This document shows positions 1 through 64,000 of a stretch of 64,000 bases of DNA, in pieces. The notes under the pieces are model-generated. The model searched no databases. It was not told where the DNA came from and saw only the letters and a list, made by a program, of their open reading frames with translations. The DNA is from Bradyrhizobium sp. JYMT SZCCT0180 (GTDB lineage: Bacteria; Pseudomonadota; Alphaproteobacteria; Rhizobiales; Xanthobacteraceae). Location: the NCBI RefSeq assembly GCF_018130165.1, contig NZ_JAFCLZ010000006.1, positions 62,001 to 126,000 on the forward strand, read 5' to 3'. The position numbers were made by a program, and so were the translations under genes. Within the stretch, counting starts at the first letter, position 1; each line of letters opens with the position of its first letter.

Positions 1-49
1 CTATGCCGCCGCCGGCGACGATGATCTTGGGTTTTCCGGCATTTCTCAC
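1..49 (-). CDS. N-terminus of an FAD-dependent oxidoreductase/monooxygenase (runs off the left edge)
   Basis: Only the first 16 codons are in the window. Read leftward from a GTG at 49-47, they give VRNAGKPKIIVAGGGI, the beta-strand and glycine-rich start (GxGxxG type) of a Rossmann FAD-binding fold. An AAGG-type ribosome site lies about nine bases upstream. It follows the Bug receptor gene on the same strand, the same pairing of flavoprotein and Bug receptor seen again at 2.2-10.6 kb and 23.4-25.7 kb. The substrate cannot be judged. Calling it a monooxygenase is inference from this recurrent pairing; the nucleotide-binding start itself is plain. Confidence 0.55.
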   Translation of the reverse strand, partial: MRNAGKPKIIVAGGGI

Positions 50-157
50 AGCTTGCTACCTTTTTATATGGATGCCTTTGCGCCAGAGCAGTCGTTCTCC
101 TGAGGCGACTTTGCCTCAAAGCCTACGCGAGAAAGCCTTGGTGGATCTCGTTCAAAG

Positions 158-1144
158 CTATTCCGAAGTGATCTGGGCATCCTTCACGACCTTGGCCCAG
201 CGCAGGCGATCTTTGGCGATCAACTCTGCCAATCGTTCAGGCGGACCGCCTTGAGCGATCAAGCCTTGTCGGTCGAGCACTTCGCGTACGCCCGGTTGGG
301 CCAGTATCTCATTGAAAACCGCATTATAGCGGTCAACGATCGCCTTCGGTGTACCGGCCGGGGCCAGCACCCCATACCACAAATCGACGTCGAAATCGGT
401 GACGCCAAGTTCGGCAAGCGTCGGCACCTGCGCCGCACGCTGCGCCCGAGCCTGGCTGCCGACGGCGAGGATGCGAATTTGCCCCGCTTCCGCGAGAGGA
501 AGCGCGGTATGGATCGGTATGAACATCGCCGAGACGTGTCCGCCCGCGAGGTCTTTCACGGCGCCGGCGGAGCCGGGGTACGGAATGTGTGTCAGGTTGA
601 TCTTCGCCGTCAGCTTCAACAACTCCATGGCGAGATGTTGTGGTGTGCCTCGGCCGGGGGAAGCATAATTGATTTCCCCCGGCTTGCTGCGAGCAAGTGC
701 GATTAGTTCCGGGAACGTGGCGACGTTGAGCGAAGGATGAACAACGAGCGCAAGTACGCCGGTCGCGATCTCCGCGATCGGTTCAAAACTCTTCTCGGGG
801 TCGTAGGGGATCGAGCGATAGAGGCTTGCATTCATCACGAAAGTATTGACGGTGACCAGAAGGGTGTGGCCGTCGGGAGCTGCGCGTGCGGCTGCATCTG
901 TGCCAATGTTGCCACTTGCACCCGGCTTGTTCTCGACGATGACGGGTTGATTCCATCGCTGCCGCAATTCTTCACTGAGAATGCGCGCGAGCAGATCGGG
1001 ACCTGTGCCTGGCGAGAACGGAACGTTGACCCGGATTGTTTGTTGCGACTGCCCATGCGCCACGTTTAGCGGGGCCAGGGCCGTGACCAGAATTCCCAGG
1101 ATTGTGCGGCGTGAAGGCGTCCAGCCTGCAGAATAGATCGTCAC
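158..1144 (-). CDS. Bug-family (TctC-like) tripartite tricarboxylate transporter substrate-binding protein
   Basis: A secreted periplasmic receptor that captures a small organic acid or related solute. The N-terminus (SRRTILGILVTALAPLNVAHG) is a signal peptide. It is followed by the Bug hallmarks: VNVPFSPGTGPDLLARILSE, then VIVENKPGASGNIG with PDGHTLL, and a C-terminal LAPAGTPKAIVDRYN segment. From the GTG at 1144 it is 328 residues, normal for the family; that start has a GGGGAA site, whereas an ATG at 1183 abuts an inverted repeat and is less likely. No TctA or TctB membrane partner is nearby. A 19-bp operator-like site lies upstream at 1186-1204, and the divergent IclR gene probably controls it. 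The ligand is unknown. Confidence 0.9.
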   Translation of the reverse strand: MTIYSAGWTPSRRTILGILVTALAPLNVAHGQSQQTIRVNVPFSPGTGPDLLARILSEELRQRWNQPVIVENKPGASGNIGTDAAARAAPDGHTLLVTVNTFVMNASLYRSIPYDPEKSFEPIAEIATGVLALVVHPSLNVATFPELIALARSKPGEINYASPGRGTPQHLAMELLKLTAKINLTHIPYPGSAGAVKDLAGGHVSAMFIPIHTALPLAEAGQIRILAVGSQARAQRAAQVPTLAELGVTDFDVDLWYGVLAPAGTPKAIVDRYNAVFNEILAQPGVREVLDRQGLIAQGGPPERLAELIAKDRLRWAKVVKDAQITSE

Positions 1145-1185
1145 GATGTTTCCCCATCCACGCCAACGGGCGGCCTCTGGCATAA

Positions 1186-1204
1186 AATCTCTTATTATGA
1201 GATT
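1186..1204. promoter_or_regulatory. Candidate IclR operator, copy A
   Basis: AATCTCTTATTATGAGATT: six-base arms AATCTC and GAGATT around seven bases. It lies between the leftward Bug gene and the rightward iclR. It matches, over the same 19-bp length, the site at 2103-2121 in the next promoter (AATCT, ATT and TGAGATT shared). Binding by the adjacent IclR protein is inferred. Confidence 0.55.
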
Positions 1205-1308
1205 ATGAACCGATAATCTGCCAGTTCAAGCTTGATTCCGCCAAACCGGAAAAAGTATCTGATGTGAGCGGAGCAAAGCGCGGCGGGCCGCTGGCCTAAA
1301 TTGGAGCG

Positions 1309-2097
1309 ATGTCAGACCATGCGGCCCGAGGCATGAAGCCAACGAACAGTCTGGAACGGGTACTGGCGGTTCTTGAGGTGTTTTCCGAGGAACGGCTGGA
1401 ATGGATGCCCGAGGATCTGATGCGCGAGCTCGGCTATAGCCGGCCGACGCTGTACCGCTATCTGAAGATCCTGAAGGACGCCGGCTTCCTGATGTCGAGC
1501 CGCAACTCCGGGGTCACGCTGGGGCCCAAGGTCGTCGAGATGGACTACCTGACGCGCCGCTCCGACGCGCTGGTGCTGCACGGTGTGGCCCATCTGAAAG
1601 AACTGACTGCGGCTTATTCCTGCACCGCCATGGTTTTACGCTGGTACGGCAACAAGATTCTGTGCGTGGTCTCTGAATCTTCCGCCAAAAACCCGATCAG
1701 CTCCTATCCCCGCGGACGACCGATGCCGCTCGGGCGCGGCGCGATCGCACGCTCAATCATGGCGTTTCTGCCGCGACCGCAGCTGCTGCCGCTGGTCGAG
1801 CGCAACCTCGCCGACCTACGCTCGGTCGGCCTCGGCGACGACGCCGAGGACGTCCTGAAAAGCCTGAAGAAGGTTCGCAAAGCCGGATTTTCCGTCGCCT
1901 ATGGCGAGGTCACGCCCGGCGCGGTCGGCATCGCCGCGCCGATCTTCGACGACCGCCGTTATCCGATCGCCAGCGTCTGCGTCACCATTTCCGGCAGCCT
2001 GGTGACCGGCGCCTTGATCGATCAGATCGGTGCCGAGGTCCGCCGCGTGGCGCTCCAGATCTCGGCCGATCAGGCCCCGGCACAGCCAAAAAACTAG
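1309..2097 (+). CDS. IclR-family transcriptional regulator
   Basis: A 262-residue DNA-binding regulator. Residues about 12-70 form the N-terminal winged helix-turn-helix (NSLERVLAVLEVFSEE, then YSRPTLYRYLKILKDAG). The remainder is the IclR effector-binding domain, with the usual SYPRGRPMPLGRGAIARSI and GEVTPGAVGIAAPIFD signatures. It lies between two catabolic units, a Bug plus flavoprotein unit to the left and a monooxygenase, ThDP enzyme and Bug unit to the right. The same 19-bp inverted repeat occurs in both promoters, so it probably regulates both and possibly itself. The inducer is not predictable; such regulators often answer to aromatic acids. Confidence 0.9.
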   Translation: MSDHAARGMKPTNSLERVLAVLEVFSEERLEWMPEDLMRELGYSRPTLYRYLKILKDAGFLMSSRNSGVTLGPKVVEMDYLTRRSDALVLHGVAHLKELTAAYSCTAMVLRWYGNKILCVVSESSAKNPISSYPRGRPMPLGRGAIARSIMAFLPRPQLLPLVERNLADLRSVGLGDDAEDVLKSLKKVRKAGFSVAYGEVTPGAVGIAAPIFDDRRYPIASVCVTISGSLVTGALIDQIGAEVRRVALQISADQAPAQPKN

Positions 2098-2102
2098 ACC
2101 AT

Positions 2103-2121
2103 AATCTTATATTGTGAGATT
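2103..2121. promoter_or_regulatory. Candidate IclR operator, copy B
   Basis: AATCTTATATTGTGAGATT. The inverted repeat extends to 2101-2123, with seven-base arms ATAATCT and AGATTAT. It lies 92 bp upstream of the flavin monooxygenase start and just after the iclR stop. It pairs with copy A at 1186-1204. Confidence 0.55.
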
Positions 2122-2212
2122 ATCCTTGACTTGGCGACAGTCCTGTTCTCATTTTGCACGCCCGCCTCGCGCTCGGCGGGTAAAGAATTCACGCCAATAG
2201 CAAGAAGCCAGG

Positions 2213-3814
2213 ATGAACAAGCCCGCCGCCGTCACAACGCAAGTCGTCATTGTCGGCGGCGGGCCCGTTGGTCTTGGTCTTGCGATCGAACTCGGCCAGC
2301 GCGGCGTAAGGTGCATTCTGGTCGAGCGCTATAGCAGTCCGCAGCAGATCCCGAAGGGACAGAACCTGACCCAGCGCACGCTGGAGCACTTCTACTTCTG
2401 GGGCGCGGAGCCGGAACTTCGTGCTGCGCGGACCATACCGCGCGACTACGGCATCGGCGGCATGACCTCCTACGGCACGCTGCTGAGCGGTTACAAATAT
2501 GATTGGCTGCAGCGCGAGTTGGTGCGGCCCTATTACTTCACCGACAACGAACGGCTGCCGCAATATGCCACCGAAGAGGTGTTGCGGCATCGCCTGAGCC
2601 AGCTGCAAAGCGTCGAGACACTCTTCGGCTGGAGCGCCGCCGGCATCGAGCAGGACACAGATGGCGTGCGGGTGACGATAACCGAGCGCAGCAGCGATCG
2701 TCGTCGCACGTTGCAGGCAGACTATGTGGTCGGCTGTGACGGCAGTCGCTCTTTGGTACGCGACGCGGCAGGCATCACCCAGACCCTGTCCGACCACGAC
2801 CGGCTGATGGTGCTGCTGGTATTCCGTTCGACCGGCCTGCACAGGCTGCTCGAACGCTTCCCCAACAAGTCATTCTACAATGTGCTGCATCCCGATCTGA
2901 AGGGCTATTGGCAATTCTTCGGGCGCGTCGACCTTGGCACCACCTGGTTCTTCCATGCGCCGGTGCCTCTCGGCACCACCAGGGACAATTTCGATTTCCG
3001 CCGCTATCTGTATTCAGCGGTCGGTGAGGAATTCGACGTCGAGTTCGAACACACCGGCTTTTGGGATCTGCGCGTCGCAATATCAGATCAGTATCGCATC
3101 GGGCGCGTCTTTATCGCCGGCGACGCCGCGCATGGCCATCCGCCCTATGGCGGCTACGGCATTAACACCGGTTTGGAAGACGCCGCCAATCTCGGCTGGA
3201 AGCTTGCCGCAGCACTGCAGGGCTGGGCCGGAGCAGATCTGCTGGATACCTACGGCGAGGAACGGCGGCCGGTGTTCGTGTCGACCGCACGGGACTTCAT
3301 CGAAAAGGCGATCCAGAGCGACAAGGATTTCCTGGCCAAGTTCGACCCCGCGATCGATAGGGATGCATTCGAAGCCGAATGGCAGGCGCGCTCATCCGGT
3401 GCGCGTTCCGAGGTCAGTTCGTTCGAGCCGAACTACGAGGGATCGTCGATCGTCGCAGGTCCGCCCGGCGCCAGCTGCAGCGCGATCGGCTCGCATGAAT
3501 TCGCAGCCCGGGCCGGACATCACCTGGCGCCGCGCCAGCTCGGGTCGGGCCGCAACGTCTTCGAGGAGCTGGGCGCCGGTTTTACGCTGCTCGATTTCGG
3601 CGCGCCGGACGTCGCTGTCGCTGAAATCCAGCGCGCCGCCGAGGCCAGCGGAGTGCCGCTCAAGCTGATCAGGGACGCCAGCGCGGAAGGCCGGGAATTC
3701 TACCAGGCGACGCTGGTCCTGGTCCGGCCCGATCAATTCATTGCCTGGACATCGGACGGTGAGGTGACGGACGCCGCCAGTATTGTCCGCCGCATGATCG
3801 GCGGCCACCCCTGA
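2213..3814 (+). CDS. FAD-dependent aromatic monooxygenase (group A, PheA/TfdB-like)
   Basis: Predicted NAD(P)H-dependent flavoprotein that hydroxylates an aromatic or related ring. Visible motifs: the dinucleotide-binding VVIVGGGPVGLGLAIELG near the N-terminus, the DG motif (VVGCDGSRSLVRDAAG) in the middle, and the FAD-ribityl GD motif (RVFIAGDAAHGHPPYGGYGI) followed by LEDAANLGWKLAAALQGW. At 533 residues it includes the C-terminal thioredoxin-like domain usual for this group. It is the first gene of a rightward unit with the ThDP enzyme 76 bp downstream and two Bug genes beyond. The substrate is unknown; a ring cleaved or decarboxylated further by the ThDP enzyme would fit, but that is inference. 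Confidence 0.9.
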   Translation: MNKPAAVTTQVVIVGGGPVGLGLAIELGQRGVRCILVERYSSPQQIPKGQNLTQRTLEHFYFWGAEPELRAARTIPRDYGIGGMTSYGTLLSGYKYDWLQRELVRPYYFTDNERLPQYATEEVLRHRLSQLQSVETLFGWSAAGIEQDTDGVRVTITERSSDRRRTLQADYVVGCDGSRSLVRDAAGITQTLSDHDRLMVLLVFRSTGLHRLLERFPNKSFYNVLHPDLKGYWQFFGRVDLGTTWFFHAPVPLGTTRDNFDFRRYLYSAVGEEFDVEFEHTGFWDLRVAISDQYRIGRVFIAGDAAHGHPPYGGYGINTGLEDAANLGWKLAAALQGWAGADLLDTYGEERRPVFVSTARDFIEKAIQSDKDFLAKFDPAIDRDAFEAEWQARSSGARSEVSSFEPNYEGSSIVAGPPGASCSAIGSHEFAARAGHHLAPRQLGSGRNVFEELGAGFTLLDFGAPDVAVAEIQRAAEASGVPLKLIRDASAEGREFYQATLVLVRPDQFIAWTSDGEVTDAASIVRRMIGGHP

Positions 3815-3890
3815 CGCCTGCGCCAGCTCCGTCGTCAAACAAGAAAACAAAAAGCCGAAAGCCGGCAAGGAAACACAGGGAATCAAGGGT

Positions 3891-5624
3891 ATGAGCCGTC
3901 ACAGTGCCGCGCATTATTTCCTCGAAGGACTCGTCGACCTCGGCGTTGAGTATATCTTCGCCAACCTCGGCACCGACCATGTCTCGCTGATCGAGGAGAT
4001 CGCGCGATGGGACCGCGAAGGCCGCAAGCACCCCGAGATCATCCTCTGCCCGCATGAGATCGTCGCCGTTCATATGGCTGGAGGCTACGCACTGGCCACC
4101 GGCAAGGGTCAGGCGGTGTTCGTGCATGTCGATGCCGGAACTGCCAATGCCTGCATGGCCATTCAGAACCTGTTTCGTTACCGGCTGCCGGTGATGCTGT
4201 TCGCCGGGCGTGCGCCCTACACGCTGCATGGCGAATTGACCGGATCGCGCGACACCTATGTGCACTTCGTGCAGGATCCCTTCGACATCGCCAGCATCGT
4301 GCGGCCCTATGTCAAATGGGAATACTCGTTGCCGTCGGGTGTCGTCGTGAAGGAAGCGCTGGCCCGCGCCGGCGCCTTCATGCACAGCGATCCACCGGGG
4401 CCCGTCTACATGATGCTGCCGCGCGAGACGCTGGCCGAGGAATGGGACGAGGCGCAGATGCCGGCCTATCGCCCCGCGCGCTATGGCTGCGTGACGGTCG
4501 GCGGTATCGAGCAGGCCCGCGTCGAGGCCATCGCCACCCGGCTGATGGCGGCAGAAAATCCGATCGCACTGACGGCCTATCTCGGGCGTAATGCGGACGC
4601 AGTATCGGCGCTGGAACGCCTCGCGCTGGCCTGCGGCATCCGGATCGCGGAGTTCAACTCGATCGATCTCAACGTCTCGCAGGATTCGCCCTGCTTTGCC
4701 GGCTTCGATCCGATGCCTCTGCTGGAACAGGCCGACGTCGGGCTGCTGCTCGATACCGACGTGCCTTTTGTGCCGCAATACGCCAAGCGCATCGAAGCCA
4801 TCGACTGGATCCAGATCGACATCGATCCGCTGAAGTCGGATTTCCCGATGTGGGGATTCCCGACCGACATCAGGATTCAAGCCGATTGCGCGACTGTTCT
4901 GCGGCAGGTGCTCGAGGTGGTCGAGGCGCGCGCCGATGACCTCTATCGCAAGCGCGTCACCGAGCGCATCGCCGGCTGGAGCGCTACCCGCGATGCAGCG
5001 GCGAGGCGCCGCGCAACTGTGGCTGAGAACAAGGGCCTGCCCGGCGCACTCAGCGCCGCCTATCTGTTCGCAACCTTGAACCGTGCGTTGTCGCAGGACG
5101 ATATCGTCGTCAACGAAGCGATCCGCAATGCGCCGCTGGTGCAGGAGCAGATCCGGCGCACGCAGCCGCACAGCTATGTCGGCCTTGCCGGTGGAGGGCT
5201 CGGCTTTAGCGGCGGCATGGCGTTGGGGCTGAAGCTGGCGCAGCCGGAGCGCCGCATCGTGCAGATTATCGGCGACGGCGCGTTTCACTTCTCGTCGCCG
5301 GACTCGGTATTCGCGGTCGCCCAGCAATATCAAATTCCGATCCTGACGGTGGTGCTCGACAATGGCGGCTGGCAGGCGGTGAAATCATCGGTACAGCGCG
5401 TTTATCCGAAGGGCGTCGCCGCCCAGACCGGTTCGTTTCAATCGCAACTGCGCTCAGGCCGGCAGGGCGAGCAACGACGCTTCTCCGATATTGGCCGTGC
5501 CTTCGGCGCACATGGCGAATTCGTCAGCGAGCCGGATGAACTCGCCGCCGCGGTCGATCGCTGCCTCGCTGCCGTCGACGGTGGCATCTCCGCCGTCCTG
5601 CATGTCGAAATCACGCCGCTCTAG
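3891..5624 (+). CDS. Thiamine-diphosphate-dependent enzyme (acetolactate synthase / benzoylformate decarboxylase superfamily)
   Basis: A 577-residue three-domain ThDP enzyme acting on a 2-oxo acid or acyl donor. The N-terminal Pyr domain contains the cofactor-activating glutamate (CPHEIVAVHMAGGYALATGK, E56). A central domain follows, and the C-terminal PP domain has the metal/diphosphate motif that begins GDGAFHF and closes with DNGG about 30 residues later. It lacks any ALS small-subunit gene next to it and follows a flavin monooxygenase, so a catabolic carboligase or decarboxylase is more likely than branched-chain amino acid synthesis. The exact reaction cannot be read from the sequence. 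Confidence 0.85.
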   Translation: MSRHSAAHYFLEGLVDLGVEYIFANLGTDHVSLIEEIARWDREGRKHPEIILCPHEIVAVHMAGGYALATGKGQAVFVHVDAGTANACMAIQNLFRYRLPVMLFAGRAPYTLHGELTGSRDTYVHFVQDPFDIASIVRPYVKWEYSLPSGVVVKEALARAGAFMHSDPPGPVYMMLPRETLAEEWDEAQMPAYRPARYGCVTVGGIEQARVEAIATRLMAAENPIALTAYLGRNADAVSALERLALACGIRIAEFNSIDLNVSQDSPCFAGFDPMPLLEQADVGLLLDTDVPFVPQYAKRIEAIDWIQIDIDPLKSDFPMWGFPTDIRIQADCATVLRQVLEVVEARADDLYRKRVTERIAGWSATRDAAARRRATVAENKGLPGALSAAYLFATLNRALSQDDIVVNEAIRNAPLVQEQIRRTQPHSYVGLAGGGLGFSGGMALGLKLAQPERRIVQIIGDGAFHFSSPDSVFAVAQQYQIPILTVVLDNGGWQAVKSSVQRVYPKGVAAQTGSFQSQLRSGRQGEQRRFSDIGRAFGAHGEFVSEPDELAAAVDRCLAAVDGGISAVLHVEITPL

Positions 5625-5696
5625 CGGCAATCCAGGTTTGTTCGCCATGCACCAAATTGCGCATTTCATGCACTCTGTCTTGGAAGGATTGAAATC

Positions 5697-6668
5697 ATGA
5701 AAAACTTCCGCCGCGTAGCGCTTGCCGCCATCTGCTTAAGCTATTCCGGTTTCGCGCAAGCTGCCGACGAGGTGAAATATCCGACCCGCGCTATTCGCAT
5801 CGTCGTCGGCTTCACGGCGGGCGGCGGCAACGACATCATCGCCCGCATCGTCGGACAGAAACTGTCGGAAAATCTCGGCCAGCCGGTCGTCATTGAAAAC
5901 AAGCCCGGCGCGGGTGCGATCCTTGCCACCGAATACGTCGCGCGGTCTGCACCCGATGGCTATACGCTGCTGGTCGGTGCCAGCGGCGCCATGGTGATCA
6001 ACCCGGCAGTCTACGAGAAGCTGAGTTACGACACGATGCGGGATTTCACCCCGGTGTCCGAGCTTGGCTCGTTTCCACTGATCCTGATCGTCAACGCGGC
6101 GTCGCCGTTCAAGTCGTTGGCCGATCTCGTCACCTACGCCAAAGCGAATCCGGACAAGGCGAATTATTCGAGTTCCTCCGCCGCCTTCCAACTCGCGACC
6201 GAGCTATTCAAGCAGAAGACCGGCGCGCCGATGCAGATGATCCCCTACAAGGGCGCCAACGATTCCGTTACCGCTGTGATCTCCGGCGAGGTGACCGCGA
6301 CGATCGCCGATTCTGGACCGGTGACCAGCCAGGTCAATGGCGGCCTCGCCCGCGCGCTGGCAGTTGCCGCACCGAAGCGGATGGACGGCTTGCCCGATGT
6401 GCCAACGATGAAGGAAGCGGGCGCTGACGTCGAAGCGGTGTTGTGGAGCGGCATATTCGTGCCCGCCGCGACGCCACCCGACATTGTCAGGAAGCTGGAG
6501 GCCGAATTCGTCCGCATCGCGCGCTTGCCGGACGTAATTTCCCGCCTGCAGGCGCTCAACATCGAATCCGTCGGCAATTCGTCGGAGGAATTTTCTCGCA
6601 TCATCGCGACGGATCTCGAACGCTGGAGAGCGGTCGCCCGCGCCGGCAATATCAAGATAACCCAGTAG
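5697..6668 (+). CDS. Bug-family tripartite tricarboxylate transporter substrate-binding protein
   Basis: Periplasmic receptor of 323 residues. It has a classic Sec signal peptide (MKNFRRVALAAICLSYSGFA then QAA), the Bug first strand-loop IRIVVGFTAGGGNDIIARIV, the VVIENKPGAGA loop, a PDGYTLLVG segment and the C-terminal FVPAATPPDIVRKLE. An AAGGA-type ribosome site precedes the ATG. It is third in the rightward unit after the monooxygenase and ThDP enzyme and is followed by a second Bug gene after 85 bp. It is more divergent from its neighbour than the 6754 and 24766 genes are from each other, so the two tandem receptors probably bind different ligands. Confidence 0.92.
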   Translation: MKNFRRVALAAICLSYSGFAQAADEVKYPTRAIRIVVGFTAGGGNDIIARIVGQKLSENLGQPVVIENKPGAGAILATEYVARSAPDGYTLLVGASGAMVINPAVYEKLSYDTMRDFTPVSELGSFPLILIVNAASPFKSLADLVTYAKANPDKANYSSSSAAFQLATELFKQKTGAPMQMIPYKGANDSVTAVISGEVTATIADSGPVTSQVNGGLARALAVAAPKRMDGLPDVPTMKEAGADVEAVLWSGIFVPAATPPDIVRKLEAEFVRIARLPDVISRLQALNIESVGNSSEEFSRIIATDLERWRAVARAGNIKITQ

Positions 6669-6753
6669 ACCGTCATGTACGGGCTGCCGGCACAAGGACG
6701 ATCCAAATCGGTTGGCTGGCGTGCGGGCCTCATAACAGACATCGGGAGGGATC

Positions 6754-7725
6754 ATGAGAAGCGTATCAAGGGGAGTGATAGCGATCGTACTCGCATGCCA
6801 GTGGGCCGCGGCTGGGAATGGCATGGCTGCGAGCGCCTACCCCGAACGTGCGATCCGCCTCGTCGTCGGGTTTCCCGCCGGCGGAAGTTCCGATGCAATC
6901 GCACGCATCGTACAGCCGACCGTCGAACAGCAATTAGGGCAGACGCTGGTGATTGAAAATCGTCCGGGTGCAGGCGGCGTGATCGCCATCGGAATGGTCG
7001 CCAAGGCGCCGCCTGACGGTTATCTGATCGGACTAGGCGGCGCGGCGGGTCTCGGCGTCAGCCTCGGCGTCCAGGAGAACACGGGCTATGACCCGCGCAA
7101 GGACCTTGCGCCCGTTACCGGTCTCGCGTCAGTGCCTTTCATCCTCGCCGCTTCCAATTCGCTGCGGGGAAAGACGCTTCGCGACATCGTCGCCATGGCA
7201 AAGCAGCCAAACCAGCTTGCAATCGGTCACGGGGGCAACGGCACGTTGATGCACCTGACAACCGAGATGTTGAATCAGATGGCCGATACCAGGCTGGAAC
7301 TGGTGCCCTATCGCGGTATGGCTCCGGTAGTTACCGATCTGATCGGCGGTCATATGTCGCTCGGGGTGATCGATCCTCCATCGGCGATAGCGGCGATCGA
7401 GGGCGGTCTCATCACGCCTATCGCCGTCTCTTCGGCGCATCGATATCAACGTCTTCCAAATATTCCGACATTTGCCGAACAGGGGGTCCCGGGTTTTGAA
7501 GCTACAGGCTGGTTCGGCATCGTGGCGCCGGCCGGAACTCCAGCCGATGCAATCGCGAGAATCAACGCGGCGTTTGTGAAAGCGCTGAAGGATCCGGCAA
7601 TCGTCGAGCGAATCCGCGCGCTGGGCTCTGATCCGTTGCCAATGGCGCCGGATGAATTTGCACGATTTATCGAGAACGAGGTGCAGAAATGGGGAACGGT
7701 CGTCGCAAAGGCGGGGAAGAAATAG
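6754..7725 (+). CDS. Bug-family substrate-binding protein (GHGGN subgroup)
   Basis: Secreted receptor of 323 residues; a GGGAGGG ribosome site precedes the ATG. Bug motifs are IRLVVGFPAGGSSDAIARIV, VIENRPGAGGVIAIGMVAK and WFGIVAPAGTPADAIARIN. The middle carries IGHGGNGTLMHLTTEMLNQ, shared almost word for word with the receptor at 24766-25746 and partly with that at 7840-8820. These three therefore form a close local paralogue group, probably with related ligands. It ends the rightward unit and converges on the next Bug gene. No cognate membrane components are present. Confidence 0.92.
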   Translation: MRSVSRGVIAIVLACQWAAAGNGMAASAYPERAIRLVVGFPAGGSSDAIARIVQPTVEQQLGQTLVIENRPGAGGVIAIGMVAKAPPDGYLIGLGGAAGLGVSLGVQENTGYDPRKDLAPVTGLASVPFILAASNSLRGKTLRDIVAMAKQPNQLAIGHGGNGTLMHLTTEMLNQMADTRLELVPYRGMAPVVTDLIGGHMSLGVIDPPSAIAAIEGGLITPIAVSSAHRYQRLPNIPTFAEQGVPGFEATGWFGIVAPAGTPADAIARINAAFVKALKDPAIVERIRALGSDPLPMAPDEFARFIENEVQKWGTVVAKAGKK

Positions 7726-7839
7726 ATATGGCTTGAGGCGCCATTGCACACATTACGTTCGGGATAGCCCAGCAGACGCTGGCCAAATGATGCCTGCCGG
7801 GGACCGCGATCGAGCAGGACCTTCCTGGGCTCGTTGCTG

Positions 7840-8820
7840 CTAGTTGGCCTTGATTCCAGCCTCGCTGACGAGCTTGCCCCATTTTGCGCTTTCGCTTTGA
7901 ATGAAGCGTGCAAATTGCTCTGGCGACGTTGGCGCGGGCTCGGCGCCAAGAGACTGGATCTTCTCGATAACCGACGGATCCTTTAACGCTTTCACGAACG
8001 CCTCGTTCAGCCTGGCCACGATGTCCGCAGGTGTGCCAGCTGGCGCGACCAGTCCGAACCAACCGACGGCTTCGAAGCCGGCAATGCCACCCTCGACAAG
8101 CGTCGGCACACCGGACAACGACGGAATACGTCGCGCGGACGAAACACCGATCGCGTTGAGCTTGCCTTCGAGGATAAGCTGCCGGGACGCCGGGATGTCG
8201 AGTACCGCAAAGGGTACGTGCCCCGCCAGCACATCGACCGTTGCCGGCGCGGTCCCGCGATACGGCACGAGTCCCATCCGAACGCCGGCCTTCTGCGCGA
8301 ACAAGGCCGCGGTTAGATGCATTGCGGTCGAGTTGCCGCCGTGACCAATCGACAACTCGCCCGGCTTCGCACTGGCGAGCGCGATCGTCTCCGCCACCGT
8401 GCGCGCGGGCACCTTCTCCGAGGCCACCAGCACGAAGGGGATCTCGGCGAGCAGGGTAACAGGAACAAGGTCTTTCGGATCGAAAGGCATCGTCGGGCCA
8501 AGGTGCGGATTCACCGTCAGCGCGCCGGCCGGCGCCACGCCGAGTGTGTAGCCATCCGGCTTGGCTTGAGCGACCGCAGTCATGCCGATGTTGCCCCCGG
8601 CCCCGGCACGGTTCTCGATGACGAGGCCCTGCTTGAGGTCGGCCGAAACCAGCGGTTCGAGCGCGCGGATGACGATATCGGCGCTGCCACCGGGCGGGAA
8701 CGTCACGATGATCTTGATCAGTTGCTCCGGGTAGGCCGCATGGCCGGCCTGCGACGGCAGGACTGCTAGCGCCGCGCCGGCCAGCGCGGCCAGGATACGA
8801 TTCTTTCCGCTGTGAAACAT
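7840..8820 (-). CDS. Bug-family substrate-binding protein (GHGGN subgroup)
   Basis: Receptor of 326 residues with a signal peptide (ILAALAGAALAVLPSQAGHA) and Bug signatures IKIIVTFPPGGSADIVIRAL, VIENRAGAGGNIGMTAVAQ and GLVAPAGTPADIVARLNEAF. The middle IGHGGNSTAMHLTAALFAQ relates it to the receptors at 6754 and 24766. A GGGGACG ribosome site precedes the ATG at 8820. It lies 61 bp downstream of a flavin monooxygenase on the same strand, so the two are probably cotranscribed under the divergent LysR gene at 10677. Ligand unknown, plausibly the monooxygenase substrate or a precursor. Confidence 0.92.
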   Translation of the reverse strand: MFHSGKNRILAALAGAALAVLPSQAGHAAYPEQLIKIIVTFPPGGSADIVIRALEPLVSADLKQGLVIENRAGAGGNIGMTAVAQAKPDGYTLGVAPAGALTVNPHLGPTMPFDPKDLVPVTLLAEIPFVLVASEKVPARTVAETIALASAKPGELSIGHGGNSTAMHLTAALFAQKAGVRMGLVPYRGTAPATVDVLAGHVPFAVLDIPASRQLILEGKLNAIGVSSARRIPSLSGVPTLVEGGIAGFEAVGWFGLVAPAGTPADIVARLNEAFVKALKDPSVIEKIQSLGAEPAPTSPEQFARFIQSESAKWGKLVSEAGIKAN

Positions 8821-8881
8821 GTTTCGTCCCCAAGCTGTTCTTCCAGCAGCAAACTTCCGATCGCTGCGATCGGCGCCGCAG

Positions 8882-10558
8882 TCAGGCCGGCAGTGCTATG
8901 TCAGCCATTCTAACGTTCGCGCCGGCCGCACCGGTGATGCGTGCAATCAACGCTTCCGGATTTTCGGGCACAACCTGACCGCGCCAGGCGATATGCTGAT
9001 CCGGCCGCACCAGCATCAGCTTCTCGCCATAGGCTCCGTTCGCTTCATCAATCGACAGCTCGACCACCGCGAGCGGAACGCCTCGTTCCTCTGCGGCGGA
9101 GAGCAACCGCGTGACATCGATCGTCGGATCGAACCGCATCAAGGTGTAGCCCGGACCGAATGAATCATAGAGCGACGTTCCGTCGCGCAGAAACAGATGC
9201 GGCGCGCGCGCGCCGGGAACCGCAGACGGCGTGAAGTTGCCCATCGTATAGGGCGGCGGGGTTTCGCCGTCATAGGCGATAATCGGCGAGACATCATAGT
9301 AGTAGCCGAAATTCAACCCGGCGCAGCAATATTGCTGGACGTTGAGATCATAGGCCGCCTTGGCAAGCGTTGCACGCGCCGCCTGCCCGCGCGGCGTATC
9401 ATCCTCGATCTCGTTGGATACACCGCCTCGCTGCGCCATCATGGCGACGGCGTGGTCCATCGCAAAGCGAGACACCTGTTCGGTGATCGGCTGGCGCTCC
9501 GCCCCATACGCATCGAGAATCGCGGCCGGCGCCCATCCGTTCAAATGGGCGGCCAGTTGCCAGCAGAGGTCGACGGCGTCGGCGATCCCGGCATTCATGC
9601 CATAGCCCGCATAGGGCATCCACAGATGCGCGGCGTCGCCGCAGATGAAGACTCGCCGGTCACGGAAGCGATCGGCTACCAGTCGGCGTCCGACCCAGTC
9701 CTCCTTGCTCAGGATCCTGTACGTGAAACGCTCGTCGACGCCGAGGATGCTGCGGATTGCCCAGTCGCGGTCGACTGAGTCGAACTCCGGTTCGTCGGGC
9801 CTCAGATGATTGTGGATCAGCCACCGGTCATGACCGTCGATCGCAACCGTGGTGCCCGAGCGGCGCGGGTTGAGCGAGAGCACCATCCACGCTGGCTTGT
9901 GCGCGCCCATCAGGTCCTTGAGCTGCGGGGCCTCGACATAGGTCGACTGCACACGCTGGATGACCGGTGTCCCCGACAGGTTCGCGCCGATCGACTTGCG
10001 CACGAGAGAACGGCTGCCGTCGCATCCGATGGCAAAGGATGCCGCGATACGGAACGACTTGCCGCTGTCGAGATCGAGGGCCAGCGCAACCACCTCCCGG
10101 TCATCCTGCGCGATCTCAACGATCTCGGTCCGCGCCAGGATCGTGATGCGCGGCTGGGCGGCGGCGTGGCTGAACAGGATCGGTTCGAGATAAACCTGGT
10201 TAATCCGGTGCGGCGGCTCGGGCGTCGGCCACCACGTATCGGGGCCACCGGTTGCGCTGTAGCGGGTCGAGCGGCCGGGAATTTCGATGCGGCACAGTTC
10301 GATGCCCGTGGCCGTGGTCCGATAGGCGCAGTCGTTCGGGAAGTCTGCGGGCAACCCCGCGTCGCGGAGTTTTGCGGCGACGCCAAGCCGGCGGAATACC
10401 TCCATTGAGCGCGCCGAGACGTGATTGCACTTGACGCTGGGCGGGTCGCCGGCGTGCCGGATCTCGGCCACCACGACATCGACGCCGCGCGACGCCAGAT
10501 CCATGGCCGCGGTGAGTCCCACCGGTCCCGCGCCCACCACCAGTACCTGCGTCCTCAT
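8882..10558 (-). CDS. FAD-dependent aromatic monooxygenase (MhpA/PheA-like)
   Basis: A 558-residue group A flavin hydroxylase. Motifs in order: QVLVVGAGPVGLTAAMDLAS at the N-terminus for ADP binding, the DG motif FAIGCDGSRSLVRKSIGA, and the GD motif RVFICGDAAHLWMPYAGYGM followed by IADAVDLCWQLAAHLNGW. The C-terminal third is the thioredoxin-like domain ending near MLVRPDQHIAWRG. It is first in a leftward unit with the Bug gene at 7840-8820 and is divergent from a LysR gene 118 bp away. Only the general chemistry, NAD(P)H-driven ring hydroxylation, can be supported. Confidence 0.9.
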   Translation of the reverse strand: MRTQVLVVGAGPVGLTAAMDLASRGVDVVVAEIRHAGDPPSVKCNHVSARSMEVFRRLGVAAKLRDAGLPADFPNDCAYRTTATGIELCRIEIPGRSTRYSATGGPDTWWPTPEPPHRINQVYLEPILFSHAAAQPRITILARTEIVEIAQDDREVVALALDLDSGKSFRIAASFAIGCDGSRSLVRKSIGANLSGTPVIQRVQSTYVEAPQLKDLMGAHKPAWMVLSLNPRRSGTTVAIDGHDRWLIHNHLRPDEPEFDSVDRDWAIRSILGVDERFTYRILSKEDWVGRRLVADRFRDRRVFICGDAAHLWMPYAGYGMNAGIADAVDLCWQLAAHLNGWAPAAILDAYGAERQPITEQVSRFAMDHAVAMMAQRGGVSNEIEDDTPRGQAARATLAKAAYDLNVQQYCCAGLNFGYYYDVSPIIAYDGETPPPYTMGNFTPSAVPGARAPHLFLRDGTSLYDSFGPGYTLMRFDPTIDVTRLLSAAEERGVPLAVVELSIDEANGAYGEKLMLVRPDQHIAWRGQVVPENPEALIARITGAAGANVRMADIALPA

Positions 10559-10676
10559 CCGCCCCCCTCGTCTCTTTTGACTGCCGCTGCCCGTCGGTGC
10601 GGACCAGGGTGCATTCTAGGATGGTTTCGTTTATGAGATAAGCCTGAAAGAATTTATCAATTCATGAGATTTCCAT

Positions 10677-11588
10677 ATGAATGTCACCTTGCGGCAATTG
10701 CGGGCTTTCACCGGCGTCTATCGCGCGCGCAGCATTACCCGGGCCGCGCGCGAGCTCGGGATCACGCAGTCGGCGACGAGCCTGCTGATACAGCAGCTCG
10801 AGGCCCAGCTCGGCGTGAAGCTGTTCGATCGCACCACACGCGCGGTGCAGCCGACCCTGGCTGCGCATGAGGCCATTCATGCCGCCGATCGCATGCTCGG
10901 CGATGCGCAGGGGCTGTCGCGGCGCATGCGCGATCTTGCCGAGGCGCGCGCCGGCCGCGTCGCGTTCCTCGCATCGGCCGGCGCCGCGTCCGCGCTGATG
11001 CCACGGGTGCTTGCCAGATTTCGCGCCGTCTATCCCGACGTCGAGATCGACATGCGCGACGTCGCAGCCGACGATCTCGTACCGCGCATGATCGCCACGG
11101 ATGCGGAGTTTGCGATCGGCAGCGTCGAGGGCGAAATTGCGGAAATGAAGATCGAAGCGCTGGTCGGCGGGCGCCTCAGCGCCATCGGTCGTCACACGGC
11201 TGAGTTCGCCGCGCGGCGTTCCCTGACATGGGATGAGCTAGCGCGCCAACCAACGATCGCGATGCGACGCGAAACGCGAATTCGCATGCAGATCGATCAG
11301 GCGTTGGGACAGCAAGGCAAGCGACTGGTCCCGACCTATGAGGTAACTTTGATAAACACCGCGCTTGCGATGACTGCGCAGGGACTTGGGCTCGCCATTC
11401 TTCCGGCGACAATGCTGCCGGCCGACCAGTTTCCGATGCTGATCGCAAAGCCCCTTACGCGACCAGCCATCACGCGACAGGTGTCGCTACTGCAACGTAC
11501 AGGCAGAACGCTGTCGCCAGCAGCGAAAGCCTTGGTCACGATCGCGCGATCCGTCCTCACTCAGTCCCGAGCGGGGGATCTGCCATAA
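10677..11588 (+). CDS. LysR-family transcriptional regulator
   Basis: A 303-residue LTTR. The N-terminal helix-turn-helix is LRQLRAFTGVYRARSITRAA then ELGITQSATSLLIQQLEAQL; the C-terminal part is the periplasmic-binding-like effector domain, with the conserved ALAMTAQGLGLAILPATML segment. It is transcribed away from the monooxygenase/Bug pair, the standard arrangement for an LTTR and its target. The 118-bp gap is AT-rich near 10630-10665 and contains GATAA and TTATC arms about 13 bases apart, a weak candidate site. The inducer is not known. Confidence 0.9.
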   Translation: MNVTLRQLRAFTGVYRARSITRAARELGITQSATSLLIQQLEAQLGVKLFDRTTRAVQPTLAAHEAIHAADRMLGDAQGLSRRMRDLAEARAGRVAFLASAGAASALMPRVLARFRAVYPDVEIDMRDVAADDLVPRMIATDAEFAIGSVEGEIAEMKIEALVGGRLSAIGRHTAEFAARRSLTWDELARQPTIAMRRETRIRMQIDQALGQQGKRLVPTYEVTLINTALAMTAQGLGLAILPATMLPADQFPMLIAKPLTRPAITRQVSLLQRTGRTLSPAAKALVTIARSVLTQSRAGDLP

Positions 11589-11806
11589 CCCACGGTGGTA
11601 TGGCGACGATCCACTCCAATGCGCAAATGCTGCATTGACGCCGAACACCAGGTAGACCGCGAGGCAACGACAGACAGCGCGAGATAGGATCCGGCAACAG
11701 AGGTCAGGAGGTTCGATGCCGAGATTTGCAGAAAGGCTGCCAATCACCCGATCGACGTTTTTATCGACCCGGCATATGCCCGGCAGATAACCCAGGCACG
11801 GGATCA

Positions 11807-13264
11807 TCAGCGGTCAGAGTTTTCGAGTGCCGCCGCCATACGACTGACCGCGCCCCGAATGGCAACCTCGTCGAACGCAGCCGCACCCAACAACAAACCC
11901 GGTCTTCCTCGCCGGACGCGATAGTGGGAGAGCGGCCGCGCTTCAATTCCACTCGACATCAATGTGCGGGAAACGGCAACGTCGGACGTTCCACGCGGCA
12001 ACCAACCGACCACATCCAGGCCTGCCGCCGCGGTGCTGAGTTCGATTGAGCCGGACAAAAGACGGTTGCATTCGCTTCGCAGCATCGCATGCCGCGTCGC
12101 GTAAGCCTCCTGCAGGCGTCGAATATGGCGGCCAAAATGCCCGAGGCTGATAAACTCGGCGAGTACTGCCTGCTCCATCGGCGCAACGAACCGCAACGTC
12201 AGCGACATCATCGACATCAGCGGTTCCACGAGGCGATCCGGCACCACCATGTAACCCAGTCGCAGTGAAGGAAGCAGCGTTTTACTGAACGTGCCCGCAT
12301 GGATCACACATCCGTCGAGGTCGATGCCCTGCAAGGCACTGAGCGGTCGCAGGCCGTATCGCAGTTCGCCATCGTAGTCGTCTTCAAAGATCCATGCCCC
12401 GGCGCGTCTTGCCTGATCAAGCAACGCGTGGCGGCGGGGCAAGGACATCGTAACGCCAAGTGGGCTTTGATGCGCCGGTGTAACGAGAACCAGCCGGGGC
12501 CGTTGCGACACAGGCACGTCCTTTGGCACGCGCATTCCCTCGTCGTCGACGGGAATGGGAACAACGGTTGCACCCCATTGCCTGACGAGCTGCCGCGCAC
12601 CGACATAGCCGGGATCTTCAACCCAGACCGTGCCGTTGGGCTCGAGGACGGCGCGACATATCAGATCGAGTGCCGCCTGCGTGCCCGGGACAATGAATAC
12701 GCGTCCGGCTTCGCTGCGAACGCCTCGGCTCACAGCCAAATATTCTACCAAGGCCTCGCGTAACCCGATGTGCCCCCTGGGGTCGCTGTCGCCCAGTTTT
12801 CGAGGCGAAACTTCGCGCCAATAACGCCCCGCAAGCCGCCCCCAGATCGCGCGGGGAAAGAGATCTATAGCGGGAACGTTGGCGCGAAAGGGACGCGGTT
12901 CGCTTGCCCCGACCGGAAAGGGACTGCTCTGGGGTGTTCGGATCGACGGCTTCCTGAAGCCGCCCCGGTGGTCGGCTGCAGGTTTCAGGATCTGTACCGG
13001 GGCTGCGCGCACGTAGGTCCCGTCGCCGGTCCGCGAGGTCAAGAACCCGTCTGCGCTAAGTTGCTCGAAAACAGCAATGACGGTGCCTCGGGCGACCGCT
13101 TCCTGCTTCGCCAGATCCCGTGTCGATGGCAGCCGCGCACCGGCAGGCAGACGCCCTTCGGCGATCGCTTGCCGTAACGAGGCGTACAGCGTCGCAAATC
13201 TGCCCTGCCCCTGTGCGGCGGCAGCGAGGTGGAGGGCCCGTCCACCGGATTTTACCTTCGTCAT
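11807..13264 (-). CDS. MocR/PdxR-type regulator (GntR winged helix fused to aminotransferase-like domain)
   Basis: A 485-residue PLP-binding regulator. Residues about 15-85 form a GntR winged helix (LYASLRQAIAEGRLPAGARL then PSTRDLAKQEAVARGTVIAV). From about 130 on it is a fold-type I aminotransferase domain with the PLP-lysine motif HAGTFSKTLLPSLRLGYMVV and FEDDYDGELRYG. The ATG at 13264 is preferred over a further upstream codon because the family core starts just after it. It is divergent from the SnoaL-like gene, and a GGWCC box, AATGGTCCAATT, directly abuts its start. It probably controls the rightward transport operon and itself. Which PLP-linked ligand it senses is unknown. Confidence 0.9.
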   Translation of the reverse strand: MTKVKSGGRALHLAAAAQGQGRFATLYASLRQAIAEGRLPAGARLPSTRDLAKQEAVARGTVIAVFEQLSADGFLTSRTGDGTYVRAAPVQILKPAADHRGGFRKPSIRTPQSSPFPVGASEPRPFRANVPAIDLFPRAIWGRLAGRYWREVSPRKLGDSDPRGHIGLREALVEYLAVSRGVRSEAGRVFIVPGTQAALDLICRAVLEPNGTVWVEDPGYVGARQLVRQWGATVVPIPVDDEGMRVPKDVPVSQRPRLVLVTPAHQSPLGVTMSLPRRHALLDQARRAGAWIFEDDYDGELRYGLRPLSALQGIDLDGCVIHAGTFSKTLLPSLRLGYMVVPDRLVEPLMSMMSLTLRFVAPMEQAVLAEFISLGHFGRHIRRLQEAYATRHAMLRSECNRLLSGSIELSTAAAGLDVVGWLPRGTSDVAVSRTLMSSGIEARPLSHYRVRRGRPGLLLGAAAFDEVAIRGAVSRMAAALENSDR

Positions 13265-13276
13265 AATGGTCCAATT
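13265..13276. promoter_or_regulatory. Candidate MocR box
   Basis: AATGGTCCAATT, immediately upstream of the MocR start codon and 79 bp before the divergent SnoaL-like gene. The same 12-mer with one change (AATGGACCAATT) occurs at 62128-62139 upstream of the second MocR gene. MocR-family sites with a TGGACCA-like core are known; assignment here is by analogy. Confidence 0.5.
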
Positions 13277-13354
13277 AAACTGAACAAAATGGCACAATAG
13301 GCTGACCCAATAAATCGCTACTGTCCAGCCTCATTCTCAAAACGGGAGCGATGG

Positions 13355-13795
13355 ATGGACCTGAAGACTCGCGGCGAACTGGTTGCCCGGCACGTAGCGG
13401 CCGAAAGCGCGCACGACATGGCCGGCACGCTGGCGACGCTGCATCCGGAATGCGTGTTCGAAGATCTGGCGATGGGGCGGGTATGGCGTGGCCACGAAGG
13501 CGCAAGGGATCATTATCACGAATGGTGGAACGGCCTCGACACCACGGTGGAAAGTGGACGGCGCGCCTGGGCAGACGACGGATCGCTGATCGCCGAAACC
13601 GGGTTCTCGTGCCGCCATATCGGTCCATTCCTGGGGGTCCCCGCCACCCAGCGCATATTCAAACTTCGCTTCGTCGTGATCGTCTCGTTTAAAGACGGTC
13701 TCATGATGGGAGAGCGCTTCTATTACAGCCTTGATGAGTTGCTGGAACATCTGGGTCAACCAAACCGCAAGCCGTATATGGGCGAAGCCGCGTGA
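13355..13795 (+). CDS. SnoaL-like / NTF2-fold protein
   Basis: A 146-residue cone-shaped alpha-beta barrel protein. The family start is visible as ARHVAAESAHDMAGTLATLH followed by a strand with the conserved aromatic and glutamate pattern (YYHEWWNGL, then GRRAWADDGSLIAE). Members are small isomerases, hydrolases or binding proteins, and a specific activity cannot be assigned. A GGGAG site precedes the ATG. Its stop overlaps the GTG start of the next gene by four bases, indicating translational coupling. It is first in the rightward operon facing MocR. Confidence 0.75.
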   Translation: MDLKTRGELVARHVAAESAHDMAGTLATLHPECVFEDLAMGRVWRGHEGARDHYHEWWNGLDTTVESGRRAWADDGSLIAETGFSCRHIGPFLGVPATQRIFKLRFVVIVSFKDGLMMGERFYYSLDELLEHLGQPNRKPYMGEAA

Positions 13796-14646
13796 GTTTG
13801 GTGATCGCAGTCGTTGGCGCAAGTGGCGTCTACGGACGCCATCTCCTGCCTCGCCTCATCGCGAGGGGACATCGCGTCCGCGCGTTGATACGCAGGCCCG
13901 AGAATGCCGCATCCCTCGCACATTGCGGTGCTGAAGTGCGGGGCGCAGACGTCTTTGATCCTGACTCGCTCCGGGTGGCTTTTGCCGGCTGTGATGCCGT
14001 CATCAATCTCGCCACGTCCGTTCCGCGTCCCGGCCAGACGCCCGACTTTGCGCTGAACGATCGCATTCGTCGCGAAGGAACGCGTGCCGTGATCGACGCC
14101 TGTTGCGCTGCCGGCATAGGCCGGCTCGTTCAGCAGAGCATAGCGATGATTCACGCTGGTGCCGGAGACAGCTGGATCGACGAATCGTCAGCTGTCCGAC
14201 CGACTTCAATCACGCAATCCGCCGTCGATATGGAAGCATTGGTGACCGCTTCCGATCGTCAATGGATCATCCTGCGCGGCGGCCTGTTCTATGGTCCCGG
14301 AACAGGCCGGGAGGATGACTGGTTCGCGCGAGCAACGGAAGGAACGCTGAAGATCCCTGGCGACGGCACCGAATTCGCCTCGCTCATTCATGTCGCCGAC
14401 ATGGCTGATGCAACAGCTGTGGCGGTCGAGCGAGCGGCCCCGCGAAGCACGTTTCTTGTAGGCGACGATCATCCGTCTTCCTGGCGCGATCTCCTGACCT
14501 ACGCCGCCGCGACGGTGCAGGCCGCCGTCCCTCCCCTCGGGGGGCCAGTCACGCTGCCCTCCTTTCGGGCCAGCAATCGTCGCCTCCGCGAGACGCTCGA
14601 TTGGGCGCCCCGCTATCCCAATGTTCAGGCGGGCCTGGCTCGCTGA
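13792..14646 (+). CDS. NAD(P)-dependent epimerase/dehydratase-like (extended SDR / NmrA-like) protein
   Basis: A 284-residue Rossmann protein. The N-terminal VIAVVGASGVYGRHLLPRLI contains the GxxGxxG motif of extended SDRs; the next stretch RALIRRPENAASL resembles atypical SDRs that bind NADP. The usual catalytic YxxxK is not clear (the region reads SITQSAVDMEALV), so it may be an atypical member without dehydrogenase activity. The start is a GTG overlapping the SnoaL-like stop. Position between the SnoaL-like gene and the transporter suggests processing of the imported compound; this is inference. Confidence 0.8.
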   Translation: MSLVIAVVGASGVYGRHLLPRLIARGHRVRALIRRPENAASLAHCGAEVRGADVFDPDSLRVAFAGCDAVINLATSVPRPGQTPDFALNDRIRREGTRAVIDACCAAGIGRLVQQSIAMIHAGAGDSWIDESSAVRPTSITQSAVDMEALVTASDRQWIILRGGLFYGPGTGREDDWFARATEGTLKIPGDGTEFASLIHVADMADATAVAVERAAPRSTFLVGDDHPSSWRDLLTYAAATVQAAVPPLGGPVTLPSFRASNRRLRETLDWAPRYPNVQAGLAR

Positions 14647-14674
14647 TACCCATTGAACCGAGAAAGGATACACG

Positions 14675-15919
14675 ATGCGTCGTCAACTTGTATGCGCAGT
14701 GGTCGCCACGGTCGCAGCGATTGCCATGGGATCAACCGAAACCCACGCCCGGACCATCAAGCTTGCCTTCATCGATCCGCTCTCGGGCGGCATGGCCAGC
14801 ATTACGGAAGCTGCGCTGAACCACTTCCGGTTTCTCATTGACAAGGCCAATGCGACTGCCGCGCTGGGTGAACACCGTCTCCAGTTGGATACCTATGACA
14901 ACAAGCTCTCCACGCAGGACAGCGTGATCCAGGTTCAGAAAGCAATCGACGCAGGCGCCGAGATCGTCATCCAGGGAAATGGCTCCACTGTAGCCGCCGC
15001 GATAAGCGACTTCGTGAACAAGCACAACGAGCGCAACCCCGGCAAGAATGTCGTGTACCTGAACTATGCTGCAATCGATCCGGTTCTGACGAATGAGAAG
15101 TGCAGCTACTGGCACTTCCGTTTCGACGCCCATTCGAACATGAAGATGGAAGCCCTGACCAACTTCATGAAAGACCGCCCGCCGATCAAGAAACTCTATC
15201 TTATCAATCAGGATTACTCACTGGGACAGTCGGTGAGGCAAACGGCGCGAACGATGCTGCAGTCGAAGCGACCGGACATCGAGATCGTCGGCGACGAATT
15301 GCACCCACTCGCGAAGATTACTGATTTTTCTCCCTACATTGCCAAGATCCGGGCCTCCGGCGCGGACACCGTAATCACGGCCAATTGGGGTAACGATTTT
15401 GCACTCTTGCTCAAGGCAGCCGCCGACGCCGGCCTGAAGGCCGATTGGTTTACTTACTACGCCGGCAGCGCAGGCGGCCCGACAGCCGTGATGCGGACGG
15501 GATTGGACGGACGCGTCTTCAACATTGGCGAATGGCACCAGAATGTGCCCAACGCCGAGATGGAGCGTTTCGCAGCCGAATTCAAGGCGAAGTACGGACA
15601 TGACTGGCGGTACCTCAACATTCGCAATGTCGTGGAGATGCTGGTTCGGGCCATCAACGAAACAAAGGAGCCCAGCGCCACGACGATCGCCGAGCGCCTC
15701 CATGCCATGAAGCATCGCTCTGCACTGGGCGCGGAAGGTCTCATGCGGCCAGCCGATCACCAGTACATGCAGGACCTCTACGTCTATTCCTTCACGCGGG
15801 TGTCGGAGGCCACCAAGTACGATGAGGAGAACACCGGCTGGGGCTGGAAAACGGTGGCCATGATCCCGGTCGCCCAAACCATGCTTCCGACCACCTGCAA
15901 GATGGAACGGCCGAATTGA
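14675..15919 (+). CDS. Branched-chain-amino-acid-type ABC transporter substrate-binding protein (LivK-like, type I periplasmic)
   Basis: A 414-residue exported receptor. The signal peptide covers about the first 25 residues (CAVVATVAAIAMGSTETHA). The mature part begins TIKLAFIDPLSGGMASITEA, the usual start of this fold, and later has DLYVYSFTRV near the C-terminus. An AAGGA site precedes the ATG. It is followed by two permeases and two ATPases, forming a complete importer. Receptors of this type bind amino acids, amides or aromatic acids; the accompanying acyl-CoA ligase suggests a carboxylic acid, but the ligand is not fixed by sequence. Confidence 0.92.
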   Translation: MRRQLVCAVVATVAAIAMGSTETHARTIKLAFIDPLSGGMASITEAALNHFRFLIDKANATAALGEHRLQLDTYDNKLSTQDSVIQVQKAIDAGAEIVIQGNGSTVAAAISDFVNKHNERNPGKNVVYLNYAAIDPVLTNEKCSYWHFRFDAHSNMKMEALTNFMKDRPPIKKLYLINQDYSLGQSVRQTARTMLQSKRPDIEIVGDELHPLAKITDFSPYIAKIRASGADTVITANWGNDFALLLKAAADAGLKADWFTYYAGSAGGPTAVMRTGLDGRVFNIGEWHQNVPNAEMERFAAEFKAKYGHDWRYLNIRNVVEMLVRAINETKEPSATTIAERLHAMKHRSALGAEGLMRPADHQYMQDLYVYSFTRVSEATKYDEENTGWGWKTVAMIPVAQTMLPTTCKMERPN

Positions 15920-15993
15920 TCGCTCGCGTGTAGCTCGTTCGCCCCGAACCACTCCGTGGGCGGACGCGGATACCAATCTCCAGGCGGGGTGTC

Positions 15994-16941
15994 GTGCTTG
16001 AACTGATTGTCATCTCCACGCTCAATGGTGTGCTGTCCGGCATGCAGCTGTTCTTGATGGCGAGCGGCCTTACCGTCATCTTCAGTATGCTCGGAGTGCT
16101 GAATCTCGCGCACGCCAGCTTCTACATGCTCGGTGCATTCTTCGGATATCAGATCAGCCGATGGTTCGGCTTCTGGCCTGCCCTGCTGATCGCGCCGTTG
16201 CTGGCCGGAGCGATCGGCGCCGGCGTCGAGCGCTTTGGCCTGCGCCGTGTGCACAACAGCGGCCATGTCGCCGAACTGCTGTTCACGTTCGGCCTGGCGT
16301 TCGCAATCGAAGAACTCGTCCAGATCATCTGGGGCAAGAGCCCGGTGGACTTCCGCGTACCACCCTCGCTGGACTTTCCGGCCTTCACGATCTTCTCCAC
16401 CAACTACCCCGTCTACAAGATGTTCATGTTGCTGGTCTCCGTCGCGATCTTCACCGCCTTGCTCATCACGCTCAAGAAGACGCGGATCGGCCTGATCGTG
16501 CAAGCGGCGTTGACGCACCCGCATATGGTCGGCCATCTCGGCCACAACGTCGGACGCATCTTCATGCTGGTGTTTGGCATCGGCACCGCACTTGCGGCCG
16601 TCGCTGGTGTCATCGCCGGCCCCGCGCTGGTAACGCAGTCGAACATGGCCGGATCGCTTGGACCCATTTTGTTCGTGGTGGTCGTGGTCGGCGGGCTCGG
16701 CTCTCTGCCTGGCGCCTTCGTCGCATCGTTGTTGATCGGCCTGATCCAGACGTTTGCCGTCTCGATGAACGGCTCATTGGCCGGCGCCTTCGGCCCGCTC
16801 GGTGCCGCCGATGAGCCCACGTGGCTTGCCGATATCTGGGGGGTAACCATCGCGCAGATCGCACCGGTGATACCCTACGCGCTGCTGGTGCTGATCCTGA
16901 TCTTCCGCCCTATGGGCCTGCTAGGGACACGCGATACATGA
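15994..16941 (+). CDS. livH: Liv-type ABC transporter permease (LivH family)
   Basis: A 315-residue inner-membrane permease with about eight hydrophobic segments. The family's NGVLSGMQLFLMASGLTVIF start and the LNLAHASFYMLGAFFGY segment, which resembles the conserved LNFAHG motif, are visible. The C-terminal VVVVGGLGSLPGAFVASLLI matches the conserved permease loop that meets the ATPase. The start is a GTG. Its TGA overlaps the ATG of the next permease (ATGA), so the two are coupled. It forms the membrane channel together with the LivM-type subunit. Confidence 0.92.
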   Translation: MLELIVISTLNGVLSGMQLFLMASGLTVIFSMLGVLNLAHASFYMLGAFFGYQISRWFGFWPALLIAPLLAGAIGAGVERFGLRRVHNSGHVAELLFTFGLAFAIEELVQIIWGKSPVDFRVPPSLDFPAFTIFSTNYPVYKMFMLLVSVAIFTALLITLKKTRIGLIVQAALTHPHMVGHLGHNVGRIFMLVFGIGTALAAVAGVIAGPALVTQSNMAGSLGPILFVVVVVGGLGSLPGAFVASLLIGLIQTFAVSMNGSLAGAFGPLGAADEPTWLADIWGVTIAQIAPVIPYALLVLILIFRPMGLLGTRDT

Positions 16942-18239
16942 GAGAGACGATCTCAAGCACAGTGCCTCTTTATCCGGCCGCCGCCGACAAGCTCAAATTC
17001 CGTGGATTGTTGTTTGCAGTCGCGATCGCGTTGCTGATCCTGCCAAAATTGTTCAGCTCCGGTGGATCGCTGACCACGTTCAGTCTGGTCGGCATCTCCA
17101 TCATCTTCTCGATGTCCTACAACATGCTGCTGGGTCAAACCGGAATGCTGTCGTTCGGCCACGCGGTCTATTACGGCATCGGTGGTTTCCTGGCGATTCA
17201 TGCCATCAACATCATCGGCACCAACAAGCTGCCGATCCCGCTGCCGGTGGTGCCGTTGATCGGCGGATTGACCGGATTGCTGTTTGCGGTCGTGCTCGGC
17301 TGGGTCTCAACCCGGCGTAGCGGGACCGCCTTTGCGATGATCTCGCTCGGTGTCGCCGAACTGGTCGCTTCGTCGGCGCTGATCCTGCGTACATTCTTCG
17401 GTGGCGAATCCGGCATCTCCGCCAACCGCACCAGGCTGTTCCGCGTATTCGACTGGAGTTTCGGGCCGCAGGTCCAGATCTACTATCTGGTCGCGGCGTG
17501 GATGCTGATCGCCGTCATCGCCATGTACGCCCTCACCCGCACGCCATTGGGCCGAATGTGCAACGCGGTACGCGACAATCCGGAACGGGTGCAGTTCGTC
17601 GGCTACGATCCGCACGTCGTGCGCTATCTGGCGTTCTGCTTTTCCGGTTTCTTTGCCGGTATCGCGGGCGCGCTTGCCGCGATCTGCTTCGAGATCGCCA
17701 ATTCGGCCTACCTTGGCGCCGTGCAGTCGGGAACGGTGCTGTTCGCCACCTATATTGGCGGCGTCGGCTTCTTTATCGGTCCGATCGTCGGCGCGGTCTT
17801 TGTCACGCTCCTTTCGCTCGGCCTCAGCGATCTGACGGCTGTGTGGCAGCTCTATTTCGGATTGATCTTCATTGCGGTGGTGATGTTCGCGCCGGGCGGC
17901 ATCACCGGACTGTTGATGATGCATCGTCCGCTGCTGGAGGCCGGCACGCTCGGCAGGGTGCTGCCCAGTTATTTCATCGCCTTTGTGCCCACGGCGGCGA
18001 TGCTGACCGGCTTCATCGTCGCGATCGAGGTAACGGTGCACTACGCTGTCAACTCCGGCGACGATTCTCGCATCAAGGCATTCGGCGTCAGTTTCGACGC
18101 GGCGAGCCGGTATGTCTGGGCGATGTCGGCGGTGCTCTTGATCGGCGGCTTTCTGGTCGCGCGCAGGACCTGGACACGCGTCCGGCACGCCTGGGATGAT
18201 GCGACCGGCGCAGCGCGCGAACAAGGAATCCCCGCATGA
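16938..18239 (+). CDS. livM: Liv-type ABC transporter permease (LivM family) with C-terminal membrane extension
   Basis: The ATG at 16938 overlaps the stop of the LivH gene and gives 433 residues. The LivM core is clear: SIIFSMSYNMLLGQTGMLSF, FGHAVYYGIGGFLAIH, RDNPERVQFVGYDPHVVRYL and FATYIGGVGFFIGPIVGAVF. LivM proteins are usually around 320-360 residues. Here the core ends near residue 330 and about 100 more follow, with two further hydrophobic segments (YFIAFVPTAAMLTGFIVAIE, and YVWAMSAVLLIGGFLVARR). The next gene, LivG, starts four bases before this stop. The role of the extension is unknown. Confidence 0.9.
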   Translation: MRETISSTVPLYPAAADKLKFRGLLFAVAIALLILPKLFSSGGSLTTFSLVGISIIFSMSYNMLLGQTGMLSFGHAVYYGIGGFLAIHAINIIGTNKLPIPLPVVPLIGGLTGLLFAVVLGWVSTRRSGTAFAMISLGVAELVASSALILRTFFGGESGISANRTRLFRVFDWSFGPQVQIYYLVAAWMLIAVIAMYALTRTPLGRMCNAVRDNPERVQFVGYDPHVVRYLAFCFSGFFAGIAGALAAICFEIANSAYLGAVQSGTVLFATYIGGVGFFIGPIVGAVFVTLLSLGLSDLTAVWQLYFGLIFIAVVMFAPGGITGLLMMHRPLLEAGTLGRVLPSYFIAFVPTAAMLTGFIVAIEVTVHYAVNSGDDSRIKAFGVSFDAASRYVWAMSAVLLIGGFLVARRTWTRVRHAWDDATGAAREQGIPA

Positions 18240-18985
18240 GCTCCGCGATCGAATTGCGCGCGGTCGAGAAGAGATTCGGCAACACATCGGTGATCCGCAA
18301 CGTCAACCTGACGGTCGCGCCGGGCGAGCGCCATGCCTTGATCGGTCCGAACGGGGCCGGCAAATCCACCCTGTTCAATCTGATTAGCGGCTACATGAAA
18401 CCGACCGCCGGCAGCATCCTGCTGCGTGACCAGGTGATCTCCGGCCTGCCGCCGTACCAGATCAACCGCCGCGGGCTGTCACGCAGTTTTCAGGTGACCA
18501 ACGTCTTTGCCAGTATGAGCGTGTGGGAGAACCTCCGTTGCGCTGTGCTCTGGGCGACCGGTTACCGCTATGCGTTCTGGAAGAACATCGACAACCTGCC
18601 CGACGTGCGCCAGCGGACCACCAGGGTTCTCGAGAATATCGGCCTCACTGCCCGGCGCGGCGTTCCTGCCGGTCTACTGACCTATGCGGAGCAGCGCGCC
18701 CTTGAGATCGGCATCACCATCGCCGGCGGCGCCGATGTCATTCTGCTCGACGAGCCGACCGCCGGCATGAGCCATGCCGAAACAGAACGGGCTGTGGCGC
18801 TGATCCGCCGCCTGACGGAAGACCGCACCCTCCTCATCGTCGAGCATGACATGAGCGTGGTGTTCGGTCTCGCCGACCGAATTTCGGTGCTGGTGTACGG
18901 CCAGATCATAGCTTCCGGATCGCCGGAGGAGATTCGCGGCAATCCAAAGGTCAAGGAAGCCTATCTCGGTGAGGAGGCCGCCTGA
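18236..18985 (+). CDS. livG: Liv-type ABC transporter ATP-binding protein (LivG family)
   Basis: A 249-residue cytoplasmic ATPase. Walker A is LIGPNGAGKSTLFNLISG (K43). The signature region reads LTYAEQRALEIGITIAGG, in place of the more common LSYGEQ; Walker B is VILLDEPTAGMSHAE, and the switch histidine is in LLIVEHDMSVVFGLADRI. It pairs with the LivF-type ATPase, which starts at this gene's last base. All nucleotide-binding residues are present, unlike in its partner. Confidence 0.93.
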   Translation: MSSAIELRAVEKRFGNTSVIRNVNLTVAPGERHALIGPNGAGKSTLFNLISGYMKPTAGSILLRDQVISGLPPYQINRRGLSRSFQVTNVFASMSVWENLRCAVLWATGYRYAFWKNIDNLPDVRQRTTRVLENIGLTARRGVPAGLLTYAEQRALEIGITIAGGADVILLDEPTAGMSHAETERAVALIRRLTEDRTLLIVEHDMSVVFGLADRISVLVYGQIIASGSPEEIRGNPKVKEAYLGEEAA

Positions 18986-19680
18986 TGCTGGAGGTCAGGG
19001 ATCTGCACGCCTATTACGGCAAGAGCCACATCCTGCAAGGCGTCGGTATGCGTATCGATGCGGGCGAGGTGGTCAGCCTGCTCGGCCGCAACGGCGTCGG
19101 CCGCTCGACGACCGTCAAGGCCATCATCGGCGAGGTGCAGCCGCATGGCAGCATCCTGTTCAAGGGCCACAATATCGCGGGCCTGCCCAGTCACAAGATC
19201 GCCCATCTTGGCCTCGGCTACGTACCCGAGCATCGCGACATTTTTCCCGGGCTCACTGTACGGCAAAACCTGATGCTCGGCATCAAGGATCCCCGCAAGC
19301 CGGGTAAGTGGCGGTTGGAAGACATGCTGGAGATGTTCCCCAATCTCGCTGCGCGCGCCGATACGGCGGCTGGCGTGATGTCCGGCGGTGAAAAGCAGAT
19401 GCTGACGATTTGCCGCACGCTGATGGGCGACCCCGAGCTTGTCATGATCGACGAGCCGACCGAGGGGCTGGCGCCCATTATCGTGCAACAGGTCGGCGAT
19501 CTCATAGCCGAAATTGCCCGCCGCGGCGTCGCGATATTGCTGGTCGAGCAGAAGCTGTCGATCGCGATGCGTATCTCGCACCGGCTCTATGTGATGGGCC
19601 ACGGTCGCATCGTGTTCGAGGGCACGCCGGCCGATCTCAAGGCCAACGGCGCGATCCGCCGCGAATGGCTCGAGGTTTGA
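18985..19680 (+). CDS. livF: Liv-type ABC transporter ATP-binding protein (LivF family) with Arg in Walker A
   Basis: A 231-residue ATPase, partner of the preceding LivG. Signature MSGGEKQMLTICRTL and Walker B LVMIDEPTEGLAPIIVQQ are normal. Walker A reads LLGRNGVGRSTTVKAIIG: the lysine that contacts the ATP phosphates is arginine (R40, codon CGC). From family knowledge this should weaken hydrolysis at that site. I believe a similar Arg form occurs in some LivF relatives, so it may be a subfamily feature and not damage. It ends the transporter; an 82-bp gap separates it from the acyl-CoA ligase. Confidence 0.9.
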   Translation: MLEVRDLHAYYGKSHILQGVGMRIDAGEVVSLLGRNGVGRSTTVKAIIGEVQPHGSILFKGHNIAGLPSHKIAHLGLGYVPEHRDIFPGLTVRQNLMLGIKDPRKPGKWRLEDMLEMFPNLAARADTAAGVMSGGEKQMLTICRTLMGDPELVMIDEPTEGLAPIIVQQVGDLIAEIARRGVAILLVEQKLSIAMRISHRLYVMGHGRIVFEGTPADLKANGAIRREWLEV

Positions 19681-19762
19681 CGATTTGCAGAGGACTTCAA
19701 CGCCCGGACCGGTTAGGTGCCGTCGGGAAGATGCGACGTTGCGTTAACGATGGGAGAATGTC

Positions 19763-21325
19763 ATGAGCCCCGATATCGGTCTTGCAAATTGGTTCTACCA
19801 GCGCGCGCAACGTACGCCGGAAAGAAAGGCACTTACTTTCGAAGGCGTTACGTGGACCTATCGCGAGGTGCAGCGCCGAATCGACGCTCTGGCCGGTCGC
19901 CTAAGGAAGCTCGGCGTCCACAGCGGCGATCGCGTCGCCTTTCTCGGCCTCAACCAACCCCTTTTCCTTGTCGTCATGTTCGCGGCTGCACGGCTCGGTG
20001 CGGCGTTTGTGCCATTGAATTTCCGGCTTACCGGACCCGAGCTCGTCTTCATCGCCAACGATGCGGGCGCTTGCGCAATGGTCGTAGACACACAACATCG
20101 CGGGCTCATCGATAGGATACGCGACGAGCTCACCACAGTTTCATCCTACCTCACCACGGAAGCAGCCGGTCAATGGTTATCGATCGAAGGAGCGGAACCA
20201 GCGATTGATCATGGCGTCCGAGTAGATCCCGATGCGGCGGCGCTGATCATGTACACATCCGGAACCACTGGAACGCCGAAGGGGGCGATCCTGACGCATG
20301 CGAACCTGTGGTGGAATAACATAAATGCCGTCTTCAGTCAGGACGCATCACAGGATGACGTTACGTTGGCCGTTGCGCCACTCTTTCATATCGCAGGGTT
20401 GAACGCTGTTACTCTCCTGACACTTCAGAAAGGCGGCGAAGTGGTCTTGCATCGATCGTTCGATCCCGGCGCGGCACTCGCTGCATTATCGCAACATCGC
20501 GTCTCGACGATGTTCGGTGTCCCGGCCATGTTCCAATCCATGGCACAGCATCCGAATTTCGAGAAAACCGATCTCTCCGCGGTACGGATGCTTATCTGTG
20601 GCGGCGCACCTTGTCCCATGCCCCTCCTGCAGATCTATGAAGCGCGAGGCATAGCGATCCAACAGGGTTATGGGCTGACAGAAACGGCGCCGATGTGCAC
20701 GTTTCTGTCATCGGAATACAGCATCTCGAAGCTCGGCTCGTCTGGTCGCCCACCCCTGTTTACCGAGCTAAGGCTTGCCCATTCCGATGGTTCAATTGTT
20801 ACGGGACCGAACATCATGGGCGAAATTCAGGTTCGAGGACCGAACGTCATGTTGGGCTACTGGAACCGTCCCGACGCGACCGCGGAGGTGATTGATCGCG
20901 AGGGTTGGTTTCGAACAGGCGATATTGGCTACACCGACGATGAAGGGTTTCTCTATGTCTGCGATCGTCTGAAGGACATGATCATCAGCGGTGGTGAGAA
21001 TATTTATCCGGCAGAGGTTGAAAGCGCACTTTCCAAACATCTCTCTATCGCCGAAGTCGCTGTGATCGGAGTGCCCGACGACAAGTGGGGCGAAGCCGTC
21101 ACCGCGGTCGTGACGCTTAAGCCCGGGTCAACACTGACACTCGAAGAGCTGAGAGACTTCGCGAGCAAATCGCTTGGCCGATACAAGATGCCTCGACGGC
21201 TGGAACTGATCGGGGCACTTCCCCGCAACGCGGCCGGGAAGGTGTTGAAAACAGAGTTACGGCGGCAGCTGGTCCAGGCGATAGGGGCCCCCGATGCCGC
21301 GATGAGAGATCGATACCGAAAGTGA
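19763..21325 (+). CDS. Acyl-CoA synthetase / long- or aryl-chain acid-CoA ligase (AMP-forming, ANL family)
   Basis: A 520-residue enzyme that activates a carboxylic acid with ATP and CoA through an acyl-adenylate. Motifs: the phosphate-binding loop IMYTSGTTGTPKGAILTHAN, the adenine-binding QQGYGLTETAPMC, the hinge GWFRTGDIGYTDDEGFLYVC DRLKD region (about residues 380-405), and the catalytic lysine segment GRYKMPRRLE with NAAGKVLKTELR at the C-terminus. A GGGAG site precedes the ATG. Its place after a five-gene Liv-type importer suggests that it traps the imported acid as a CoA ester. Chain length or aromatic preference cannot be told. Confidence 0.92.
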   Translation: MSPDIGLANWFYQRAQRTPERKALTFEGVTWTYREVQRRIDALAGRLRKLGVHSGDRVAFLGLNQPLFLVVMFAAARLGAAFVPLNFRLTGPELVFIANDAGACAMVVDTQHRGLIDRIRDELTTVSSYLTTEAAGQWLSIEGAEPAIDHGVRVDPDAAALIMYTSGTTGTPKGAILTHANLWWNNINAVFSQDASQDDVTLAVAPLFHIAGLNAVTLLTLQKGGEVVLHRSFDPGAALAALSQHRVSTMFGVPAMFQSMAQHPNFEKTDLSAVRMLICGGAPCPMPLLQIYEARGIAIQQGYGLTETAPMCTFLSSEYSISKLGSSGRPPLFTELRLAHSDGSIVTGPNIMGEIQVRGPNVMLGYWNRPDATAEVIDREGWFRTGDIGYTDDEGFLYVCDRLKDMIISGGENIYPAEVESALSKHLSIAEVAVIGVPDDKWGEAVTAVVTLKPGSTLTLEELRDFASKSLGRYKMPRRLELIGALPRNAAGKVLKTELRRQLVQAIGAPDAAMRDRYRK

Positions 21326-21949
21326 TGCTCTCAACCCGGCGCGCCAGCAGCAATTCTCGACCGAGCTTCTAAACCTGATTTCCAAACTTGGACGGAAACA
21401 GAGCGGTTTCTATAACGAACTCAGTAATTTGAGTCCTGACTGCGGCGGGAGGGTACTCAGCCAGAACCGTGCCGATCACAACCGATTGAAATAACTCACA
21501 AAACCGGAGCGACGATGCGTGTGTAGCACCTCAGTGCAGCATCCCGCAAGTTCGCCGAACTTTGTCATTTTACTCTTGTGAGCGGTCAACGACATCGGAC
21601 ACAGGCACGCCAACTCGTCTCACTATTTAGGTCACAGACCGCTTGCGCACTCCTAACGCGACAGTCAGGTGGGGCGGCGCGGGAAACCAGAGGACGAGCA
21701 CAACGTCGCCGTCGCCGTGGCAATAGACTGCCCTTCCAGAACCGCCGTGTCAGGCCTGCCCCTGCTCTTCCTCGGCCGGCACCGCAATCGCCGCCACGTC
21801 GGCAGAGACGGCCCCTGAAACACGGAACGCTCAATATTAAATGCGGAAAGCGCACTTCATTGGCAATCGCATTTTCGAGAGCAAAGCCGATCCATATCAC
21901 CGAGAACGCCGGTGTGACGCGAGAATTCGCCTATACGGACCGAACCGTC
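21326..21949. other. Non-coding stretch with dispersed-repeat sequence
   Basis: About 620 bp without a supported gene. Positions 21385-21450 resemble 48490-48555: both contain the exact run ATAACGAACTCAG in a longer, roughly two-thirds identical context (GGACGGAAAC... against GGCGGAAAT...). Nothing else was recognised, apart from the start of the relaxase-like remnant that follows. Confidence 0.4.
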
Positions 21950-22284
21950 ATGATGGATCCGCGGCACGACGTTCCATTCGACTACTCGCATCTGCACGAT
22001 GATCTCGCTCATTTAGAAGTGCTGCTGCCGCCTAACGTCGCTGAGGAATTTCGCGACCCTGCCGTTCTGGCTCACGCGCTCGACATGACCGAGATCCGCA
22101 AGATTTGGACACCAGTATCGGAGCGCATTCGTAAGCCCCAAGGTGCCATGTCGGTTTGTCATCGCGCTGCCGCCCGAGTCCGAAGTACCCCTGGACGAAG
22201 CTATCACTATTGCGCGGAGGATCGTTCACCCCCCAACCAAGCTTTCGTTGGGTCGACCGTATTCTGTAAAATTCAATCAAATTT
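21950..22284 (+). pseudogene. MobA/MobL-like relaxase remnant, frameshifted
   Basis: Read from an ATG at 21950, the frame gives FDYSHLHDDLAHLEVLLP, then PPNVAEEFRDPAVLAHALD. Near 22148 the sense moves to the +1 frame, which continues RFVIALPPESEVPLDEAITI, then ARRIVHPP and a stop. A charged FDYSH segment, a short strand ending in LLP and later an IALPPE strand recall the start of MobA/MobL (TraA-type) conjugative relaxases, but I assign this from pattern memory only. The rest of the protein is absent. It could be another mobilisation protein. The coding sense over two frames makes a decayed gene likely whatever its family. Confidence 0.4.
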
Positions 22285-22291
22285 GATTTTA
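22275..22291. promoter_or_regulatory. Perfect 14-bp palindrome resembling the site at 24662
   Basis: AATCAAATTTGATT (22275-22288) is a perfect palindrome, flanked by an outer repeat ATTCAAT/ATTGAAT. The 15-mer TCAAATTTGATTTTA (22277-22291) differs by one base from TCAAATCTGATTTTA at 24662-24676. It lies just past the IclR stop, not in an obvious promoter. Confidence 0.35.
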
Positions 22292-22309
22292 CTAAATTGA
22301 ATGCCGCGG

Positions 22310-23116
22310 CTATCCGCCTCGGTGACCTATCGACGACGAAAGCGCGTTCGCATGACTCAGCAGGAGTTTGCTAAATCGTAGTTCGGTTTCGCGATCAAAA
22401 TCGTTTGCCGGACCTAGAAGGGTCAGCGCGCCTGCGAGCCTTCCTTCGTAGTCAAAGACCGGAGACGACATGGCGGCATGGCCGATATTGAGCAGGCTCT
22501 CGGTCTTGGCATAGCCTCGTGCCTTTACGGCTTTTACTATCTCGCCAAGTTCGGCGGCAGTGAACTTGAACTTGGAGGATGTTCGAGCCATTTGCCGCTC
22601 AATTTCAACGCAGCGCTTGACCCATTCCGGGTTCGCGAACGCGAGGTAGATCCGCCCTGTTGCAGACGAAGTCAGCGGCAGCGTGAAGCCAACCCTGACG
22701 ACCAGTGGGACTTCCTTTAGTCCATCCACTTTCGCGACAATACACGGCCCGACATTTCCATGGATAGAGAGATACGCCGCCTCCCCCGTTACATCCCGCA
22801 AGTCGTAAAGAGTTTTTCGCGCTTGATGGACCAGGTCGATCTTGGAGAGAGCAGTGAGTCCCAACTGAAGGGCGTAGGGACCGAGGGCATAGTACCCGGT
22901 TTCGGATTCCTGGACCACGAGGCCGAGATTGCAAAAGCTCACGAGATAGAGATGGGCCTTGCTTGCCGACATCCCTGCAGCCGCCGAGAGGGACTTCAAC
23001 GACATCGGACCGGGGGCCTCCTCAAGCGCTCGAATGAGCCGGAATCCCACCTCTACAGCCTGGATGTTGCGTTGGCCCCTATCGCTTTGGTCTCTATCGG
23101 TCTGATCTCGCATCAT
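22310..23116 (-). CDS. IclR-family transcriptional regulator
   Basis: A 268-residue regulator. The N-terminal winged helix is VEVGFRLIRALEEAPGPMSL then AAAGMSASKAHLYLVSFCNL; the effector domain contains VGFTLPLTSSATGRIYLAFA and GHAAMSSPVFDYEGRLAGAL. It is on the same strand as, and downstream of, the salicylate-hydroxylase-like gene, with a Rieske-oxygenase remnant between them. It is the probable regulator of the divergent monooxygenase / Bug promoter at 24624-24765, where a TCAAATCTGATTTTA site resembles the palindrome at 22275. Target and inducer are inferred only. Confidence 0.9.
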   Translation of the reverse strand: MMRDQTDRDQSDRGQRNIQAVEVGFRLIRALEEAPGPMSLKSLSAAAGMSASKAHLYLVSFCNLGLVVQESETGYYALGPYALQLGLTALSKIDLVHQARKTLYDLRDVTGEAAYLSIHGNVGPCIVAKVDGLKEVPLVVRVGFTLPLTSSATGRIYLAFANPEWVKRCVEIERQMARTSSKFKFTAAELGEIVKAVKARGYAKTESLLNIGHAAMSSPVFDYEGRLAGALTLLGPANDFDRETELRFSKLLLSHANALSSSIGHRGG

Positions 23117-23214
23117 GCCACGTTCCTGCGCTGCAGATGAAATGTTTAGCCGGAATGCAGCAGCTACAACAGATCATAATGCCATCAAGGTCCGCTCTGA
23201 CCGCGGCTTGACTG

Positions 23215-23365
23215 GCCAAGACACATTGAATGCCGCGCTGTACGACCAGATACCGGTTCGCCGATCACGAACGACCCAAAGCCGTTGGCCGCAGTCCAGA
23301 AGTAGAAGCACGTCTCATCAGTCTCCCGGCATGACGCGATGAAGTATTCTCAAGGCGAAGCCGCC
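23215..23365 (-). pseudogene. C-terminal remnant of a Rieske ring-hydroxylating oxygenase large subunit, frameshifted
   Basis: On the minus strand, one frame gives LRILHRVMPGD and a stop. Dropping one G from the GGG at about 23328-23330 joins it to ETDETCFYFWTAANGF. The composite, a PETxxTxxYFWxxAxxF pattern, matches the conserved C-terminal segment of vanillate-demethylase-type oxygenases (TPETETxxHYFW). No other part of the protein is present. It lies between the flavin monooxygenase and IclR, so the module may once have included a ring oxygenase. The assignment rests on one motif. Confidence 0.4.
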
Positions 23366-23390
23366 TTGACGCAGCCCGTCTTTTCCGTAC

Positions 23391-24608
23391 CTAGATCGCT
23401 GCGGATACCGCAGGCATACGCGGCATCGCATCAGCGCGCAGCGCGTCGTACTCGAATATCCAGTCGTAGCGCTGCTTGACCTTGTCTTCCCGCCACTCGT
23501 TTTCGACATATCGTTTCGCCCCGACAGCATCCGCCAAGGCCGGATTATGGAAGCGTTTCGAGTTATCGAGAGCGCCGTTCACCAATTTTGTCGTCCGACC
23601 GATCCGTAGGCTTTCATATCGGGACAACGCTTGCGGAAAATCGGCATTCTCGGACAGGCATTGGGCCAACACGGCTCCGTCCTCGATCGCCATGTTCGCA
23701 CCCTGAGCGAGCGTCGGAAGCGTCGGATGGGCCGCATCTCCGAGCAAAGTCACGCGCCCGAAACTCCAGCGTGTCAGCGGCTGGCGTCCGAGCAGCGCCC
23801 ACTTGTAGGGTACGTCGATGTTGCGGATGATTTCGTGGATGTCTGGGTGCCATCCCTCGAAGTCGGCCGCGCACTCGTCATGCGTACCTCGCTCGGTCCA
23901 GGATTCGACTTGCCAATCGTCACGCTCGACAATGCCAACGAAATTGAAGCTCTCCAGTCCGCGAACAGGGTATGTGACTACATGTCCGCCGCTCCCCACC
24001 CAGTTGGTGCCAACAGGGCGCGAGAATTTCGAAGGTAGCAAGCTCGCGTGGATCAACCCCCTCCATGCAACACATCCGGTGAAATGCGCTCGATCGGCAC
24101 CGGCCAACTGGCTGCGGATCTGCGAGTGTACGCCATCGGCTCCAATCAGGACGTCGCCCCGGCTACGCGCGCCGTCCTGCAACGTGATCTGCACCCCGGT
24201 CTCGTCCTGCTCAAACTTCAAGTACCGAGAGTTCAGGCGCACGGCATCCGCCTTTAGGGCCGTTACCGCATCAACCAACGCTCGATGCAGGTCCGCGCGA
24301 TGGATCATGAAGTATGGCGCGCCATACCGCTCGCGAGACACTACGCCGAGATCAAACAGCTTCCACGTCTCGCCGGTATTCCAGAGGCGGATCTCCTTGC
24401 CGGCCGGTTCGACCCAAAGGGGTTGCAGCGCCGGTTCAAGGCCGAGTGCGAGAAGGACTCGGGATCCGTTGGCCGAAATCTGAACGCCTGCACCGACCTC
24501 GGCGAAGGCAGGGGCCTGCTCGAACACCTCGACGTCGATACCGCGACGCAGACATGCAAGGGCGGCGGTCAACCCACCAATTCCAGCTCCCACAATGATC
24601 GCTCGCAA
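23391..24608 (-). CDS. Salicylate-hydroxylase-like FAD-dependent monooxygenase
   Basis: A 405-residue group A flavoprotein of the salicylate 1-hydroxylase / 3-hydroxybenzoate 6-hydroxylase type. The N-terminus is AIIVGAGIGGLTAALACLRR; then FAEVGAGVQISANGSRVLLA, typical of this branch; the DG motif VLIGADGVHSQIRSQLAGAD; and the GD motif VTLLGDAAHPTLPTLAQGAN with MAIEDGAVLAQCL. I favour a TTG start at 24608, six bases after GAGG, because the strand-forming residues follow at once; a TTG at 24623 is possible. It is divergent from the Bug gene at 24766. Decarboxylating hydroxylation of a phenolic acid is likely; the exact substrate is unknown. Confidence 0.9.
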   Translation of the reverse strand: MRAIIVGAGIGGLTAALACLRRGIDVEVFEQAPAFAEVGAGVQISANGSRVLLALGLEPALQPLWVEPAGKEIRLWNTGETWKLFDLGVVSRERYGAPYFMIHRADLHRALVDAVTALKADAVRLNSRYLKFEQDETGVQITLQDGARSRGDVLIGADGVHSQIRSQLAGADRAHFTGCVAWRGLIHASLLPSKFSRPVGTNWVGSGGHVVTYPVRGLESFNFVGIVERDDWQVESWTERGTHDECAADFEGWHPDIHEIIRNIDVPYKWALLGRQPLTRWSFGRVTLLGDAAHPTLPTLAQGANMAIEDGAVLAQCLSENADFPQALSRYESLRIGRTTKLVNGALDNSKRFHNPALADAVGAKRYVENEWREDKVKQRYDWIFEYDALRADAMPRMPAVSAAI

Positions 24609-24661
24609 GGCGCACCTCAGCAATTAGGATTGAACAATTCATAATTGCTGTATTAAGTTTG

Positions 24662-24676
24662 TCAAATCTGATTTTA
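24662..24676. promoter_or_regulatory. Candidate operator in the divergent monooxygenase/Bug promoter
   Basis: TCAAATCTGATTTTA, one base different from the site at 22277-22291. It lies between the starts of the monooxygenase (24608) and Bug (24766) genes. A second small inverted repeat, CAATT-CAT-AATTG, is next to it on the left. IclR binding is inferred. Confidence 0.4.
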
Positions 24677-24765
24677 TAATGTTGGATGGCCACAGCGGCG
24701 ATGCCGTCGCATGCAGTTTTCGCTGCTGACGATAAGAAGTTGGTTGAATGGGAGAGGGAGCGACT

Positions 24766-25746
24766 ATGAAACAAGCGGTAATCACCGTGGCGTTTGCGAT
24801 CCTCGCGTGCCTGGGAACAGTCATCGTGAGCGGGTCTGCCTCCTGGGCATATCCCGACCGTCCCATTCGTCTTGTCGTGAGTTTCCCTGCCGGCGGCAGC
24901 TCCGATGCGATTGCCCGAATCGTACAACAAGCTGCCGAGAAGCAACTGGGGCAGCCGATCGTGATCGAAAACAAGCCCGGTGCGGGCGGCGCATTGGGAA
25001 TCGACATGGTCGCAAAGGCGCCGCCGGATGGATACCTGATTGGACTGGGAGGCGCAGGCGCACTCGGCATCAATCTGGGCCTTCAGGAAAAGCCGCCTTA
25101 CGACCCCCGCAAGGACCTCAGACCGGTGACAGGACTCGCCTCGGTACCCTTCATCCTGGCGGCATCGTCATCGCATAAGGGAAAATCCCTTCGCGATATT
25201 ATCGCACTTGCCAAGGACTCGAAGCAGCCGCTCGCTCTCGGTCACGGCGGCAATGGCACGATGATGCATTTGACGGCCGAAATGTTAAACCAGACCGCTG
25301 CTATCAAGATTGATTTCGTGCCCTATCGCGGTATCGCGCCTGTCGTGAATGACCTGATCGGAGGACATATCGACCTCGGTATAGTTGATCCGCCATCCGC
25401 CTTGCAGGCGATCGAGAGTGGTATGATCACAACGGTCGCGGTTTCTTCCGCTCAACGATTTGCCCGCTTGCCCACAATTCCTACATTCGCCGAGTCGGGC
25501 TTGCCGGATTTCGAGTCGATCGGCTGGTTTGGCATTGTCGCCCCGGCCGGAACTCCAGCCGATCTGGTCGCCAAACTCAACAAGGCCTTCGTGACGGCAT
25601 TGGCCGATCCGGGAGTCGTCGACAAGATCCGCGCGCTCGGCTCAGTACCGATGCCGATGAGTCCCGACGAATTTCAGGCTTTTATTGCCAGTGAGGCGGC
25701 CAAATGGGAGAAGGTCGTCGCAAAGTCCACTGGAAAAGCGAACTGA
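24766..25746 (+). CDS. Bug-family substrate-binding protein (GHGGN subgroup)
   Basis: A 326-residue receptor from the ATG at 24766, which has a GGGAG site; an in-frame ATG at 24748 lies inside that site. The signal peptide is followed by IRLVVSFPAGGSSDAIARIV, VIENKPGAGGALGIDMVAKA and WFGIVAPAGTPADLVAKLNK. It is a close paralogue of the 6754 gene: both share YDPRKDL.PVTGLASVPFIL, GHGGNGT.MHLT and GVPF-like C-terminal segments over their full length. It probably binds a related ligand and may supply the substrate of the divergent salicylate-hydroxylase-like enzyme. Confidence 0.92.
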   Translation: MKQAVITVAFAILACLGTVIVSGSASWAYPDRPIRLVVSFPAGGSSDAIARIVQQAAEKQLGQPIVIENKPGAGGALGIDMVAKAPPDGYLIGLGGAGALGINLGLQEKPPYDPRKDLRPVTGLASVPFILAASSSHKGKSLRDIIALAKDSKQPLALGHGGNGTMMHLTAEMLNQTAAIKIDFVPYRGIAPVVNDLIGGHIDLGIVDPPSALQAIESGMITTVAVSSAQRFARLPTIPTFAESGLPDFESIGWFGIVAPAGTPADLVAKLNKAFVTALADPGVVDKIRALGSVPMPMSPDEFQAFIASEAAKWEKVVAKSTGKAN

Positions 25747-25796
25747 GGCGATGTTGCGTACGTAACCCCACCGGGGTTCCTGATGCAGCGAGAGCT

Positions 25797-26525
25797 TCAG
25801 CGATACTTCTCAGCCATGACCACGCAATTGATCAGCGCGGCCGCATCGCGCCTTGCTGCAAACGATGTTTCCGGGTGATGTTTCAGGAATGATTTCACCC
25901 CGCGCAACGTGGGCACCGAGTTCCGGGCCAACTTTGCCAATAACGCCGCGACATGCCCTTCGATCTGATCTGAGGGGCATGTCATGCTCACGAGGCCGAT
26001 CGCCTGGGCTTCCGATGCGGCTAATGAATCGCGCGTGAAGATAAGCCGTGCCAGTGCCGCGCGCGAAAGCCGATCGGACAATGCAGCCATGACGAGGGTC
26101 GGCGCGATATCTTTGTCCATCTCCGGCACGGAAAATTTCGCATCCTCGGATGCTATGCAGACATCCGCGAGACCGGCGAGCGCGCACCCTACCCCTGCAG
26201 CCTTTCCCCGCACTGATATGATGAGCGGAACGTTGAGATCTCGCACACATTGATAGAAATCGAGAATGGGGTCCGCGATCGAGTGGCGAAGATCCAGGGC
26301 CGTCGCCCGTGTACCGGGCGGAGGTATGACCGACGTGCGACCGGTACAAAAATCCGGCCCGTCGGCGTGCAAGTAGACAGCCCGCGTCGTCGGGGACATC
26401 GCCTCGAAGGCCTGAACGATGGCATCGACCATGGAAGGACTAAGCAGATTTCCGGAGGCGGGACTTGCCAGTACGACTTCGAGAATGGCGTCTTGGCGGG
26501 GCACAATTCGTACACTATCAGTCAT
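25797..26525 (-). CDS. Enoyl-CoA hydratase/isomerase family protein
   Basis: A 242-residue crotonase-fold enzyme. The oxyanion-hole region reads ISVRGKAAGVGCALAGLADV, and the catalytic-glutamate region reads FSVPEMDKDIAPTLVMAALS. It is shorter than the 255-260 usual for the family, and the first substrate-binding loop (FCTGRTSVIPPPG) departs from the common SAGxDL. Its ATG overlaps the stop of the molybdopterin subunit (ATGA), so it is the coupled last gene of the four-gene operon controlled from 32.1 kb. It may process a CoA ester made by the ADP-forming ligase; hydratase, isomerase and hydrolase activities all exist in this fold. Confidence 0.85.
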   Translation of the reverse strand: MTDSVRIVPRQDAILEVVLASPASGNLLSPSMVDAIVQAFEAMSPTTRAVYLHADGPDFCTGRTSVIPPPGTRATALDLRHSIADPILDFYQCVRDLNVPLIISVRGKAAGVGCALAGLADVCIASEDAKFSVPEMDKDIAPTLVMAALSDRLSRAALARLIFTRDSLAASEAQAIGLVSMTCPSDQIEGHVAALLAKLARNSVPTLRGVKSFLKHHPETSFAARRDAAALINCVVMAEKYR

Positions 26526-28921
26526 CGAGTATCTCCGGAGATCGCTGCTTTTCGGCCTGTATTGGCGTAATCGGGAATGCGGGGTCGGGACATCGCCATT
26601 TTAGCTTCGGAAATGGCCTGCCAAATTCTAGATGAAGTAGCCGGCATCTCGATGTGCGTGATGCCGAATTCGGAAAGCGCATGGACGATCGCGTTGATCG
26701 TCACCCCCAGTGCCGGGGTCGTCCCCCCTTCGCTGCCTGGGCGAAATCCGAGCGGATGACTAGTGGCAGGTACTTCGCTCAACGCCGTCGTCAGCGACGG
26801 CAGATCGGTCGCACGAGGAATCGCGTAGTCCATGAAGGACCCTGAAAGGTTTTGCCCGGTCTCGGGCTCGAACACGCATTGCTCCAGGAGAGCCTGCCCC
26901 ACCCCCTGCGCGATCGCCCCATGGGTCTGCCCGTGCAATATCATCGGATTCAGCGCTCGCCCGACATCATCCACTGACGTGTAACGCTGGATCTCGAGTT
27001 CTCCGGTCTCGGGATCAATCTCCACTTCGCAAACGGCCGTACCGTAAGGAAAGGCGAGTCCGGAAATGACCTGATCGGATGTCGCGGCAAGAGGTCCGCC
27101 CAACTCGCTCGATACTCTGCCATCGTCCAGGGCCATTTGCGCAATCTCAAAGATGCTGTGCCCGCGATCAGTTCCTTTGATGACGAAACCTCCATTTTCA
27201 AAGGTCACATCGGTGATGTCTGCCTCAAAAAGAACTGCAGCGATCCGGCGACCTTTTTCGATGATCTCGACAGTCGCATGGTGCATTACCAGGCTTGCCA
27301 TCCGCAGTGATCTTCCCGAATGGGTCCCACCGCCGGCTTTCACAAAATCGGTGTCACCCGTCCGCAAAGCGACCAAGTCGCGTGGCACGCCGAACCATCC
27401 GGCCACGAGTTCAGGAAATGCTGTCTCGTGGCCCTGCCCCGTACTCTGCGTACCCACGATGATCTCGATCTTGCCCTCTGGACGGACGAGGATCTCTGCT
27501 CGTTCGCGCGGAGCCCCACTGGTCGTCTCGATGTAATTTCCGACGGCGATTCCGCGGCAACGGCCTCGCGTACGGGAAGCGCGCCGGCGATGCAAGAACC
27601 CGGCCCAATCGGCCAGATCGATCGCGCGCTCCATGACCCCATTGTAGTCGCCGTTATCGTAGGTCACTCCCAGCGGATTTCGATAGGGCTGTTCCAGTGG
27701 CGATATCATGTTTCGGCGGCGCAACTCGAGACGATCGAAGCCACATTGTTGCGCGGCCAAATCGATAAGCCTCTCGATGACATAGATCGCCTCCGGCCGT
27801 CCGGCGCTACGATACGGAATCGTTGCCGGCGTATTGGTTACGGCTGCCCGCGCCACCACATGCGCCACCGGAATACGGTAAAGGCTCGGCATCAGCTGCG
27901 CCCCCTTGTTCAGGGGTATGAACGACGTCGTGTAGGCCCCGTTGTTGCCGGTGTTGACCGAACGCAGTGCCAGGAAATTTCCGAAGGCATCGAGAGCAAG
28001 CTCCGCGTCGACGTGTAGATCCCGCCCCTGATAATCAGACAGGAAGGCCTCGCTGCGCTCAACCTTGAAAGCTACCGACCGATGTAACCGTCGTGCAGCC
28101 CACGCCACCAGGGCGAACTCAGGGTAGGTCGCGTTGCGTGTCCCAAAATTTCCGCCGACATCTTGCGGCGCGACGACGCGAATCTGGTCAACGGCGACAC
28201 CGAGCACGCTCGCGAGTTCGTTGCGCATCTGGACCACCCCGAGGCCGTGCGAGGCGTGGACAGTGTACATTGCCGAGGCTTCATCCCAGGTCGCCGCGAC
28301 GGCGCGAGGCTCCATATGAACGCCAGTCACTCGTTGAATCCAGCTGTTCAGCCGCACGCAATGCGCGGCACCCGCGAATACCGCGGCCGTCGCCGTCGGG
28401 TTTCCCAAATCTGCTTCCAGCGTGCAGTTGCCGGGAATATGGTCCCAGAGCTGCGGCGCACCGTGCGCGAGCGCAGCGGTCGCATGAACCACGGCCGGCA
28501 GCGGCTCCCAATCGATCGCGACGGCCTCGGCGGCATCGCGGGCCTGCGCTAAGGTCTCGGCGACCACCAGAACGACCCCCTCGCCGACATAGCGGACGCG
28601 ATCCAAGGGCAGCGCGAATTGCTGCGTGATCCTCCGTTCGGTCCCGTCGCGGTTGGCCAACCGAATGTCGGAGCCTGTCTTCGAGCTTCCGGTCGCATGA
28701 GGAATTGGTCCCAGACCGTCCGCCAATGCGTCCGCGCCGGTCAGCACGGCGATTACGCCCGGCAGCGCCATTGCCGCGGCGACGTCGATCTTTCTCATCT
28801 TCGCATGGGCGTGCGGTGAGCGGACCATGAGGGCGCGCGCCATCCCTGAAAACTCGAGGTCGTCGGCGTAACAGCCCTTGCCTCGGACGAGACGTAGATC
28901 TTCCCTACGACCGGAATTCAT
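26522..28921 (-). CDS. Xanthine dehydrogenase-family molybdopterin-binding subunit (CoxL/aldehyde oxidase large subunit type), orphan
   Basis: A 799-residue molybdenum hydroxylase catalytic subunit. It starts NSGRREDLRLVRGKGCYADD, the family's usual opening. DVGGNFGTRNATYPEFALVA and PYRSAGRPEAIYVIERLIDL match the cofactor-binding loops; the latter replaces the AYRCSFR loop of true CO dehydrogenases, so this is not a CO dehydrogenase. GTQSTGQGHETAFPELVAGW follows, and GSEGGTTPALGVTINAIVHA holds the catalytic glutamate. The [2Fe-2S] and FAD subunits that usually accompany it are absent from the window. In this operon, oxidation of an aldehyde released by the hydratase-lyase is plausible, but it needs electron-transfer partners encoded elsewhere. 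Confidence 0.9.
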   Translation of the reverse strand: MNSGRREDLRLVRGKGCYADDLEFSGMARALMVRSPHAHAKMRKIDVAAAMALPGVIAVLTGADALADGLGPIPHATGSSKTGSDIRLANRDGTERRITQQFALPLDRVRYVGEGVVLVVAETLAQARDAAEAVAIDWEPLPAVVHATAALAHGAPQLWDHIPGNCTLEADLGNPTATAAVFAGAAHCVRLNSWIQRVTGVHMEPRAVAATWDEASAMYTVHASHGLGVVQMRNELASVLGVAVDQIRVVAPQDVGGNFGTRNATYPEFALVAWAARRLHRSVAFKVERSEAFLSDYQGRDLHVDAELALDAFGNFLALRSVNTGNNGAYTTSFIPLNKGAQLMPSLYRIPVAHVVARAAVTNTPATIPYRSAGRPEAIYVIERLIDLAAQQCGFDRLELRRRNMISPLEQPYRNPLGVTYDNGDYNGVMERAIDLADWAGFLHRRRASRTRGRCRGIAVGNYIETTSGAPRERAEILVRPEGKIEIIVGTQSTGQGHETAFPELVAGWFGVPRDLVALRTGDTDFVKAGGGTHSGRSLRMASLVMHHATVEIIEKGRRIAAVLFEADITDVTFENGGFVIKGTDRGHSIFEIAQMALDDGRVSSELGGPLAATSDQVISGLAFPYGTAVCEVEIDPETGELEIQRYTSVDDVGRALNPMILHGQTHGAIAQGVGQALLEQCVFEPETGQNLSGSFMDYAIPRATDLPSLTTALSEVPATSHPLGFRPGSEGGTTPALGVTINAIVHALSEFGITHIEMPATSSRIWQAISEAKMAMSRPRIPDYANTGRKAAISGDTR

Positions 28922-28988
28922 CGTGTGACATACCCAGGCTCGCTATTGTCGACATGCAAGCGCGTTCCGGTTGCCTCCTCGGTCCGGT

Positions 28989-31145
28989 TCAGCGACACGA
29001 GATCAGCGCATCGAGCGCCAAGACACCCTCGCCTTCCGCGAACACGATCAGTGGATTGACGTCAATCTCGCTGACTTCCGGATGGGCGCGGACGAAGGAG
29101 CCGAGCATGCTGACCGCCGACACGAGGGCATCGATATCCCGAACTGGCTTTCCGCGAAAAGGACCGAGCAACGCGGCTCCCTTCAACGCACGCAGGGCGG
29201 CCTTGATTTCATCTGCTGTAGCGTCTGCCGGCAGGACGCGCACATCCTTCAGCGCCTCGGCAAGAATTCCGCCGAGCCCAACCACCAGCACCGGCCCCCA
29301 TTCAGGATCGGTCCGTGCCCCCAGAATCAACTCAAGTCCCGCGCCGGACATCCGTTCGACCAGCACGCCGTCGATCGGGAGTTCGGCAGCGGCACCAAGG
29401 TTGCGGTACAACCTATCCCATCCCGAGCGCAATTCCTCTTCGTTAGCGAGATTGAGAACGACCCCTCCGACCTCCGTCTTGTGCGGTAGCGCAGCGGATT
29501 GAATTTTCAGGGCCACGGGATAACCGATTGCGCGAGCAGCAGACGCAGCAGCCTCGACATCGGCGACCAGGCGTCGCGCAGGCATTGGCAATCCGGCCTG
29601 TTCGAGAATATCCTTCGCCGCGTATTCCGGAATTATGCCGACCGGCAGGCGCTTGGATACCTCGATCTCCTCGGACAAAGCCGAATTACGAACGTTCGAG
29701 TCGGCCCATCGTGCATAGCGCGCAAGCGCACGGACCGCTCTTTCAGGCGACCGAAAGAATGGAACGCCGGCCTCGCGAACGGCAGTTATGATTTCTCCCG
29801 GAATTTGAGTTTCGTCACCAAGCATTGCAAACAAGACCGCACGCCTTTTCGACCAGTGACGCAGAGCCTCCAGCACGGGCGGCATCTTGCGCGACGCCAT
29901 TTGCGAACTGGAAAGAATGATCGTCACCAGCAGGCTGCCGCAGTCCGGATGCGCCATCAGATCTTCAAGAGCGCGCATATAGAGCCCGGGATCAACCAAG
30001 GCTTGCGCTGTAAGGTCGAGAGGATTGCTGGCCACAATAAAGCCCGGGGCGACCGCGTTGAGCCGAGTGGCGGCCTCGCCTGTGGGCTGGGGCAGCGGAA
30101 CACCGAGCGTCTCGCAATAGTCTAGCGCGATTGCCTTGTAAGCGCCGGATTCGCCAAGAATGGCTACGCCGCCGAACGGTCGGTGTGCGCAGCGCATCAC
30201 GCAGTCGGAAATGTCGATGAGCTCCTCGAGCGTCTCGACGATCATGACGCCTGCGCGCTCCACGATCGCCTGCATGACCTCGTAGTCGCCGGTCAGGGCT
30301 CCCGTGTGCGTCCGCGCCGATTCCCGCGCTGCGCCCGAGCGGCCGGGATGAAGCATAACCAACACGACGCCAAGAGCCCTCGCACGCCTGGCCAATTCGA
30401 GAAACTCGCGCGGCCTTCGAATATGCTCGACGACCATCGCAATCGCGCGGGTCTGACCGGTCTTGAGCGCATACGCGATAAAATCCTCGATGCCATTGGC
30501 TGCTTCGTTCCCGGTCGAAATCGAAACGGATACATTTAGGGCGCGACTGTCCAGGGCCGCCCGAACGACGGCCGCCATGGCGCCGCTCTGGGAAATCACA
30601 GCGATCCCAGGTCCGGTCATCGGACGCGGTTCGGCCACCGCAAAGGTCAGGGCGACGCCATCCGCATCATTGACGAAGCCGAGACAATTCGGCCCCTCAA
30701 TAGCGATGTTGTTCGAACGCGCGATGGCCGCAATTTCGTCCTGAGCCGCCCTGCCTTCGGCACCAAGCTCGGCAAAACCGGCGGAAAAAATCACGATGCC
30801 GCCGACACCGCGCTCTGCACAGCCCTTGACCGCATCAAGTACCGCCGCAGCGGGGATCGCAAGAACCACGCAATCGACGCCGTAAGGCAACTCCGACGCG
30901 TGCTTTACGCAGGACCGCCCGCGAATTCTGGCCTGCTTGGGATGAAGCAGATGGATATCGCCAGAGAACGCAAAGCGCTCAAGATTGTCGAGAACAATGG
31001 CGGCCAGTGATCCGGGTGTCGCTGAAACTCCGGCGATCGCCACCGACCGAGGATTAAGCAAACGCTCTATAGGCGATCGCTGCGGTAAGTCCCGGTCGTA
31101 CGAGCTCTCGGATGCAGTCGACTTGGTCACTGTCGCATTCTCCAA
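28989..31145 (-). CDS. ADP-forming acyl/aryl-CoA ligase (acetate-CoA ligase family)
   Basis: A 718-residue fused enzyme making CoA esters with ATP to ADP. The CoA-binding domain opens RLLNPRSVAIAGVSATPGSL; the ligase domains contain IEGPNCLGFVN and the phosphohistidine loop ARTHTGALTGDYEVMQ; the C-terminal third is an ATP-grasp domain (YPVALKIQSAALPHKTEVGG, then GLGGILAEALKDVRVLP). The apparent start is TTG at 31145, 18 bp after the hydratase-lyase stop; a GTG at 31130 with a better-spaced GGAG is also possible. With a hydroxycinnamoyl-CoA lyase homologue beside it, it probably supplies the lyase with its CoA ester. Ligases of this type serve feruloyl-CoA synthesis in other proteobacteria. 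Confidence 0.9.
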   Translation of the reverse strand: MENATVTKSTASESSYDRDLPQRSPIERLLNPRSVAIAGVSATPGSLAAIVLDNLERFAFSGDIHLLHPKQARIRGRSCVKHASELPYGVDCVVLAIPAAAVLDAVKGCAERGVGGIVIFSAGFAELGAEGRAAQDEIAAIARSNNIAIEGPNCLGFVNDADGVALTFAVAEPRPMTGPGIAVISQSGAMAAVVRAALDSRALNVSVSISTGNEAANGIEDFIAYALKTGQTRAIAMVVEHIRRPREFLELARRARALGVVLVMLHPGRSGAARESARTHTGALTGDYEVMQAIVERAGVMIVETLEELIDISDCVMRCAHRPFGGVAILGESGAYKAIALDYCETLGVPLPQPTGEAATRLNAVAPGFIVASNPLDLTAQALVDPGLYMRALEDLMAHPDCGSLLVTIILSSSQMASRKMPPVLEALRHWSKRRAVLFAMLGDETQIPGEIITAVREAGVPFFRSPERAVRALARYARWADSNVRNSALSEEIEVSKRLPVGIIPEYAAKDILEQAGLPMPARRLVADVEAAASAARAIGYPVALKIQSAALPHKTEVGGVVLNLANEEELRSGWDRLYRNLGAAAELPIDGVLVERMSGAGLELILGARTDPEWGPVLVVGLGGILAEALKDVRVLPADATADEIKAALRALKGAALLGPFRGKPVRDIDALVSAVSMLGSFVRAHPEVSEIDVNPLIVFAEGEGVLALDALISCR

Positions 31146-31163
31146 CGAAACCGCTCTTAGCGA

Positions 31164-32006
31164 TCAGCGTGGATAGTTATCGAGGCCGGGCTTGTACGAT
31201 TTCTCGTCAAGAAACTGACCCATACCCTTCGCGCGTCCTCGCTCCGGGTCGACCATGGTGGTCTGGTCAAGCTTAGCCGTAAGATATTCTGCAGATTCTT
31301 CCCAAGTCATTTCCCGGACGAATTTGTACGAGTTTTTTGCCGCACGCAGCACCGTCGGATTCTTTGCGAGCAGTGTCTTGGCCAACTCACGGGTGCGACC
31401 CATCAGCTGGTCGGACGGTACGGACTCGTTGACGAGCCCCATCTCTACCGCGGCCTTTCCGCCGAACTGCTCGCCAGTCATGATGTAGTAAAGTGACTTG
31501 CGATCGTTCACGAGCGTCGAGAGTGCCTTCGGAACAACACCACCAGGGATGATTCCCCAATTGATCTCGGAAAGCCCGAACACAGCCTCGTCCGCGGCAA
31601 TGGCGAGGTCACAGCAGACCAGTGGCGTAAATGCACCGCCAAAGCACCAACCATTGACCATAGCGATGGTAGGTTTGCCGTAGAACATCAGTTTACGCCA
31701 CTGCCAATTGCGAGTTTCCCGATACGCCCGATGCCTTTCGATATCGGGCTTGTTATCGGTTGCCCGGAAAAAATCCTTCAGATCCATGCCGGCTGAAAAC
31801 GCATCTCCCTCGCCGGTCAGAACAACGACGCCACAGCGATCGTCGAGTTCCAGTTCGTCAAGCACCTGATTCATCTCGGTGGCCATCGCCACACTCATCG
31901 CGTTGCGTTTGCCCGGACGATTGAGCTTCAACCACGCAATCCCGTCGTCAAACTCAACCTTCACGTTCTCTCCGCCTGGAGCCGGTCGGTGATTTTGAGC
32001 GGTCAT
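31164..32006 (-). CDS. Hydroxycinnamoyl-CoA hydratase-lyase (HCHL) homologue with altered phenol-binding residues
   Basis: A 280-residue crotonase-fold protein, co-linear with feruloyl-CoA hydratase-lyase of Pseudomonas (276 residues). Shared stretches include MVNGWCFGG, FGLSEINWGI, SLYYIMTG and the C-terminal MGQFLDEKSYKPGL. The catalytic glutamate is kept (E147, HCHL E143). However, the two tyrosines that hold the substrate 4-hydroxyl in HCHL are F79 (Tyr75) and T243 (Tyr239), and Ser123 is T127. HCHL cleaves 4-hydroxycinnamoyl-CoA to an aldehyde plus acetyl-CoA; these changes suggest a different side chain here. The ATG at 32006 has AAGGA eight bases before it; one at 32015 overlaps that site. 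It is first in the operon facing MarR. Confidence 0.88.
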   Translation of the reverse strand: MTAQNHRPAPGGENVKVEFDDGIAWLKLNRPGKRNAMSVAMATEMNQVLDELELDDRCGVVVLTGEGDAFSAGMDLKDFFRATDNKPDIERHRAYRETRNWQWRKLMFYGKPTIAMVNGWCFGGAFTPLVCCDLAIAADEAVFGLSEINWGIIPGGVVPKALSTLVNDRKSLYYIMTGEQFGGKAAVEMGLVNESVPSDQLMGRTRELAKTLLAKNPTVLRAAKNSYKFVREMTWEESAEYLTAKLDQTTMVDPERGRAKGMGQFLDEKSYKPGLDNYPR

Positions 32007-32146
32007 TTCGAGCATCCTTTGATTGCGGACATTTGGATCGCGTAGAGGTGAACGATAATTCGACCAGCGCCAGCGACGCTGGACACCACCCCGCCAATGT
32101 CGTCAATGGGGACCCGCTGTGGGCCACAACTGCCGTCATAATGACA

Positions 32147-32182
32147 GGTTGCCTTATATAAGGTAACCTTCCATATTGGAAG
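32147..32182. promoter_or_regulatory. Candidate MarR operators
   Basis: Positions 32147-32168 form a 22-bp inverted repeat with one mismatched pair, around the core CCTTATATAAGG flanked by GGTT and AACC. A second repeat, CTTCC-ATATT-GGAAG, follows at 32168-32182. Both are between the MarR start (32206) and the leftward hydratase-lyase (32006), the expected place for MarR repression of both genes. Confidence 0.6.
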
Positions 32183-32205
32183 CTACTCGTCAATAGGGAA
32201 CGTAC

Positions 32206-32643
32206 GTGACAAAGTCATCATCGTCGCACGCTGGAACGTTGTATCTTATGCATGTGCTGACGCATGCCACGCGCACAAGACTCGACGAAGCACTGCGCCC
32301 CCTGGAGCTATCGTCCTTTCACTACACAATTCTAAGCGTATTGGCGCATAATGCCGGACTATCGTCGGCGCGGCTTTCGCGGAGGTTCTATGTAACGCCA
32401 CAGGCGATGGGAGAAATCATACAATTACTGGAACGAAAGGGCCTGATCGAACGTCGCGAGGATCCGTCGAACAAGAGGGCGATGCTCCTGAGCCTGACGA
32501 AGGTGGGAGAGGCAGCGTGCCAGCGAGGCGATATTATCGTATCGAAGCTTGAGCAAACGATTTTTGAAGGCCAATCGAAATCGAAACTCGATTTGCTGCG
32601 ATCGGTCCTGACGACGGCTCTCGCCGCGCTCGGCGAAAGGTAG
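32206..32643 (+). CDS. MarR-family transcriptional regulator
   Basis: A 145-residue winged-helix regulator. The DNA-binding core is YTILSVLAHNAGLSSARLSR, RFYVTPQAMGEIIQLLERKG and LIERREDPSNKRAMLLSLTK, the wing with the usual DxRxxxxxLT-like pattern. The start is GTG. It is divergent from the CoA ligase / hydratase-lyase operon, and two inverted repeats lie just before it. In Rhodopseudomonas the MarR protein CouR represses p-coumarate genes and is released by p-coumaroyl-CoA; an analogous role with a CoA ester of the local pathway is inferred. Confidence 0.92.
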   Translation: MTKSSSSHAGTLYLMHVLTHATRTRLDEALRPLELSSFHYTILSVLAHNAGLSSARLSRRFYVTPQAMGEIIQLLERKGLIERREDPSNKRAMLLSLTKVGEAACQRGDIIVSKLEQTIFEGQSKSKLDLLRSVLTTALAALGER

Positions 32644-32807
32644 CGATGGCGCTGCAACCCGGAGATCCCTTGCCTTTGATGTGCAAGCGCCGTACGACCG
32701 TCGCCTCCGCACATTCATCCCAGCCTCCAGGACCGCACCCACTCCGGTTCGCAAGTATTCTGTCGATCGCGCCGCTAAGACGCCCCCGGGCCAGACCACC
32801 TGCCGGC

Positions 32808-32963
32808 ATGAAGAGGGATATCGCGGCAATCGATTCCGCAGTTTGCACACGCCGCACGGTGCTGGGGCTTCTGGCCGCGGCCCAACGATGCCCTACGATC
32901 CCGAGGAAGGATTTCGTGCCGATCGCCGAGATCGCGACGGGAGCTCTAGCGGGTGTCGGCCGG
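32808..32963 (+). pseudogene. Remnant of a Bug-family substrate-binding protein gene
   Basis: An ATG at 32808 begins a signal-peptide-like MKRDIAAID.. with CTRRTVLGLLAAA, close to the SRRTILGILVTALA leader of the Bug gene at 158-1144. The next bases give PYDPEEGF in one frame and FVPIAEIATGALAGV in the next, together matching PYDPEKSFEPIAEIATGVLA of that gene. About 70 codons between leader and this motif are missing and one frameshift is present. The rest of the gene is gone. Confidence 0.6.
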
Positions 32964-33124
32964 GACTCCCGGATTGCCAATCGCTCGTTCTTGTAGATCA
33001 GCTGCGGCATCAGCGCCTGGAAGGCATTCAGGGCGCTTGGGGATGGCCACGACTTCAGGCATGACCTCACCATCCCGCCGTATATCAAACCCCAGCAGAC
33101 AAGTTCGCAGCATGTGTTGCGGCG

Positions 33125-33205
33125 ATCAGTTGAACCCGCCGCCAGTAGCGGACGTTCAGGCCATTTCCACCTTGACCCAAAGCAGACATCGGAGCCCATC
33201 CCGCG
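33125..33205 (-). repeat. Dispersed repeat, inverted copy
   Basis: Contains TGACCCAAAGCAGACATCGG, the reverse complement (one base different) of the CCGATGTCCGCTTTGGGTCA core at 56458-56477. Related copies are listed at 48842, 49920, 51990, 52665, 55240, 56455, 59058 and 63222. Confidence 0.5.
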
Positions 33206-33408
33206 TCAATCGTACCGTTGCGACAGGTTGATAAACCAAACCCACGTTGACGCTTCAAAGTCGGTTCGTCACATTCGATCTACCAGCGCGGACGAAGGGG
33301 CAGCGATGGATGAGTGTATGGCGAAGGGAGAGTGGGCTTCGCGCCTCCTCCTACCGAACGCGCGGGTATGTGAGTTGTCTCGCCAGACGACGCGCGCTTG
33401 CTGCCCCC

Positions 33409-33435
33409 ACAAAGTCGACTATTCGTCGACTTTGT
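33409..33435. other. Hairpin with 11-bp stem downstream of amiE
   Basis: Arms ACAAAGTCGAC (33409-33419) and GTCGACTTTGT (33425-33435) are perfectly complementary around a five-base loop. It is about 200 bp past the leftward amiE stop. No T-run follows on either strand, so it is not a standard intrinsic terminator, though it could stabilise the 3' end of the operon transcript. Confidence 0.5.
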
Positions 33436-33633
33436 CGATCGACCGCCTACGCCGATTGTCGGCAAAGTTGCGACCGCCTCGTACATTTCGGCCGGCTCAG
33501 CTACCCCCGTAGATACCAACGAAGACCTACGGTTTGGGAAACCTTTTTCACCTTAACAAGATCGATAGCTTAGGTTCGTCGTGTTGAAAATGTGTTGCGC
33601 GGGGCTTTCTTGACCAGCGAGCACGCGCGTCGC

Positions 33634-34674
33634 TTAGTAGTTGGTCCCGGATGTTTCATTCGGGATGCCGTCGATGGGGCATTCAGCAGTGCCCGCGGTC
33701 GGGCGGGTCATCGCCTCGACCATTTCGCGGGTGCCTTCGGGATCGGCGATCCATTTCGAGTAGAAGTCGTAGGGGCATGTCGCCAGGCCCTTGGCGCTTT
33801 CGCCGGAATTGATCATGCCGGTGTAGCCGCGATGCACCAGCTTGTAGAGATGGTTCTGCGACTGGTTGGTGCGGCGGGCGTCGCGGATCAGGTTCTTCGA
33901 CAGCGCCGCATACTGGATGCCGTATTCCTCTTCGCCGGTCTCGCCCAGCGTGCGGCCATCGAAGCCGATGATCGCGGAGTGGCCGAAATAGGAATAGACG
34001 CCGTCAAAGCCGGCGGCATTGGCGACCGCCACATAGACATTGTTGGCCCAAGCCATCGCCTTGGAAATCAGGATCTGCTGTTCCTTGGCCGGATACATGT
34101 AGCCCTGGCAGCGCACGATCAGTTCCGCGCCCTTCATGGCGCAATCGCGCCAGATTTCCGGAAAATTGCCGTCGTCGCAGATGATCAGGCTGACCTTCAT
34201 GCCCTTTGGTCCGTCGGAAACGTAAGTGCAGTTGCCGGGATACCAGCCTTCGATCGGCACCCACGGCATGATCTTACGGTACTTCTGGACAATCTCGCCC
34301 TTGTCGTTCATCAGAATCAGGGTGTTGTAGGGCGCCTTGTGCGGATGCTCCTCGTGACGCTCGCCGGTGAGCGAGAACACGCCCCACACTTTCGCCTTGC
34401 GGCAGGCTTCGGCGAAGATCGCGGTTTCCTCGCCGGGCACGACGGATGCGGTCTCGTACATCTCCTTGGAGTCGTACATGATGCCGTGGGTGGAATATTC
34501 CGGGAAGATCACCAGATCCATGCCCGGCAGGCCGAGCTTCATGCCCACCACCATGTCGGCGATCTTGCGGGCGTTGTCGAGCACCTCCGCCTTGGTGTGC
34601 AGGCGCGGCATTTTGTAGTTGACGACGGCGACGCCGACCGTGTCGTTGCTCGAGGAAATGTCACCGTGAAGCAT
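33634..34674 (-). CDS. amiE: Aliphatic amidase (acylamide amidohydrolase)
   Basis: A 346-residue nitrilase-fold enzyme that hydrolyses short aliphatic amides such as acetamide to acid and ammonia in the cytoplasm. The sequence follows Pseudomonas aeruginosa AmiE almost throughout, with the same length and the same catalytic numbering: E59 (FPEYSTHG), K134 (QKYRKIMPW) and C166 ([13 protein letters not shown]). A GGAGGGG site precedes the ATG. It is last of a leftward run urtA-urtB-urtC-urtD-urtE-fmdA-fmdB-amiE. With formamidase and an amide/urea importer it forms a route for nitrogen from short amides. Confidence 0.97.
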
Positions 34675-34718
34675 GGGGTTCGCCCCTCCTGTTCTGGTTC
34701 AACTCTGCCGTCACTGCA

Positions 34719-35060
34719 TCAGTGGCTGATCATCCACGGCCGCGCGGTCGGGAAACTCTTGGCGCCGCTTCTTGTCCTGGTCACCAGCCGCGCCGGTTTC
34801 TTGCTTGAACAGCAGCCGCAGCCGGGACCATGCGAGGCCTTGTACTGATCGAGGGTTTTGGGCGCGTTGGCGCTGCGCTCGTTGGTGGCATGGGCCTTGC
34901 GCTTGTCCGACGGCATGCAGAAGAACGCCGGCGCGGTCAGGATCACGCGCGGCGATTCGGTTTCGCATTGCGGGCAATCCTGCGGCGCATCGCATTCGGC
35001 CATCGGCCGCATGTCGGTGAACGGGCCGCAATCGTTGCAGAGATATTCGTAAACCGGCAT
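34719..35060 (-). CDS. fmdB: FmdB-family zinc-ribbon protein
   Basis: The start at 35060 (GAGGA site eight bases upstream) gives 113 residues beginning MPVYEYLCNDCG, the standard FmdB opening. Two CxxC pairs, CNDC and CPQC, make a zinc ribbon; a cysteine-rich GPGCGCCSSKK tail follows. In Methylophilus, FmdB was named as a putative regulator of the formamidase operon; a direct role in transcription is not established. It lies between fmdA and amiE in the same orientation, consistent with the classical fmd arrangement. Confidence 0.9.
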   Translation of the reverse strand: MPVYEYLCNDCGPFTDMRPMAECDAPQDCPQCETESPRVILTAPAFFCMPSDKRKAHATNERSANAPKTLDQYKASHGPGCGCCSSKKPARLVTRTRSGAKSFPTARPWMISH

Positions 35061-35144
35061 TTCAATATCCTCGCGCAAATAGCACGCGACGATGGATGCG
35101 GGGCGGCAGATACACACACCGTCCCGCATCCCGTCGCGCAGGGA

Positions 35145-36374
35145 TTACTTGTCCTGTGACAGCGGCATCTGGATGTCGCCCTTGATGTGTTTGATCGGTC
35201 CCGCCGACGACGGCATGATGTCGAAGTCGAAGATCTCGGTCGGCAGCCACAGCGTGGCGCAGGCGTTCGGCACGTCGACGACGCCGGAGATGTGGCCCTG
35301 GCACGGCGCCGTGCCCAGGATGGAATAGGCCTGTGCGCCGGAATAGCCGAACTTCTTCAGGTACTCGATCGCGTTCAGGCAGGCCTGCCGGTAAGCGATG
35401 TGTACGTCGAGGTAGTGCTGCTTACCTTGCTCGTCGACCGAGATGCCTTCGAAGATCAGGTAGTCCTTGTAGTTCGGCGTGATCGGCGACGGCTTGAACA
35501 AGGGGTTCTTGATGCCGTACTTGGCGACGCCGTCCTTGATGAGATCAACCTTGATGTGCAGCCAGCCGGCCATTTCGATCGCGCCGCAGAAGGTGATCTC
35601 GCCATCGCCTTGGCTGAAATGCAGATCGCCCATCGAGAGACCGGCACCGGGCACATAGACCGGGAAGTAGATTTTCGAGCCGCGCGACAGGTCCTTGATG
35701 TCGCAATTGCCGCCATGTTCGCGCGGCGGCACGGTGCGGGCGCCCTCCGCGGCGATCTTGGCCTTGGCGTCGCCCTTGGCCTGACCGGCATGCGTGGTCG
35801 GCGCGAATGGTGGGTTGGCCAATCCGGGTACGCGGGTCGGGTTGGTTGCGATCAGCTCGGCTTCACGCGCGTTCCAGGTCGCCAGCATCTTCGGATCGGG
35901 CAGGCAGCCGATCAGGCCGGGGTGAATGAGCCCCGCGAAATTGACGCCGGGAATGTGGCGCGACGACGTGTAAAGACCCTTGATGTCCCAGATCGATTTC
36001 TGCGCCAGCGGGAAGTGATCGGTCAGGAAGCCGCCGCCGTTCTTCTTGGAGAAGAAGCCGTTGAAACCCCACAGGCTCTCCTTCAGCGGACCGACGTCGA
36101 GCAGATCGACTACCAGCAGATCGCCGGGCTCGGCGCCCTTGACGCCGATCGGGCCGGACAGGAAGTGCACGATCGACAGATCGATATCGCGCACGTCGTC
36201 GGCCGAATCGTTGTTCTTGATGAAGCCGCCGGTCCAGTCGACGGTTTCGATGATGAAGTCGTCGCCGGGGCTGACCCATTCCACGATCGGGATCTCGGGG
36301 TGCCAGCGGTTGTGGATCTTGTCGTTTTCGTAGGCCGATTTCGAAAGATCGACCTTGATCAGTGTATCTGGCAT
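35145..36374 (-). CDS. fmdA: Formamidase
   Basis: A 409-residue member of the acetamidase/formamidase family, hydrolysing formamide to formate and ammonia. From the ATG at 36374 (GGGGAG site) it reads MPDTLIKVDLSKSAYENDKI; further segments include HNRWHPEIPIVEWVSPGDDF, GPIGVKGAEPGDLLVVDLLD, FPGVNFAGLIHPG-like, PVYVPGAGLSMGDLHFSQGD and HYLDVHIAYRQACLNAIEYL. Length and content match FmdA of methylotrophs and rhizobia. The start gives a 39-bp gap to urtE upstream in transcription order. It shares the amide importer with amiE. Confidence 0.95.
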   Translation of the reverse strand: MPDTLIKVDLSKSAYENDKIHNRWHPEIPIVEWVSPGDDFIIETVDWTGGFIKNNDSADDVRDIDLSIVHFLSGPIGVKGAEPGDLLVVDLLDVGPLKESLWGFNGFFSKKNGGGFLTDHFPLAQKSIWDIKGLYTSSRHIPGVNFAGLIHPGLIGCLPDPKMLATWNAREAELIATNPTRVPGLANPPFAPTTHAGQAKGDAKAKIAAEGARTVPPREHGGNCDIKDLSRGSKIYFPVYVPGAGLSMGDLHFSQGDGEITFCGAIEMAGWLHIKVDLIKDGVAKYGIKNPLFKPSPITPNYKDYLIFEGISVDEQGKQHYLDVHIAYRQACLNAIEYLKKFGYSGAQAYSILGTAPCQGHISGVVDVPNACATLWLPTEIFDFDIMPSSAGPIKHIKGDIQMPLSQDK

Positions 36375-36412
36375 TGCAAGCTCCCCTTTTCTACAGACTT
36401 GAAGGCTACGGT

Positions 36413-37102
36413 TCAAACGGACAGATATTTCGAGATCTGCGCGGCATCGACGCCGTCGCGCGGGTCATCACGGACGATCTCGCCGTTCTCGATGACAAGC
36501 ACGCGGTCGGCGACATCGAGCGCAAAGCTCAGCACCTGTTCGGAAACCACGATCGACAGGCCACGCTCGTCGCGAATCCGCTTCAGGGTGCGCGCCATGT
36601 CCTTGATGATCGACGGCTGGATGCCTTCGGTCGGCTCGTCCAGCAGCAGCACTTTCGGCTTGGTGGCGAGCGCGCGCGCAATCGCGAGCTGCTGCTGCTG
36701 TCCACCGGAGAGATTGCCGCCGCGGCGGTTCTTCATTTCCAGCAACACCGGAAACAGCTCATAGATGCTGCCCGGGACATCCTTCTCACCGGACACGACG
36801 AGACCGGTCTCGATGTTCTCCTTCACCGTCATGGTGGAGAAGATCATGCGGCCCTGCGGCACGTAGGCGAGGCCCCTGGCGACGCGTTCGTAGCTCGGCA
36901 GTTGGCTCAGTTCCGTGCCTGCCATCGTCACTGAGCCGCTCTTGGCGGGCAGGATGCCCATCAGCGATTTCATCAGCGTGGTCTTGCCCATGCCGTTGCG
37001 GCCCATGATCGCCACAATCTCGTTGGGCGCGACCGACACGTTAAGGCCATGCAGCACCTCGCTCTGGCCGTAGGCGACATGAAGATCAGAAATAGCCAGC
37101 AT
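36413..37102 (-). CDS. urtE: Urea/short-chain amide ABC transporter ATP-binding protein UrtE
   Basis: A 229-residue ATPase. Walker A IMGRNGMGKTTLMKSLMG, signature NLSGGQQQQLAIARALATKP, Walker B LLLDEPTEGIQPSIIKDMAR. The IQPSII variant is typical of UrtE within the LivF-like group. An AGAGGATA site precedes the ATG. It pairs with UrtD, separated by a 75-bp gap that contains a REP-type palindrome. The transporter brings urea and, given the adjacent amidases, probably formamide and acetamide into the cell. Confidence 0.95.
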   Translation of the reverse strand: MLAISDLHVAYGQSEVLHGLNVSVAPNEIVAIMGRNGMGKTTLMKSLMGILPAKSGSVTMAGTELSQLPSYERVARGLAYVPQGRMIFSTMTVKENIETGLVVSGEKDVPGSIYELFPVLLEMKNRRGGNLSGGQQQQLAIARALATKPKVLLLDEPTEGIQPSIIKDMARTLKRIRDERGLSIVVSEQVLSFALDVADRVLVIENGEIVRDDPRDGVDAAQISKYLSV

Positions 37103-37129
37103 CGACGTATCCTCTCAATCTCTTCCCTG

Positions 37130-37177
37130 GCGCATGAACTCGTCCGGAAACCGGACGCCACTTTCCGGGTTCATGCG

Positions 37178-37178
<1 letters not shown>
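37130..37178. repeat. REP-type palindrome between urtD and urtE
   Basis: Outer arms GCGCATGAAC (37130-37139) and GTTCATGCGC (37169-37178) are perfect complements. The interior carries CCGGAAACCGG and a second TTTCCGG. This resembles the common repetitive palindrome of Bradyrhizobium and relatives. The right arm ends on the urtD stop codon. Confidence 0.65.
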
Positions 37179-37916
<738 letters not shown>

Positions 37917-37933
<17 letters not shown>

Positions 37934-38000
37934 GATCTAACTCCTCATTCTGCCGGTGTGGTGACCGATGAGCATGATCTAATTCCTCATTCCGCCGGGG
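37917..38000. repeat. 42-bp tandem duplication over the urtC-urtD junction
   Basis: Units 37917-37958 and 37959-38000 match at 39 of 42 positions. Each carries the reverse complement of a GAGGA-type ribosome site, ATC and an ATG CTC ATC GGT CAC start. The upstream copy (in transcription order) therefore opens a 12-codon frame at 37975 that stops at 37937, three bases before the true urtD ATG. Confidence 0.85.
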
Positions 38001-39135
38001 CGCCGTCGGCGACCGAACTGTCGGTCCACGCCTTGGCGGGTTTTGGTTTGCGCCACGCCAGTAGGCGATCGATGCGAGGCTGGACGTAATCCGCCCAGAT
38101 CCCGGACAAGCCGTTCGGGAACGCCAGCACCACCGCGATGAACAGCCCGCCGAGGCCAAACAGCCAGAGCTGCGGGAAGGATTCAGACAGGCCGGTCTTC
38201 GCGACGTTCACCAGCAGCGAACCCCACACCGCGCCGAAGATCGACATCCGCCCGCCGACCGCGGTGTAGATCACCATCTCGATCGACGGCACGATGCCGA
38301 CAAAGGACGGCGACATGAAACCGACATTGAGCGCGAACATGGCGCCGCCGATCGCGGCGAAGATTGCGGCCATGCAGAAGGCGAAGATCTTGAAGTTGGC
38401 GACGCTGTAGCCGGAGAACCGGACGCGGTCTTCCTGTTCGCGCATCGCCACCAGGATGCGGCCGAGCTTGGTCAGGCGGATGAACTGCGCCAGCAGGATG
38501 CAGCCGAACAGCAGGAACACTTCAAAGAAGTAGAGTATGACCTTGGCGTGATCCGGCCGGATGTCCCACCCCTTCAGGGTGCGCAGGTCGGTCATGCCGT
38601 TGATGCCGCCGGTATAGCCCTGCTGCCCGACGATCAGGATGGTCAGGATGGCCGCAACGGCTTGCGTGATGATCGCAAAATAAGTGCCGCCGACGCGGCG
38701 CTTGAACATCGCGGTGCCGATGATCAGGGCGAACAGGCCGGGCACCAGGATGATGGCGAGAATGGTAAGGGTGAGACTGTGGAACGGTTGCCAGAACAGG
38801 GGCAGTGACGTGATCTGATTCCAGTCCATGAAATCAGGGATGCCGGGGGTGGACTGGATCTTGGTGTTTTCCGGGCTCGACGCCTCGAGCTTGAGGAACA
38901 TCGCCATGCAGTAGCCGCCGAGGCCGAAGAACACCCCCTGCCCCAGACTGAGAATGCCGCCATAACCCCAGCACAGCACCAGCCCGATCCCGACGAAAGC
39001 GTAGGTCAGGTACTTGGCGACCAGATTGAGGCGAAACACATCCAGCGACAGCGGCAGGATCACGAACAGCAGGGCGGCCAGCGCAACGAAACCGATGAGC
39101 TCGGATCGATTGAAGAAGCGTGAGTTGATGATCAT
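37987..39135 (-). CDS. urtC: Urea/short-chain amide ABC transporter permease UrtC
   Basis: A 382-residue LivM-like membrane subunit with about ten hydrophobic segments. Conserved parts: YAFVGIGLVLCWGYGGILSL, GQGVFFGLGGYCMAMFLKLE (the GYCMAM form marks UrtC), MREQEDRVRFSGYSVANFKI, IYTAVGGRMSIFGAVWGSLL. The stop is inside the 42-bp duplication, eleven bases before the decoy ATG. It forms the channel with UrtB, whose gene is 18 bp upstream in transcription order. Confidence 0.95.
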   Translation of the reverse strand: MIINSRFFNRSELIGFVALAALLFVILPLSLDVFRLNLVAKYLTYAFVGIGLVLCWGYGGILSLGQGVFFGLGGYCMAMFLKLEASSPENTKIQSTPGIPDFMDWNQITSLPLFWQPFHSLTLTILAIILVPGLFALIIGTAMFKRRVGGTYFAIITQAVAAILTILIVGQQGYTGGINGMTDLRTLKGWDIRPDHAKVILYFFEVFLLFGCILLAQFIRLTKLGRILVAMREQEDRVRFSGYSVANFKIFAFCMAAIFAAIGGAMFALNVGFMSPSFVGIVPSIEMVIYTAVGGRMSIFGAVWGSLLVNVAKTGLSESFPQLWLFGLGGLFIAVVLAFPNGLSGIWADYVQPRIDRLLAWRKPKPAKAWTDSSVADGAPAE

Positions 39136-39153
39136 GACCGTGCCTGCTTTTTG

Positions 39154-40080
39154 TTATTTCCGGACCTTGAGGGCGAACAGCCCCTGCGGCCGCAGCATCA
39201 GAATTCCGACAATGGCGAGCAGCGTCAGCACCTTCGCCATAGACCCCGACATGAAGAATTCGAGCGTCGACTGCGTCTGCGAGATGCTGAAGGCCGACGC
39301 GATGGTGCCGAGCAGGCTGGCGGCGCCGCCGAACACGACCACGAGGAAGGTATCGACGATGTAGAGCTGGCCGGAGGTCGGCCCGGTCGAGCCGATCATG
39401 GTGAAGGCGCTGCCGGCGACGCCGGCGATGCCGCAGCCGAGGCCGAAGGTATAGCGATCGACCTTCTCGGTGTTGATGCCGACCGCGCCGGCCATAATGC
39501 GGTTCTGCACGACGGCACGGACCTGGCGGCCCCAGCGCGACTTGTACATGATCCAGGCCACCGCGACCGTGATCAGCACGGTCAGACACATCACGAAGAT
39601 GCCATTGATCGGGACTTCGATGGTGTCGGTGATCTGCTTGGAGCCGAGCATCCATTGCGGCAGCTCGACGCCGACCTCGCGTGCTCCGAATACCGAGCGA
39701 TAGGTCTGCTGCAGGATGAGGCTGAGGCCCCAGGTCGCCAGCAGCGTATCCAGCGGGCGCTTGTAGAGGTGGCGTATCAGCCCCCATTCGACCAGCATGC
39801 CGAGCGCGCCGGAGGCTATGAAAGCGAGCACCATCGCGAGAAAGAAGTAGCCGGGAAACAACGCCGGCAGGTAATGCTGAAAGGCGCTGGAGGTGAGCCA
39901 GGTGACGTAGGCGCCGAGGATCATGAACTCGCCATGCGCCATGTTAATGACGCCCATTTGGCCGAAGATGATCGCAAGACCCAGCGCCATCAGCACATAG
40001 ACGGAAAACAGGATCAGGCCCGCAAAGCCCTGCATGACGAAAATCGAACCGAGATCGCCAATCGAATAGTCGCCGAGCAT
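39154..40080 (-). CDS. urtB: Urea/short-chain amide ABC transporter permease UrtB
   Basis: From the ATG at 40080 (GGAG site) it is 308 residues; an in-frame start at 40119 lacks a good site and runs into the upstream hairpin. LivH-like segments are clear: ALGLAIIFGQMGVINMAHGE, FMILGAYVTWL, RPLDTLLATWGLSLILQQTY, and VVVFGGAASLLGTIASAFSI. The polytopic inner-membrane subunit pairs with UrtC. It is separated from urtA by 136 bp holding a 13-bp-stem hairpin, the only long gap within the transporter genes apart from the urtD-urtE REP. Confidence 0.95.
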   Translation of the reverse strand: MLGDYSIGDLGSIFVMQGFAGLILFSVYVLMALGLAIIFGQMGVINMAHGEFMILGAYVTWLTSSAFQHYLPALFPGYFFLAMVLAFIASGALGMLVEWGLIRHLYKRPLDTLLATWGLSLILQQTYRSVFGAREVGVELPQWMLGSKQITDTIEVPINGIFVMCLTVLITVAVAWIMYKSRWGRQVRAVVQNRIMAGAVGINTEKVDRYTFGLGCGIAGVAGSAFTMIGSTGPTSGQLYIVDTFLVVVFGGAASLLGTIASAFSISQTQSTLEFFMSGSMAKVLTLLAIVGILMLRPQGLFALKVRK

Positions 40081-40103
40081 CGATGTTTCTCCGTGGGGGA
40101 AGT

Positions 40104-40133
40104 CCCGCGTCGCGAGCAAGCTCGCGACGCGGG
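40104..40133. promoter_or_regulatory. Strong hairpin between urtA and urtB
   Basis: Perfect 13-bp arms CCCGCGTCGCGAG (40104-40116) and CTCGCGACGCGGG (40121-40133) with a CAAG loop. It lies after the receptor gene and before the permease. No T-run follows on the minus strand. Such structures often protect the upstream message or partly terminate, raising receptor over membrane subunits; that role is inferred. Confidence 0.75.
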
Positions 40134-40216
40134 GGTGTTGGACGCGGATTGACGGTCCACGCCAGGGAGACTCTTGAGAAGACGCTTGGGGAATTGCGGG
40201 AGTTGTCCGCGCGCCT

Positions 40217-41476
40217 TTATTGATATCCCTTGGGGAACGGGTCCGGCTGGATCAGGTCGGCGGTCTCGAACACCATGTCGAACTGTCCATCCAGCTTGGC
40301 CTTGCCGACGCGGGTCTTCGACCACAGATGGTGGTTTTCGTGGATCCGGACATAGCCTTCCGGCGCACCCTTGAACTCGATGCCGGGCGAAGCTGCCGCA
40401 ACCTTGTCGACGTCGAAGGAGCCCGCCTTCTCGACGGTCGCTTTCCACAGCCACGGGCCGAGATAAGCTGCCTGTGTCACGTCGCCGATGACAGTCTTGT
40501 CGCCCCACATCTTCTTGAACGCAGTCACGAACTTTTCGTTGTTCTCGTTCTTCAGCGACTGGAAGTACTTCATGCAGGCGTAGGCGCCGGCGATGTTCTC
40601 GCCGCCGATGCCGTCGATCTCGTCCTCGGTCACCGAGATGGTCAGCAGGGTCTGCTTCGACAGGTCGATGCCGGCGGCCTTGAGCTGCTTGTAGAACGCG
40701 ACGTTCGAACCGCCGACGACGTCGGTAAAGATCACGTCGGGCTTGGTCAGCTTCAGCTTGTTGATGACGGAGTTGAACTGGGTGTGGCCGAGCGGAAAGT
40801 ATTCCTCGCCGACGACCTTCAGCTTCAGGAAATTCTCGATGTGCTTGCGCGCGATCTTGTTCGAGGTACGCGGCCAGATGTAGTCGGAGCCGATGAAGTA
40901 GAACGATTTGGCGTTCTTCTCCTTGGTGATCCAGTCGATGCCGGCGAGAATCTGCTGGGTCGCCTCCTGCCCGGTGTAGATCACGTTCTTGGACTGCTCG
41001 AGCCCTTCATAGAAGGTCGGGTAATAGAGCATGCCGTTGTACTGCTCCATGACAGGCAGCACCGCCTTGCGCGACGCCGAGGTCCAGCAGCCCATAATCG
41101 AGGCCACCTTGTCGTTGACCAGCAGCTTCTTGGCCTTCTCCGCGAAAGTCGGCCAGTCGCTGGCGCCGTCTTCCTGGATGACCTTGATCTTGCGGCCAAG
41201 CACACCGCCCATGGCGTTGATCTGCTCGATGGCGAGCTTTTCGGCCTGAATCGAACCGGTTTCGGAGATCGCCATCGTGCCGGTGGCGGAATGCAGGATG
41301 CCGACCGTCACTTCGGTGTCGGTCACGGCCAATCCCGTCGTGTTGACCGCCGCAGTCGGCGGTCCGGCGCCGAATGCCAAGCGCGGCAGCAGCGCCATCG
41401 CCGGCAAGACTGCCGCTCCCATCAGCAGTTTACGTCGCAGCGGAGACTGCAGGCCCCGTTTGATTTCGTTTGACAT
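40217..41476 (-). CDS. urtA: Urea/short-chain amide ABC transporter substrate-binding protein UrtA
   Basis: A 419-residue exported receptor. From the ATG at 41476 it has a twin-arginine-like leader (SPLRRKLLMG, then AAVLPAMALLPRLAFGA). The mature part shows VTVGILHSATGTMAISETGS, EKLAIEQINAMGGVLGRKIK, VIQEDGASDWPTFAEKAKKL, GCWTSASRKAVLPVMEQYNG and GQEATQQILAGIDWI, all characteristic of UrtA/FmdD receptors. It is the first gene of the operon, 214 bp from the divergent sensor kinase; that gap contains inverted and direct repeats. With formamidase and amidase downstream, the ligand set probably includes short amides as well as urea. Confidence 0.96.
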   Translation of the reverse strand: MSNEIKRGLQSPLRRKLLMGAAVLPAMALLPRLAFGAGPPTAAVNTTGLAVTDTEVTVGILHSATGTMAISETGSIQAEKLAIEQINAMGGVLGRKIKVIQEDGASDWPTFAEKAKKLLVNDKVASIMGCWTSASRKAVLPVMEQYNGMLYYPTFYEGLEQSKNVIYTGQEATQQILAGIDWITKEKNAKSFYFIGSDYIWPRTSNKIARKHIENFLKLKVVGEEYFPLGHTQFNSVINKLKLTKPDVIFTDVVGGSNVAFYKQLKAAGIDLSKQTLLTISVTEDEIDGIGGENIAGAYACMKYFQSLKNENNEKFVTAFKKMWGDKTVIGDVTQAAYLGPWLWKATVEKAGSFDVDKVAAASPGIEFKGAPEGYVRIHENHHLWSKTRVGKAKLDGQFDMVFETADLIQPDPFPKGYQ

Positions 41477-41546
41477 GAGCACCCCATTTTGTTCGAGAAC
41501 GCGCTTATTGGTGAGGCAAGCATGCTCAGTTTTGTGCACTGCACAG

Positions 41547-41564
41547 ATACGCAAGATTGCGTAT
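41547..41564. promoter_or_regulatory. Perfect inverted repeat in the urtA/kinase intergenic region
   Basis: ATACGCAAGATTGCGTAT: eight-base arms ATACGCAA and TTGCGTAT around GA. It lies 71 bp upstream of urtA and 127 bp upstream of the kinase start. It is the best candidate for binding by the LuxR-type regulator encoded at 45052-45981; inferred. Confidence 0.6.
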
Positions 41565-41596
41565 ACTGCACCGCAAAATAGCGACGTAGATTTTGG

Positions 41597-41638
41597 TACG
41601 GAGTCTGCGGTACGCGGTTTGCGGTACGCAGATTGCAG
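41597..41638 (+). repeat. Three tandem 14-bp repeats before the sensor kinase
   Basis: TACGGAGTCTGCGG, TACGCGGTTTGCGG and TACGCAGATTGCAG follow each other without gaps. The third closely resembles one half to two thirds of the inverted repeat at 41547 (TACGCAAGATTGCG) with a one-base spacing change. They may be additional, weaker regulator sites. Confidence 0.6.
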
Positions 41639-41690
41639 GGTGTTGGATGAGCCACGAAGGGCTCGGTCGTCAGCGGTCAGGAGCAACAAA

Positions 41691-44600
41691 GTGGCAGGGC
41701 GGCAGCGGATCGACCGCGTCAGGCGCCAATACAATCAATGGGTTGCAAACCAGACGCTGGAAGACTACGCGCTGCGCTTTACCGCCAAGAGCGCACGGCG
41801 ATGGTCCGCCGCCCGCGTCGCCAACACCGCGCTCGGCGCCATCTCGTTCCTGGCGCTGGAAGCCATCGGCGGCACCATTACGCTGAATTACGGCGCTACC
41901 AATGCGGTCGCCGCCATTCTGGTCGTGAGCGTCATCATCTTCCTTTGCGGACTGCCGATTGCCTATCACGCCGCCAAATGCGGCATCGACATCGACCTGC
42001 TGACCCGCGGCGCGGGGTTCGGTTATATCGGTTCGACCATCACGTCGCTGATCTATGCCTCCTTCACCTTCATCTTCTTCGCGCTCGAGGCGGTCATTCT
42101 CGCCAGCGCACTGGAGATGTGCTTTGGCATCCCGCGTCCGATCGGCTATCTCATCAGCGCGGTCGTCATCATTCCGCTGGTGACGTACGGCATCACGCTG
42201 ATCAGCCGCTTCCAACTGTGGACGCAGCCGATCTGGATCATCCTGCACATCCTTCCTTTTGTCGCGATCGCCTACGCCAACCCGCAATCGTTTGCGGAGT
42301 GGCGCAAATTCTCCGGCGAGCATGGCGACGTCGGCGGGAATCTCGATCTGCTATTGTTCGGCACCGCCGCCTCGGTGGTGTTTTCGCTGGTGGCGCAGAT
42401 CGGCGAACAGGTCGACTTCCTGCGGTTCCTGCCGCGCGACCGCCGGACCTCACGGACGTCGTGGTGGATCGCGATGCTCAGCGCCGGCCCCGGCTGGATC
42501 ATCTTTGGCGCGCTAAAACTGCTGTTGGGCTCGTTCCTCGCCTACTTCGCGCTCAGCCACGGCGTTTCCACCGAGCATGCGGCTGAGCCCGCGCACATGT
42601 ATCTCGAAGCGTTCCGTTATGTGCTGTCGCAGCCCGATCTGGTGCTGGCGCTGACCGGCACCTTCGTCATTCTCTCGCAGATCAAGATCAACGTCACCAA
42701 CGCCTATGCCGGCTCGATCGCCTGGTCGAACTTCTTCTCGCGGCTGACCCACAGCCATCCGGGCCGCGTGGTCTGGCTCGTCTTCAACGTGCTGGTCGCG
42801 CTGCTTTTGATGGAAATCGGCGTCTACAAGGCGCTGGAGCAGACGCTGGCGCTTTATTCCAACGTCGCCATCGCCTGGGTCGGCGCGCTGGTCGCCGATC
42901 TCGTGGTCAACAAGCCGCTCGGTCTGCGGCCGCAGCACATCGAGTTCAAGCGCGCGCATCTCTACGATATCAATCCGGTCGGCGTCGGCTCGATGACGAT
43001 CGCGACCATCGTCTCGATCAGCGCGTTCTATGGCCTGTTCGGACCGACGCCGAAGGCGTTGTCGCCGTTCGTCGCGCTCGCCGTCGCCTTTGTCACCGCG
43101 CCTTTGATCGCCTGGGCCACCGACGGCAAATATTACATCGCCCGCAAGCCGAAGCGGAGCTGGCAGAATCTGGAATCGATCCAGTGCTGTATCTGCGAGC
43201 ATTCGTTCGAGCCGGAGGATATGGCCTCCTGCCCGGCCTATGCCGGCCCGATCTGTTCGCTATGCTGTTCGCTGGACGCGCGCTGCCATGATCTCTGCAA
43301 GCCGCATGCGCGGATTCAGGCGCAGGTTTCGGACGCGCTGGCCAAGGCACTGCCTCAGCCGATCTATGCCCGGATCAACTCCCAGGTCGGGCACTATCTC
43401 GGCGTGTTCGTGGTGTCCGCGGGCCTGGTCGGGCTGACGCTCGCGCTGATCTATCTTCAGACGTCGGCGACGATTCCGGTCGACGATCTCCAGCTGTCGG
43501 ACGTGCTGTGGAAGGTGTTCTTCGCTCTGACCATCATTATCGGCGTCGTGGCGTGGCTGTTCGTGCTGGCGCAGCAGAGCCGCCGCGCGGCGGAAGCCGA
43601 AACCCGACGCCAGACCACATTGCTGATTCAGGAAATCGACGCGCACAAGCGTACCGATGCCGAACTGCAGCGTGCCAAGGAGGTCGCCGAATCCGCTAAT
43701 CTGGCCAAGAGCCGCTACGTTGTCGGGTTGAGTCACGAACTGCGTTCACCCCTCAACGCCATAAGTGGCTACGCGCAATTGCTCGAACAGGATTCCAGCC
43801 TGCAGACAAAACCGCGCGATCAGGTGCGCGTGGTCCGCCGCAGCGCAGACCATCTTTCGGGCCTGATCGACGGCATTCTGGACATCTCCAAGATCGAAGC
43901 CGGCCGGTTGTACCTGTCGCGCGACGAGGTGCGGTTGAGCGATTTCCTCGATCAGCTGGTCGGCATGTTCCGCCTGCAAGCCGCCGCCAAGGGTACCGAT
44001 TTTGTCTTCAAGCGGCCGGCGGTGCTGCCGGTCGTGGTCTTTGCCGACGAGAAGCGGCTGCGCCAGATCCTGATCAACCTGTTGTCGAACGCCATCAAGT
44101 TCACCCAGGCCGGCAGCGTGCAGTTCGTGGTGCATTACCGCAGCCCGGTGGCGGAGTTCGAGGTGATCGACACCGGCCCGGGCATTCAGGCCGACGACCT
44201 CGAACGCATTTTCGCGCCGTTCGAACGCGGCGCGCTCGGCGTCTCCCAACCCCAGACCGGAACCGGTCTTGGCCTGACCATCAGCCGGCTGCTGGCCGGC
44301 GTCATGGGCGGCGACATCAAGGTCACCAGCACGGTCGGGACCGGCAGCAACTTCCGCATGAAGATCCTGCTTTCGGAAGTCACCAACCCGACGCGGATCG
44401 CGCCGGTCGGGGCGCCGATCTTCGGCTATCACGGCCCGCGCAAGACGATCCTGATCACCGACGACGATCCGACCCATCGCGATCTCCTGCGCGAGGTCTT
44501 TACGCCGCTCGGCTTCATCTTGCTCAGCGCGCCCGATGGCCCCGGCTGCCTGGAGTTGGCCCAGCATTGCCGGCCCGATCTGTTTCTGCTCGACATCTCG

Positions 44601-45062
44601 ATGGCCGGGATGGACGGCTGGACGATCGCGGAAACCCTGCGCAAGACCGGCCACCATCAGGCGCGCATCCTGATGGTGTCGGCGAGCGCACTGGAGGCGC
44701 ATGGCGCGCCGCTGGCGCAGCCCTTCCACGACGGCTACCTGATGAAGCCGATCGATATTCCGCGGCTGCTGGAAACCATTCGCCAATTACTCAAGCTCGA
44801 CTGGGAATATGAGGTCGACCAGATCGCCGTTCCGAGCTGGAAGCCCGAGACCGGCTCGCGGCCGTCGGTGAAGCACGTCGAGGAACTCATCGGACTCGGG
44901 AAATTGGGTTACATCCGCGCCATCCAGCTCAAGCTCGAGGAGATCGGCAACGATCACCCCGAACATTCCGACTTCGTCACCCAAATGCGCGCCCTGATCG
45001 ATCGCTTCGATCTCGATCAATACATGGCGACCCTGAAGACGTTGCACAGCTATGATCATTGA
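41691..45062 (+). CDS. NCS1-transporter / Cys-rich linker / hybrid sensor histidine kinase fusion
   Basis: The GTG at 41691 has an AGGAGC site and gives 1,123 residues. Residues 1-490 are an NCS1 (cytosine/uracil/allantoin/hydantoin permease) domain with about twelve membrane segments, opening QWVANQTLEDYALRFTAKSA. A linker at 499-536 has nine cysteines (CC-x-C-x11-C-x7-C-xx-CC-x5-C-x3-C), a likely metal site. Two further membrane segments (565-590, 605-627) follow, then a HisKA domain with H682 (GLSHELRSPLNA), an ATPase domain (N-box NLLSNAIKF, DTGPG, GTGLGL) and a receiver with D968 and K1019. It is divergent from the urt/fmd/ami operon and overlaps the response regulator by 11 bases. A transporter-coupled sensor of an amide or ureide is inferred, by analogy with CbrA-type kinases. 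Confidence 0.92.
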   Translation: MAGRQRIDRVRRQYNQWVANQTLEDYALRFTAKSARRWSAARVANTALGAISFLALEAIGGTITLNYGATNAVAAILVVSVIIFLCGLPIAYHAAKCGIDIDLLTRGAGFGYIGSTITSLIYASFTFIFFALEAVILASALEMCFGIPRPIGYLISAVVIIPLVTYGITLISRFQLWTQPIWIILHILPFVAIAYANPQSFAEWRKFSGEHGDVGGNLDLLLFGTAASVVFSLVAQIGEQVDFLRFLPRDRRTSRTSWWIAMLSAGPGWIIFGALKLLLGSFLAYFALSHGVSTEHAAEPAHMYLEAFRYVLSQPDLVLALTGTFVILSQIKINVTNAYAGSIAWSNFFSRLTHSHPGRVVWLVFNVLVALLLMEIGVYKALEQTLALYSNVAIAWVGALVADLVVNKPLGLRPQHIEFKRAHLYDINPVGVGSMTIATIVSISAFYGLFGPTPKALSPFVALAVAFVTAPLIAWATDGKYYIARKPKRSWQNLESIQCCICEHSFEPEDMASCPAYAGPICSLCCSLDARCHDLCKPHARIQAQVSDALAKALPQPIYARINSQVGHYLGVFVVSAGLVGLTLALIYLQTSATIPVDDLQLSDVLWKVFFALTIIIGVVAWLFVLAQQSRRAAEAETRRQTTLLIQEIDAHKRTDAELQRAKEVAESANLAKSRYVVGLSHELRSPLNAISGYAQLLEQDSSLQTKPRDQVRVVRRSADHLSGLIDGILDISKIEAGRLYLSRDEVRLSDFLDQLVGMFRLQAAAKGTDFVFKRPAVLPVVVFADEKRLRQILINLLSNAIKFTQAGSVQFVVHYRSPVAEFEVIDTGPGIQADDLERIFAPFERGALGVSQPQTGTGLGLTISRLLAGVMGGDIKVTSTVGTGSNFRMKILLSEVTNPTRIAPVGAPIFGYHGPRKTILITDDDPTHRDLLREVFTPLGFILLSAPDGPGCLELAQHCRPDLFLLDISMAGMDGWTIAETLRKTGHHQARILMVSASALEAHGAPLAQPFHDGYLMKPIDIPRLLETIRQLLKLDWEYEVDQIAVPSWKPETGSRPSVKHVEELIGLGKLGYIRAIQLKLEEIGNDHPEHSDFVTQMRALIDRFDLDQYMATLKTLHSYDH

Positions 45063-45981
45063 ACAAAAAAAGCGCGACGTCGCCCTCGTCGTCGACGATT
45101 CCCCGGAAACCCTGCGGCTGCTCACCGACGCGCTCGATGGCGCGGGCATGACGGTCATGGTCGCTCTCGACGGCGCCTCGGCGATGCGGATCGTCGATCA
45201 GATCACGCCTGACATCGTGCTGCTCGACGCCGTGATGCCCGGCATGGACGGATTTGAGACCTGCAAACGGCTGAAACGCGATGCGGGTCTCGTCAACGTT
45301 CCCATCATCTTCATGACCGGCCTTGCAGAAACCGAACACATCGTCCGCGGGCTGGAGGCCGGCGGCGTGGATTACGTGACAAAACCGATCGCGATCGAGG
45401 AGATGCTGGCGCGGATTCGGGTGCACCTCGCCAATGCCCGGCTGACCCAGAGCGCCCGCGCCGCACTCGACGTCTCCGGCCGCTATCTGCTCGCCGTGAA
45501 CGGCGTCGGCAAGATCATGTGGGCGACGCCGCAGGCGCAGAAGCTGTTATCGGATACGCTTAGCGCCGACGCCGACGACAATTTCGTGCTGCCGGATCCG
45601 ATGCCGCAATGGCTGGAACAGGTGCAGAAGGGCAAGGCCGGGTCGAAGGCGTCGGTGATGGCAGCGTTCCCCGGCAACGAGCTGCTCAAGCTGCAATATA
45701 TGGGCAAGCTCGGGCCGAACGAGTTCCTGCTGCGGCTCGCCAAGGATTCCGGCGCCGATACGCCGGCGGAGTTCTCCAGCGAATTGGGACTGACCACGCG
45801 CGAGGGCGAGGTTCTGTCGTGGCTGTCGAAAGGAAAGACCAATCGCGACATCGCGCAAATTCTAGGCCTCTCGCCCCGCACCGTCGACAAGCATCTCGAG
45901 CAGATCTATTCCAAGCTCGGCGTCGAGAACCGCACCGCGGCGGCTGCGATCGCGGTCAATGCGAAGAATCTGAAGAGCTGA
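45052..45981 (+). CDS. Response regulator, receiver plus LuxR-type HTH
   Basis: A 309-residue regulator. The receiver (about 8-125) has acidic residues D15 and D16, phosphorylation site D59 (IVLLDAVMPGMDGFETCKRL), T89 and K111. A linker of about 110 residues, possibly PAS-like (SGRYLLAVNGVGKIMWATPQ), leads to a LuxR/FixJ helix-turn-helix at 243-305 (LTTREGEVLSWLSKGKTNRD, then LSPRTVDKHLEQIYSKLGVE). Its ATG is within the last codons of the kinase gene, so they are coupled partners. The probable targets are the urt operon and its own promoter. Confidence 0.93.
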   Translation: MIIEQKKRDVALVVDDSPETLRLLTDALDGAGMTVMVALDGASAMRIVDQITPDIVLLDAVMPGMDGFETCKRLKRDAGLVNVPIIFMTGLAETEHIVRGLEAGGVDYVTKPIAIEEMLARIRVHLANARLTQSARAALDVSGRYLLAVNGVGKIMWATPQAQKLLSDTLSADADDNFVLPDPMPQWLEQVQKGKAGSKASVMAAFPGNELLKLQYMGKLGPNEFLLRLAKDSGADTPAEFSSELGLTTREGEVLSWLSKGKTNRDIAQILGLSPRTVDKHLEQIYSKLGVENRTAAAAIAVNAKNLKS

Positions 45982-46077
45982 GCTGGGAGGCCGCATAAGC
46001 GTTGCACCTTGGTCTTTCTCGAATTTCTTGCGACGGATGTTCAAAGTTTAACCCGTTCATCCCATGACCGCTCTTAA

Positions 46078-46503
46078 GCGAATGTCCGCTTTGCGGCGCG
46101 TCGGCTGGTCATCGCACCACATCGCGAAGGTGGCCAGGCGCAATATATTCCGCAACCGGTTCCCAAGACCGAAGGCGACGCCCTCGCGTCCGTTTTTGTG
46201 TGGGCGCAACGCCATCTGGATCGCGATCTGACGATCGCTAGTCTCGCCTCCCGAGCGCGGATGAGCCGGCGCACCTTTATCCGCCGTTTCGAGGATGCGA
46301 CTGGAATGTCGCCCGGCGAATGGGTGGTGCAAGCGCGGGTCTCGAAAGCGCGCGAGTTGCTGGAGGCAACGCAAATCCCGATCGAAGGCGTCGCGACAGA
46401 GACCGGCTTCGGCTCCGCAAATGCCATGCGACATCATTTCAGGGAGCGGCTTGGCACCAGTCCGGCGCATTACCGGGCCATCTTTCGTGCGCCGGCCAGC
46501 TGA
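46078..46503 (+). pseudogene. C-terminal remnant of a GlxA/FtrA-type AraC regulator
   Basis: The frame from 46078 gives ARRLVIAPHREGGQAQYIPQ, then WAQRHLDRDLTIASLASRAR and the two AraC helix-turn-helix motifs (MSRRTFIRRFEDATGMSPGE, GVATETGFGSANAMRHHFRE). This is the linker and DNA-binding end of a FtrA-type regulator. The N-terminal DJ-1/PfpI-like domain is missing: an in-frame TAA at 46075 precedes the conserved sequence. An ATG at 46198 could still yield a 101-residue DNA-binding fragment. Confidence 0.75.
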
Positions 46504-46565
46504 CGCCTAACGACAGTGTCGGACGGCCGAGATTGGCTACTGCATCGCCTCCCGCACGGGTACGC

Positions 46566-46790
46566 TCAATCCTCGTGATCGAGTGCGAGAACAGCGAAGC
46601 TCGCAAGCCAATGCTCGCCCATGTAGTCGCCGGCAATATGGGGAAGACCTGCGGTCAGATGATTTTCGGCGGCCTCAAGGACAAGCGCGCGCCGATCATC
46701 GTCTACCGGCAAGGCATTGCCGAGTGAGTGCCAGCACCAGGCCCGGCTGAGATTGAGCCCGTCGAGATGAGCGATCTTGCCATCCGAGCG
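46566..46790 (-). pseudogene. C-terminal remnant of a DUF2891 protein
   Basis: Minus-strand codons give GKIAHLDGLNLSRAWCWHSL, then DDDRRALVLEAAENHLTAGL and HIAGDYMGEHWLASFAVLAL, which matches the C-terminus of DUF2891 proteins. Homology stops at about 46790, where the coding sense switches to the opposite strand. The first three quarters of the gene are absent. Function of the family is unknown. Confidence 0.65.
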
Positions 46791-46794
46791 GTCG

Positions 46795-47132
46795 GTGACG
46801 GTGGCGGGCCGGAACAGCGTTGTCGGCTTCCTTTCGGAAATCGAGCATCCGGCGGAGATCGCTCTCAAAAAAAAATGCACTACCGTCCGACGATGCTGAA
46901 GTCCCGCGACATCTTCGACATCGCAGTGGCCGACTCCATCGACCACGAGGCCTTGGTTGGCAATTTGCACGAGATCTCGGACAAGCAGAACGCACTACGC
47001 AAGCGGCTGGACGCCATTGATCCCAAATTCCTGCAGGCAGAGTTGGCTGAACTCGACATTCAAGAAGGTTGGGACGACCAGAAAAAGAACTGTCTCGAGA
47101 CAGTGCAGTCGCTAGTCGAACAAATTCCTTGA
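46795..47132 (+). pseudogene. C-terminal remnant of an AbiEii-like nucleotidyltransferase (toxin family), frameshifted
   Basis: One frame reads GRNSVVGFLSEIEHPAEIAL into a run of nine A (46866-46874). The frame that continues after the run reads KKMHYRPTMLKSRDIFDIAV, then FLQAELAELDIQEGWDD and a stop at 47132. HPAEI..KKMxYR followed by a DIFDIAV-like segment is the C-terminal pattern of AbiEii/AbiGii-type nucleotidyltransferases, the toxin half of type IV toxin-antitoxin pairs. The catalytic N-terminus and the antitoxin are missing. A length change in the poly-A run explains the frameshift. Confidence 0.5.
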
Positions 47133-47333
47133 ACGCAGGCAAACTTGCGGCACGCCGCTCCTGAGCGGTTCACCGAGTTAATCAAATTTCGCAGCATTCG
47201 CCGTCCCCTGAGCGAAGCAGCCGCATCTCTTAGCGGAACCAGAGCCCTTACATGCTCTCCGGGGCCTGAGGGAGAGCGCGTCCAGATCGCGCGCGCTGGG
47301 GATTCGCTTACTCGGGCGGTAGCCAAACTTTTT

Positions 47334-47345
47334 ATACAACTGTAT
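47334..47345. promoter_or_regulatory. Small inverted repeat before a Bug gene
   Basis: ATACAACTGTAT: arms ATACA and TGTAT around AC, 87 bp before the Bug start. Its form recalls operators of GntR-family (FCD) regulators, but no such gene is in the window. Confidence 0.25.
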
Positions 47346-47432
47346 GCTTCTTACCGACATTACAACGGCCAGAAGCCTCGGGCTGACCGACTTTCTTGCT
47401 GCAATACCACTCGTCAGAGACCGGAGAACGAA

Positions 47433-48410
47433 ATGCCGTCTCGTATTCTCGCAAGGCTTGCTGTGGTGGCCGTGACGCTCGGCTTGCTCACTGGTGCTAC
47501 GACGGCGCAAGAAAAGTGGCCATCGAGGCCCGTGACGATCATCGTGCCGTTCGCCGCCGGCGGCAACACGGACGTCATGGCCCGCATTTTTGCAGACCAT
47601 CTGACGAAGCGGCTCGGCCAGCAGTTCGTCGTCGAAAACAGGCCCGGTGCGGGCGGGGTCAACGGGCTGCACGCGATGACGCGCGCGGCGCCGGACGGCT
47701 ACACCGTTGCGGTGGCAACCTCCGGTGGAATCGCCATCAACCCGATACTGATCAAGGACAAGATCCCCTACAACGTCGAGAAAGACTTCACCTACCTCTA
47801 TGGCATGGCGGCGCAGCCGAACATCTGGATCGTCAATCCGTCCGTCCCGGCCAAAACCATGGCGGAGCTGATCGCCTGGTTGAAGGCGAACCCGGAGACG
47901 CCGTATGCGACATCCGGCCCCGGCACCACGCAACATATCTGCGGCGTGATGCTGGAGGACGCCGCGGGACTCAAGATGACGCCCGTCACCTACCGCGCAT
48001 CAAACCTCAGCATCCAGGATCTGATTGGTGGTCAAATCAAGCTCGCCTGCGACAACTTCGCCGTGGCATACGAGCAGGTGAAAGCGGGCACGCTGCGTGC
48101 CGTCTCGGTCACGTCGCTTGGGCCCTATCCGCTCGCCAAGGAGATCGCGCCGACAGCCGCGACCGTACCGGGCTTCGAACTGATGCCGGCATTCGGCTGG
48201 GTCGGCCCCGCCAACATGCCGCCCGACATCGTGAAGAAGCTCATTGAAGAGCTGGTCGCGGTCGGCAAGATCCCTGAAGTCCGCACCGCACTCGAAAAGT
48301 TCGGTGTACTCCAGACCGAACTGCCCGGTCCGGCCTACGCCGAGGCGCTCGCCAAGGAGCGTGCGGGGTACGCACGTGTGATCGAGCGTGCCGGGATCAA
48401 GGTGCCCTGA
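47433..48410 (+). CDS. Bug-family tripartite tricarboxylate transporter substrate-binding protein
   Basis: A 325-residue receptor from the ATG at 47433, which has a GGAGAA site; open frame upstream of it has no protein sense. The signal peptide (RLAVVAVTLGLLTGATTA) is followed by VTIIVPFAAGGNTDVMARIF, VVENRPGAGGVNGLHAMTRA, YATSGPGTTQHICGVMLEDA and a shorter C-terminal GWVGPANMPPDIVKKLIEEL. No regulator, enzyme or membrane partner is adjacent; it stands between gene remnants upstream and a repeat region downstream. Confidence 0.92.
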   Translation: MPSRILARLAVVAVTLGLLTGATTAQEKWPSRPVTIIVPFAAGGNTDVMARIFADHLTKRLGQQFVVENRPGAGGVNGLHAMTRAAPDGYTVAVATSGGIAINPILIKDKIPYNVEKDFTYLYGMAAQPNIWIVNPSVPAKTMAELIAWLKANPETPYATSGPGTTQHICGVMLEDAAGLKMTPVTYRASNLSIQDLIGGQIKLACDNFAVAYEQVKAGTLRAVSVTSLGPYPLAKEIAPTAATVPGFELMPAFGWVGPANMPPDIVKKLIEELVAVGKIPEVRTALEKFGVLQTELPGPAYAEALAKERAGYARVIERAGIKVP

Positions 48411-48489
48411 GCGCCGAACAACCGCAAATTTGGTGGCGGGACAGCGATTAGAACCCCGAAGTTATCCGCTGGGCAAACGCGCCCAAAAA

Positions 48490-48750
48490 ATTTGGCGGAA
48501 ATAGCGCTGCTTGCATAACGAACTCAGCAGCTTAAGCGCTGGCTGGCGACGCAGTGCTGATCGCACCTGTCTCCGCGCAGATTCCCTGCTAACAGGGAAT
48601 TTTACAAGGAATCTAGCGGTATGGGAGGCTCGGAGACATGACAAGTAGTCAGAAACCGCTGCACTACAGCCGTTTTCTGGGTCAATTCCCTACTCCAATT
48701 AGCAGGGAATTTTTCTGGCCTAACAGGGCTATCCTCGCAACGTAACAGGG
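48490..48750. repeat. Cluster of short inverted repeats around CAGGGAAT
   Basis: ATTCCCTG (48581-48588) and CAGGGAAT (48593-48600) form a perfect hairpin. AATTCCCT and AGGGAATT form another near 48684-48712. AACAGGG recurs near 48722 and 48744. The leftmost part resembles 21385-21450. Origin unknown. Confidence 0.5.
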
Positions 48751-48841
48751 AGTTTCGCTGGTCTTTCGATCTGTTGTGTGCTGCTTGCGATGGCGACTGA
48801 GGTGTTGAAGGCCCGTCGAACGGGCGTGTCACTTCTGGGAA

Positions 48842-48925
48842 ATTTATAGTGGTCCAAGGATGTCCGATGTGCCCTCAACATCGGACATTGGCCGCCGACT
48901 CCGGGATGTCCGTTTTGTGCCACAA
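48842..48925 (+). repeat. Dispersed repeat copy with hairpin
   Basis: ATGTCCGATG (48860-48869) and CATCGGACAT (48879-48888) make a perfect 10-bp stem with a nine-base loop. GGGATGTCCGTTTTGTGCC follows, the motif shared with the other copies. Confidence 0.6.
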
Positions 48926-49063
48926 GGCGACATGATCACCGCGCTCTCTCACCCCTTCGACGCTGGAGCAAAAGTCTCAAAACGTGTAGGGTAAACTGGC
49001 GTCTTACTCTCGAAGGCAGAGCAGTCGGGTTTGTTCTCAACATTTGAGAGAGAGGGACCAACA

Positions 49064-49864
49064 ATGAGACTATCTCGCAGACGTTTCCTTCATCTGGCGG
49101 TGGGCACTGCCGGGCTGCCTGCTGCATCGCAGTTCGCATGGGCTCAAGCCCCATCCGCGCCTGCCACACTATCTCCGACCGGCAAACTGCGCGTTGCTCT
49201 TATTGCCTCCAATCCTGTTCTGGTGACCCGCGGTACCGACGGCTCGCTCGGCGGTGTTTCCGTCTCCGTTGCCCGCACGCTCGCTGCACGTCTCGGCGTA
49301 CCGGTCGAACTCAAGCCCTACGACAATCCCCTGCGTTACAACGAAAGTCTCGCGAGCGATGACTGGGACATCGGGCTTGCTGCACGCGATCCATCTCGCG
49401 CAGAATACCTCGCTTTTAGCGTGACATTCATGGAAGTAGACAACGGCTATGTCGCGCGCGCAGGAGCAACACCGACCACCGCAGAGGAGGTTGACCGTGC
49501 AGGCGTCAAGGTCGCCGTCGCGCAAGGAAGCGCGCCACACGCCGTTTTGACACGCCTTATCAAGAATGCAGAGATCATACAGGTGCCCGGCGGGTTCGAA
49601 CCGGCTCGCGAGGCGTTGGCAACAGGCAAAGCCGACGTCTACGGTGAGAACCTGCACCTCGCCCATCGCATTGCTGAAGCCTTGCCTGGAGCACACGTGT
49701 TGCCCGGACGTTTCAACGTCGTGCAAATGGCAATCGGAGTGCGCAAGCGAGCCGCCTCGGCGCTTCCCGCCGTCGATGAACTCGTGAACGGAATGCGGTC
49801 CGATGGCACGGTAGAGAAAGCGATTGCCGAAGCCGGGCTGCGGGGCGTTCGGGTTCCGAATTAG
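49064..49864 (+). CDS. Amino-acid-type (family 3) ABC transporter substrate-binding protein
   Basis: The ATG at 49064 gives 266 residues with a twin-arginine leader (RLSRRRFLHLAVGTAGLPAA). The mature part follows the polar-amino-acid receptor pattern: GKLRVALIASNPVLVTRGTD, GGVSVSVARTLAARLGVPVE, WDIGLAARDPSRAEYLAFS and VKVAVAQGSAPHAVLTRLI. Such receptors work with an ABC permease and ATPase, none of which is nearby, so it is an orphan receptor or uses components elsewhere. An upstream in-frame TTG at 49031 is less likely. It stands alone between two repeat-bearing gaps. Confidence 0.85.
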   Translation: MRLSRRRFLHLAVGTAGLPAASQFAWAQAPSAPATLSPTGKLRVALIASNPVLVTRGTDGSLGGVSVSVARTLAARLGVPVELKPYDNPLRYNESLASDDWDIGLAARDPSRAEYLAFSVTFMEVDNGYVARAGATPTTAEEVDRAGVKVAVAQGSAPHAVLTRLIKNAEIIQVPGGFEPAREALATGKADVYGENLHLAHRIAEALPGAHVLPGRFNVVQMAIGVRKRAASALPAVDELVNGMRSDGTVEKAIAEAGLRGVRVPN

Positions 49865-49919
49865 TAGCCCAAGTCGGATAGCGGAGCTTGGGCCACGTAG
49901 TCCGTTCTTGGTCAAACCG

Positions 49920-49990
49920 AGAAGTCCGGGCGTGCAACCGGCAAGTCGGCTTTACCCCCAAGTCCGGACATTGCCCTGCACCGCGCAAAC
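49920..49990 (+). repeat. Dispersed repeat copy
   Basis: Contains GAAGTCCGGGCGTG, then TCGGCTTTACCCCCAAGTCC and GGACATTGCCC, the order of elements (TCCG, CTTTrCCCC, CGGACAT) seen in the other copies. Confidence 0.45.
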
Positions 49991-50076
49991 TGACGCTTTG
50001 TGCCAGTTTCGGACTCATGCACCGCACAAAAACCGGTCAATGTTCGATCACCGCGTCGGCGCGGGTGCGCGTAGGT

Positions 50077-51819
50077 TCATTCGGGCAACCCCGCCTTCCG
50101 AAGACCATCAGTCACCAACTGCGCGTTTGATTGCCCGCCCCAAGCGATCCATCCAGATATTGTAACGGCGGGATTGACCTCAAGCAGACGCGCCGCCGCC
50201 TCACGCGCCTCCGCGTCGCGTCCGAGATGGGCGAAAGCGGACGCGAGGCAGAGGTAAGCCAACGGATGGGACGGGTTGTGACGCTGAGCTTTCCTTCCTG
50301 CGACGATGGCCTCGTCAAAGCGACGAAGCTCAACAAGGGCCATCCCCATCCCAGCAAACATCGCGGGGTCTATCGGGCTCATGCGAATGCCACGTTCAAA
50401 GCTCCGAACCGCTTCCTGCGGTAGCCCCGCAGCTCTACAGACCCAGCCTCTGGCGGACCATGCGTCAAATGAATTGGAGTTGAGCGCGACCGCCCGGTCT
50501 GCCATTTCGAGCGCACTTTCACTATCGCCGACCACAAGCGCCGAGACTAGGCTAGCCCTTGCTAACGTGTTCGGATCACCATCGTCTATGCGCAATGCCA
50601 GGCGAGAAAGCCGCACTGCTTCCTCGCACTCGAATTGAGGATCGGTAGAATACCCCAAAACGACGTTGCTCAGGTGAAAGACGCTTGCCAGAGAAGCGGC
50701 TCGGCCAAACCCGGGGTCCAGCTCCAAAGCGCGACAGGCCAGCCTTATCGCCTCGGCCAACCCTTCGCGGGTCGTTAGGCTAGACTGCTGAATGGCGCGG
50801 AGCCAAAAATCATAGGCGGTGAGGTTCTCAGGTCGCCGCCGCGCAGCCATTGCGATTTCTGTTTGAATAATCTTTGGCTGAATAGCTGAGACAACGGCGA
50901 CCGTCACTTCGTCCTGAAGCGCGAAAACGTCTGTCAAGTCGCGCTCGAACCGATCCGCCCAGATGAGCGCGCCGGTCACCGCGTCAATCAACTGCCCTGC
51001 GATGCGAACTTTCCCCGCTGCCTTGCGCACAGACCCCTCAAGGATATAGCGCACGCCAAGCCTGCGCCCAATCTCCTTCACATCGACGGCTTTGCCTTTG
51101 AGCGTGAAGCTCGAATTGCGAGCAATGACAATCAACCACTTGAACCGCGAAAGCGCCGTAGTGATCTCCTCAACCATCCCGTCCGCAAAATACTCCTGCT
51201 CGGGATCGCCGGACATGTTCTCAAACGGAAGTACGGCGATGGCGATGGAAAGCTTGTCGGCGAGCGGAGGGGCCGCACTTAGCCTTTCGGTCGGCGCGCT
51301 ATACGCTCCCGCGCGGACGGCGTAAGCTCGGACCGGTTTGGAGATGTTCTTGAGCTGCTGCTCGCCGCGATCCTCGAAGCCAACGTCCAGCTTGCCTTCG
51401 ACCTCGCTGTAGACCTTTTCAGACATCAGGATGCCGCCCGGATCGGCGATCCCCTCCAGCCGGACAGCAATGTTGATCCCGTCGCCATAGAGGTCGCCGT
51501 CCTGCCCAACGATCACGTCACCAAGGTTGAGCCCGATGCGTAGCTTGAATGGACCGCTCCCCTCGGCGAGATGATCCTGCATCTCAGTCGCGCATCTCAC
51601 GGCGGCTAAGGGACTCGCGAATTCGGCGAGCGCGCCATCACCCGTTGTCTTGATCAGTCGGCCGTCGTGTCGGGAGAGGCTCGGCGCGATCAAGTCCCGC
51701 TTGAGCCGCTCGAACTCGGCGTAGGTGGCTTCCTCCGCACGTTGCATCATCGCAGAGTAGCCGACCACATCGGCCGCCAAGATTGCCGCCAATCGCCGTT
51801 GAACACGCTCTTCGGGCAA
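50077..51819 (-). CDS. Class III adenylate/guanylate cyclase with TolB-like and TPR domains
   Basis: A 580-residue cytoplasmic signalling protein. The N-terminal cyclase domain (about 8-165) has both metal aspartates, D17 (AAILAADVVGYSAMM) and D61 (LIKTTGDGALAEFASP), and catalytic N116 and R120 (YGDGINIAVRLE), so it should be active. Residues about 190-325 form the TolB-like domain common in these proteins (AVLPFENMSGDPEQEYFADG, RYILEGSVRKAAGKVRIAG). The rest, to 575, is TPR repeats (ALEMADRAVALNSNSFDAWS, EAVRSFERGIRMSPIDPAMF). Bradyrhizobium and relatives encode many such proteins; the stimulus is not known. It is monocistronic. Confidence 0.93.
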   Translation of the reverse strand: MPEERVQRRLAAILAADVVGYSAMMQRAEEATYAEFERLKRDLIAPSLSRHDGRLIKTTGDGALAEFASPLAAVRCATEMQDHLAEGSGPFKLRIGLNLGDVIVGQDGDLYGDGINIAVRLEGIADPGGILMSEKVYSEVEGKLDVGFEDRGEQQLKNISKPVRAYAVRAGAYSAPTERLSAAPPLADKLSIAIAVLPFENMSGDPEQEYFADGMVEEITTALSRFKWLIVIARNSSFTLKGKAVDVKEIGRRLGVRYILEGSVRKAAGKVRIAGQLIDAVTGALIWADRFERDLTDVFALQDEVTVAVVSAIQPKIIQTEIAMAARRRPENLTAYDFWLRAIQQSSLTTREGLAEAIRLACRALELDPGFGRAASLASVFHLSNVVLGYSTDPQFECEEAVRLSRLALRIDDGDPNTLARASLVSALVVGDSESALEMADRAVALNSNSFDAWSARGWVCRAAGLPQEAVRSFERGIRMSPIDPAMFAGMGMALVELRRFDEAIVAGRKAQRHNPSHPLAYLCLASAFAHLGRDAEAREAAARLLEVNPAVTISGWIAWGGQSNAQLVTDGLRKAGLPE

Positions 51820-51989
51820 GGCCGCTCCCCATGTTCAAGATCAATTCGATGGCATCAGATCACACCAATGGGTTGTTCCGCTAGGTGCTTTCTCGGGTCG
51901 AAAAGCGGTCACGTGCCCGCACCACACGGGCCGACAAAGTAATCCCTCGGGGTGACGGCAGTAATCCAGGTGCCTATGTCCGAATCCGG

Positions 51990-52055
51990 TGAAAGGCGGT
52001 CTTCGAGGCAGATAGCCGGAACGTCCGCTTTGCCCCTCGACACCCGACATTGGTT
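51990..52055 (+). repeat. Dispersed repeat copy
   Basis: Carries GGAACGTCCGCTTTGCCCCT followed by CGACACCCGACATTGG, the clearest form of the core of this repeat family. Confidence 0.5.
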
Positions 52056-52071
52056 ACTTCCAATCGCCAAT

Positions 52072-52436
52072 GGGTCCCCTATTCTGCGGGACCCCTATTT
52101 CGGCGTTGTCCCCCAAATCGATTTAAGATTCGCCGAGTAAAGGCGCGTTTGCTGCTTGATTTGAATGCCAGAGGTGTCCCAACGGCCCGAGGCGGCGAGT
52201 GGCACGCCATGAGTGTGAAGAACCTCCTTGACCGTTCGGCAACCGGTAACGCACCATGACCCTAGCAGTAGCTCACATGATGATGGTGGCCGGGTGCGTC
52301 TCGGTGGCGCTTGAGTGCCGGTGGCGGGGTCAGTGCTGCTTGGCGCTGCGGTGCTGATCGTACGTTACGCCATCTGAGACCCAGGCGCCCGTCCGTATGT
52401 CACTTCTAGAAACGGGTCCCCTTTTGTGCGGGACCC
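52072..52436. repeat. Paired GGGTCCC/GGGACCC hairpins 342 bp apart
   Basis: GGGTCCC-nine bases-GGGACCC occurs at 52072-52094 and 52414-52436 in the same orientation, each followed by CCTA. The serine-recombinase remnant lies between them. They could be recombination-related ends or transcript hairpins. Confidence 0.5.
52128..52259 (+). pseudogene. C-terminal remnant of a resolvase/serine recombinase
   Basis: The frame gives RLLLDLNARGVPTARGGEWH, then AMSVKNLLDR and a stop. LNxRGxPTxRGGxWxxxxVxxxLxR is the typical linker at the end of the recombinase domain in large serine recombinases and resolvases. Nothing of the catalytic N-terminus remains. Confidence 0.6.
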
Positions 52437-52664
52437 CTAATCTCAGAAACTCGCCAAACGAACTTCAAATTCGAGGCCCTTTAGGCGCCTCGCTGCTCGG
52501 CTACTGCAGCGCCTCAGCGCTCCCGGCAATACCTGAGCCACGCGCGTCTCAGGCTATAAGCAGAAGTTAACGCCCTTCTTGACCTTCTCTTCCCAGTCGG
52601 GTCCTAGGACCCGAGCACCAACGGCCTTTTGGGCTCTGCCTTCACGTCGGTTTGGCCATCAGCC

Positions 52665-52740
52665 GGTGACTTCCGGTCTACTCCGAACAACGGACATTGC
52701 CGGACCATCCCGCCATGTCGCAAAAGTGCCAATTCCGGAC
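52665..52740 (+). repeat. Dispersed repeat copy
   Basis: GGTGACTTCCGGTCTACTCC and AACGGACATTGCCGGACC match the order of elements in the copy at 55240-55345 (GACTTCCGATGTACCCCGG, AACGGACATCG). Confidence 0.45.
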
Positions 52741-52760
52741 CTCGGCCTTTACTCAGCGCC

Positions 52761-52927
52761 TCATTGGAGCCTGAACACTGTCTGCAAGAGCACCTTCACC
52801 GCCTCGCGGGTCGCAATTGCAGCGGCCTCGTTGTAGCCGATATGGGGATCGGTCTTCACGCAAGGGTCCGTGTACGTAAACGGCTGGCCGGTCTCGGCAT
52901 TGATGATGACACGAGGACGCCTCACAT
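52761..52927 (-). pseudogene. C-terminal coding remnant of unrecognised family
   Basis: Minus-strand codons read VRRPRVIINAETGQPFTYTD, then DPHIGYNEAAAIATREAVKV and LLQTVF before a stop at 52761. Composition and spacing look like real protein, but no start or upstream part is present and I do not recognise the family. Confidence 0.4.
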
Positions 52928-53091
52928 AAGGAATGGCGGCCGATCAAGGAATCTTACACACCAGGGCGGCACACACTATACCGACCGATGTTCGAACCAC
53001 ATCGCCGTTTCCGTGCCCGGCCGAACGGCGTCAGCAGAACCCCAGAAAGTTGTCAAATTGCTGCGGTGCAGCCGGACATGCGGACCTGGGA

Positions 53092-54000
53092 CTATTCTTT
53101 CTTCGCTGCTTCTCTAACCAGATTCAAGAAATGTCGAACCACGGCTGAAGGGTCGCCGCGGCGCGATGCGAGGTTCAGAATGGCCTTCGGTTGGTTGGGA
53201 CCCTTAAGACGACAATAGACGACGCCGTCCATATGCACATGCTGCAGGGAGGCCGGAACGAGAGAAATGCCGAGTCCGACAGCGACGAGGTTAAGCGACG
53301 ACGTCATGCGAGGCGCTTCCTGCCCGACGCGAGGACTGAAACCTGCCGCGCGGCATGCCGCCATCGTCAAGTCATGAAATGCCGTCCCCGGCGGGCCGTA
53401 AACAATGAAAGTTTCGCGCGCAAGGCGCTTCAACGCAAGTCCTGGCTCATTGCCGCCGCTGCCCCGAGCCAGCGGATGCGCGCGGGGTAACGCCACCAGC
53501 ATCGGTTCCTCCACCAACGGCGTGACGGCAAGCCCTTCTGGATCGGCAAGGGGCGTTCGGATGAAAGCCACATCAATCCGTTCATTTCGAAGCTGTTCGA
53601 TCAGTTCATTGCCGAGCCTTTCCTCCAGTCGTAAGAAAACCAGCGGATAAGCTTCGCGAAACGCGCGAATGATACGTGGCACAAACGGATGAAACGGACT
53701 CGTCGGCGTAACACCTACGCGGATTCTGCCTTGCTCGCCTCGCGCCGTACGCCGTGTTGCATCAAATGTGTGGTCGAGGTGCGCGAGCGTCGCGCGGGCA
53801 TTATCGAGGAAGGCACGCCCGGCATCGGTCAGCTCAACACCGCGCGCCTTGCGGCGAAATAATTGCACATCAAGCTCGCGTTCGATGGCCTTAATCCGCT
53901 GACTAAGCGGCGGTTGCTGCATGCCAAGCCGCTCAGCGGCCCTCGTAATGTGCCCTTCCTCCGCAACGGCGATGAAATACCGAAGGTGTCTCAGCTCCAT
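53092..54000 (-). CDS. LysR-family transcriptional regulator
   Basis: A 302-residue LTTR beginning MELRHLRYFIAVAEEGHITR, with AAERLGMQQPPLSQRIKAIE as helix-turn-helix and an effector domain containing GRIRVGVTPTSPFHPFVPRI and SLNLVAVGLGISLVPASLQH. The QQPPLSQRI form is typical of the CatR/BenM-like and related catabolic LTTRs. The ATG at 54000 is favoured over one at 54006 because GGGGA is then correctly spaced. It is divergent from a Bug gene 216 bp away; a perfect 24-bp inverted repeat at 54001-54024 abuts its start, implying autorepression. Confidence 0.92.
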   Translation of the reverse strand: MELRHLRYFIAVAEEGHITRAAERLGMQQPPLSQRIKAIERELDVQLFRRKARGVELTDAGRAFLDNARATLAHLDHTFDATRRTARGEQGRIRVGVTPTSPFHPFVPRIIRAFREAYPLVFLRLEERLGNELIEQLRNERIDVAFIRTPLADPEGLAVTPLVEEPMLVALPRAHPLARGSGGNEPGLALKRLARETFIVYGPPGTAFHDLTMAACRAAGFSPRVGQEAPRMTSSLNLVAVGLGISLVPASLQHVHMDGVVYCRLKGPNQPKAILNLASRRGDPSAVVRHFLNLVREAAKKE

Positions 54001-54024
54001 ATTCATATCCCCGCTGATATGAAT
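54001..54024. promoter_or_regulatory. LysR operator abutting its own gene
   Basis: Perfect nine-base arms ATTCATATC (54001-54009) and GATATGAAT (54016-54024) around CCCGCT. This fits the T-N11-A rule of LTTR sites and overlaps the lysR ribosome site. A second short palindrome, ATGGCCAT, follows at 54030-54037. Confidence 0.65.
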
Positions 54025-54216
54025 TTTGCCATGGCCATATAATAGATGGACTTTCTCGAAAGTGCTATACAGCAGCGTGTTCAGAGCCTCGACATCGAAG
54101 CGGCGCCTCTTCCCTAAAGAACGCAAGAGGGGAGCGAAGGTGCCGAGTTCTCGGGGGCAGAGCAGCATCCCCTAGGCCAACTGCAAGCGGTTCGATTTCA
54201 ATTGGGAGGACAGCAC

Positions 54217-55194
54217 ATGAAACTTCCACGCCGTCATTTTCTGCATCTGGCAGCGAGTGCTGCTACTCTTTCGGTCTTATCGCCCATCGCATGGGCACAA
54301 ACCTATCCGACGCGGCCCGTGCGGTGGATCGTGGGCTATCCTCCCGGCGGGGCAACTGACATCATTGCACGTCTGATTGCCCAATGGCTGTCTGAGCGGT
54401 TAGGCCAGCCATTTGTCATAGAGAATCGTCCGGGGGCCAGTGGAAATATCGGCACCGAGGCGGTCGTTAGGGCGGCGCCCGACGGCCATACACTCCTGCT
54501 GGTGAATGCCGGCAACACGATCAACGAGACGTTCTACGATAAGCTCAGTTTCGTGTTTCTTCGTGACATCACGGCCGTTGCAGGTATCGTCCGGGTGCCC
54601 CTAGTGATGCTGGTGAATCCCTCGGATCCAATCAAAACGGTTCCCGAATTCATAGCCTATGCCAAGACTCATCCGGGCAAGCTCAATATGGCTTCGCCCG
54701 GCAATGGAACTCCGCATCATGTTTCCGGTGAGCTATTCAAGATGATGGCTGGTATCGACATGACCCATGTCCCCTACCGTGGGTCGGCGCCTGCACTGAG
54801 CGACCTGATGGGCGGTCAGGTGCAAGTCGCGTTTGATACTACGACCGCGTCGATCGAGTACATCAGGGCTGGCAAGCTGCGGGCACTGGCGGTGACCACT
54901 GCCGCGCGCTCGGAAACGCTGCCAGATATTCCGACTATGGGCGATTTCGTACCGGGCTATGAGGCTAACGGATGGTACGGCGTCGGCGCGCCAAAGAGCA
55001 CCCCACCCGAGATAGTCGACAAGCTCAACAAGGAGATCAACACGGCTCTCGCTGATCCCAATGTGAAGGCTCGCCTCGGCAACCTGGGCGCAACGGTAGT
55101 CGCGGGCTCACCTGCCGAGTTTGCAAGATTCATGGCCGAAGAAACCGAAAAATGGGCAAAGGTAGCGAAGTTCTTGCGCGCAAAGGCCGAATAA
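54217..55194 (+). CDS. Bug-family tripartite tricarboxylate transporter substrate-binding protein
   Basis: A 325-residue receptor from the ATG at 54217 (GGGAGGA seven bases upstream). It has a leader with paired arginines (LPRRHFLHLAASAATLSVL), then VRWIVGYPPGGATDIIARLI, VIENRPGASGNIGTEAVVRA, MASPGNGTPHHVSGELFKMM and GWYGVGAPKSTPPEIVDKLN. The divergent LysR gene is the likely regulator. As with the others, no TctA or TctB gene is close. Confidence 0.93.
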   Translation: MKLPRRHFLHLAASAATLSVLSPIAWAQTYPTRPVRWIVGYPPGGATDIIARLIAQWLSERLGQPFVIENRPGASGNIGTEAVVRAAPDGHTLLLVNAGNTINETFYDKLSFVFLRDITAVAGIVRVPLVMLVNPSDPIKTVPEFIAYAKTHPGKLNMASPGNGTPHHVSGELFKMMAGIDMTHVPYRGSAPALSDLMGGQVQVAFDTTTASIEYIRAGKLRALAVTTAARSETLPDIPTMGDFVPGYEANGWYGVGAPKSTPPEIVDKLNKEINTALADPNVKARLGNLGATVVAGSPAEFARFMAEETEKWAKVAKFLRAKAE

Positions 55195-55239
55195 TTTGTG
55201 GCTCGGCGGCTATTCCGCAGCATCGGTGAGTGCGGCCAG

Positions 55240-55345
55240 CCGCCGAGGTCCGCTTCGGGTCAAAAGCGTCGTTTTCACCGTCCGCCGAAGACTTCCGATG
55301 TACCCCGGTGAACGGACATCGTCAGGGCCGGTCGGCATGTCTCAA
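55240..55345 (+). repeat. Dispersed repeat copy
   Basis: Longest copy seen: GGTCCGCTTCGGGTCAAAAG, then GACTTCCGATGTACCCCGG and AACGGACATCGTCAGG, ending in CTCAAAAGTGCC. Confidence 0.5.
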
Positions 55346-55372
55346 AAGTGCCAACAGCAGAAGTCCGCCGCG

Positions 55373-56356
55373 TCACTCAATGACTTCGTCGGCCGTGGCC
55401 AGCAGCGAAGGCGGAACGGAGAGGCCGAGGGCTTTGGCGGTCTTGAGGTTGATTACCAATTTGAAGCGCGTGGGTTGTTGGATCGGCAGATCGCCGGGCT
55501 TTGCGCCTTTCAGGATCTTGTCGACATAGCCGACCGCGCGGCGGAAATGATCGAGAAAATCCGGTCCGTAGGACAGCAGCAGGCCGTAAGGGACCTGTTC
55601 AGCATTCCCTGTAATGGTCGGCACCTTGTGCGCTATAGTTGATGCGCCCACTTGCACCCGTTCATTGTACAGTGGCGGTCCAACCACGTATGCGGCATCG
55701 AAGCCGTCACGGGCAATGTCCGAAAACGCCTTTTCGATTTCATCAGGTGTCGTGACATCGAATGTTTGGATCAAAATCCCAGCAGCTTTCGCCGCTCTTC
55801 CGTTAGCGATGACGGCAGACTTGGAAATAGCATCTCGGGGATCGAGTACGAAGGCCACGCGGGCCAGTTTCGGAACGATTTCCTTCAATAGCGCGAACCG
55901 CTTGCCTGCAAGGTCAGTGACCATCAGCGAGAGGCCTGTGACGTTGCCACCAGGGTGCGCCAGACTCTCGACAAGTCCGTTACCAACCGGGTCATTATCG
56001 GCGACAATGACAATGGGAATGGTGGCGGTGGCTCGTTTAGCCTCTTTCGCGCCAAGTCCGGTCACAGCCACGATCACATCGACTTTGCTTTCGGCAAGTT
56101 CCTCCGCCAGCGCGCGAAACCGCTCAGGTCGTTCAGCAGGAAAACGGTGGTGCAGCTCGATGTTCTTGCCTTCGAAATAACCAAGCTCCTGAAACGCCTT
56201 GGTCAGCGCGCCCAGATATTCCGCTTCCTCCTTGGCGTTGGCGGCGTGCCACAGCACGCCGACGCGCGGCATTGCTTTGCGATGTTGCGCGCGCGAGGGA
56301 AGCGGCCACGCCGCAGCGGTGCCGCCGAGAAGCATGATGAATTCGCGCCGTCTCAT
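55373..56356 (-). CDS. ABC transporter substrate-binding protein of the TrpX/PF04392 type
   Basis: The ATG at 56356 gives 327 residues opening MRRREFIMLLGGTAAAWPLP, the very regular leader of this family in Bradyrhizobium, followed by PRVGVLWHAANAKEEAEYLG, GALTKAFQELGYFEGKNIEL, HRFPAERPERFRALAEELAE and VDVIVAVTGLGAKEAKRATA. The C-terminus LGLSVPPSLLATADEVIE is also typical. These are periplasmic receptors whose ligands are mostly unknown; some Gram-positive relatives import aromatic amino acids. No permease or ATPase is present here. Confidence 0.92.
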   Translation of the reverse strand: MRRREFIMLLGGTAAAWPLPSRAQHRKAMPRVGVLWHAANAKEEAEYLGALTKAFQELGYFEGKNIELHHRFPAERPERFRALAEELAESKVDVIVAVTGLGAKEAKRATATIPIVIVADNDPVGNGLVESLAHPGGNVTGLSLMVTDLAGKRFALLKEIVPKLARVAFVLDPRDAISKSAVIANGRAAKAAGILIQTFDVTTPDEIEKAFSDIARDGFDAAYVVGPPLYNERVQVGASTIAHKVPTITGNAEQVPYGLLLSYGPDFLDHFRRAVGYVDKILKGAKPGDLPIQQPTRFKLVINLKTAKALGLSVPPSLLATADEVIE

Positions 56357-56454
56357 TGGGCCTCCAATGGAGAACGCCTCGTTCGTGTCGAAGTCTAGCA
56401 CTTCAAGACGGGACGGCGAGTGAGAAAGGGAAGGGCAACAAGTTCCAGAACTGC

Positions 56455-56570
56455 GACCCGATGTCCGCTTTGGGTCAAACTGAGACCTCAATCCGCCAGT
56501 GCGGCATGTCCGTTCTACCCCCAGGAGCAGACATTCCTCCGAACGGCAGCTTTGCGCCAAGACCGGTCGG
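56455..56570 (+). repeat. Dispersed repeat copy
   Basis: CCGATGTCCGCTTTGGGTCA at 56458-56477, then GCGGCATGTCCGTTCTACCC and GCAGACATTCC. The reverse complement of the first part recurs at 33125-33205. Confidence 0.55.
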
Positions 56571-56731
56571 CCGCGGGCTGCCTTTTTGGACCTGCCAGAA
56601 AGGGTTTTGTGGCAACTACAAGCGTGGTAAGCGTCGATGATGCGTGTGTCGCATATCGATTGCACGGGCGCCGTCCTGCTGTCGCTCGGGCAGAGGCGTT
56701 TGTGATCCTGAACACGGGCTAGCGCGGGCAG

Positions 56732-58213
56732 TCAGGCGGCGAACTCGATGCCGCCTGCGTCGTCTACGGTGCGTACGTGGGCGACGTAGCCGTCCGGACG
56801 GACAAGCATTGAAGCGAAGTTGCCGAGCAGGCCGTCGTTGGCGCCAGGTGCCAGGCTGACGAGGTTGATTGCGTCCCTGACGGGCGTTGCGTCGCTCTCC
56901 GTAGCGACTTGCAACAGGACCCAGCGACCTTCTTGGAAATAGCGGTAGAGCGTCGTTCGCGAGCCGTCCCTCAACACAAGATCGCCGTCGGAAAGACGAT
57001 GCCCGCTCACACCTTTCAGATGGTCCCAATTGTGCTCCGCCTTAAACAGCGGTTCTGGATAGGCGACACCAAAGCCGGAGAGTTGGTCCGCGAGTTGGCG
57101 GTTGACCTCCGGCACACGAAGAAAGCCGCTGAGCATACGCCGCAGAGCCAATGCCGGAGGATCAAATGCGGAGAACAGCGCGAATTGCGCAAGCGTGTCG
57201 TTCTGAAGCGCCTCGCCGATCGGTCTACGTTCCGACTGATAGCTATCGAGTATCTCATCAGACGCGGTACCGTGTATAACACTCGCCAGTTTCCAGCCGA
57301 GATTCATGGCGTCCTGGATGCCGACGTTCATGCCCTGACCGCCCATCGGCGGGTTAATGTGAGCGGCATCGCCAGCTAGGAAAATCCGCCCTTTCCGATA
57401 GCACTCGGCGAGGCGCGATTCATCTGTGAAGCGCGATATCCAAACAGGATCGCGCGGACGGAGATCCCTGCCGTAAATGCGGGCCGCGCAAGCCGCGACC
57501 TCGGCGAGCGATACCGGCGCGGAGGGTTCCAAATAAGGTGCCGATGCATCAATAACGCCAATTCTGTGATGAACGCCATCGCCACGTGGCGCGAGAACCA
57601 AACCACCAGCCTCGTTGACGAGCGTCAGGACCGGTTTCTCTGGGGGCGCATCAAGCGCGACGTCTGCCAATGTCATTGCATGCCGTGCCGGATGACCGAC
57701 AAAATCGATGGCTAAGGCTTGCCTTACCATACTGCGAGCGCCATCGGCGCCAGCGGCGTAGTGAGCGGCAAAGCCGAATGGTGTCTCGCCGTTCCGGCCC
57801 CGTACGATGACGCTTTCGGCATTCTGCTCAACCTGTTCCACAAGGTGGCCACGCCTGATGTCCACACCCAACTCCAGTGCACGCTCCTCGATGAGCTTTT
57901 CAGTCGTCGCTTGCGGCAGGAACAGCGTGAAAGGAAAGCGCGATTCCAATGTCGAGAAATCAAGCAGCGTATCCAGCCCTCCGAAGAAAAACCCAGGGTT
58001 CGGACGACCTTGTGAGAGGAAGCGTTCCGCGATCCCACGCAGGGCGAACACCTCCAGAGTTCGACCGTGGAGCGTCAATGCGCGGGATTGGGTGACGCGT
58101 TCGGCGCGCCGTTCCAGAACGAGGACTTTCACTCTTGCCAGCGCCAGCTCACACGCAAGCCACAGTCCCACCGGTCCGCCGCCAATTACGACGACGTCAA
58201 ATTCATTGATCAT
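56732..58213 (-). CDS. FAD-dependent monooxygenase (RdmE/RebC/TetX-like group A hydroxylase)
   Basis: A 493-residue flavoprotein. FDVVVIGGGPVGLWLACELA at the N-terminus binds ADP; ERVTQSRALTLHGRTLEVFA and YAAGADGARSMVRQALAIDF (DG motif) follow; the GD motif is RIFLAGDAAHINPPMGGQGM then NVGIQDAMNLGWKLA. The LHGRTLEVF and PPMGGQGMN forms are typical of hydroxylases of polyketides and antibiotics. The second ATG (58213) has a GGTGAG site at proper distance; the first (58219) is too close to it. A TetR gene diverges from it, so drug or polyphenol detoxification is plausible. Confidence 0.9.
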   Translation of the reverse strand: MINEFDVVVIGGGPVGLWLACELALARVKVLVLERRAERVTQSRALTLHGRTLEVFALRGIAERFLSQGRPNPGFFFGGLDTLLDFSTLESRFPFTLFLPQATTEKLIEERALELGVDIRRGHLVEQVEQNAESVIVRGRNGETPFGFAAHYAAGADGARSMVRQALAIDFVGHPARHAMTLADVALDAPPEKPVLTLVNEAGGLVLAPRGDGVHHRIGVIDASAPYLEPSAPVSLAEVAACAARIYGRDLRPRDPVWISRFTDESRLAECYRKGRIFLAGDAAHINPPMGGQGMNVGIQDAMNLGWKLASVIHGTASDEILDSYQSERRPIGEALQNDTLAQFALFSAFDPPALALRRMLSGFLRVPEVNRQLADQLSGFGVAYPEPLFKAEHNWDHLKGVSGHRLSDGDLVLRDGSRTTLYRYFQEGRWVLLQVATESDATPVRDAINLVSLAPGANDGLLGNFASMLVRPDGYVAHVRTVDDAGGIEFAA

Positions 58214-58234
58214 GATCATCTCACCACATATCTT

Positions 58235-58264
58235 ACGATGTTAGACATAATCTAACGATGTTAG
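58235..58264. promoter_or_regulatory. Candidate TetR operator
   Basis: A direct repeat ACGATGTTAG occurs at 58235-58244 and 58255-58264, and the inverted repeat TTAGA-CATAA-TCTAA (58241-58255) lies between. It is 13 bp before the TetR start and 22 bp before the divergent monooxygenase start, the usual position for a TetR that represses both genes. Confidence 0.65.
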
Positions 58265-58276
58265 GGAGTTCAAGCG

Positions 58277-58930
58277 GTGGCAGCCGGTGTGGGCATTCAA
58301 CAAGAGGTGATCGTACGGGCGGCGCTAACCTTGCTTGATGAGGTTGGGCTGGAGGGCCTCACGATGCGGCGGCTCGCCGCTGCCTTGAAGATTCAGGCGC
58401 CTTCGCTGTATTGGCATTTTCCCAACAAGCAGGCGTTGCTGGACGGCATGGCGGATGCCATCTTTGGCGCAGTGTCGCTGCCGCGGAATCTCAAGGGGAA
58501 GACCTGGGATGTGCGGCTGAAGGTGGTTTTCCGTGCCATCCGGAGGGCTTTTCTCGCCCACCGGGACGGTGCTCGTGTCTTCGCTGGCACGTATGTTCCT
58601 ACCGACAACGTGCTTCGAATCGTCGAAGCCATGATGGCACTAATGCAGGAAGCTGGCGCTTCGCCAAAGCTTTCATCCGACGCAGCCTTCAGCCTCGTCT
58701 ATTACGTGCTAGGTTTCACGATGGAGGAACAGGGACTGGATCCGCGAACAGGCGGCCCGCTCGATCTCGCGAACCGGCAAGCGGAGTTCGCGAACCTTGC
58801 GGCAATGAAGTACCCAAGCATCCACGCGGCTTTGCACCGTATGTTCGACAACGATCTTGACGATCGCTTCGAAGCAGGACTCGATCTGCTGATCAGCGGG
58901 TTAAAGGCCCGGATCGATACTCGATCGTAA
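58277..58930 (+). CDS. TetR-family regulator with tetracycline-repressor-type C-terminal domain
   Basis: A 217-residue repressor. The N-terminal helix-turn-helix is VIVRAALTLLDEVGLEGLTM, then RRLAAALKIQAPSLYWHFPN with KQALLDGMADAI, the TetR(class)-like LYWHF recognition helix. The C-terminal domain resembles the ligand-binding half of tetracycline repressors (AFSLVYYVLGFTMEEQ). The GTG start has a GGGAG site. It faces the RdmE/TetX-like monooxygenase and shares a compact operator region with it, an arrangement like tet resistance determinants. The inducer is unknown. Confidence 0.92.
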   Translation: MAAGVGIQQEVIVRAALTLLDEVGLEGLTMRRLAAALKIQAPSLYWHFPNKQALLDGMADAIFGAVSLPRNLKGKTWDVRLKVVFRAIRRAFLAHRDGARVFAGTYVPTDNVLRIVEAMMALMQEAGASPKLSSDAAFSLVYYVLGFTMEEQGLDPRTGGPLDLANRQAEFANLAAMKYPSIHAALHRMFDNDLDDRFEAGLDLLISGLKARIDTRS

Positions 58931-59057
58931 TTCCGTTCTCGCGGACCGACTGGCCATAGCTGTGCACCCCATGTTTTAGCCGGGCGCCTTCTTGCACACA
59001 AACCCAGCCGCGATAGCCGCACGGTGCACCGCTGCATGCAGGTGCGCCAGAAGCGGC

Positions 59058-59110
59058 TATTACCCCAAGTCAGCTTTTGCCCGTGTCGGGCATTGGGCCT
59101 ACCGCCGCAG
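59058..59110 (+). repeat. Dispersed repeat copy (short)
   Basis: TACCCCAAGTCAGCTTTTGC then GTGTCGGGCATTGGGCC, a degenerate form of the shared core. Confidence 0.35.
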
Positions 59111-59185
59111 TGGGATGCCGACCAGCGGGTTTCGCGATGTTCAATGACAGAATGGGATTCCGTGTGGCTCGACCGGCAATTACCC

Positions 59186-59506
59186 TCAGTTTCCCGAGAC
59201 CAGCCTGAGCCCGATGACGCCTCCCAAAATGAGAACAATGCAGAAAACCCTCAGCGGCGCAGCGGAGTCGCCCAGAACTGCGATTCCCAGTATCGCGGTG
59301 CCCGCCGCGCCGATACCGGTCCAGACCGCATAGCCAGTCCCGACCGGCAGCGTACGGAGCGAGAGTGAAAGAAGAAAAACACTCGACAAGCCGGTGACGA
59401 CTGTAAGCAGCGCAGGTATCAATCGCGTGAAGCCTTGAGACCACTTCATGCAGAACGCGAATGCGATTTCGAGAAAGCCAGCGAGGCTCAGTAGTGTCCA
59501 TGCCAT
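59186..59506 (-). CDS. sugE: SMR-family small multidrug/guanidinium exporter (SugE/Gdx-like)
   Basis: A 106-residue protein with four membrane helices. The essential membrane glutamate is E13 (WTLLSLAGFLEIAFAF); MKWSQGFTRLIPALLTVVTG, SLRTLPVGTGYAVWTGIGAA and AGTAILGIAVLGDSAAPLRV follow the SugE/Gdx pattern. Gdx proteins export guanidinium by proton antiport as dimers; EmrE-like relatives export quaternary amines. I could not find a guanidine riboswitch upstream, so the guanidinium role is not supported by context. It lies downstream of the AhpD-like gene on the same strand, with a gap of 191 bp. Confidence 0.88.
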   Translation of the reverse strand: MAWTLLSLAGFLEIAFAFCMKWSQGFTRLIPALLTVVTGLSSVFLLSLSLRTLPVGTGYAVWTGIGAAGTAILGIAVLGDSAAPLRVFCIVLILGGVIGLRLVSGN

Positions 59507-59697
59507 GTTTGAAGATCCGTTGTTTCTTCGCCAGCCGGCACGACCGGGGCGAGGTTTGACGAGAGCTTTATTGTCAGCGAGGGACCGACGTCCAGTTCGA
59601 TGCGGCGACTCGAATGCGGGACAGAACAGCTGCGAAGCCGGGCGCGCGTTTAGGAAGTGAACGTTGACGAACTGATTTCCGTGCGCAAAGCACTCGC

Positions 59698-60180
59698 TTA
59701 TCGTGATTTCAGGCCCTGGTTCCAGCAGCGGGGAGCGTGCGGAACGCAATTCCAAATCGATTGAAGGCGTTCATCAAATCGATTGAAGGCGTTCATCAAT
59801 CCGATCGCATAGGTCAGATCAGCGAGTTCTTCGTCGCCAAATTCGGCGGCAGCGGCTTCATAGTCCGCGTCAGGAACGTGGGTTTCGGCAACGCATGTTA
59901 TGGTTTCCGCCCAAGCGAGCGCGACGCGTTCGCAGAATACTTCACCCGCTTCGCGCCAAACCGGAACCAGTACGAGTTTGTTGACCGCAACATCGAGCTT
60001 GAGCAGATCGCGAGAATGCATGTCGATGCAATATGCACAGCCATTTATCTGCGAAACCCGCAGATAGACGAGATAGGTCAGCTCTTTTGGAACGCTGCAG
60101 TTTTGAAGATAGAGGTGCACCCCTCCGAAAGCCTCGAAACCTGCAGACGACGCCTTGTCGTAGTCGATACGATTGCTCAT
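59698..60180 (-). CDS. AhpD-like carboxymuconolactone decarboxylase-family protein with frameshifted C-terminus
   Basis: A 160-residue protein with the redox motif GCAYCIDMHSRDLLK (two cysteines and the histidine of AhpD-type peroxidases) and FGDEELADLTYAIGLMNAFN. A 22-bp tandem duplication at 59754-59797 shifts the frame after NAFNRF. Removing one copy gives NAFNRFGIAFRTLPAAGTRA and a stop at 59709, the usual end for the family. The present tail (DERLQSIWNCVPHAPRCWNQ and on) has no counterpart. The active site is upstream, so the protein may still work. Members detoxify peroxides or other oxidants. Confidence 0.85.
   Translation of the reverse strand: MSNRIDYDKASSAGFEAFGGVHLYLQNCSVPKELTYLVYLRVSQINGCAYCIDMHSRDLLKLDVAVNKLVLVPVWREAGEVFCERVALAWAETITCVAETHVPDADYEAAAAEFGDEELADLTYAIGLMNAFNRFDERLQSIWNCVPHAPRCWNQGLKSR
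59754..59797. repeat. 22-bp tandem duplication inside the AhpD-like gene
   Basis: Two perfect consecutive copies (59754-59775 and 59776-59797) of a unit beginning AAATCGATTGAAGG and ending GTTCATC. Twenty-two is not a multiple of three, so the copy changes the reading frame of the gene's last codons. Confidence 0.95.
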
Positions 60181-60583
60181 GATGAGTCCTTCAGCGGCTG
60201 GAGGACTCTATGTGCTGCATGTTGGCCTACCTTAGAAGGTCCATGATCTGCCTTGTGCACTGGGCCATGACCCTTATCTCGGCGCAAAGGCCTCAACGAC
60301 CGAGCGAAAAATTCAGGCCGTCCGATCTCAAGGAGGGGTACAACGCTTTGTCGCGAGGATCTCAGCTATGCAGGAATCGATTATTTGTTAGGTCCTTAGA
60401 ATGCGTTCGATATTCCGGTCGCGTCTCCCGCAGGGTTCTCTACATTTCTGGGCAAGTCCTGCTGATCAACAGCGCTTGCTCGGTAACACAAACTGGAGGC
60501 GTGCCAGAAAGGTCCATCATCCGTCCGAAGTACTAGGCCATGATCGTTCCAGCTTAGTTAGAAACGGTGAGCTATCGCCACCG
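60181..60583. other. Non-coding stretch, nothing recognised
   Basis: About 400 bp between the divergent-facing end of the AhpD-like gene start and the second MocR stop. An open frame of 108 codons (60210-60536, plus) has no family resemblance, no convincing ribosome site and unusual composition. No repeat of the families listed here was found. Confidence 0.4.
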
Positions 60584-62002
60584 TTATATCAGCCTCAGGA
60601 TACGCCTTCCGAGAATCTCGGCGGTGCGCTGAGAGACAATATTTGTGAAATTGAGAAGCAGGGCAGAGGCTCCATCACCACCCATCGTCCAATCCGTTAA
60701 TGCTTCTCCGTACAGCCCCTCTTCCTGCATGCGCGAAACAAGCCGGCGATCTGAGCGTCGGGCTTGCGGCCGCAAGACCAAGTGCATTCCGCCCGGCTGT
60801 GAATCAATTCGCATGTGTTTCCCCAGCACGCTATCCAGACCTGCTGCTGTCGCTTCCCTACGCTCGGCATAAAGTTTCCGCATCCGCTGGATATGGCGCG
60901 CGAAGTGCCCTTCCCTGATGAAGGCAGTGACGAGAGCTTGCGTAAGCTCGGGACTGCCACCTGCAAGGGCTTGAGTGATCTGTTCAAACCGCTCGATCTC
61001 GGTTTCCGGCACGACGAGATATGCAAGCCGAATGCTCGGTAAAAGCACCTTGCTGAAGGTCCCAGCGTAGAGCACGCGCCCATCGCGATCCAGGCTCTTC
61101 AAAGCAGGCAGAGGGCGACTGACATACCGGTACTCGCCGTCGTAATCGTCCTCAATGACCCATGCGTTGTTTCGCGCGGCCCAGTCCAACAGCGCCAGGC
61201 GGCGGGCCAGGGATAAAGACACGCATAGCGGACTCTGATGCGCAGGCGTAACCACAGCTGCACGCGCGCGCAGCGCCAGCTTAATTCCATCGGAAACGTC
61301 GATGCCCTCCCGATCAACCGGCACGGGAACGGCTGCAATATTCATGTGTCCCAGCAGTTCTCGCGTCGGCGGATATCCAGGGTTTTCAAGCCAAACGCGA
61401 TCTCCCGCCTTCAACAGTGCATGACCGATCAACTCGATGGTGTGGCGATATCCCGATGTGACGAATATCTGAGATGGGGAGCAGTTGATCCCGCGCGAAA
61501 CCTGGAGATATGCGGCGATCTCGGCACGCAGTGCTGGCAAGCCGTATACAGAGGGATGCACCATGTCCGATGGTTGCATCGCACGCACACACCGCGCGCC
61601 CAGGCGTGCCCAGATCTTTCGGGGAAACATATCCAGGGCAGGCAAACCCATTTGGAACGGCAAAATCGAATCTGGACGAAAACTGGCCGCAGCAATGCCG
61701 CTTCTGGACTGGGGCGTCGGAATTGCAACAGGCGCTCGCGGCTTGAGGCCCGGCGTCACGATGGTCCCTGCCTGACCGCGGGCTAGAATGTACCCCTCGG
61801 CAGCCAACAAGGAATAAGCTGCTTCAATCGTGCCCCTTGCCAGACCCAATTCCTTGGTCAGCGCACGTGCCGAGGGTATGCGGTCACCTGGCTTCAACAA
61901 TCCGCTCGCAATAGCGCCGCGAAACCGATCGTAGATCTGGCGATAAAAAGGTTCAGCAGCCGTTGGATCCAACGGCGAAATCTTGCTGGCCGCGACGGTC
62001 AT
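60584..62002 (-). CDS. MocR/PdxR-type regulator (GntR winged helix fused to aminotransferase-like domain)
   Basis: A 472-residue PLP-binding regulator. The winged helix is FYRQIYDRFRGAIASGLLKP, GDRIPSARALTKELGLARGT and IEAAYSLLAAEGYILARGQA. The aminotransferase-like part contains QSPLCVSLSLARRLALLDWA, VIEDDYDGEYRYVSRPLPAL and YAGTFSKVLLPSIRLAYLVV with the PLP lysine. It is of the same type as the gene at 11807 but clearly not a recent copy. It is divergent from the SDR pseudogene; AATGGACCAATT boxes lie between. The loss of the SDR may have left it without its original target. Confidence 0.92.
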   Translation of the reverse strand: MTVAASKISPLDPTAAEPFYRQIYDRFRGAIASGLLKPGDRIPSARALTKELGLARGTIEAAYSLLAAEGYILARGQAGTIVTPGLKPRAPVAIPTPQSRSGIAAASFRPDSILPFQMGLPALDMFPRKIWARLGARCVRAMQPSDMVHPSVYGLPALRAEIAAYLQVSRGINCSPSQIFVTSGYRHTIELIGHALLKAGDRVWLENPGYPPTRELLGHMNIAAVPVPVDREGIDVSDGIKLALRARAAVVTPAHQSPLCVSLSLARRLALLDWAARNNAWVIEDDYDGEYRYVSRPLPALKSLDRDGRVLYAGTFSKVLLPSIRLAYLVVPETEIERFEQITQALAGGSPELTQALVTAFIREGHFARHIQRMRKLYAERREATAAGLDSVLGKHMRIDSQPGGMHLVLRPQARRSDRRLVSRMQEEGLYGEALTDWTMGGDGASALLLNFTNIVSQRTAEILGRRILRLI

Positions 62003-62127
62003 GGTCTAGCCCACTCTGCCGGTGAGCCGAAAGTGATTATACCATAATGTCCCAGAGCGGCAGTCACTTTTGATCAACCGTTTGTGTGTGCTGCAACGCC
62101 CCGAGGTTGAAGAGTCACCACCGCAAT

Positions 62128-62161
62128 AATGGACCAATTGCAATTTCCATTCATGGACCAT
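62128..62161. promoter_or_regulatory. Candidate MocR boxes
   Basis: AATGGACCAATT at 62128-62139 and ATGGACCAT at 62153-62161, 25 bp apart. The first matches AATGGTCCAATT at 13265-13276 near the other MocR gene with one base change. They lie between the MocR start (62002) and the SDR pseudogene (62235). Confidence 0.5.
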
Positions 62162-62234
62162 GGATGTCTGTCATGAGGTTTGTAAATGATTGCTCACCGA
62201 GACGTCGAAAGTATCAAGGAACGGAAGGTTGATC

Positions 62235-62979
62235 ATGAATTTGAATCTGAGCGGCAAGAGAGTGCTGGTGACGGGCGGCTCAAAGGCATCGGGATGGGCA
62301 TCGCCACGGCGTTCGCCGCCGAGGGCGCGGAACTGATCCTTGTCTCGCGCGACATCGACGAGGGCGAGGCGAGTAAGAAGGTCGGTCGCCCGATCACGGC
62401 CGTCAATCTCGACCTGTCGCAGCAAGGTGCGGCGGAGCAGCTAGGTGGGCGTTTTCCCGAATCGACATCCTGGTCAACAACGCTGGCGCGGTTCCCAGCG
62501 GGTCGCTGTTCGACGTCGACGAAGCGCGGTGGCGCTCTGGGTGGGACCTAAAGGTGTTCGGCTACATTAACATGTGCCGCACCTTTTACCCGCTGATGGT
62601 CGGTCGCGGCGGCGGGACGATCGTCAACATCGCCGGAATCGGCGCGATAGTCAAAAGCCCGGCGGCGATCTGTATCGCGGCCGGCACTGCGGCCATCATC
62701 GTCATGAGCCAAACGCTCGGCAGTGGGAGCCACCGGGACAATATACGCGAGGTCGCGGTGAACCCCGGCCCCGTCGCAACCGAGCGGCTCAAGGCGGCCG
62801 CCAGCGTCCAGGACACTCAGAAGTTTAATGCGGCCGCGTTGCTGCCCTGGGCACGCCCCGCAAGCGTGGAGGAGATCGGCGCGACAGTCGCGTTCCTCGC
62901 CTCTCCAATGTCGTCCTACACCAGCGGTTCAGTGGTCACTGTCGACGGCGGACTGTCCGCGTCCGCCCCGGGCCTCTAA
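62235..62979 (+). pseudogene. Short-chain dehydrogenase/reductase gene with two frameshifts
   Basis: An ATG at 62235 (GGAAGG site) opens LNLSGKRVLVTGGSK. A missing G near 62284 moves GIGMGIATAFAAEGAELILV, the rest of the cofactor-binding region, to another frame. A second shift near 62461 puts IDILVNNAGAVPSGSLFDVD (the NNAG motif) back in the first frame. The segment that should carry YxxxK reads SPAAICIAAGTAAIIVMSQ, without the tyrosine. AVNPGPVATERL and SYTSGSVVTVDGGLSA close it. This is an SDR that can no longer be made in full, even if the shifts were sequencing errors. Confidence 0.85.
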
Positions 62980-63006
62980 CGCGTTTCTTAGAGGAGGATG
63001 CCTGCC

Positions 63007-63120
63007 ATGGCTCTCGTCCGCTATCCCTATCCCGCGACGATGTCCGAGGGCGCGCGTTGCATCATGGCGATGGCGCCGCAAGCAAAATCCAGATACCGAC
63101 CTACTCGCGGGAGATGCTAG
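63007..63120 (+). pseudogene. Possible N-terminal remnant of a carboxymuconolactone decarboxylase-type gene
   Basis: A very strong GAGGAGG site (62991-62997) precedes an ATG whose frame gives MALVRYPYPATMSEGARCIM and stops after 37 codons. The opening resembles the PYPDPATM-like start of small AhpD/CMD proteins. The sequence beyond has no such sense. The family call is a guess from the opening; the ribosome site is the firm part. Confidence 0.3.
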
Positions 63121-63221
63121 TTGCCCCGTATCGAAACCCGGGTTTGCTCGGTGGCTGGCGCTGCGCATATGCCGCCACCCCTTAAATTGTTAGGTAGCGG
63201 ACTTCTTCAATGAGATCCAAA

Positions 63222-63258
63222 CGAACGTCCGGTTTGCGCCAGAAGCGACCCTACAGCC
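63222..63258 (+). repeat. Dispersed repeat copy (partial)
   Basis: GAACGTCCGGTTTGCGCCAG resembles GGAACGTCCGCTTTGCCCCT of the copy at 51990. Confidence 0.35.
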
Positions 63259-63273
63259 AGCGGTGCTGTTCAA

Positions 63274-64000
63274 CTAAAGAACCGGTCTGTACGCGGCCGT
63301 GTGGTGGCGCTTTCGCGCGACCAGCACACTGATGATGAGCACATTGAGAATGTTGGCACCGATGCCGACGGCGAACGCGGGCTCATAATGACCGAGACGA
63401 TCGTAGAGCAGGCCGGCGAGCCAGCTGCCGGCGGCCATGCCTCCGCCGCTGAACAGCAATAGTGTCGGGATTCTCCAGGAGGCTTCCGATGCTGGAAAAA
63501 GTTCACGCACTGCCAGGACATAAGCCGGTATGATGCCGGAAAAGCCGAGCCCGAAAGCGGCGGCCACCGTGAAAAGGCCGGCTTCGTTCTGTGTCAGCAG
63601 AAAGGCCGTCATCGATGCGGCCTGCCAGGCTGATCCGGTCAGGACGGTGGCGAGCCCGCCTATACGATCGGAGATCACGCCCCAGATTTGCCGGCTCAGA
63701 AACGCGGTGCCGAGCAATACCGACAGCATCAGGGCGCCCATCGATCGACTGATCCCGAGATCGCTGCAAAAGGCGACCAGGTGGCCCTGCGGCATCGCCA
63801 TGGGAATGCAGCACAGTATGGCGGCGCAGCACATCAACGCGAAAACGGCATTGGGCGGCCATCCGAGGACGCGCGCCTTGTTTGAACCGGCGCCGGACGC
63901 CGCCGCCGGTAGAACCACTTCGGGTGGCGTCCGGAAGTAAATTGCGGCCAGCGGAGCGACGACAACTATCTCGAGGAGCGCATACCACAGCATCGCCTGC
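63274..64000 (-). CDS. MFS transporter, C-terminal half (continues beyond the right edge)
   Basis: About 242 codons of a major facilitator protein are present, ending at 63274. Six membrane segments are visible, including VFALMCCAAILCCIPMAMPQ, SMGALMLSVLLGTAFLSRQI and LFTVAAAFGLGFSGIIPAYV. The loop LSRQIWGVISDRIGGLATVL matches the MFS motif A-type GxxxDRxGG between helices 8 and 9. HLVAFCSDLGISRSMGALM suggests the monocarboxylate-like branch. The N-terminal half, and so substrate clues, lie outside the window. Confidence 0.88.
   Translation of the reverse strand, partial: QAMLWYALLEIVVVAPLAAIYFRTPPEVVLPAAASGAGSNKARVLGWPPNAVFALMCCAAILCCIPMAMPQGHLVAFCSDLGISRSMGALMLSVLLGTAFLSRQIWGVISDRIGGLATVLTGSAWQAASMTAFLLTQNEAGLFTVAAAFGLGFSGIIPAYVLAVRELFPASEASWRIPTLLLFSGGGMAAGSWLAGLLYDRLGHYEPAFAVGIGANILNVLIISVLVARKRHHTAAYRPVL

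Follow-up and report, generated by a model that had tools for sequence, protein, structure and literature searches.

An NCS1-type permease-histidine kinase fusion facing a urt-fmd-amiE operon in Bradyrhizobium, a likely two-component system for short-chain amides

The kinase locus and the divergent operon

The window, a stretch of 64,000 nucleotides from Bradyrhizobium sp. JYMT SZCCT0180, carries a permease-kinase fusion gene and an overlapping response regulator gene on the plus strand, facing an operon for a Urt-type importer and amide hydrolases on the minus strand. The features and the evidence for them are as follows.

33634-34674, minus: amiE aliphatic amidase (NF009802)
34719-35129, minus: fmdB-type zinc-ribbon protein (RPWMISH/FmdB; NF053663 and TIGR02605)
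35145-36416, minus: fmdA formamidase (NF045496, 756 bits against a cut-off of 500 bits)
36413-37102, minus: urtE-type ATPase (TIGR03410)
37178-37933, minus: urtD-type ATPase (TIGR03411)
37987-39135, minus: urtC-type permease (TIGR03408)
39154-40119, minus: urtB-type permease (TIGR03409)
40217-41476, minus: urtA-type substrate-binding protein (TIGR03407, above cut-off; ATG at 41476)
41547-41564, no strand assigned: candidate operator ATACGCAAGATTGCGTAT in the urtA-kinase gap, two perfectly inverted 8-bp repeats separated by 2 bp (no binding data)
41691-45062, plus: NCS1-type permease/hybrid histidine kinase fusion (open frame, full length kept across the phylum)
41691-43151, plus: NCS1-type permease domain, residues 1-487, 12 hydrophobic segments (hydropathy; an hhalign alignment with an NCS1 protein; stand-alone permeases 41-45% identical)
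43185-43298, plus: Cys-rich cytoplasmic tail, residues 499-536, with nine Cys (eight of them invariant across the family; same module in one stand-alone permease)
43395-43571, plus: two extra membrane segments, residues 569-587 and 609-627 (hydropathy)
43707-43904, plus: HisKA domain, residues 673-738, with H682 (Pfam PF00512)
44046-44369, plus: HATPase_c domain, residues 786-893 (Pfam PF02518)
44448-44783, plus: receiver domain of the kinase, residues 920-1031, with D968 (Pfam PF00072)
45052-45981, plus: LuxR/NarL-type response regulator of 309 residues, receiver (D59) and GerE (Pfam PF00072 and PF00196)

A single open frame of 1123 codons, starting with GTG, encodes the fusion; a Shine-Dalgarno-like AGGAG precedes this frame at 41679-41683, and its 3' end overlaps the regulator gene by 11 nt. 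The initial annotation, made from sequence alone, had proposed one 1,123-residue protein combining transporter, kinase and receiver, an overlap with a LuxR-type regulator gene and visible catalytic residues, and all of this held. The frame is open throughout and the full-length fusion is kept in approximately 30% of the Hyphomicrobiales-level and 16% of the Pseudomonadota-level genomes sampled, so that a frame or split-gene artefact can be rejected. HisKA, HATPase_c and receiver domains together with H682 and D968 qualify the protein as a hybrid histidine kinase, and the receiver with the phospho-accepting D59 and the GerE helix-turn-helix qualify its partner as a LuxR/NarL-type regulator. The C-terminal tail of the kinase was considered as an Hpt domain, which is unsupported in the absence of a conserved His. 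Hydropathy analysis gave 12 segments followed by the Cys module and two further segments; by this count, the Cys module and the kinase would lie in the cytoplasm. Neither a PAS domain nor another known sensor domain was found in the fusion with Pfam, which leaves sensing to the membrane part and the Cys tail.

The assignment of the permease domain to the NCS1 family is indirect. Residues 1-630 gave no direct Pfam match for a permease, and no match to the SSF (SLC5) permease domain was obtained anywhere in the fusion, which thus does not qualify as an SLC5 protein. Pfam also returned nothing for residues 488-672, the region of the Cys module and the two membrane segments, although the presence of a STAC model in the Pfam copy used was not checked. 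However, L195, a stand-alone relative of 497 residues, scores above the gathering score of PF02133, and a profile of the fusion aligned to L195 in hhalign with 99.9% probability (E 2.9e-32, 440 columns). The kinship with NCS1 permeases, claimed initially as a full NCS1-type transporter, therefore rests on this intermediate and not on a direct match. No transporter was found among the results of a PDB profile search with the permease domain, and an AlphaFold2 model of residues 1-664, for which only near-identical sequences (46 close relatives) served as input, reached a pLDDT of 40.5 and was unusable. Eight of the nine Cys between residues 499 and 536 are invariant among 65 relatives. The Cys module was also considered as a sensor domain common to other kinases, but, at the sensitivity applied, a search found it only in the fusion/permease family.

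On the opposite strand, UrtA-E, FmdA, the FmdB-type zinc ribbon and AmiE all scored above the curated NCBIfam cut-offs, confirming the initial description of the fusion as divergent from urtABCDE-fmdA-fmdB-amiE. These models do not settle whether the Urt substrate is urea or formamide. The listed 505-residue urtA reading frame starts too early; with the likely ATG at 41476, the gap to the kinase gene (41477-41690) measures 214 bp. The FmdA of this locus is the only clear one of the genome, and further Urt copies are located elsewhere, one of them beside the only clear urease.

Distribution of the fusion and its stand-alone relatives

Among order-level genomes, the fusion was detected in 96 of 297, a count that takes in a few weak NCS1 matches; it was further detected in 22 of 289 class-level genomes and in 65 of 397 genomes at the level of the phylum Pseudomonadota; relatives were additionally present on 520 plasmid records, mostly of Klebsiella. 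To describe the genomic surroundings, 94 fusion loci outside Bradyrhizobium were picked by sequence and not by context, and neighbours within about 10 kb were considered, with the identities of UrtA, UrtB and UreC verified by NCBIfam on examples. UrtA-E, urease or FmdA lay near the fusion in 91 of these loci. An fmd-type Urt faced the fusion in 41 loci, 40 of which also contained FmdA, and a canonical Urt accompanied it in 34, ten of them with urease genes. Urease alone was present in nine loci and FmdA alone in seven, the latter encoding a shorter, receiver-less form of the fusion without a LuxR gene, and three loci had none of these genes. In most loci, the kinase gene and urtA are divergent neighbours. 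The adjacency of kinase and urt genes across Bradyrhizobium, which had been put forward as a check, was likewise borne out: the Urt-Fmd set is kept in 76 of 80 loci of the group, and of the four exceptions three are truncated by contig ends, while in the fourth (L023) urt-fmd has been lost.

In a quick maximum-likelihood tree, all fusions fell into one clade (support 98), with the receiver-less form deepest and the stand-alone permeases outside. The fusion is thus a widespread family of single origin in Pseudomonadota. The operon type switches nine times on the fusion tree, which is consistent with a single class of ligands (urea and short amides) and a changing specificity within it.

Stand-alone permeases of Acinetobacter, Streptomyces and Arthrobacter share 41-45% identity with the fusion permease over approximately 520 residues, and closer stand-alone proteins also occur in Klebsiella, Moraxella, Tsukamurella and Methylovirgula. 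The closest ones are annotated as "allantoin/cytosine permease", and most of them are encoded in urease operons or adjoin formamidase or amidase genes. The permease gene is the first gene of the urease operon in A. johnsonii and lies 3' of ureDABCE-ureG in K. pneumoniae; two further genes adjoin fmdA and one lies within amiE-ATPase-acs, while two others, from Streptomyces and Arthrobacter, had no neighbour of urease or amidase type. In Acinetobacter baumannii, the kinase-regulator pair is divergent from a stand-alone paralogue of its permease, with the operator between them. In Methylovirgula, fmdB-fmdA comes first, then the kinase-regulator pair and then the stand-alone permease gene; amiE lies at a greater distance and Urt is absent. 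In a second, more distant branch of stand-alone permeases, the neighbours are either nitrilase-type hydrolases together with an AmiC/AmiR-like pair, the latter occurring with L195, or an amidase, and distant relatives also adjoin hydantoinase-like genes. In the nitrogen-starvation gene sets of M. smegmatis, the "cytosine permease" MSMEG_3402 and the formamidase MSMEG_3403 appear together (PMC4222082, PMC4617892); this pair is no more than a lead, as membership of MSMEG_3402 in the permease clade is not established.

The stand-alone proteins also bear on the origin of the Cys-rich region. A CxxC...CSLC tail terminates those of Acinetobacter, Klebsiella, Moraxella and Streptomyces, and the full eight-Cys module is present in the Methylovirgula protein, whereas some others have lost most of the tail Cys. 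Since the nearest stand-alone permease already carries the tail, the nine-cysteine "linker" of the initial annotation, confirmed together with the two extra membrane segments, is better described as an inherited cytoplasmic permease tail. Within the permease domain, 73 columns are near-invariant in fusions and stand-alone proteins alike. At a few columns, nearly all fusions carry a change. One of these is F57 in the first segment, which is replaced by E and is a possible candidate for a substitution uncoupling transport. Only two positions, 129 and 231, separate formamide-linked from urea-linked fusions, and both do so weakly.

A palindrome that accompanies the kinase and its regulator

Alignment of 70 urtA-kinase gaps of the Bradyrhizobium group revealed the palindrome listed above. 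The 18-bp sequence occurs only once in the 8.04-Mb genome, despite the further Urt copies there. A loose form is present in 79 of 80 loci of the Bradyrhizobium group, and for the whole family a strict form was defined as TACGY-N6-RCGTA. The strict form was found in the 500 bp preceding the kinase gene in 48 of 98 loci, compared to 0.0046 occurrences per 500 bp elsewhere and an expectation from shuffled sequences of about 0.1 loci. When loose-form matches occurred elsewhere in fusion loci, 13 of 20 marked the start of urtA, fmdA or amiE as a separate unit, and in Sinorhizobium meliloti the operator form is located at urtA, 8 kb away from the kinase gene. Taking the positions ahead of the kinase gene, urtA, fmdA or amiE together, 59 of 91 loci with a kinase/LuxR pair contain TACGY-N6-RCGTA (sum of two counts). 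The strict operator is missing in the other 32, some of which have a form with one mismatch; urease-type loci are without the strict form, and some have a GC-richer one-mismatch variant.

The palindrome was not detected in any of the seven receiver-less loci without a LuxR regulator, nor at any urtA gene (28 in total) in 26 genomes of the order that lack the kinase, where one-mismatch matches were seen in two cases. FmdA was not detected in any of 35 kinase-free genomes with the same model that does detect FmdA in the present genome. Since the loci are related by descent, the operator counts are not independent events. Co-occurrence of the palindrome with the kinase/LuxR pair is nonetheless evident, and by comparison the regulatory link from this pair to the facing operon is strong, although there are no expression, binding or transport data.

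Proposed function, alternatives and comparison with known systems

We consider it likely that the locus encodes a two-component system of transceptor type for short-chain amides, responding to formamide or acetamide in this genome and to urea in many relatives, with ligand and phosphotransfer both inferred. In this model, the N-terminal domain would derive from an NCS1-family urea/amide permease that was turned into a sensor. Ligand binding or the conformational cycle of the permease would be relayed to the kinase by way of the Cys tail, the two additional segments and a coiled stretch. The kinase would in turn phosphorylate the overlapping LuxR-type regulator, either directly or via its own receiver. 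The phosphorylated regulator is predicted to bind the palindrome at 41547-41564 and to activate urtABCDE-fmdA-fmdB-amiE, and possibly its own operon as well. Architecture, single-origin family, linkage, paralogy with the stand-alone permeases and the operator with its co-occurrence are covered by evidence at the sequence level, whereas the ligand, the role of the permease as sensor, phosphotransfer, activation as opposed to repression and any residual transport by the fused permease are inferred. Because urease and another Urt are encoded elsewhere and the only clear FmdA at this locus, formamide or another short amide such as acetamide, and not urea, is inferred to be the likeliest signal here. 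The initial suggestion of an NCS1-type domain that senses an amide- or ureide-like ligand and thereby turns on the operon is supported by the conserved urt/urease/fmd linkage, by the stand-alone sister proteins encoded in operons for urease or amidase and by the shared palindrome that tracks the kinase/LuxR pair, with ligand and signal direction remaining inferences.

Several other explanations have to be weighed against this model. The Cys-rich tail could be the true sensor, by metal or thiol chemistry, with the permease merely anchoring or localising the kinase. The eight invariant Cys of the fusions speak for this possibility, as does the report that signal perception by CbrA is independent of the permease domain (cited in PMC9100948), and by analogy it is possible that the permease is not the sensor here either. 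However, the tail is also found in stand-alone permeases without a kinase and thus belongs to permease function, some of these proteins have lost most of its Cys, and a mere anchor would not need 73 near-invariant permease columns, so that we regard this alternative as unlikely. It is even less probable that the kinase senses transport by the facing ABC importer, e.g. in the form of ligand-loaded UrtA, with the permease domain as docking surface. The divergent arrangement of kinase gene and urtA in most loci would suit such a mechanism, but the domain is conserved even where urtA is absent and only a formamidase, a urease or a stand-alone permease is encoded nearby.

The system might alternatively sense general nitrogen status, the palindrome being owned by another nitrogen regulator, in agreement with the fact that every target gene is a nitrogen-scavenging gene. 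The absence of the palindrome from 28 urtA genes of kinase-free genomes and from loci without the LuxR regulator, and its single copy in this genome despite the further Urt copies, make this very unlikely. NCS1 proteins commonly carry nucleobases or hydantoins, and the fused permease could mainly import such compounds, with the linkage to amide genes being incidental. The hydantoinase-like genes beside distant relatives fit this view, but it can hardly be reconciled with the linkage in 91 of 94 loci and the association of the closest stand-alone permeases with amide or urease genes.

Returning to the transceptor model, a bolder version of it appears to us slightly favoured over its negation. 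It holds that the fusion represents an independent, undescribed lineage of transceptor kinases, in which a urea/amide NCS1 permease underwent duplication and a single fusion to a kinase, with the permease core kept as sensor. Through one operator conserved across Pseudomonadota, the kinase would then have come to control alternative importers and the hydrolases for that solute, and in A. baumannii its stand-alone paralogue. Transporter-fused kinases have been called rare, and the characterised ones in the literature searched are SLC5 fusions. No description of an NCS1-fused kinase was found in that literature, which comprised open-licence papers only, in line with the initial annotation, whose author knew of no characterised one for amides. 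If the bolder reading is true, a second widespread family based on another transporter superfamily would indicate that permeases become sensors repeatedly, and it would offer an independent case for separating general from SLC5-specific mechanisms. In addition, a regulator, an operator and likely ligands would be assigned to the urea and formamide genes of many soil bacteria and of Klebsiella plasmids, and it is suggested that a clade annotated as cytosine or allantoin permeases carries urea or amides.

Among known systems, NCS1 permeases (PF02133), which have about 12 membrane segments in a LeuT-type fold, are linked to the fusion by homology via L195-type proteins, in the absence of a direct Pfam match, and the 12 hydrophobic segments of the fusion permease agree with them in number, with no usable structure model behind the fold; the fusions and the stand-alone proteins of urease and amidase operons form a separate clade with a Cys tail. 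AmiC and AmiR, the ligand sensor and the antiterminator for aliphatic amidase (PMC13209695), also constitute an amide-responsive switch of amide hydrolysis, whereas the fusion is membrane-bound and would act by kinase signalling. The set of target genes is also that of the urtABCDE-fmdA-fmdB-amiE cluster of Pseudomonas veronii Yu15, which uses formamide and acetamide as sole nitrogen source and for which Urt was proposed as formamide importer, but no regulator was described there (PMC13209695). A hybrid kinase and a LuxR gene beside a second Urt operon are reported in PMC13296017, with the permease domain left unremarked. The closest parallel is the SLC5/STAC kinases CbrA, CrbS, RpuS and PrlS, which likewise have a full permease N-terminal to a histidine kinase. 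The fusion is not a member of this family: its permease is of NCS1 type, a Cys tail and two membrane segments occupy the place of STAC, no SLC5 or PAS domain was found, its targets are amide and urea genes and its operator has a different sequence. The layout of CrbS and RpuS, hybrid kinases with a C-terminal receiver and a LuxR-type partner (PMC9100948, PMC5715377), is nevertheless matched by the fusion and its regulator, and CrbR depends on an imperfect inverted repeat that lies upstream of the genes it controls (same references). RpuS controls the pyruvate permease MctP (PMC9100948, PMC5715377), and like CbrA, CrbS and RpuS (PMC13022988, PMC9100948, PMC5715377), the fusion would control the transport or use of a related solute.

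Stand-alone permeases in urea and amide operons

Permeases that are related to the N-terminal domain of the NCS1-type permease-histidine kinase fusion and carry no kinase were found in urease operons (L257 and L259), with fmdA (L260 and L264) and with amiE (L263), where the annotation names them cytosine permease, allantoin permease or hypothetical protein. All of these permeases probably carry urea or amides. A more distant stand-alone NCS1 branch (L195:9449-14484, L252:6001-11065 and L253:5998-9094) shares its operons either with nitrilase-type C-N hydrolases together with both an ANTAR (AmiR-like) protein and a binding protein resembling AmiC, or else with an amidase. These appear to be amide operons in which a permease takes the place of an ABC importer.

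Altered loci and further genes of this genome

In one Bradyrhizobium strain (L023:8656-14280), urtABCDE-fmdA-fmdB was naturally lost; kinase and regulator are retained, the candidate operator palindrome is absent and amiE instead faces the kinase. The fusion appears as two adjacent matches in two Bradyrhizobium-group genomes (G005:C1:8451789-8455156 and G034:C96:1956-5317), the break falling at residue 903 in one case and around residues 525-531 in the other, for which a frameshift, an assembly error or a real split are each conceivable. Three other fusion loci (L184, L186 and L220) have no urt, urease or fmd genes in their neighbourhood. Since the palindrome persists upstream in L184, the targets of this kinase are probably located elsewhere in its genome.

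The genome studied here contains further UrtA genes, two above the cut-off and one slightly under it (L280-L282; G000:C1, C13 and C19), and the strict palindrome (TACGY-N6-RCGTA) was not found in any of these stretches. Adjoining the amide operon, window positions 26522-32643 contain genes for a molybdopterin-type dehydrogenase, an acyl-CoA synthetase-like protein, a p-hydroxycinnamoyl-CoA hydratase/lyase and MarR, which together resemble a hydroxycinnamate degradation cluster.

Klebsiella plasmids and the deepest-branching fusions

The fusion is frequent on Klebsiella plasmids (L254 and about 340 plasmid records), in some records under the name ArcB. In the single plasmid locus examined closely, urtABCDE is divergent and a formamidase is also present. 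The deepest-branching form of the fusion (L136 and L173-L178) lacks both the receiver and the LuxR gene, and the fusion is followed by a second protein and then by FmdA, which is encoded on the same strand. In L173, this second protein is of the receiver-HisKA-HATPase type and similar to CckA/VirA-like kinases.
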